A DNA stretch of 22,608 nucleotides from a virus. The position numbers were made by a program, and so were the translations under genes. The stretch's first letter is position 1; each line of letters begins with the position of its first letter. This document shows, piece after piece, positions 1-22,608 of the stretch. Under the pieces are notes generated by a model. It did no database searches, was not told the origin of the DNA, and worked only from the letters and a program-made list of their open reading frames with translations. Where the stretch lies: positions 1 to 22,608 of the IMG/VR virus record IMGVR_UViG_3300036770_004297; one strand, given 5' to 3'.

Positions 1-2
1 AT

Positions 3-1391
3 ACAATCAATACTACTGAGCAAGCATTTAATGTTAGAAGCAACTCTGGAATTACTATCGGAGTTGACGGAACATTTAGCGTTACAGCATCATCAGGTTC
101 GGCCAGAATATACAATGCATCACCAGGTAGTAGTATAGATTTACAAACTAATAGGAATGGAATTCCTGAAACTGTTTTGAGGGTAGTAGGAACAACGGTT
201 GGAATTAATCAGGTAGCTCCAGAAGAACCATTAGACGTTGTAGGAAATGCTAAAATATCTGGATCACTAATATTAACCAATGTAGACGAAAGTACTAATT
301 TAAGTAACGGATCTTTAAGAACAGCCGGTGGAATCTCAGTATCTAAAAACATCATTGTCGGATCAACATTAGAAGTATTTGGAACTAGTACTACGGCTTC
401 GATCGAACCAAGAGAAACAGATAGACATGATATTGGTTCTCTCAACAGGCGTTGGAATACTGTTAGGGCCAAGACGATTATTGCCGATACAATCGTTGGA
501 CCTTTACAAGGTAATATTATCGGTAATTCAACAACAGCAACTAATTTAAGATTTCCTACTACTTTTAGGATGGTAGGCGATGTCACAGCTCCTAGTTTGA
601 TATTTGACGGACAGGTAGGAGGAACTGATAAAGTTTTTACAACTACACTTACAGCTGGTCTAATATCATCAAAGGCTGAGCCAAGCCCTAACAGATCAGA
701 TAAAGATGACTTTGTATTGACTTTTAGATCGGGCGTCGGTCTACAAAAACAAAGAAGAGACATTTTTGTTTCAGATCTAGGAGTACCTATTGGTGCTATC
801 ATGCCATTTGCAGGCGTGAATGTACCTTATGGTTATCTGTTATGTGACGGAGGTGAAGTAGAAATCGCCAAGTTTCGAGATCTTTACAATACAATTGGAG
901 ATTTGTATGGAACTCCTACCTTAGGAGCTCCTGGACTAACATTTGTGCTTCCGGATCTTAGAGGAAGATTTCCTCTAGGCAAAGATAATATGGATAACGG
1001 TAATCTAGTTCCTATCATTGGGGGATTCGTAGACGGCGGTGGCGGCGATGTAAATCGAGTCGGCGGTGGTGCAGCTGATAATTTAGGCGGCGCAGGTGGC
1101 GCATCGTCTAACCTTTTAACTAGAGCGAATCTACCACAACACGAACACACGATGAAAGGCACATTACCAGGATCTGAAGCACAATATTATGCGATCGGAC
1201 CCAGAACTACATCTCCGACAGAAGGCGGAGGGTCGTTTTTAGGTAGAGGAGGTACTACTCCGGGGCAATTCCAATATCTACCTACATCTGGAAACATCAA
1301 GGACGGATCAGAACCAAATCAAGCGTTTTCGGTTATGAATCCTTATCTTACATTAAATTATATAATTCGGTCAGGACCGGCATCATTCTAG
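3..1391 (+). CDS. Tail fibre protein with C-terminal phage tail collar domain (5' truncated)
   Basis: The reading frame is open from the first complete codon at position 3, so the true start lies before the window; the TTG at 177 is only an internal codon. About 462 codons are visible. A fibre shaft comes first, with a GGISVSKNIIVG-type motif, an 'IGSLNRRWNTV' motif and a GNSTTATNLRFP motif, all typical of phage fibres. From about 783 comes a tail collar domain (Phage collar, PF07484 type): VPIGAIMPFAG, GYLLCDGG, LPDLRGRFPLG. The sequence LPQHEHT at 1134-1151 places an HEH pair where T4 gp12 uses HxH to bind a metal in the trimer. The C-terminus MNPYLTLNYIIR is the usual collar-domain end. 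Likely role: trimeric receptor-binding or short tail fibre. It resembles gp12, but the missing N-terminus prevents a firm symbol. It is followed after 11 bases by another fibre gene. Confidence 0.9.
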   Translation, partial: TINTTEQAFNVRSNSGITIGVDGTFSVTASSGSARIYNASPGSSIDLQTNRNGIPETVLRVVGTTVGINQVAPEEPLDVVGNAKISGSLILTNVDESTNLSNGSLRTAGGISVSKNIIVGSTLEVFGTSTTASIEPRETDRHDIGSLNRRWNTVRAKTIIADTIVGPLQGNIIGNSTTATNLRFPTTFRMVGDVTAPSLIFDGQVGGTDKVFTTTLTAGLISSKAEPSPNRSDKDDFVLTFRSGVGLQKQRRDIFVSDLGVPIGAIMPFAGVNVPYGYLLCDGGEVEIAKFRDLYNTIGDLYGTPTLGAPGLTFVLPDLRGRFPLGKDNMDNGNLVPIIGGFVDGGGGDVNRVGGGAADNLGGAGGASSNLLTRANLPQHEHTMKGTLPGSEAQYYAIGPRTTSPTEGGGSFLGRGGTTPGQFQYLPTSGNIKDGSEPNQAFSVMNPYLTLNYIIRSGPASF

Positions 1392-1402
1392 GATAGTAAA
1401 AC

Positions 1403-3265
1403 ATGGCATATCTAATTAATAAATCAGACGGAACAATACTTACAACGGTGTCTGATGGCCAAGTCGATGATTTTTCCACAGACTTAACGCTGATAGGAAA
1501 AAATTATTCCGGCTTTGGCGAAGCACTGAACGAAAATTTTGTTAAGCTACTTGAAAACTTTTCTGGTGTGAGCCGTCCGACAAATCCCGTTAGGGGCCAG
1601 ATATGGTTTGATGTTACCGAATTAAAATTAAAAGTTTATAACGGCACTAGTTTTCAACCAGTTAGTTCGGCAACTATATCGAACACTCAGCCGAATACTT
1701 TAACTCCGGGTGATTTATGGTTTAATGATGTCGATAAGCAACTTTATTTCTTTGATGGTGTTACTCCAATCTTATTAGGACCTGATTTTTCAACAAGTCA
1801 AGGTCTTAGCGGCTTTAGGGTAAGAACTATTTTAGATACTCTGAATCAGTCTAGAGTTGTAACTCTTCTTTATACTAATGGAACTTTGTTAGGTGTATTT
1901 TCTAAAGATTCTTTTACTCCTAAATTACCAATTGACGGGTATGAGGGCGAAATACTTCCGGGATTTACTCAGACATTAACAGATCAAGAATTTAGATTTG
2001 TTACCACCGCAACCAACGCAGATACCTTAGGCAAAGATCCCGCTGTAGCAGAATACGTTGACGGAATTCCAGCCGAAGCATATATTAAGAATTATACCGA
2101 CGGTATTGTAGAAGGTAGATTAGGTATTACAAGAGGTATTGAAATAGGAACTGGTTTTCAAGGAAAAATTCAATACGATGCTAGTAACAATTTGTTTATA
2201 TCTAACACTTCGTCAGGAAGATTTTTATCTTTACAAGCTCGTCGAGGTGATCTTCCTGAAGATGCGCTGCGGATTGAACCAACATCGCGTACAGTAAAAA
2301 TTTATGACGGTTTTACTGATAGTACTTTAGTGACTGGAGGAAGTTTAGAAGTTGAAGGAGATCTCACAGTTCGAGGATCTATGGTAACTATTAATTCTTC
2401 GACGGTGGTGATTGAAGATAAAACTTTAGAATTAGCCAACCCGTCAGCAGGATCTCCTACTGATGCTAATGCAGAAGATGGAGGACTTATTCTCAAGGGC
2501 GATTATGATTATTCTATCCTATGGAATAACGGGGCATGGAATGTCAACCAAGGCATTAACTTAGTAACGATTCCAGGACCTTCGGGGGATATTCCTTCTT
2601 ATAGCATAGACGGCGTAGAAGTACTTAAGAAAACAGGCGCAACATTTGAATTGACTAGTGCTGTAACATTGGCGCAAGGTATTGTGGTTTTCGGTAAACA
2701 AGAACAGTTAAATGTAGGTCCAGGACCTACAACGGATCCAACATATCTAAGATTAGAAAACACGAGAATATCAACATTATCGGGCGGCGGCCAACCTGCA
2801 AACCTAGATATAGAATTAGAAGCTCAAGGTAATATCGTAGTTATTGGCTCTAAGAGAATTACCGGTGTTGGAGAGCCGACTGATATTCAAGATGCTGCTA
2901 CAAAGAATTATGTAGATACTCAGTTACAGTCTAGATCATTGGTGTTTAGTTTTGATATTTCAGACGGAATTTCTAATTCTGGTATCGCATTCTGGCTTGA
3001 ACAGGTTGCTCCAGTAGCAGAATATGCTCCTAATACCGTAGCTAGGGTGTTGTGTACATCACAGAGTAATACTACCAGCTTAATTAATATTACATCTAAC
3101 TTAAATATTTCAACAGATACTTTTAATACTCCTACTGGAGTAGCGCCAGCATTGATACAACCGTTAACAGTTAGTCCGTTAACTATTCCTGCTCCGTCAA
3201 TTCTAGTGACTAGACTAGTTAAAACGTATCAAATAGTGGGCGGTGCATGGACTTTCATATCATAA
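1403..3265 (+). CDS. Virion structural/tail fibre protein, shared-adaptor paralogue 1
   Basis: This 620-residue protein opens with the ~125-residue adaptor domain shared with the genes at 3285, 8078 and 10374: a MAY-x-IN start, then GKNYSGFGEALNENF, LLENFSG, GQIWFD, LKVYNGT and an LWFND-QLYFFDG-LLGP end. Further along are a segment GDLTVRGSMV...STVVIEDKTLELA (from about residue 318), a form often found in marine phage fibres, and SKRITGVGEPT...AATKNYVD (about 483-502), a fibre motif seen in many tailed phages. The C-terminus (RLVKTYQIVGGAWTFIS) looks like a beta-rich tip. No enzymatic motif is seen. The ATG at 1403 has only a weak GGA-type ribosome site. The likely role is a baseplate-attached fibre or fibre segment; attachment through the shared adaptor is inferred. 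Confidence 0.85.
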   Translation: MAYLINKSDGTILTTVSDGQVDDFSTDLTLIGKNYSGFGEALNENFVKLLENFSGVSRPTNPVRGQIWFDVTELKLKVYNGTSFQPVSSATISNTQPNTLTPGDLWFNDVDKQLYFFDGVTPILLGPDFSTSQGLSGFRVRTILDTLNQSRVVTLLYTNGTLLGVFSKDSFTPKLPIDGYEGEILPGFTQTLTDQEFRFVTTATNADTLGKDPAVAEYVDGIPAEAYIKNYTDGIVEGRLGITRGIEIGTGFQGKIQYDASNNLFISNTSSGRFLSLQARRGDLPEDALRIEPTSRTVKIYDGFTDSTLVTGGSLEVEGDLTVRGSMVTINSSTVVIEDKTLELANPSAGSPTDANAEDGGLILKGDYDYSILWNNGAWNVNQGINLVTIPGPSGDIPSYSIDGVEVLKKTGATFELTSAVTLAQGIVVFGKQEQLNVGPGPTTDPTYLRLENTRISTLSGGGQPANLDIELEAQGNIVVIGSKRITGVGEPTDIQDAATKNYVDTQLQSRSLVFSFDISDGISNSGIAFWLEQVAPVAEYAPNTVARVLCTSQSNTTSLINITSNLNISTDTFNTPTGVAPALIQPLTVSPLTIPAPSILVTRLVKTYQIVGGAWTFIS

Positions 3266-3284
3266 GGCAGCATAGGAGCGATAG

Positions 3285-6200
3285 ATGGCATACATAATCA
3301 ACAGATTCGACGGAACAAGACTAGTCGCTATAGATGATGGAGTTTTAGACACTAGTACTCCGTTGGGCTTGGTAGGAAGAAACTATACTGGATGGGGAGA
3401 AGTTTTTAATGAAAACTTCATTTTTCTATTAGAAAATTTCCATGGATCTAATCCTCCTGCAAGGGCATTATCCGGTCAGGCATGGTACGATTCTTCTAAT
3501 AAACTTTTAAAAGTATTCAACGGTGTAGACTGGGGCGCTATTGGTAATGCTACAATATCAGAAACAGAACCTGAAATCACACAAGGCGGCCTGTGGCTTA
3601 AATCTACCACTAATCAATTGTATGTTAATGACGGATTTAACTGGAAACTGGTAGGACCAGAGGCAGTAGAAAATTTTGAGGTAACAAGATTAGTCAGCCA
3701 GTCTTTGTTGAGTGTTACCGGTGTAACAGTCCCAGTAATTATAAGTTATATCGACAATCAAGCAATTTCTATATATTCGAATCAAGCATTTACAATCGAT
3801 AATAATTCGACACCAATATCTGGATTTTCAATAATAGTAAAAGGTCTCACCTTTAGATCAGATTCTTCAGTAGCAGCTAATCTTGTTGGAAATGCAGATA
3901 CTGCAACATCATTGCAGACAGCAAGAAAAATTAATACGATTAATTTTGACGGTACCTCAGATATTACAATTAAATCTAGCACAACAACCTTCTTGAAAAA
4001 GGGAAATTATATTGTTGGTGCGGATTGGGACGGCTCGATCGAAACAACCTGGGCAGTTGACGCTACTCCAGAAAATAGAATTGGAAAAGTAGTAGCTAGA
4101 GATTCAAATGGAGCATTTTCCGCTGAAGAAATTACGGCTAATTTCTTTAGAGGTGATTTAAATGGGAATGTTACGGCGGTGTCGGGTAACAGTAGTTTTG
4201 ATACAATTACTGCGAACACAGTTACAGCTGAAGTTATAGGAAATTCAGCCACTGCTACTAAATTAAGATCGGCTAGAACTATTAATACTATCCCTTTCGA
4301 CGGGACAGCGAATATAACGTTGCCGGTTCCAGCAGAAACATTGGTTGGATCTACACTTGCACCTAACATTTTAAGTTCTTCTTTAACTTCGGTAGGAAAA
4401 TTAACAGATTTAGAAGTTGAAGCTGCTGGTATCGAAATTTCTAATGATAACAGTAAACTAACATTTAGTCTTGACGGATTAATTCCTACGATAAAATCAG
4501 AGCTGACTAATAATATTAAATTAGAATTAGCTACAGGTTCAGCGCAATCAACACAATCAGATATTTCTTTCGTTTCTGCAGCAGCCTCTGGATTATCAGG
4601 ACCGGCATTTGTAGCTGACTGGAATAAAACCATTCCAGATGCTCAAAAAATAAGTTTAGGAACACCGGGAAATAGATGGAACAACTTATATTCAGATAAT
4701 ATAAATTCTAAAGATTTAAAAATATTAACAGTATCTAACGCTAATAATACAGCCCAGGCAGTAGCTTTCTTGGGAGGGATAACTGTAGCAGGAACAGTTC
4801 AAGGCAATGTAATAGGTAATCTAACTGGCAACGTAAGTGGCAACGTAGTTGGAAACGTCACTGGACAATCTAGTCTAAACCTGTTAAAAGCAGGCGATAC
4901 AATGACTGGCAACATCACGTTAGACGGTGATGGGTTAGGAACAGTTTGGACAACTACATCTGAAGTGGCTAACATAAAGTACTATGATGTTTCTCCTTTC
5001 GGAAGTAGGTTAGAATTTAATACTATCGGTGACGGCAGTGAATATTTTACCTTCACGCACACATACGGTGACGGCAGTCGTGTAAGTTTAATGAAGTTAG
5101 ACCCGAGTGTCGGAAATACTAGCTTGACAGTATATGGTACTATTACTGCTAATAACAATATTACAGCACCATCATTTCAAGGCAACGGATCAAATCTTAC
5201 ATCCTTGAATGCGTCGCAATTATCTTCGGGTATAGTTCCTTCTGGAAGACTAGCAGGCTCTTATAATATCGATATAAACGGAAGAGTTCAAGGTAATTTA
5301 GTTGGTAATGTAACAGGTAATGTAACGGGTAATGTAACAGGTTCGTCTAGTCTCAATGTTTTGAAAACAGGCGACACTATGTCTGGAGACATAAATTGGA
5401 ACACGACCGGTACTGGTATTAGCTGGGCGTTAAACACCGACGGTGCTAGTATTAGATTTTATAACACCGGCGACGGTGATGCCTCTAGTAGATTAGAATT
5501 CAATACCAGTGACAATAACAATGAATATTTTAGATGGACACACACTGCTTCTGGCACAGGTATCTATGAAGTTATGAAACTGATGCCTAATAGTTTCGGT
5601 AATTCGATGCTAACAGTGCAAGGAGATATAACATCTACAAGAACTATATCTGCTGGAAGTTTTGGAGGTAACGGATCGGGTTTATCTAATCTTGTTGCAA
5701 ATAGTATAACTTCTGGAACATTGCCTATAGGTAGACTTTCTGGTACCTACAATATCAATATTTCTGGAACAGCAGCAACAGCGACTAATTCTACGTTTGC
5801 TACTAATTTAAGTGGAGGGTTTGTTAGCGCATCAACCGGATCGTTTACTGGCATATTGAATGTGTCAGCAGGATCGGGCGGAGGAATTAAATTCCCAAAT
5901 GATGCGTTTGGTGGCGGTGGAGATACCGCCAGTATAACTCTTGAAAGCGTCGGTGGCGAAAGAACTAGAATGAGATTTAGGGTCACCAATGATGCTGGAA
6001 TCAGCGGAACAGACGATAAAGCAGAGTTTCTTGTACCCGATAATGATAGTCTGTTAGTTAATGGTCATGTTGTTTTAAATGCAAGCAATTATAATAATTA
6101 TGCACCAACAAAGTCGGGCGGCGGGGCCACCGGCACTTGGCCGATTAATATTACAGGAAATGCAAATACAGTTAATAGCATTACTGCCAGTCAGATTGTA

Positions 6201-7634
6201 AATGCATTGGGTTACACACCACTGTCTTCAGTATCAACACCGAGCAACCAGGCCGGCCAACCTATATTCACTGGTGCAGGTTCGAACAGTGGTTTAAGAT
6301 TTCCTAATGATGCCTACGGTGGAGCATTTGATACAGCCACAATTACCTTAGAAACCAAAGGCGGTGAAGCAACTAGAATGACACTGCGGGTCACTAATGA
6401 TGCGGATGATACAATAGAATTCTTTACGCCAGCACGTGATGGAGTTAGGATCAATAATCACACTGTACTACATGCCGGCAACTGGCAAGATTATGGACCA
6501 AATAGAACAGGCGGTGGCGCCAGTGGTACCTGGCCAATCAGTATTACAGGAAATGCGCAGACAGTCAGTTCTATAACATCAGCACAAATTGTAAATGCCT
6601 TAGGTTATACTCCTATTTCGTCAGTGGCAGCAGCAAGCAATCAAGCTGGCCAACCAATTTATACTGGCGCAGGATCAGGTAGCGGTTTACGATTTCCATC
6701 AAATGCTTACGGTGGCGGTGGCGACACAGCTACAGTTACTTTGGAAACCAAAGGTGGAGAAGCTACTAGATTAACTTTACGTGTAACCAATGACGCAGAT
6801 GATACTATAGAATTTTTTACACCTGCCCGTGACGGTATTAGAGCTAACGGACATATAGTTTTACATGCCGGTAACTGGCAAGACTATGGACCGAATAGAA
6901 CAGGTAGCGGAGCCAGTGGCACTTGGCCAATCAATATTACTGGTAATGCAAACACAGTTAGCAATATCTCAGCTTCACAAATTGTAAATGCTTTAGGTTA
7001 TACTCCTATCTCGTCGTCATCCTTTGGCGGTGGCCCTGTTAATGCTACATCGGGATCTTTTTCTGGATTATTAAGAGTTTCAGCCGGAGGACCACAGTCT
7101 TCGGGAATTGCATTCCCTAACGACCCATACGGCGGTTCGGGAGATACAGCTACTATTACTTACGAATCTGTAGGCGGAGAAAGAACTAGATTAAGATTTA
7201 GAGTAACTAATGATGCTAGCGCCAGCGTTAGAGATGAAGCGGAATTTTTAGTACCTGACAATAATGGTTTGTTAGTCAACGGCAATGTAGTATTGCATAC
7301 AGGAAATATTAACAGTTTTATCAATGCTGGTAATGTTAAAGCTTGGGTGAGATTTAGATCTAATGGTTCTATAATTTCTTCATTGAATGTTAACAGTGTT
7401 TCTAGACTAGCCAGCGGAAAATATAGACTTAACATAAATTCCGGAGTTTTTTCTAGTGAATACTTTGCAGCCGCTGGTATGGCTTCGGACGTTGATCACT
7501 TCGTATCTATGAATACATATTCAGTAGGTGGAGCAACATCCACGACACGATTAGATATTAACACTATAGATGCAGCATCAGGTAACGATATTACATCTGA
7601 TTCTGCAGAAACTATGATTATATTGGTGGCTTAA
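3285..7634 (+). CDS. Giant repeat-rich tail fibre protein, shared-adaptor paralogue 2
   Basis: At 1449 residues this is the largest protein in the window. Its start has a good ribosome site (AGGAG at 3274-3278). Residues 1-125 are the shared adaptor (GRNYTGWGEVFNENF, LLENFHG, GQAWYD, LKVFNG). The shaft contains fibre motifs of the GNADTATSLQTARKI / FDGTSDITI type twice, then two GNV arrays each leading into an SLNxLKxGDTMxG block (about residues 507-828), then four FPND-YGG-DTATIT modules (about 870-1330) joined by TWPINITGN and IVNALGYTP linkers like those in lambda Stf and T4-like long fibres. The C-terminal ~120 residues (from KAWVRFRSNG) are non-repetitive and could be the receptor-binding tip; the KAWVxF opening is common in phage fibre tips. 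It probably forms a long trimeric fibre. No chaperone or peptidase domain is recognised at its end; the next gene is a candidate assembly factor, separated by one base. Confidence 0.9.
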   Translation: MAYIINRFDGTRLVAIDDGVLDTSTPLGLVGRNYTGWGEVFNENFIFLLENFHGSNPPARALSGQAWYDSSNKLLKVFNGVDWGAIGNATISETEPEITQGGLWLKSTTNQLYVNDGFNWKLVGPEAVENFEVTRLVSQSLLSVTGVTVPVIISYIDNQAISIYSNQAFTIDNNSTPISGFSIIVKGLTFRSDSSVAANLVGNADTATSLQTARKINTINFDGTSDITIKSSTTTFLKKGNYIVGADWDGSIETTWAVDATPENRIGKVVARDSNGAFSAEEITANFFRGDLNGNVTAVSGNSSFDTITANTVTAEVIGNSATATKLRSARTINTIPFDGTANITLPVPAETLVGSTLAPNILSSSLTSVGKLTDLEVEAAGIEISNDNSKLTFSLDGLIPTIKSELTNNIKLELATGSAQSTQSDISFVSAAASGLSGPAFVADWNKTIPDAQKISLGTPGNRWNNLYSDNINSKDLKILTVSNANNTAQAVAFLGGITVAGTVQGNVIGNLTGNVSGNVVGNVTGQSSLNLLKAGDTMTGNITLDGDGLGTVWTTTSEVANIKYYDVSPFGSRLEFNTIGDGSEYFTFTHTYGDGSRVSLMKLDPSVGNTSLTVYGTITANNNITAPSFQGNGSNLTSLNASQLSSGIVPSGRLAGSYNIDINGRVQGNLVGNVTGNVTGNVTGSSSLNVLKTGDTMSGDINWNTTGTGISWALNTDGASIRFYNTGDGDASSRLEFNTSDNNNEYFRWTHTASGTGIYEVMKLMPNSFGNSMLTVQGDITSTRTISAGSFGGNGSGLSNLVANSITSGTLPIGRLSGTYNINISGTAATATNSTFATNLSGGFVSASTGSFTGILNVSAGSGGGIKFPNDAFGGGGDTASITLESVGGERTRMRFRVTNDAGISGTDDKAEFLVPDNDSLLVNGHVVLNASNYNNYAPTKSGGGATGTWPINITGNANTVNSITASQIVNALGYTPLSSVSTPSNQAGQPIFTGAGSNSGLRFPNDAYGGAFDTATITLETKGGEATRMTLRVTNDADDTIEFFTPARDGVRINNHTVLHAGNWQDYGPNRTGGGASGTWPISITGNAQTVSSITSAQIVNALGYTPISSVAAASNQAGQPIYTGAGSGSGLRFPSNAYGGGGDTATVTLETKGGEATRLTLRVTNDADDTIEFFTPARDGIRANGHIVLHAGNWQDYGPNRTGSGASGTWPINITGNANTVSNISASQIVNALGYTPISSSSFGGGPVNATSGSFSGLLRVSAGGPQSSGIAFPNDPYGGSGDTATITYESVGGERTRLRFRVTNDASASVRDEAEFLVPDNNGLLVNGNVVLHTGNINSFINAGNVKAWVRFRSNGSIISSLNVNSVSRLASGKYRLNINSGVFSSEYFAAAGMASDVDHFVSMNTYSVGGATSTTRLDINTIDAASGNDITSDSAETMIILVA
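4803..5770 (+). repeat. Two ~160-residue in-frame repeats headed by GNV tandem arrays
   Basis: The first copy starts with five GNVx units (12 bases each, 4803-4862); the second with four (5292-5339). Each array runs into SSLNxLKxGDTMxG, then a segment ending RLEFNT...EYF-x-x-THT and an MKL. The copies end in related text: GSYNIDINGR at the end of copy 1, and GTYNINISGT at the end of copy 2. In the second array three adjacent units (5304-5339) differ by only one base. Confidence 0.85.
5872..7310 (+). repeat. Four ~131-140-residue fibre modules (FPND/DTATIT/RVTNDA repeats)
   Basis: The FPND or equivalent motif recurs at 5892, 6300, 6693 and 7113, i.e. spacings of 408, 393 and 420 bases, all in frame. 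Each module reads FPx-x-x-YGG, DTAxIT, GGExTR, RVTNDA, then a short loop and VLHAGN-type end. Copies 1 and 4 share an EFLVPDN loop; copies 2 and 3 share DDTIEFFTPARDG. Copies 2 and 3 are near-identical in protein but carry many synonymous base differences. Confidence 0.9.
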
Positions 7635-7635
7635 C

Positions 7636-8061
7636 ATGATAATTTTATTCGAACAAGAAGATGGCAAGATAGGAATATTACATCCGGCCGATGGAAAAAC
7701 TTTCGACGATATACAAGGTGATATCCCCGAAGGGGCTAGATATAAGATATCATCTCTTGAACTTCTTCCAAGCGATTTGGATCTAAAAGAATTTACTGAT
7801 GCATTAAGGGTCGATTTTGATTCAGAATCGGAATATCTTTATTTCGATATCAATATAGCTAGAGAAATAACAAAGGATAGACTTAGATACGAAAGGACTC
7901 CGTTTTTCGAGAAAAACGATATAGAATTGCGAGATGCTATTCTAGATGAAGATACAGAAAAGAAGACAATAGCAATAGCAGAAAGAAATAGATTGCGAGA
8001 TTTACCATTGCTTGCAGACTCGGCTAACGACTTAGAATCATTGAGGAATTTACACCCATAA
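7636..8061 (+). CDS. Probable tail fibre assembly chaperone-like protein
   Basis: This 141-residue acidic protein lies between fibre genes, one base after the giant fibre gene. The C-terminal half (about residues 75-126) is predicted helical, with AREITKDRLRYERTPFFEK, an acidic helix, then IAERNRLRDLP. This layout (a KxxLRxxR helix, a short acidic spacer, and a helix ending xRxxLRDLP) matches the C-terminal part of phage tail fibre assembly/tail chaperone proteins, as I know the family. The N-terminal half (ILFEQEDGKIGILHP) is beta-like. Known relatives help fibre trimerisation and are not always part of the virion. The position directly after the longest fibre fits that role. The assignment rests on pattern and context; a small structural protein remains possible. 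No clear ribosome site is seen, so translation is probably coupled to the gene before it. Confidence 0.6.
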   Translation: MIILFEQEDGKIGILHPADGKTFDDIQGDIPEGARYKISSLELLPSDLDLKEFTDALRVDFDSESEYLYFDINIAREITKDRLRYERTPFFEKNDIELRDAILDEDTEKKTIAIAERNRLRDLPLLADSANDLESLRNLHP

Positions 8062-8077
8062 TACGGTAAATATAGAT

Positions 8078-9682
8078 ATGGCATATCAAATTGACTTATT
8101 TAATGGTGATTTTCTAGTAAACATAGATGATCAAACGATTAACACAACGGCTACTGATCTACGCTTAGTAGGTCGGAATTATGCCGGATACGGTGAAATA
8201 CAGAATGAAAATTTTGTACATCTTCTAGAAAATTTCTCTAGCAGCACAGCTCCGCCTAGATCGTTGACTGGTCAAATTTGGTATGATTCGTCTACGAAGA
8301 AATTAAAGTTTTTTGACGGAACAAAGTATAAAACAGCCAGCGGGGCTGAAGTTTCAGAAACTCCGCCACCAGGATTGAGCTCGGGAGAATTTTGGTTCGA
8401 TTCAGTAGAAGAACAACTCTATGCCTGGTCAGGAACAGAATATATCTTAGTTGGCCCAGAAAGAACTCCTACAGTTGGAGATACAGCAGCAATACCGAGA
8501 GTTATTAAGGATACGCTAGGCGCTGATAGAAGCATTTTACAATTAGTTTCAGGTAATAGGGTTATTGCTATTATATGCGATGACGAATTTACTATCAATA
8601 ACACTATCAATCCTATAGATGGATTTTTTAATATCCGTCCTGGTATAACATTGCTTAACATTGATATAGATGGTATAGCTACAACATCTAATCATAGATT
8701 ATGGGGAACAGCCACCAACTCACAGAGATTAAATGGGCTTACTAGCTCTGATTTTTTGCGGGCATCGAACACAGAATTTAAAACACAGGTAAAATTTTTA
8801 GACACCGGATTTACTCTTGGCGATCAAAATGATTTGCGTATACGAGTTGTTAATGGCAACGAGCCAGTTATAGAAAATGCATTAGGCGGTAGCTTAATGT
8901 TTAGAATAACTTCTGGTATAGAATCTAAAGACGTTTCTATAATTCAACAAGATGGATTATTCCCAGGAAGCAACGAACAATATAAATTAGGCAAGCCCGG
9001 TATTAGATGGAAAGAAGTTCATTCAGAAGAAATAACAGCGAATAGATTTTATGGTACTTTTGTCGGAACGATAGAATCTCCGGCTCCGGGAACTCCGGGC
9101 GGTCCTCCAATAGGACAGCCAGTTCCACCTTTAACATTACAATCAGGATTATCTGTAGCCGGCGATTTAGAAATGGATACCGGTAATCTAAATATAATAC
9201 TCCCTGAAGGTAATACGGTTGATATTAGATCCGGTGATAAAGGAATAATCGATAATGTCGATGTAAACCCGTTTAATGCAGGAACCGGAAGTTTTACAAA
9301 TTTATCAGTCTCACAAAATAGCAGTATTACTGCTACTAATGAAAGCACTTCTATTACAACCGGTGCTTTGATTATTTCAGGTGGTTTGGGGGTAGCGAAA
9401 AATCTCAATGTTGGAGGTAATGGTGCCTTCACAGGAAGCGGAAGTTTACGAGTACCAGTCGGCGATACTGCTCAAAGACCTGAAGTTGCTGTGATTGGAA
9501 TGATTAGATTCAACACAGATATAGAAAATTTCGAAGGGTTTGACGGAGAAAATTGGAGAGAAATTGGTTTAGCAGCTTCTGAAGATTTCGGAGAACTAAC
9601 TGGATCAGTGGCTCTTTCATTAGACTATAGATTCGTTAATGAAGAAGTTGATTCCTTCGCAGATTATGGGTCATTATTTTAA
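8078..9682 (+). CDS. Virion structural/tail fibre protein, shared-adaptor paralogue 3
   Basis: This 534-residue protein begins with the shared adaptor, residues 1-128: GRNYAGYGEIQNENF, LLENFSS, GQIWYD, LKFFDG, FWFDS-QLYAWSG and LVGPE. A middle region follows, including KLGKPGIRWKEVHSEEITA, which is a version of the 'LG-x-RW-x-x-V/L' fibre motif also present in its neighbours. A proline/glycine-rich hinge lies at roughly residues 334-350 (PAPGTPGGPPIGQPVPP). An STSITTGALIISGGLGVAKNLNVGG motif then leads into PVGDTAQRPEVAVIGMIRFN...FEGFDGENW (about 459-500), a domain common at fibre ends. The acidic C-terminal tail has no recognised function. No enzyme motif is seen. The ribosome site before the ATG at 8078 is weak. 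Confidence 0.85.
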   Translation: MAYQIDLFNGDFLVNIDDQTINTTATDLRLVGRNYAGYGEIQNENFVHLLENFSSSTAPPRSLTGQIWYDSSTKKLKFFDGTKYKTASGAEVSETPPPGLSSGEFWFDSVEEQLYAWSGTEYILVGPERTPTVGDTAAIPRVIKDTLGADRSILQLVSGNRVIAIICDDEFTINNTINPIDGFFNIRPGITLLNIDIDGIATTSNHRLWGTATNSQRLNGLTSSDFLRASNTEFKTQVKFLDTGFTLGDQNDLRIRVVNGNEPVIENALGGSLMFRITSGIESKDVSIIQQDGLFPGSNEQYKLGKPGIRWKEVHSEEITANRFYGTFVGTIESPAPGTPGGPPIGQPVPPLTLQSGLSVAGDLEMDTGNLNIILPEGNTVDIRSGDKGIIDNVDVNPFNAGTGSFTNLSVSQNSSITATNESTSITTGALIISGGLGVAKNLNVGGNGAFTGSGSLRVPVGDTAQRPEVAVIGMIRFNTDIENFEGFDGENWREIGLAASEDFGELTGSVALSLDYRFVNEEVDSFADYGSLF

Positions 9683-9701
9683 GAGATAATAGGAGTTAAA
9701 A

Positions 9702-10361
9702 ATGGCAAAGAGAGTACAATTTAGGAGAGGAACAACCGCACAACACGCTCTGTTTGTTGGTGCTCCTGGCGAGATTACCGTAGATACAGACAAAAAAATC
9801 GTAGTTGTTCACGACGGAGCTACGCCCGGCGGGTTTCCTGCTAATAGATTGCAAGACATTGACGGAACTGCAACTTTTTCAGCACAGGTAAACATTAATG
9901 CAGGGATACCAAGTACTTCTACAACTACTGGTGCATTGGTTGTAGATGGTGGATTGGGCGTATCAGGTAAGCTTAATGTTACTGAATTAGCAGTTTCTGG
10001 AACCACACAAATAAATGAAATTACAGAAGTATTAACGGTGGTTAATGATTACGGTACTACACAATCTCGTCCATTTTCGGACGGTAATGTTTTTTTACTA
10101 AACGGGCTAACGGGTAATTATATTTTTAACTGGACTGGTATACCGACAACAGAGAACAGAACGTTTTCTCTATCACACATAATTTCACAAGGAGCCACCC
10201 CGAGAATTCCGTCAGCTCTACAAATTAACGGAACACCAGTTACCATTAACTGGGCGGGAAATATAACTCCTACAGGCGGAGTGAACAGAATTAATATAAT
10301 TTCGTTTTTATTATGGTATACAGGAACTTTTACTTGTGTAGCAGCATTAAGTTCTTATTAA
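9702..10361 (+). CDS. Structural protein with Mtd-N-like N-terminal domain
   Basis: This 219-residue protein has AGGAG at 9691-9695, six bases before the ATG. Residues 1-45 (QFRRGTTAQHALF, GEITVDTDKK, VVVHDGATPGG) match the short beta domain known from the N-terminus of the major tropism determinant (Mtd_N, PF18454 type), found at the head of many phage fibre proteins. An STSTTTGALVVDGGLGVSGKLNV motif follows at about residues 70-90. The C-terminal ~110 residues (TGNYIFNWTGIPTTENRTFSL, QGATPRIPSALQINGT, INWAGNITPTGG, ISFLLWYTG, SSY end) fit a compact beta-domain that recurs in marine T4-like structural proteins. It is probably a small fibre or baseplate decoration. No variable-repeat or reverse transcriptase signature of a diversity-generating element accompanies it in the window. 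Confidence 0.8.
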   Translation: MAKRVQFRRGTTAQHALFVGAPGEITVDTDKKIVVVHDGATPGGFPANRLQDIDGTATFSAQVNINAGIPSTSTTTGALVVDGGLGVSGKLNVTELAVSGTTQINEITEVLTVVNDYGTTQSRPFSDGNVFLLNGLTGNYIFNWTGIPTTENRTFSLSHIISQGATPRIPSALQINGTPVTINWAGNITPTGGVNRINIISFLLWYTGTFTCVAALSSY

Positions 10362-10373
10362 AAAGGATTACAG

Positions 10374-12170
10374 ATGGCCTATCAAGTAAATCGATATAAT
10401 GGTAGCTTCCTGGTTTCAGTCGCAGACGGAACTATCGATTCTTCGACAGATATACGTTTTCTTGGAAAAAACTACGCCGGTTACGGACAGGTCCAGAATG
10501 AAAACTTTTTACATTTATTAGAAAATTTTTCCGGCGCTAGTCAGCCAATTAAGCCAATATCGGGTCAGTTGTGGTTTGACACAGTTGACAGAAAAATAAA
10601 AGTATATGATGGTATACGTTTTAGAATAGTCGGAGGATCAACGTCTTCAAATAGTCCTCCAACCGGTTTATCTACTGGCGAATTCTGGTTTGATAATTTA
10701 GCACAACAGCTTTACTGTTGGTCTGGATCAGATTTTGTGTTAATAGGACCAGAAAATCCTTCTTCCTTAGGAGAAACTTCAGTTGCTTCTCAGGTAGTCA
10801 AAGATGAAAACGGTAATAATCATACTATTGCAAAATTTAGATCCGGCGGACAAACCATTGCTGTAGTGAGTAAAGATGCATTTAATTTAAACTTAGCATT
10901 GTTGGCAGGTAGCAGTGAACTAGCCGGATTTGGTAGGATTAAGAAAGGTATTACATTAGTTGATACTAATAATGACAGCGGAGTTTCGTCGTTAGTTTCT
11001 GGTGCTATACTTTGGGGAACAGCTCAAACAGCGAAAAATCTAATTGACGATCAGGGAAATTTATTTCCAATTACAAGTATAGTAAGAACGGATTCTCCAG
11101 TCTTTCAGTCAAATGTTGTCTTTAGGAATGGTCTTGCTCTAGGCGCTGTATCAGATCCCAAGCTTAGTATTACATTAACTGACGAAATATCACCTAACCT
11201 TATCTGCCAAACTGGACAGCCAATTAGTTTTAAAATAAGGACCGAAGGCCAGATTAGAGAAATAGCTTCTATTTCTGTAACAGGAATAAATCCAGGAACA
11301 GGGTCTCAGTATAGATTAGGATCTGAAACAAATAAATGGTTACAAGTATACGCAGATAATATATCAGGTAACTTAGTCGGATCTGTTTTAGGTAATACTG
11401 TAGGGGTACATACAGGAAATGTTCTAGCACAAGATAATGCAGTAATTATAAATTCCACTACCAAGGTAATTACAGCTAATTCCTTCCAGGGAGAATTTAT
11501 CGGTGATTTGTCGGGCAACGCTGCAACTGCTACTAACGCCCTGAAATTAAATGATTTAAATGTAAGCGGTGCTGCTTTGCCCAATACCGTAGCTATAAGA
11601 GATAATTCCTCTAATATTACTGCCGCACAGTTTGTTGGAATAGCCACGCAATCTAATAAATTAAAGATTGATAATGCTGCTGATGATAGCGGAGATCTTA
11701 ATTATAAAACAGCGAAAACGAATCGTTCTCCATTATCGATAGCAGCTAGAGATAGTGCAGGAAACATATTTGCTAATATTTTTAACGGTACTGCTACAGC
11801 AGTTGAGGGTGCGGACCTAGCAGAAAAATATCATACTGATCAGGTATATGATGTTGGAACTGTGATTGTAGTTGGCGGAGAAAAGGAAGTTACATCGAGT
11901 TCTAAAGGTGACAGAGCGATCGGCGTAATATCCGGTAATCCAGGATTACGAATGAATTCAGAATTTGAAGACGGAACATATATTGCTTTAAAAGGTCGAG
12001 TACCGGTGAAAGTGGTTGGTAAAGTTTTCAAAGGCGATAGATTAGTTGCTGACAATAACGGTGTAGCATGCGTAGCACGAGACGTGGCTGAATATCATAA
12101 TATTTTTGCTATAGCATTATCTAGTAGCGATATCGATGATGTAAAATTAGTAGAGTCTGTAATAATTTAA
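10374..12170 (+). CDS. Tail fibre protein, shared-adaptor paralogue 4, with peptidase G2-like C-terminal domain
   Basis: This 598-residue protein has AAGGA at 10363-10367 before the ATG. Residues 1-128 are the shared adaptor (GKNYAGYGQVQNENF, LLENFSG, GQLWFD, IKVYDG, LIGPE). The shaft includes YRLGSETNKWLQVYADNIS, a GNLVGSVLGNTVG segment, and SGNAATATNALKL. From about residue 477 to the end comes a distinct domain: EGADLAEKYHTD, VYDVGTVIVVGG, GVISGNPGLRMN, YIALKGRVPVKVVG, KGDRLVADN. This resembles the C-terminal domain annotated in phages as peptidase G2 / intramolecular chaperone autoprocessing domain (PF11962 type), which in known cases helps the fibre trimerise and may then be cut off. Whether this copy self-cleaves cannot be told from the sequence. 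Confidence 0.85.
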   Translation: MAYQVNRYNGSFLVSVADGTIDSSTDIRFLGKNYAGYGQVQNENFLHLLENFSGASQPIKPISGQLWFDTVDRKIKVYDGIRFRIVGGSTSSNSPPTGLSTGEFWFDNLAQQLYCWSGSDFVLIGPENPSSLGETSVASQVVKDENGNNHTIAKFRSGGQTIAVVSKDAFNLNLALLAGSSELAGFGRIKKGITLVDTNNDSGVSSLVSGAILWGTAQTAKNLIDDQGNLFPITSIVRTDSPVFQSNVVFRNGLALGAVSDPKLSITLTDEISPNLICQTGQPISFKIRTEGQIREIASISVTGINPGTGSQYRLGSETNKWLQVYADNISGNLVGSVLGNTVGVHTGNVLAQDNAVIINSTTKVITANSFQGEFIGDLSGNAATATNALKLNDLNVSGAALPNTVAIRDNSSNITAAQFVGIATQSNKLKIDNAADDSGDLNYKTAKTNRSPLSIAARDSAGNIFANIFNGTATAVEGADLAEKYHTDQVYDVGTVIVVGGEKEVTSSSKGDRAIGVISGNPGLRMNSEFEDGTYIALKGRVPVKVVGKVFKGDRLVADNNGVACVARDVAEYHNIFAIALSSSDIDDVKLVESVII

Positions 12171-12179
12171 GGATGTATA

Positions 12180-13109
12180 ATGACTGTAGCAGGAAATAAA
12201 GTACAGGCATCGGATTTCAATGGAGTACATAGTACAGCTACTACTCTGATTGGATCTGGATCTGTGACCAGAGGCTATGGACAATCGATAAAATCTGGAT
12301 CGACACTGCCTATCGGTACAACAGTTAGTCCGGGATATTTAGATGGATTACGAAATGATCTATTTAATATTCGCGCTCATCAAATAGGAACAGCCCCTGC
12401 ATTGGCCGAAACCGCAGTTGTGGGAAACATTATCACAGCAACTGATATCGCTACTTTTACTACATATTCTAATCTTTGCGACAGCGATAGATTTACAGCA
12501 GATAATTCTAGAATGAGTGTTATGATCAGGGGAAGTGGAACTAGAACTTCGTCATGGGTGTCATCGGTGTCTGTGACCGTTACTTTAACATTCACTAGTT
12601 CAGCGGTATCTAGATATTTCTGGAACGCAGGAGGGGAGGTAAGAATTACTTCTTCAAGAGGTGGTGGTTCTTCATCAGCTCAGAATACTTCTTGGACAAA
12701 CTTATTAAGCGGTGCAGGAACTAGAAGTTTCGGAGCATCGACAATATATTCTTTACCACAGTCGCCTACTTATTCACAGCTATTTACTACAACAGCAACA
12801 GCTCCTTATGCCAGTAATAGATACACAATAGAATCTAGAGCCGTTGGGGCAACAGGTGCAAGTGGCAACGCTGGATCATTTGATTTTAGGTTAACTTATG
12901 CAGATCCATATGTAGATCCTGCTCCAGGACAGCCACCGGCTCCGGATGATATAGTAGACGGAGTTTTAGCGTACAGTATTGAGTTAAGATATCCAACGGG
13001 CGGAGCAGCCCTATCTGGCGGCGGAAATTGGGTAGGATTTAACGACACTGGCGCTGGCGGCTATTATAGGCTTCCATCATTTTCTGCAACTGCGATAAGC
13101 GGATCTTAA
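12180..13109 (+). CDS. Phage structural protein, probable tail fibre/tip
   Basis: This 309-residue protein has AAGGAT at 12169-12174 overlapping the stop of the previous gene. The N-terminal ~75 residues (SDFNGVHSTATTLIGSGS, GYGQSIKS, a TVSPGYLDGLRNDLFNIRAHQIG stretch) fit a conserved head found in many marine myovirus structural proteins, typically an iGtGsG-GYGQ motif followed by LRxD...HQxG. The remainder is Ser/Thr/Gly-rich beta structure (VSVTVTLTFTSSAVSRYFWNAGGEVRI), with a proline-rich segment near residue 245-255 (PAPGQPPAPDD) and a Gly-rich end. It is the last gene of the fibre module. No catalytic motif is visible, and receptor binding is only an inference from context. Confidence 0.75.
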   Translation: MTVAGNKVQASDFNGVHSTATTLIGSGSVTRGYGQSIKSGSTLPIGTTVSPGYLDGLRNDLFNIRAHQIGTAPALAETAVVGNIITATDIATFTTYSNLCDSDRFTADNSRMSVMIRGSGTRTSSWVSSVSVTVTLTFTSSAVSRYFWNAGGEVRITSSRGGGSSSAQNTSWTNLLSGAGTRSFGASTIYSLPQSPTYSQLFTTTATAPYASNRYTIESRAVGATGASGNAGSFDFRLTYADPYVDPAPGQPPAPDDIVDGVLAYSIELRYPTGGAALSGGGNWVGFNDTGAGGYYRLPSFSATAISGS

Positions 13110-13165
13110 ATTTTTTCCATCAGAGTATTGTGATTAAATAAACTACTAGTTTATTGGGAGATCTA
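13110..13165. promoter_or_regulatory. 56-base gap with a perfect 9-bp inverted repeat; possible promoter or operator
   Basis: This is the largest gap in the plus-strand gene series. It holds AATAAACTA (13137-13145), a one-base spacer, and TAGTTTATT (13147-13155), a perfect inverted repeat ending just before the GGGAG ribosome site at 13156-13160. A TAAATA core at 13135-13140 resembles the 3' part of the T4 late promoter TATAAATA, but the first two bases do not match. The run TTTTTT at 13112-13117 has no GC-rich stem in front, so a terminator is not supported. A role as operator or promoter is inference. Confidence 0.3.
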
Positions 13166-13516
13166 ATGGAAGAAAAATTAGCACAGATTCTGAAAGTTGC
13201 TGATTATCGACAATCTTTGGCAATTAAAAGAAAAGCATTAAAAGAAAAGATCGAAGGCAAGTTGACATTCGGCCATGCCGGCGGCATATTTAAAATAGAT
13301 CAATCGTTAATACTATTCACCCAATTTCTTATAGATCAAGAAAGAACAACCAATGTTGTGTTGTTAGATCATAACGATAATCCTATTCTTATAACCGATT
13401 TAGTCAAGTTCAAAGAAGAAATAATGGAACGATACTTTACTTCATTATTTGAGTATTATGAACAATATGAAACAATTAAAAAAAGCAGAACTATTGAAAA
13501 ATTATTAGAATCATGA
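13166..13516 (+). CDS. Small conserved-looking phage protein of unknown function
   Basis: The ATG at 13166 is preferred over the upstream TTG at 13154 because GGGAG (13156-13160) stands five bases ahead of it, which gives 116 residues. The protein is charged and mostly helical: EEKLAQILKVADYRQSLAIKRKALKEKIEGKL, then LTFGHAGGIFKID, IDQERTTNVVLLDHNDNPI and a helical tail (FEYYEQYETIKKSRTIEKLL). I recognise the style from T4-like marine phages, where similar proteins are annotated as hypothetical or possible structural components, but I cannot assign a function. Its stop overlaps the ATG of the first glycosyltransferase by four bases (ATGA at 13513), so it probably leads the second operon-like block. 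Confidence 0.75.
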   Translation: MEEKLAQILKVADYRQSLAIKRKALKEKIEGKLTFGHAGGIFKIDQSLILFTQFLIDQERTTNVVLLDHNDNPILITDLVKFKEEIMERYFTSLFEYYEQYETIKKSRTIEKLLES

Positions 13517-14355
13517 ATAATGGGGTGTTGATACTTGCTCATAACAGCGAGTATGTGGACTATGGTCGATTATCGTTGATATCGGGAAGCTTGGCCAAGA
13601 GATATTTAAACGTATCTGTCAGTCTTGCGGCCGATCGCCATACTCTTGATTGGATGAATTCAAATAAGGATTTACAAATCGCAGAACGTGTATTTGATCA
13701 TATAATAGAAATTCCGCATAAGAATGAGAATAATTTTAGAATTTTACACGATGGCGAATCTCATAAAAAGATTCCATTTCTTAACGCTGATAGATTTACA
13801 GCATATGATATAACACCTTATGAAAAAACACTTTTAATTGACTCTGATTTTTTAATTTTTTCTAATCAACTAAATGAATATTGGTCGATGAATGCTCCGG
13901 TCATGGTATCGTCGGGTATTATCGATATAAAAGGGGATAGATTAAGGATATTAGATAAAAAAGTATCTGACACCGGAATTGACATGCTGTGGGCTACTAC
14001 CGTTATGTTTGATAAAAGTCAAGAATCTAAGTGTTTTTTTAACACAGTCAATCTTATTAAAGAAAATTATAGACATTATTCTGATTTGTATAGGTTCGAT
14101 CATAAATCGTACAGAAATGACATAGCCTTTAGTCTGGCATTGCATATGTTGAACGGATTCAGTTTAGATTCTGTTCCTATGCTTCCGAAAATTGTTACTT
14201 TTTTTGATACAGATGAAATTGTATCTATTATAGGAAATAAGATTACATTTTTACTAGATCAAGAATTTCTAGCATCTATCTCTGATCAAGATTTTCATGC
14301 GATGAACAAGCAGAGCATTTTAAGAAACAGCGAAAAGTTTTTGAGTTTAATATGA
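13513..14355 (+). CDS. Glycosyltransferase, GT8-like (GT-A fold, DSD motif)
   Basis: This 280-residue protein starts at the ATGA overlap with the previous gene. The N-terminus GVLILAHNSEYVDYGRLSLISGSLAK suits the first beta-alpha unit of a nucleotide-sugar-binding domain. The segment LNADRFTAYDITPYEKTLLIDSDFLIF places a DSD at residues 110-112, the expected metal/nucleotide-binding DxD after a hydrophobic strand. A later RNDIAFSLALHML segment lines up with TDEAFSLSASIL in the next protein, so the two are paralogues. Known GT-A enzymes of this kind transfer a sugar from a nucleotide donor using a divalent metal. Donor and acceptor cannot be read from the sequence. There is no signal peptide or membrane segment, so it is cytoplasmic. 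Possible targets, both inferred, are phage fibres or host surface glycans. Confidence 0.7.
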   Translation: MNNGVLILAHNSEYVDYGRLSLISGSLAKRYLNVSVSLAADRHTLDWMNSNKDLQIAERVFDHIIEIPHKNENNFRILHDGESHKKIPFLNADRFTAYDITPYEKTLLIDSDFLIFSNQLNEYWSMNAPVMVSSGIIDIKGDRLRILDKKVSDTGIDMLWATTVMFDKSQESKCFFNTVNLIKENYRHYSDLYRFDHKSYRNDIAFSLALHMLNGFSLDSVPMLPKIVTFFDTDEIVSIIGNKITFLLDQEFLASISDQDFHAMNKQSILRNSEKFLSLI

Positions 14356-15197
14356 ATTTTGGATACCTACTAATCGTAAATACCGATGCCGAGTATGACT
14401 ATTTAAAAATGGCCTATGCATTAGCATTAAGTATTAAGAATACTCAAGCCTTGGGATACGATAACGTTGCACTAATAATCAATGATAAAAATAAAATAGA
14501 TACTATTAAATCTCCTTGGGTATTTGATATTGTTATTGAAGAAGAAAAACTTCAATCTGGATGGTTAGGTCGTAGCTATATGGATTCATTATCGCCTTTT
14601 GATCATACAGTTTGCTTAGATGTTGATATGTTGTTTTTACGAGATTATAGTCATTGGATTGATTATTTTATTAAGAATAATGACTTATATGTTACTAGTC
14701 AGTGCTTTACTTATAGAGGCGATAAAGTTACTAGCGATTACTATCGAAAATTTTATAAAAATAACCAGATGCCAGAACTTTATTCAATGTACACATTTTT
14801 TAAGAAAGATTCAGAACTTACAAAAAGTTTCTTTGATATGGCAAGATCGATCATTGATCATCCAAAAGAATTTAAAAATAAATTTTACAAATCAGGACAC
14901 AACGAAATCATAGGAACAGACGAAGCATTTTCCTTGTCGGCCAGCATTTTAGATATTACGGACGATATATCATACGATCTTGAATTTCCTAGAATAGTTC
15001 ATATGAAACCGATGATTCAAGAATGGCCGTGGCCTGCCGATAGCTGGTCAGATCATGTGGGATTTTATTTGAACACTCGAGGTAATTTAAAAATTGGAAA
15101 TTTTCAACAATACGATATCGTTCATTATGTTGAAAAAAACACAATCACTGATGAGCTAATCAGTATTTTAGAAGAGATAGCATGGAAGAAACATTAG
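14352..15197 (+). CDS. Glycosyltransferase, GT8-like (DVD motif)
   Basis: This 281-residue paralogue of the previous protein starts in another ATGA overlap. It begins FGYLLIVNTDAEYDYLKMAYALALSIKN, the usual opening of GT8-like enzymes in which a set of Ala/Ser helices follows the first strand. DVD stands at residues 90-92 within SPFDHTVCLDVDMLFLRDY. HNEIIGTDEAFSLSASIL (about 183-200) fits the acidic D-E-A element of such enzymes, and FPRIVHMKP (about 212-220) carries a His in the position where GT8 members have a donor-phosphate ligand. It therefore looks catalytically complete. Specificity is unknown. The following gene starts inside this one, 16 bases before its end. Confidence 0.72.
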   Translation: MNFGYLLIVNTDAEYDYLKMAYALALSIKNTQALGYDNVALIINDKNKIDTIKSPWVFDIVIEEEKLQSGWLGRSYMDSLSPFDHTVCLDVDMLFLRDYSHWIDYFIKNNDLYVTSQCFTYRGDKVTSDYYRKFYKNNQMPELYSMYTFFKKDSELTKSFFDMARSIIDHPKEFKNKFYKSGHNEIIGTDEAFSLSASILDITDDISYDLEFPRIVHMKPMIQEWPWPADSWSDHVGFYLNTRGNLKIGNFQQYDIVHYVEKNTITDELISILEEIAWKKH

Positions 15198-15760
15198 TAG
15201 AATTTCAAAAGAAATTTCATAACTTAATTGATGATACAAAATATTTCTTTGTCTATGATATCGAAGGAAACGTAGAAGCATTGCAGCCCACTAGCATGTG
15301 CGGCAATGAAAAATTCTCTGTTGAAGTATCGAAGGATATCGTAGATCTAATACATACAAATCAAGAAGTTTTATCTTCTTATAAAGTAGACGTAGTTAGC
15401 AGATCTATTTTTAAGAAAAAGTCTATAGATATAGTTAGCATCGACGATGTCGTGCATCGAATCATTGAAAAGAAATACACCACTCGAGAACCAGATATAT
15501 CTATCTTGTATGATAATTCGAAAAAATGTTTAAAATTTTCTTTAAACTCTAAACATCATAATACTATATGGTCTGGAAATACTTCTTTGTATTTTACAGT
15601 AACGAAATATAATGACCCCAATGATATATTAAGTTTTATCAGTTTTCCTGTCGAAAGTCTTATTTCTGAAGATATAAAAATTGATGTATCATATGTCACA
15701 GAACGATTCAGTCTGTATACGAGGCGGATATTTAAAAATTACGTCGTGGAATATCTATGA
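15182..15760 (+). CDS. Unknown protein embedded among glycosyltransferase genes
   Basis: I do not recognise this 192-residue protein. The ATG at 15182 lies 16 bases inside the preceding gene, with a GAAGAGA purine run just upstream. The N-terminal half is mixed alpha/beta and acidic (FQKKFHNLIDDTKYFFVYDIEGN). The C-terminal half looks beta-rich (ISILYDNSKKCLKFSLNSK, TSLYFTVTKYNDPNDIL, IDVSYVTERFSLYTRRIF). No DxD, Cys cluster, signal peptide or membrane segment is visible. It ends in an ATGA overlap with the next gene, so it is co-translated with the sugar-transfer genes. It could be an accessory or carbohydrate-binding subunit, or a structural protein; neither is supported by a motif. Confidence 0.7.
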   Translation: MEETLVEFQKKFHNLIDDTKYFFVYDIEGNVEALQPTSMCGNEKFSVEVSKDIVDLIHTNQEVLSSYKVDVVSRSIFKKKSIDIVSIDDVVHRIIEKKYTTREPDISILYDNSKKCLKFSLNSKHHNTIWSGNTSLYFTVTKYNDPNDILSFISFPVESLISEDIKIDVSYVTERFSLYTRRIFKNYVVEYL

Positions 15761-16641
15761 AAATAACAGATTTAGATGTGATCTTTATCAGCTACGATGA
15801 ACCTAATGCTGAAATAAATTACGCCGACCTATGCAATAAAGTGCCATGGGCTAAAAGAGTTCATGGAATAAAGGGGAGCGATGCTGCACACAAGGCAGCA
15901 GCCAATCTTTCAGAATCTGATTGGTTAATAACTGTCGATGCTGATAATATTGTCAATAATGAGTTTTTTAATCTCGAAATAGACTTACAATCTGCGAACG
16001 TTAAAGTTTTTAGTTGGTTAGCAAAAAACAATGTCAACGGATTAATGTATGGTAATGGCGGATTAAAAATATGGAAGAAAGAGTTTATTTTAAATATGAA
16101 AACGCACGAAGAAAGTACTTCGGAAAGAGCCCAAGTTGATTTTTGTTGGGAAGACGGCTATAGGCAGTTCTTTTCATGTTACAGCGAGACTGTGATCACA
16201 GGTACTCCGTTTCAAGCCTGGAGAGCAGGGTTCCGCGAAGGAGTAAAAATGACACTAGTCGATGGAGTTCGTGTTCCGTCAAAAGAAATACAACAACGTG
16301 TTTGGTGGCATAATCTTCATAGACTAAAAATTTGGTCGACAATAGGGGCACATGTAGAAAATGGAATATACTCAGTATTAGGGGCTAGATTAGGTAACTG
16401 GATGGCTAATTGCAGCGATTGGAATTATGTCGACGTGAGAGATTTTGAAATACTAAAAGAAATTTATGAAACACAGGTAAATCATAATGATCCTACAGAG
16501 CAAGTCATAGAATTAGGAGAAAAGTTAAAATTAGGTTTAGGAATTTCATATCCTTTCTTTGATACAGATAGTAGCAGATATATGCACGATACCTATTTAG
16601 AAACAATAAATTTAGCAAGGACTTACTATAAAGATGTATGA
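15757..16641 (+). CDS. GT-A-like glycosyltransferase family protein (DAD motif)
   Basis: This 294-residue protein starts in an ATGA overlap. It opens DVIFISYDEPNAEINYADL, then PWAKRVHGIKGSDAAHKAAA and WLITVDADNIV, placing DAD at residues 61-63. The arrangement (first strand, a short RVxGxKG segment, an Ala-rich helix, then strand plus DxD) is that of a GT2-like GT-A nucleotide-sugar domain. The middle carries GNGGLKIWKKEF, and the C-terminal half PFQAWRAGFREGVKM and LKIWSTIGAHVENGIYSVLGAR. All these elements recur in the C-terminal domain of the next protein, so the two are homologous over almost their full length. I have seen this style of protein annotated as hypothetical in T4-like marine phages. 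Glycosyltransferase activity is inferred from the fold signature; donor and acceptor are unknown. Confidence 0.65.
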   Translation: MKITDLDVIFISYDEPNAEINYADLCNKVPWAKRVHGIKGSDAAHKAAANLSESDWLITVDADNIVNNEFFNLEIDLQSANVKVFSWLAKNNVNGLMYGNGGLKIWKKEFILNMKTHEESTSERAQVDFCWEDGYRQFFSCYSETVITGTPFQAWRAGFREGVKMTLVDGVRVPSKEIQQRVWWHNLHRLKIWSTIGAHVENGIYSVLGARLGNWMANCSDWNYVDVRDFEILKEIYETQVNHNDPTEQVIELGEKLKLGLGISYPFFDTDSSRYMHDTYLETINLARTYYKDV

Positions 16642-18418
16642 TATATTTTACATAGGAAACCAGTCCGTTGACGATGACTCTTGGAGTAAATTTTCTAAAA
16701 GATTTCCTAGAGCACAAAAAGTTGAAAACGTAGAATCTCTAGATCAACTTAAGACTAAATCATTCACTAAATTTTTCTGGGTAGTACCGGACGATATAAC
16801 AATCTTGGATGATTTTGATTTTAGTTATGTGGTGCCTATATGGGACGAACCATATATTAATGTATTTAAAAATGGAAAATATTATAACGGGGTTACAATT
16901 TTTTCAAAAAATCATTCTATTTCGAAAAAAGAATGGAACAATAGGTTTTTTATAAATCGAAAAGAAATAGATATTCCGGCCAGTATACCCAAATATTCAT
17001 ATCAAGATATATTATATGTGTCTAGTGAAAATGCAAGCGAAACAGACTGGAATCAATTTCGCAGATCATATCCTCGATCAAAACTTGTAGAAAATGTTAA
17101 ATCTTTCGATGACATAAAAGCAGTATCAGACACTAATTTTTTCTGGGTAGTATGGGACGACATTGAAATTTTAAAAGATTTTAATTTTGAATATCAGATA
17201 CCTCCATGGGATGAAAAATATGTTCATGTATTTAAAAATGGAAAATATTATAACGGAGTTGCGATCTTTTCAAAAAATCATTCCATTTCGAAAAAAGAAT
17301 GGAACAATAGATTTTTTATAAATCGAAAAGAAATAGATATTTCGGCCAGCGTACCAAAATATTCACTCCACGATATACTATATGTGTCTGATGAAAATGC
17401 AAGCGAAACAGATTGGAATCAATTTCGTAGATTATATCCTCGATCGAAACTTGTAGAAAATGTTAAATCTTTCGATGACATAAAAGCGGTATCGGATACT
17501 AATCTTTTTTGGGTAGTATGGGACGACATTGAAATTTTAAAAGATTTTAATTTTGAATATCAGATACCTCCATGGGATGAAAAATATGTTCACGTATTTA
17601 GGAATGGAAAATATTATAACGGGGTGACAATTTTTTCCAAAGAACATGCCGTATCACAGAGAGAGTGGGACTTTAGATTTTTTACAAATAAAAAAGAAAT
17701 CAACTTATTAGCCAGTGTTCCAAGAGAAACCATTTTCGATATAATTTTTTTAAGTTACGACGAACCATATGCTGATGAAAATTTTAAAAAGTTACAAGAT
17801 AGATTTCCAAATGCAAAAAGAGTACACGGAGTAAAAGGGTTACATCAAGCACACATTAGAGCGGCTGAAATTTCTGAGACTGAGATGTTCTGGGTAGTAG
17901 ATGCGGATGCTGAAGTTTTAGATACCTTTAATTTTGATTTTATAGAGCCAGAAAGATTTACAGTCTATGTCTGGAATAGTATTAATCCTATAAACGGATT
18001 AGAGTACGGATATGGCGGCGTAAAATTGTTTCCTAAACGACTAGCATTGAATATGCAATTAAACACAACTGATGTAACAACTAGTGTTTCTATAAAATTT
18101 GAAAGAATAAATTACGTGTCTAATATCACTAGATTTAATATTGATGCTTTCTCAACCTGGAGATCTGCATTTAGAGAATGTGCGAAGCTATCGAGCAAAG
18201 TTATTGATAGAAATTACGAACCGGAAACAGATTTAAGATTAGAAACTTGGTGTACGATAGGTGAAGATAAACCCTATGGAAAATATGCAATAGCAGGAGC
18301 GATTGAAGGTAAAAAGTTTGGTGAAATTAATATTGGAAACACAGAAGTGCTGTGCTTCGTAAATGACTTTGAATGGCTAAAAGATAGATTTGATAAATGG
18401 GCAGAAAGCAATGAATGA
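16634..18418 (+). CDS. GT-like protein with three degenerate tandem N-terminal modules and one complete C-terminal domain
   Basis: This 594-residue protein overlaps the preceding gene by eight bases. Aspartates at residues 3, 125, 247 and 369 mark four module starts exactly 122 residues apart. Modules 1-3 each run from DI(F/L)Y(I/V), through a P-R-x-x-VENV segment and FFWVV(P/W)DD, to NGKYYNG...FSK and a KKEI end. Module 4 continues into a full domain: FLSYDEPYADENF, AKRVHGVKG, FWVVDADAEV (DAD at 423-425), GYGGVKLFPK, FSTWRSAFRECAK and LETWCTIGEDKPYGKYAIAG, matching the previous protein. In modules 1-3 the first Asp of DxD is replaced by Pro or Trp while a DD remains, so they may not bind a metal-nucleotide and could instead bind a partner or acceptor. 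No frameshift or stop interrupts the repeats. Function is inferred only from the C-terminal homology. Confidence 0.7.
   Translation: MYDIFYIGNQSVDDDSWSKFSKRFPRAQKVENVESLDQLKTKSFTKFFWVVPDDITILDDFDFSYVVPIWDEPYINVFKNGKYYNGVTIFSKNHSISKKEWNNRFFINRKEIDIPASIPKYSYQDILYVSSENASETDWNQFRRSYPRSKLVENVKSFDDIKAVSDTNFFWVVWDDIEILKDFNFEYQIPPWDEKYVHVFKNGKYYNGVAIFSKNHSISKKEWNNRFFINRKEIDISASVPKYSLHDILYVSDENASETDWNQFRRLYPRSKLVENVKSFDDIKAVSDTNLFWVVWDDIEILKDFNFEYQIPPWDEKYVHVFRNGKYYNGVTIFSKEHAVSQREWDFRFFTNKKEINLLASVPRETIFDIIFLSYDEPYADENFKKLQDRFPNAKRVHGVKGLHQAHIRAAEISETEMFWVVDADAEVLDTFNFDFIEPERFTVYVWNSINPINGLEYGYGGVKLFPKRLALNMQLNTTDVTTSVSIKFERINYVSNITRFNIDAFSTWRSAFRECAKLSSKVIDRNYEPETDLRLETWCTIGEDKPYGKYAIAGAIEGKKFGEINIGNTEVLCFVNDFEWLKDRFDKWAESNE
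16640..17737 (+). repeat. Three consecutive 366-base (122-residue) modules
   Basis: Modules begin at 16640, 17006 and 17372, and the related but longer fourth domain begins at 17738. All three intervals are exactly 366 bases with no insertion or deletion. Module 1 is the most diverged in its first half; module 3 is the most diverged in its second half. Confidence 0.95.
16860..17591 (+). repeat. Recent 366-base tandem duplication out of phase with the protein modules
   Basis: Bases 16860-17225 and 17226-17591 are direct tandem copies with about 26 differences by hand count (roughly 93% identity). The unit runs from the second half of module 1 through the first half of module 2, and its copy from the second half of module 2 through the first half of module 3. 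An unbroken match of about 80 bases sits at the right-hand part of each copy. Confidence 0.85.
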
Positions 18419-19826
18419 ATATATCAAAGGCGATAAGATTAAAATAATCGATGGAAAGATATACTCAGGATATAGTTTAAATGCTAAAACAGTATTTGAT
18501 CAGCTAAATGAAGTTAGCCCTAGTTTTTGTCTTGCGAAATGGTATAACGTAAGTATCCATATTCCAACCGGCCAGACTCATAGTTGTTATCATCCTCGTA
18601 GCCATAAAATACCGTTAGATGAAATAAAAATAAATGTCGATGCGCTACATAATACCAAGTATAAAAAGTTACAAAGAGAAAAAATGCTGAACGGTGAAAG
18701 ACCCGAAGAGTGTAATTATTGCTGGCAAGTTGAGGATAGTGGAAATCAGTTAAGTGATAGAGCATATCGATCTAAAGATGTTTATGAAGACGGGCTAATC
18801 AAAGAAGCGGTTAACACAGCGAATCCCATGCCAAGATATGTAGAAGTCAATTTTAATCAAGCGTGTAATTTTCGCTGCTCGTATTGTAGTCCACATCTTT
18901 CTACCGCCTGGCAAAAAGATATAGAAAAAAACGGTCCTTTTAAAATTGCTGATAGGTGGCACAATGATCTAAATTGGATGAAGAAGGATATGATGCCTGA
19001 CAATTCTTTGTCTAATCCATACTTGTTAGCTTTCTGGGAATGGCTTCCTACAATATATCCGACACTGCAAACTTTTAGAATGACCGGCGGTGAACCATTG
19101 ATGGATAAAAATACATTTAAAATGTTCGATTACATTTATAGTCATCCTAAGCCAGATTTAAATCTCAGTATCACTTCTAATTGTTGCCCTCCAGGAAATC
19201 AATGGCAAAAATTTATGGATTCGTTGAATGCTGTGGTACAGAAAGATGCTATAGATCATTTTATGTTATTTTGTAGTTTAGACAGCTGGGGACCACAAGC
19301 AGAATATATTAGAGATGGTATGAATTTTAACTTGTTGCTGTCTAATATTAATGATTTTTTATCTAGAGGATCAAAGCATAGTCTTTCTTTTATAATCACG
19401 TTTAATGTATTAAGTTATCCTAGATTTAAAAAATATTTGGAAGAAATATTAAACTTAAGAAAAATTTACAGTAACGATAGACAATTGATATGGTTTGACG
19501 TACCGCAATTGCATTATCCAGAATGGTTGAATCCTAAAATTAATTTAGAAATGCTAGGCGAACTCGAGCAATGTTTAGAATTTATGAAAATTCACGAAGA
19601 AACACCGTCTACGCGGTTTAAAGGCTTTAAAGATTTTGAAATAAGTAAGGTTCAACGATTAATTGATTGGATAAAAACTCCTCCAGACTTTAATATAGAT
19701 CTACAAATGAAAAATTTTTATCTATATTTTAGCGAACATGATAGAAGAAGAACAACTAATTTTATAGAAATCTTTCCAGAGTTTGAAGATTTTTATAATC
19801 GATGTAAGGACAAATCAAATGCCTAG
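18411..19826 (+). CDS. Radical SAM protein with N-terminal twitch-like Cys region, paralogue 1
   Basis: The ATG at 18411 is chosen over an upstream TTG at 18390; it overlaps the previous gene by eight bases and gives 471 residues. An N-terminal Cys region comes first: C40 (SPSFCLAKW), C59 (SCYHPRSH), C101 and C104 (ECNYCW). The radical SAM signature CNFRCSYC follows with C152, C156 and C159, then a GGE SAM-binding motif in RMTGGEPL (226-228). AEYIRDGM and a C-terminal DRRRTTNF...FPEF close the pattern. This layout fits the twitch-domain-containing radical SAM family, in which a half-SPASM auxiliary-cluster region lies before the radical SAM core. Such enzymes cleave S-adenosylmethionine to start radical chemistry using a 4Fe-4S cluster; the N-terminal Cys set could hold a second cluster. 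The substrate is unknown. Confidence 0.88.
   Translation: MNEYIKGDKIKIIDGKIYSGYSLNAKTVFDQLNEVSPSFCLAKWYNVSIHIPTGQTHSCYHPRSHKIPLDEIKINVDALHNTKYKKLQREKMLNGERPEECNYCWQVEDSGNQLSDRAYRSKDVYEDGLIKEAVNTANPMPRYVEVNFNQACNFRCSYCSPHLSTAWQKDIEKNGPFKIADRWHNDLNWMKKDMMPDNSLSNPYLLAFWEWLPTIYPTLQTFRMTGGEPLMDKNTFKMFDYIYSHPKPDLNLSITSNCCPPGNQWQKFMDSLNAVVQKDAIDHFMLFCSLDSWGPQAEYIRDGMNFNLLLSNINDFLSRGSKHSLSFIITFNVLSYPRFKKYLEEILNLRKIYSNDRQLIWFDVPQLHYPEWLNPKINLEMLGELEQCLEFMKIHEETPSTRFKGFKDFEISKVQRLIDWIKTPPDFNIDLQMKNFYLYFSEHDRRRTTNFIEIFPEFEDFYNRCKDKSNA
19805..19810 (+). promoter_or_regulatory. Ribosome binding site deciding the start of the second radical SAM gene
   Basis: TAAGGA lies eight bases before the ATG at 19819, inside the 3' end of the previous gene. 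It favours this ATG over the in-frame TTG at 19783, which has no such site. Confidence 0.6.
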
Positions 19827-21168
19827 ACTAGATAATGAGACTGACTTTGAGTATAAGAAAAGAGTATTAGATAAACTGTCTCCTAGTTTTTGCGGAGCTA
19901 AATGGTACAATGCTACAATATGGTTAGGCAGTGGTCGAACTACCAGTTGTCATCATCCGCCAGCGCATTTTATTAGTGTAGAATCAGTAAAAGCCAACTA
20001 TAAGGCATTGCATAATACACCTGAAAAGAAAGAAGATAGACGTAAAATGCAATTAGGCGAAAGACCTACTGGTTGTGAATATTGCTGGAAGATAGAGGAT
20101 ATGGGATCAGATGTTGCTAGTGATAGACCAGATAAGAGTGCTAGGTATAGCGACGAAGATTTATCTATAGCTAAAAATTTAGATTATAACGAAGACATAA
20201 ATCTACAGACATTGGAAATTGCTTTTGACCGAACCTGTCAATTCGCTTGTAGTTATTGTAATCCTGCATTTTCTACTACATGGGTAAAAGATATAAAAAA
20301 ATCTGGACCATACATAAATTTGGTAACAGATGGAAGAGGGCATTTTACTCATGTACATTCAAATGATCAATTATATGATTACAATGAAGATAACCCTTAT
20401 GTTGATGCCTTTTTTCAATGGTGGGAATCGGATTTACACAGAACATTAAGTGAATTAAGAATAACTGGAGGAGAGCCGTTAATGAGCGGTCATACCTGGA
20501 AGTTGTTCGAATGGTTTGAAAAGAATAAACAAAAAAGCCAGACAAAACTGGCTATTAACTCTAATTTAGGATTTGAAAAATCTCTCTTGATAAAAATGTT
20601 AGATGCTACGGAATATACTAGTTTAACCATTTATTCGAGTAATGAGAGTGTTGGTAGTCAAGCTGAATACATTCGCGATGGTTTAGATTGGAACCAATGG
20701 AAAGAAAACATGGAGTTTCTATTAGAATCAAAACGATTAGATAGTTTAAATGTCATGTGTACAATCAATGCACTGTGCTTAGATTCTCTATGTCAATTTC
20801 TCGATTTGATAGTTCAGTGGAAAAGAAAGTATACGCCATCTGCGATAATGTTCAGCTTAAACATAATGAGATTTCCGAGTTTTCAAGGATGTTTGGTCTT
20901 GCCATCCTCTTTAAGAACATATTATAAAGAACAGTTATTGAATTGGTATAATAATAATATTCACCATCTACATAACTTTGAAAAAAATCATGTCGAACGA
21001 TTAATAGATTATTTAGATAAAGTAAATATTCCTCACGGGGAGGGTTTCGATCGAAATATGGCAGAGAGAGATTTTAAAAATTTTTATCAGCAATACGACC
21101 TTAGACGAAATAAAAATCTTTCAGAAACGTTTAGTCAGAGACTAGTGGATTGGTATACTCAATTATAA
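19819..21168 (+). CDS. Radical SAM protein with N-terminal twitch-like Cys region, paralogue 2
   Basis: Starting at the ATG at 19819 gives 449 residues and an eight-base overlap with the previous gene. Cys region: C25 (SPSFCGAKWY), C44 (SCHHPPAH), C86 and C89 (GCEYCW). The radical SAM motif CQFACSYC has C140, C144 and C147, and RITGGEP has GGE at 217-219. AEYIRDGLDW and the end motif YDLRRNKNL...DWY repeat the pattern of the first paralogue. The text between the two Cys regions (HNTPEKKEDRRKMQLGERP) is close to that of paralogues 1 and 3, so all three descend from one gene. Every cluster-binding Cys is present, so it should be active. The stop codon abuts the ATG of the third copy. The substrate is unknown; three copies in a row suggest sequential or alternative substrates. 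Confidence 0.88.
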   Translation: MPRLDNETDFEYKKRVLDKLSPSFCGAKWYNATIWLGSGRTTSCHHPPAHFISVESVKANYKALHNTPEKKEDRRKMQLGERPTGCEYCWKIEDMGSDVASDRPDKSARYSDEDLSIAKNLDYNEDINLQTLEIAFDRTCQFACSYCNPAFSTTWVKDIKKSGPYINLVTDGRGHFTHVHSNDQLYDYNEDNPYVDAFFQWWESDLHRTLSELRITGGEPLMSGHTWKLFEWFEKNKQKSQTKLAINSNLGFEKSLLIKMLDATEYTSLTIYSSNESVGSQAEYIRDGLDWNQWKENMEFLLESKRLDSLNVMCTINALCLDSLCQFLDLIVQWKRKYTPSAIMFSLNIMRFPSFQGCLVLPSSLRTYYKEQLLNWYNNNIHHLHNFEKNHVERLIDYLDKVNIPHGEGFDRNMAERDFKNFYQQYDLRRNKNLSETFSQRLVDWYTQL

Positions 21169-22461
21169 ATGAATACTCCAAAAGATTTTAAAATTAAATT
21201 TATGGATCCGATTAGCGATAGTTGGTGTGCTGCTAAATGGTTTGAAGGAACTATTTGGTTATATAAAGGAATGACTGCTAGTTGTCATCATAATCCGTTC
21301 CATCAGATCGAATTAGACGATAATCCTGCTTCTTTACATAATACTCCACAAAAAATAAATGAACGTAAAGATATGTTAAGCGGAAATAAACCTGAAGGAT
21401 GTAATTATTGTTGGAGCATAGAAAAAAGTGGTGGAGTAAGTGACCGAATAGAAAAAACTAGAGCTACTCCGATAGAAAGAATTATCAGTTGGAAAGATAG
21501 TGGAAAATCTCTAGTGGAAATTCCATATATGTTAGAAATAGCTTTTGAACGAACGTGTAATTTGGCGTGTTCATACTGTAGTAGTGATTTTAGTAGTAAG
21601 TGGGTTAATGATCTTAAAGCTCATGGTCCGTATTCTAACATTAAAACAGACTCACGATATTTTAAAATTAGTGAAGTAATTGAACCTGAAAACAATCGAT
21701 ACATTGAAGCTTTTTTTATATGGCTTCCTGAACTAGTTAAAAAATTAATTAATATAAGAATAACTGGCGGGGAACCTTTGTTAAGCAATAGTTTCTGGAA
21801 ATTTTTAGATTCGGTAGAATCTTTAGGGTACAGTGGAAAGATATCAGTTAATACAAATCTAATTAATAAAAAAGGGGAGATACAGAGATTAATCGATAAA
21901 TCTAAAAGTTTAGATATAATTCTTTATACAAGTATTGAAAGTAATTTCAATGATGCCGAGTATACTAGAGATGGATTTGATAGAGAGTTATGGACAAATA
22001 ATTTAACTAGAATCTTAAATGAAACTTCGATACCTGTAATAATATCTACCAGTATTAATAATATCAGTGTTTGGACATTTATCGAGTTAGTTAAAATGAT
22101 TATCGAGTACAAGAAAAAATATGGAACTAATAGAATCACAATGGGATGTAACTTTGTGCATTATCCAGTTTTCATGCGTGTTAAATTAATCGATATCTAT
22201 AATAGATTAAAATTAGTAACACAATTACAACAATTAATTTCGAGTAATACAGAATTTTTTATAGATTCTGAAATTGTACAGTTTGATAGATTTTATACCA
22301 TTATGTCTGATCCCGATAATGGAATTGAGGAATCGTATATTAGTTTAAATGATGTATACAATGACTTAAAATCATTTATTACACAGTATGATAGCCGAAG
22401 GAATAAGAATTATAAATCGCTATCGTCAGAATTTATTAGTTGGTATGACTCTATTAATTAA
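21169..22461 (+). CDS. Radical SAM protein with N-terminal twitch-like Cys region, paralogue 3
   Basis: This 430-residue protein starts directly after the TAA of paralogue 2 (TAAATG). Cys region: C20 (SDSWCAAKWF), C39 (SCHHNPFH), C78 and C81 (GCNYCW). CNLACSYC has C130, C134 and C137, and RITGGEPLL has GGE at 200-202. DAEYTRDGF and YDSRRNKN...SWYDS match the other two copies. It is the shortest of the three and the most A+T-rich by eye. No visible ribosome site other than A-rich sequence precedes the start, so translation is probably by re-initiation. The chemistry is as for the other two copies; the substrate is unknown. The gene ends where a minus-strand gene ends, with overlapping stop codons. 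Confidence 0.88.
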   Translation: MNTPKDFKIKFMDPISDSWCAAKWFEGTIWLYKGMTASCHHNPFHQIELDDNPASLHNTPQKINERKDMLSGNKPEGCNYCWSIEKSGGVSDRIEKTRATPIERIISWKDSGKSLVEIPYMLEIAFERTCNLACSYCSSDFSSKWVNDLKAHGPYSNIKTDSRYFKISEVIEPENNRYIEAFFIWLPELVKKLINIRITGGEPLLSNSFWKFLDSVESLGYSGKISVNTNLINKKGEIQRLIDKSKSLDIILYTSIESNFNDAEYTRDGFDRELWTNNLTRILNETSIPVIISTSINNISVWTFIELVKMIIEYKKKYGTNRITMGCNFVHYPVFMRVKLIDIYNRLKLVTQLQQLISSNTEFFIDSEIVQFDRFYTIMSDPDNGIEESYISLNDVYNDLKSFITQYDSRRNKNYKSLSSEFISWYDSIN

Positions 22462-22607
22462 AATAGATCATTTGTCGAATCAGTGATATCTTTTTTCAAC
22501 CTCTCGATATCCATTTCAAAATCAATTTTTTTTATTTCTTCTCTGTATTCTTGAAATATTGAAAGTAATTTATCTGCAACAGTTTCGCTTTCTTCTTCGT
22601 CTAATTG
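22458..22607 (-). CDS. Acidic coiled-coil-like protein, C-terminal part only (5' cut by window edge)
   Basis: On the minus strand a frame is open from the window edge to a TAA at 22460-22458, giving the last 49 residues. The text is acidic and helical: LDEEESETVADKLL, SIFQEYREEIKKIDF, MDIERLKKDITDS, with heptad-like hydrophobic spacing. I do not recognise the family. The frame is the only open one on that strand with protein-like composition, and the plus strand here has no continuing gene. Its stop overlaps that of the last radical SAM gene, so the two are convergent. Confidence 0.6.
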   Translation of the reverse strand, partial: QLDEEESETVADKLLSIFQEYREEIKKIDFEMDIERLKKDITDSTNDLF

Positions 22608-22608
22608 A

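Follow-up and report, generated by a model that had tools for sequence, protein, structure and literature searches.

Organization of the locus

The stretch of DNA analyzed is a 22.6-kb virus record, called the window below (22,608 nucleotides). A complete ORF at 16634..18418 encodes a protein of 594 aa, in which three pseudo-GT-A modules precede a catalytic-type GT-A domain. The modules, each predicted to be a mini GT-A core, cover residues 3-124 (module 1, m1; 16640..17005), 125-246 (m2; 17006..17371) and 247-368 (m3; 17372..17737). Residues 369-594 (17738..18415) form a C-terminal GT-A domain of 226 residues that is predicted to be catalytic and is referred to as the C domain. The ORF, its parts and the flanking paralogue and radical-SAM (rSAM) genes are all in the plus strand.

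The gene immediately upstream (15757..16641) overlaps the start of the modular ORF by 8 nt and encodes a 294-aa single-domain paralogue of the C domain (36% identity) that has no modules. This paralogue keeps the DAD, GG and W..FRE motifs and has an insertion. Downstream there are three genes for twitch-domain radical SAM proteins at 18390..19826 (likely starting with the ATG at 18411), 19783..21168 and 21169..22461. Their NF033640 scores of 313, 279 and 240 bits, respectively, are all above the curated cut-off of 170 bits. Three consecutive genes of this kind (18390-22461) are an unusual tandem set for one phage contig.

Two further ORFs, 13513-14355 and 14352-15197, encode proteins of about 280 aa with DxD-like motifs (LIDSDF and CLDVDM) and no curated family; they are probably further glycosyltransferases. 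Genes of tail-fibre type, with a Phage tail collar domain and PHROG tail families, are found upstream at 177-1391. A 1449-aa tail-fibre-like protein encoded at 3285-7634 is internally repetitive, with repeats such as those near DTATITLETKGGEATR and LKTGDTMSGDI. The T4-type major capsid protein gp23 is encoded in 7 of 16 family records and not in the window record, which is a fragment.

A fixed partnership of modular proteins with radical SAM proteins was considered as a rule and rejected. Among 79 modular viral loci with enough downstream sequence, an rSAM gene was the next gene in only 16, and in 52 none was found within 6 kb.

Repeat structure of the protein

The ORF and the domain starts at residues 3, 125, 247 and 369 were as claimed in an earlier note made from the sequence alone. 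That note had also described an exact 122-residue period over all four starts. The period holds among the three modules: ungapped comparison over 122 residues gave identities of 64% (m1/m2), 82% (m2/m3) and 52% (m1/m3), whereas shuffled sequences averaged 7% and never exceeded 16%, and a DNA repeat search found three copies with a spacing of 366/366 nt. The fourth start joins the series only by gapped or profile alignment. Without gaps, residues 369-490 share 4-8% identity with m1-m3, so the relation between modules and C domain had to be tested with profiles.

For this a module HMM was used that had no C domain in its training set. It matched the N-terminal part of the C domain with E 8e-9 in the window protein and with E of about 3e-12 to 8e-13 in its relatives. 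In agreement, hhalign aligned modules with the C domain at 98.2% (E 3.8e-14), and a C-domain HMM matched all three window modules from its column 1 to columns 74-92. The homology spans approximately 110 N-terminal residues of the C domain. These three comparisons uphold the view that the glycosyltransferase-like C-terminal domain follows degenerate modules homologous to it. The modules had, however, been taken for copies of the protein's own N-terminal module, and this has to be revised: the module profile matches modules from different phages with E of about 1e-30 to 1e-45, far better than it matches C domains. Judged by these profiles, the modules are a separate, ancient family, and the C domain is an ancient paralogue starting in register.

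Predicted structure

The AlphaFold2 model of the full protein, built with 70 natural sequences, had a pLDDT of 92.9 and a pTM of 0.71; module 2 modeled alone (59 sequences) gave 94.5 and 0.87. All four domains of the full model have the same order of elements: strand-helix-strand-helix-strand-strand-strand-strand-helix-long strand. The fourth domain alone continues into additional helices (residues 505-593), and the modules are without C-terminal helices. Prediction for the full protein and for the single module thus bore out the structural relationship of the modules to the C domain.

By AlphaFold2 and VIA-align the C domain has a GT-A-type Rossmann-like alpha/beta/alpha core. VIA-align matched it over 129-171 residues, with Z of 10-11.8, to the GT-A enzymes B4GALNT1, WrtF and ThuS and to nucleotidyltransferases of the IspD type. 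A single module was matched over residues 1-121 of 123 with Z of 7-8.6, and its list consisted almost exclusively of GT-A-fold chains. Foldseek with the module alone was weak (best E 0.0085, none below 0.001), and the GT-A assignment of the module therefore rests on the whole match list together with the homology to the C domain. The end-to-end match to complete GT-A enzymes indicates that the modules are whole miniature cores and not half-domains. In this respect the models, which predict a complete, compact miniature GT-A core for every module, disagree with the earlier description of the modules as partial nucleotide-binding units.

Active-site motifs

The C domain contains a DxD-type metal/nucleotide motif, DAD, at residues 423-425 (D423 and D425; 17900..17908), and DxD is invariant in the aligned C domains of the family. 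At the corresponding position the window modules have the triplets PDD (m1; 16787..16795), WDD (m2; 17153..17161) and WDD (m3; 17519..17527), in all of which the first Asp is lost. Since the DxD motif is absent, we named the modules pseudo-GT-A. Of 211 modules with a readable site, none has the first Asp, which makes donor binding by the modules doubtful. The second or third position of the motif is acidic in many of them (WDD, YDD, PSD).

The C-domain loop NPxNxLxYGYGG is shortened to NGxxYDG in the modules. Residues conserved among modules (module numbering) are H76, N80, E100, R104 and S117; E100 is invariant and sits in the helix after the GG-like loop. Loss of the motif and the shortened loop suggest that the modules are not catalytic. 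Metal-independent GT-A enzymes do exist, and one is present among the weak Foldseek matches of the module, so the missing first Asp alone is no proof of inactivity.

Distribution of the family and number of modules

A search with the full protein found 51 viral loci. With the C-domain alignment at least 600 viral and 99 bacterial stretches were found, and 80 of each were kept for analysis. The comparison of module counts that the earlier note had proposed revealed about 90 viral loci in which 1-12 modules precede a single C domain. Among 171 untruncated viral ORFs, 90 had no module and 81 had 1-7, most commonly 5; these loci are not independent phage samples, and ORFs of the paralogue type are counted in the zero class. 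The largest array, in L097 (1-4303), has at least 12 modules before one C domain and its ORF is cut by the contig end. No modules were found in the bacterial relatives kept (80 of 99).

In the relatives, the later modules are approximately 100 residues long and an opening strand-helix of about 28 residues is confined to the first module. The window protein is the only one seen with this opening element in every module. In a module tree the three window modules form one clade (support 0.999), which nests within a group otherwise composed of first-position modules of other proteins (support 0.88). This placement argues that a first-type module was multiplied locally to give the window array.

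Module number varies between related proteins. It nearly always differs in pairs with C domains less than 70% identical and differs in about 60% of pairs at 70-80% identity. In one pair (L064 and L065) the C domains are 96% identical and there are 3 and 4 modules, with a 300-nt difference; the breakpoint fit was ambiguous here, and only the difference of one module was used. An apparent contrast of 0 and 5 modules at locus L047 was rejected because a frameshift puts its array and its C domain into two overlapping reading frames.

The longest relatives, such as L019 (residues 1-140), start with a further, much diverged module-like region containing YVWVVDESIE, which the module HMM detects weakly. 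Actinobacterial loci (L148-L210, mostly Streptomyces) encode single-domain relatives of the GT-A domain; at L185, the only one of them examined, this gene adjoins GT4-type and GT2-type genes. More generally, in the loci examined, the bacterial relatives adjoin GT4, GT2, NDP-sugar dehydrogenase or twitch-rSAM genes. A Bdellovibrionia locus (L138) has the paralogue, the single domain and a twitch rSAM gene in the order of the window.

Origin of the third module and selection on the array

Comparison of adjacent modules at the nucleotide level revealed an abrupt switch of identity. Modules 1 and 2 are 62% identical before module nucleotide 221 and 90% after it, and for modules 2 and 3 the values are reversed, 95% before and 70% after (breakpoint permutation p 2e-4). 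The switch is the trace of one staggered in-frame duplication of 366 nt. The two copies of the unit are 16861..17226 (from the middle of module 1 to the middle of module 2) and 17227..17592 (from the middle of module 2 to the middle of module 3), which are 92.9% identical. The third module of the window thus arose by duplication of the first of these units into the second and, most simply, the gene had two modules before this event.

Between the duplicated units dN is 0.038 and dS 0.277 (NG86), a dN/dS of 0.14; between modules the ratio is 0.18-0.39. The reading frame is intact in almost all arrays. Purifying selection on the modules suggests that they are in use.

Database searches

Neither modules nor C domain had a convincing match in Pfam, NCBIfam or PHROG: no Pfam match was found in 12 family members, and NCBIfam gave no match to a glycosyltransferase family. 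Hits of the full ORF to Exo_endo_phos (4e-4), Imm15, phrog_16394 and exoDNase_III cover 16-48 residues, are below the cut-off wherever one exists, and were dismissed as chance. As no curated GT family matched, the C domain was not assigned to any numbered GT family. A PDB sequence search gave no match to modules or C domain, and no match to the GT-A family was found among the isolated phages searched.

Foldseek detected two BFVD models annotated as uncharacterised proteins of 'uncultured Caudovirales phage', A0A6J5LK21 (E 1.8e-41) and A0A6J5L5L5 (E 8.9e-39), aligned over more than 640 columns. With 804 and 1076 aa they are longer than the window protein (594 aa), and they probably share its repeat architecture. 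This apparently similar architecture is therefore already present in public databases without a description. Both GT-A enzymes and inactive accessory domains of GT-A fold have been described. A search of open-access papers found no account of miniature pseudo-GT-A domains arrayed in variable number ahead of a single active-type domain and, on tandem inactive GT domains, nothing relevant beyond LH3.

Possible function of the array

The architecture is well supported; as to function, we infer sugar transfer by the C domain, acceptor binding by the modules and a surface or virion glycan as the target. GT-A-type folds are common to nucleotidyltransferases, so the designation glycosyltransferase rests on the DxD motif, the fold and the gene neighbourhood. 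The C-terminal domain, with its DAD motif, conserved YGYGG loop and helical C-terminal subdomain, would be the catalytic unit. The three N-terminal modules, folded completely and catalytically crippled, would form a non-catalytic array, most likely one that binds or positions a repetitive acceptor such as a cell-surface glycan or a glycosylated fibre or coat protein of the phage. Its length would change when recombination between modules duplicates or removes whole modules in frame. We give roughly even chances to this reading, a GT-A enzyme glycosylating a surface or fibre whose pseudo-GT-A array holds the acceptor. Among the roles considered in the earlier note, a decoy, an acceptor-binding arm or an oligomerisation device, the acceptor arm is the one we favour. 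The range from none to twelve modules in related uncultured phages suggests fast-evolving grips for the target of the enzyme. The module-free half of the family (those 90 of 171 ORFs, paralogue type included) indicates that the array is dispensable for the basic function.

The main rival to acceptor binding is that the array is a spacer or an oligomerisation device, its modules packing on each other or on partner enzymes (the 294-aa paralogue, the radical SAM proteins) and setting the distance or stoichiometry of a complex. The computed data are compatible with either, and we regard the spacer as a possible, if somewhat unlikely, explanation. It would fit the variation of module number beside a constant C domain, the overlap and common direction of the genes, with paralogue and rSAM genes sometimes near, and the frequent pairing of GT-A folds, as in CHSY3-CHPF and LH3 in the fold-search lists. 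A version with a fixed rSAM partner is made unlikely by the counts of 16 and 52 among 79 loci given above. It is rather unlikely, in our estimate, that the array is an evolvable recognition arm in the stricter sense, in which each module would read part of a surface or fibre glycan and recombination between modules would change length and specificity. By exchanging modules or gaining new ones, a phage could then direct an unchanged catalytic domain to another target, much like the role of tail-fibre genes in adsorption.

We consider it improbable that the modules are active or regulatory nucleotide-sugar binders, whether as metal-independent GT-A enzymes, a donor reservoir or allosteric sites. 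Their complete GT-A core, the acidic residue at position 2 or 3 of the lost motif in many of them and the invariant E100 could be read in this way, but all 211 lack the first Asp, the loop is reduced to NGxxYDG and there is no C-terminal helical part. The degenerate motif and the existence of members without modules might suggest non-functional debris of tandem duplication. Such debris is extremely unlikely in view of dN/dS of 0.14-0.39, the frame kept in almost all arrays, the strong conservation of modules across distant loci and the high pLDDT. A metagenome assembly artefact as the source of the third copy is very unlikely too: although the window is a single record and no second record was found with three modules each bearing the opening strand-helix, 7% of sites, most of them synonymous, are different between the two copies of the duplicated unit, and similar arrays are present in many independent samples.

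The modules and their catalytic partner belong to a family present in at least 600 stretches of uncultured phage DNA and without a convincing match to a curated family. Should the array prove to read the acceptor, it would illustrate a way in which phages vary the enzymes they use for remodelling host surfaces or their own fibres, and it would be a source of small carbohydrate-recognition candidates of about 100-120 aa.

Comparison with known systems

Host-recognition clusters of pelagimyophages are hypervariable islands in which tail-fibre genes occur together with glycosyltransferase genes and radical-SAM cassettes, and they have been interpreted as serving alteration of the host surface (PMC7029224). 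The window resembles them in its kinds of genes, a likeness that assigns it neither a host nor a phage type. GT8 was the commonest family in those clusters and the consulted part of the study reports no modular pseudo-GT-A arrays (PMC7029224), whereas the window has one.

Two GT-A domains in one chain or complex occur in E. coli K4 chondroitin polymerase (K4CP; 2z86) and in CHSY3-CHPF, and K4CP was the best Foldseek match for the model of the whole protein. Both GT-A domains of K4CP are full-size and both bind donor sugars. In the window protein, by contrast, all domains but one are cut down and lack DxD.

A closer parallel is LH3 (PLOD3), chains of which are present in the Foldseek list. It combines a catalytic GT domain with an inactive accessory (AC) domain of GT-A fold, possibly serving collagen recognition (PMC6082870), and like the window protein it thus has a catalytic GT-A domain together with a domain of homologous fold without activity. 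LH3 has one full-size accessory domain, placed after the GT domain, and in addition a hydroxylase domain; in the phage family 1-12 miniature pseudo-domains precede the single GT-A domain. Among solved structures, the LH3 accessory domain comes nearest as a precedent for an inactive GT-A domain that serves an active neighbour.

Follow-up and report, generated by a model that had tools for sequence, protein, structure and literature searches.

Three N_Twi radical SAM enzymes with a four-cysteine N-terminal segment are encoded behind tail-fibre and glycosyltransferase genes in a phage

In reviews of the radical SAM enzymes, the twitch and SPASM domains are described as C-terminal extensions (PMC9012708, PMC10470005). 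Radical SAM genes near phage fibre genes have been met in pelagimyophages, where, in the passages of the report considered here, radical SAM cassettes are reported in passing within a tail-fibre island rich in glycosyltransferases (mostly GT8), and O-chain modification is proposed for the GT8 genes (PMC7029224). None of the papers in the literature searched cited the NCBIfam model NF033640, N_Twi_rSAM, which represents a twitch domain-containing radical SAM family.

The locus analysed here lies in a complete IMG/VR record of 22,608 bases, and this whole stretch of DNA is called the window. Its bases 1-13109 are filled by tail-fibre and virion genes. They are followed by c4, two GT8-like genes, c6, GTB1, GTB2 and three radical SAM genes, which together make up the cassette. 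The features are as follows.

10374..13109, plus strand: tail-fibre-like gene and c3, directly upstream of the cassette; the gene at 10374 has PHROG tail and virion matches, and the order is kept in relatives
13133..13140, plus strand: ATTAAATA, degenerate T4-type late promoter core in a two-mismatch form, 33 nt upstream of the c4 ATG
13166..13516, plus strand: c4, first cassette gene, about 116 aa without Cys; ATG start set by alignment to relatives, with 55 loci carrying c4 in the equivalent place
13513..14355, plus strand: GT8-like glycosyltransferase, copy 1, from a family profile match to glycogenin (GT8)
14352..15197, plus strand: GT8-like glycosyltransferase, copy 2, from the same profile match, with a DxD motif (D90/D92)
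15182..15760, plus strand: c6, 192 aa, kept at the equivalent position in 49 loci
15757..16641, plus strand: GTB1, predicted GT-A-fold glycosyltransferase with DxD (D61/D63), from an AlphaFold2 model and a Bdellovibrionia ortholog
16634..18418, plus strand: GTB2, three DxD-less GTB-like repeats and then an intact predicted GT-A domain with DADA, from a Bdellovibrionia match and the repeats
18411..19826, plus strand: N_Twi radical SAM enzyme 1, 471 aa from the ATG, from NF033640 (313.2 bits) and a structure model
19819..21168, plus strand: N_Twi radical SAM enzyme 2, 449 aa, from NF033640 (279 bits), in a separate ortholog clade
21169..22461, plus strand: N_Twi radical SAM enzyme 3, 430 aa, last cassette gene, from NF033640 (239.9 bits), in a separate ortholog clade

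A TTG at 19783 offers a longer alternative reading of enzyme 2. The window phage has no SPASM radical SAM gene after enzyme 3, and its cassette has no sugar-nucleotide synthesis gene. At 22462-22608, on the minus strand, lies the end of an opposite-strand gene resembling cluster c8, with which the cassette ends in relatives.

The three open reading frames at 18411-22461 are real, intact and co-directional, and their identity as N_Twi radical SAM enzymes, proposed by a first-pass annotation made from the sequence, is borne out by NF033640. All three proteins match nearly the whole profile at the scores listed above, where the curated cut-off is a whole-protein score of 170 bits. All three fall below the gathering cut-off of PF04055 (Radical_SAM; 20.8-27.3 versus 29.5 bits); motifs, NCBIfam model and fold agree on radical SAM. 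Weak Pfam matches to exonuclease III-like and other families were judged to be chance. The motifs pointed out by the first-pass annotation were recovered as well: each protein has C-x13-G-x4-C and CxxCW near its N-terminus, CxxxCxxC, GGE and DxRRxxN. Invariant among 55 phage and bacterial sequences are C40, C59, C101, C104, C152, C156, C159, G226-G227-E228, D444 and R446, and the strict DxRRxxN form is present in some relatives only. Judged at the level of motifs, all three enzymes appear active.

The model of enzyme 1 (pLDDT 94.1, pTM 0.91) has a partial TIM-barrel fold. It matches DesII with a Z of 13.5 (274 residues, 5.2 A), BlsE with 13.5 (217 residues, 2.9 A) and MoaA with 13.0. The top folds, DesII, BlsE, SkfB, MoaA and SuiB, are tied within about 1 Z and mix sugar or nucleoside enzymes (DesII, BlsE) with peptide and nucleotide enzymes, and fold does not separate a sugar from a peptide substrate.

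Cysteines 40, 59, 101 and 104 precede the core cysteines 152-159, placing the auxiliary segment N-terminal to the barrel. In this the window proteins depart from the twitch/SPASM subgroup, in which the auxiliary segment lies C-terminal to the barrel. When the family-wide N-terminal segment was aligned by hhalign with the C-terminal domain of associated SPASM proteins, a match was obtained at a probability of 92-94% (E 5e-7 to 2e-7), versus less than 2% for a core control. The close clade alone, with few effective sequences, gave no match. StsB, SbtM and DynA align through their C-terminal region with the N-terminus of one phage paralogue. On these alignments the four-Cys segment is classed as homologous to the SPASM/twitch auxiliary domain and is a predicted cluster site. 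Such an N-terminal auxiliary domain stands in contrast to the C-terminal twitch architecture of the enzymes characterised so far.

Glycosyltransferase genes are present upstream, as had been proposed, and the four of them form two families, one pair being GT8-like and the other of GT-A fold. A profile of the GT8-like family matched glycogenin (GT8) in the PDB over its first 100 positions (E 3e-6), and one family member matches Pfam GT8 at 7e-4; the window sequences on their own gave no single-sequence match. Among 30 members of this family, D92 is invariant and D90 nearly so. For GTB, a Pfam scan of the members found no family, and the fold was therefore needed for assignment; a PDB profile search gave chance matches only. 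The AlphaFold2 model of GTB1 (pLDDT 87.8) has a GT-A fold, with VIA Z values of up to 11.6 to GT-A enzymes, and the DxD (DGD/DAD) is conserved in the family, so that GTB is predicted to be a GT-A glycosyltransferase. Foldseek matches of GTB1 include the peptide S-glycosyltransferases ThuS and SunS. In GTB2, residues 366-592 match a Bdellovibrionia GTB2 at 39-45%. The three DxD-less repeats at its start (window 16634-17700) are about 120 aa each, and two are almost the same in sequence. In the set, the lengths of complete GTB genes above 330 aa span 347 to 1084 aa, which suggests gain and loss of repeats.

The coupling of radical SAM genes to glycosyltransferases behind tail fibres, noticed at first in this one sequence, holds reciprocally, whether the comparison is anchored on the arrays or on the glycosyltransferases. 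The recurring order is fibre, c3, c4, GT8, GT8, c6, GTB and N_Twi array. Anchored on arrays, 25 of 29 non-redundant arrays have GTB directly upstream. Anchored on glycosyltransferases, an array lies downstream in 90 of the 92 loci with room for one (84 directly after the GTB genes, 6 further on). Arrays apart from glycosyltransferases in related phages, which would speak against the coupling, amount to only 4/29, and two records with separated arrays (G003, G009) carry a GTB pair elsewhere in the same record. Accessory genes in relatives include SGNH-like, methyltransferase, GT9 and B12 radical SAM genes.

The first-pass annotation also called the triplicated set unusual, a view that the relatives contradict. 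An alignment search of IMG/VR found at least 512 related loci, and the best 80 were kept. Nearly all of these have 2-6 N_Twi copies; after near-copies were collapsed, 28 of 29 arrays had two or more, frequencies that describe a sample of the best-scoring 80 loci per scan, from genomes that are often incomplete. In one long record, 7 copies exceed the cut-off. Multi-copy arrays are thus the rule in an uncultivated, probably T4-like lineage, and since the family-typical array size is 2-6, three copies are not unusual. A recent triplication is ruled out: the window copies share about 30% pairwise identity, and in a tree in which some long-branch placements are unsure they fall into three different clades, each with same-order orthologs in other phages. 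We therefore take "triplicated" to mean ancient, specialised paralogues.

Sequenced phage isolates gave no close relatives: the only matches were two Vibrio phages, at 23% across 57% of the query, and GTB2, the second GT8-like gene and c4 were without a match. N_Twi arrays thus appear normal in uncultivated, probably T4-like phages and nearly absent from sequenced isolates. The Gp23 major capsid gene, whose region lies outside the 22.6-kb window, is found in 5 of 12 long relatives. In one long relative tested, gp23 is nearest to Sinorhizobium phage Phosso, a Vibrio phage and PA5oct-like phages (67-72%).

The window cassette genes overlap or abut. This packing leaves no room for a precursor-peptide gene, consistent with the earlier observation that none is nearby, and a RiPP precursor inside the cassette was ruled out for lack of space. 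These results bear on the possibility that the enzymes mature a peptide or protein without any glycan, cross-linking, methylating or epimerising a virion protein or a RiPP, with the glycosyltransferases as separate neighbours or as adders of sugar to a peptide. Peptide maturases are common among twitch/SPASM radical SAM enzymes, SkfB and SuiB are among the fold matches, and GTB1 resembles ThuS and SunS. However, these structural matches are distant and common to many glycosyltransferases, the cassette has no space for a precursor gene, and glycosyltransferases and arrays are reciprocally linked. We consider peptide maturation doubtful.

No exact TATAAATA, which PMC3037559 cites as the T4-type late promoter core, occurs in the window. 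Across relatives, 21 of 36 non-redundant loci have TATAAATA or CATAAATA 31-38 bases upstream of c4, compared with 8 of 97 for other gaps (Fisher p 5e-9). From this placement, the best reading of the cassette (13166-22461) is one late-expressed operon, as a prediction. Between the promoter-like element and the c4 Shine-Dalgarno sequence, the window carries a perfect inverted repeat at 13134-13155, AATAAACT-ACT-AGTTTATT, which is similar but variable in relatives. A transmembrane-like segment was found in none of the window cassette proteins and was absent from 51 of 55 cassettes; the four exceptions have marginal scores and are single proteins of radical-SAM length.

Weighing glycosyltransferase linkage, solubility, late expression and fibre adjacency places a glycan on a cytosolic acceptor first and remodelling of the host surface next. 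In the leading reading, which we hold at a probability of about 0.4, the cassette would be a late-expressed, all-soluble operon that makes and tailors a glycan, whose cytosolic acceptor would most likely be a virion (tail-fibre) protein encoded upstream. The two GT8-like and two GT-A-fold glycosyltransferases would build a sugar chain on this acceptor, for which the products of the tail-fibre-like gene and c3, encoded just upstream, are candidates. The three N_Twi enzymes would then perform distinct H-abstraction steps on the glycan; oxidation, deoxygenation or deamination, epimerisation and cross-linking are possible examples. The glycan substrate, the fibre-protein acceptor and the types of reaction are what we infer. 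The profile link between the GT8-like family and glycogenin, a protein-priming glycosyltransferase, was counted for this reading, as were DesII and BlsE among the top folds, the accessory genes of relatives and the Bdellovibrionia units described below, which have a SPASM radical SAM gene nearby; fold ties, separated arrays, the lack of a sugar-nucleotide synthesis gene and the lack, among the matches listed, of fibre genes beside the Bdellovibrionia units were counted against it. The first-pass annotation had suggested a pathway that matures a sugar, a lipid or a peptide. The evidence leans to a glycan on a cytosolic acceptor as the candidate substrate, and the pathway itself stays conjectural.

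The same cassette could act on the host instead, altering LPS or another surface glycan during infection to block superinfection or the loss of virions to debris. This would agree with the pelagimyophage tail-fibre island, for which GT8 genes, radical SAM cassettes and a proposed O-chain modification appear in the passages considered (PMC7029224). The accessory genes (SGNH-like, methyltransferase and GT9) are similar to those of O-antigen clusters, and GmhA-like and HldE-like genes (both by eye) and GT2 genes (Pfam) are found close to N_Twi arrays in one Bdellovibrionia genome. But the 55 cassettes lack a membrane protein, a lipid-linked initiator, a flippase and a polymerase, and the late promoter also speaks against this reading. 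Host-surface remodelling is therefore rated unlikely, if less so than peptide maturation.

Outside phages, the best matches are mostly from Bdellovibrionia, a predatory class, together with one Pelagibacterales contig and one Flavobacterium contig. N_Twi genes occur in 30 of 99 Bdellovibrionia genomes and in 3 of 249 genomes from the phylum of the Pelagibacterales genome. The GTB family occurs in 8 of the 99, all within the 30 with N_Twi (hypergeometric p 3.4e-5, a value that ignores shared ancestry), and in none of the genomes of two other phyla (0/249 and 0/198; 0/447). Two of the bacterial units, in G078 and G044, have the order GTB, GTB, N_Twi, and G016 has GTB, N_Twi, radical SAM, SPASM. 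In the GTB tree, where one phage row (L054_GTB2) is a mis-cut long branch, phage GTB1 is joined by the long bacterial GTB (100/100 support) and phage GTB2 by the short GTB of G078 (98/93). Together with gene order, these groupings indicate that phage and bacterium share an orthologous, syntenic glycosyltransferase pair. In the bacteria, the N_Twi protein adjoining this pair mostly belongs to a different clade from window copy 1; the radical SAM partner thus comes from the same family without always being the same ortholog. That the core of the operon also sits in Bdellovibrionia chromosomes points to one shared chemical modification pathway. Phage fibre, c3, c4, c6 and GT8 profiles had no match beside the Bdellovibrionia units among the matches listed; it is thus the phage gene order that points to a fibre acceptor.

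Several further cellular loci were observed. Four Bdellovibrionia genomes (G013, G016, G018, G020; loci L261-L268) are rich in N_Twi radical SAM genes, at 7-20 per genome; as many as about 13 fall within a single 35-kb stretch, and their neighbours are SPASM and B12-type radical SAM, GT2 and SGNH-like genes. In a Bdellovibrio MAG, an 834-aa double-length protein (N_Twi plus a second radical SAM domain; L087:8686-13505) is encoded between two flagellin genes. A Pelagibacterales MAG contig (L092) has an N_Twi gene in a polysaccharide-type cluster with two glycosyltransferases, epimerases and SGNH, assigned by eye, and this contig may be phage-derived.

Bdellovibrionia arrays beside B12-type radical SAM, QueC-like and amidotransferase genes, together with DesII and BlsE among the closest folds, would suit a nucleoside- or aminoglycoside-like small molecule made by a pathway common to phage and predatory bacteria. 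Yet the window cassette consists only of glycosyltransferase and radical SAM genes and two unknowns, and it would be strange for the genes of a diffusible product to lie in a late operon behind fibre genes, so that we regard such a pathway as very improbable. A broader proposal is that GTB1/GTB2 and the N-terminal-twitch radical SAM enzymes, often with a SPASM partner, constitute a new glycan-modifying system of Bdellovibrionia and T4-like phages, that the phages use it late on their own receptor-binding fibres, and that the gene exchange suggests Bdellovibrionia are or were hosts; taken as a whole, it is speculative, and we would not bet on it.

If a glycan is indeed the substrate, phages add radical chemistry to it late in infection, on the virion or the host surface. 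Current annotation would then overlook such chemistry, because standard models do not recognise the glycosyltransferase families and the genes are missing from cultured phages. Bdellovibrionia, with their chromosomal copies, are a second, possibly culturable source of the enzymes, through which substrate and reaction can be tested.

Set against described families, all three window proteins belong with NF033640, scoring far above its cut-off over the full profile. They share the CxxxCxxC partial TIM barrel with MoaA, SkfB and SuiB and, by fold, with DesII and BlsE. The homologous four-Cys auxiliary segment is likewise shared with the SPASM/twitch enzymes MoaA, SkfB and SuiB, N-terminal here and C-terminal there. 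At the level of gene clusters, the locus resembles the LPS gene clusters of cyanophages P-SSM2 and S-SSM7, T4-like phages with sugar-biosynthesis genes; these clusters, however, lie near hli03 or phoH and tRNAs, and radical SAM genes are unmentioned (PMC3037559). The likeness to the pelagimyophage host-recognition cluster, as far as the passages considered describe it, comprises a tail-fibre island, here of a probably T4-like phage, glycosyltransferases and added radical SAM cassettes, whereas the order GT8-GT8-c6-GTB-N_Twi, a late promoter and Bdellovibrionia orthologs do not figure in those passages (PMC7029224). Relative to these systems, the following is new: 1) the reciprocal synteny counts; 2) the placement of the late promoter; 3) the orthologous units in Bdellovibrionia; 4) the N-terminal auxiliary segment; and 5) the assignment of GTB to the GT-A fold.
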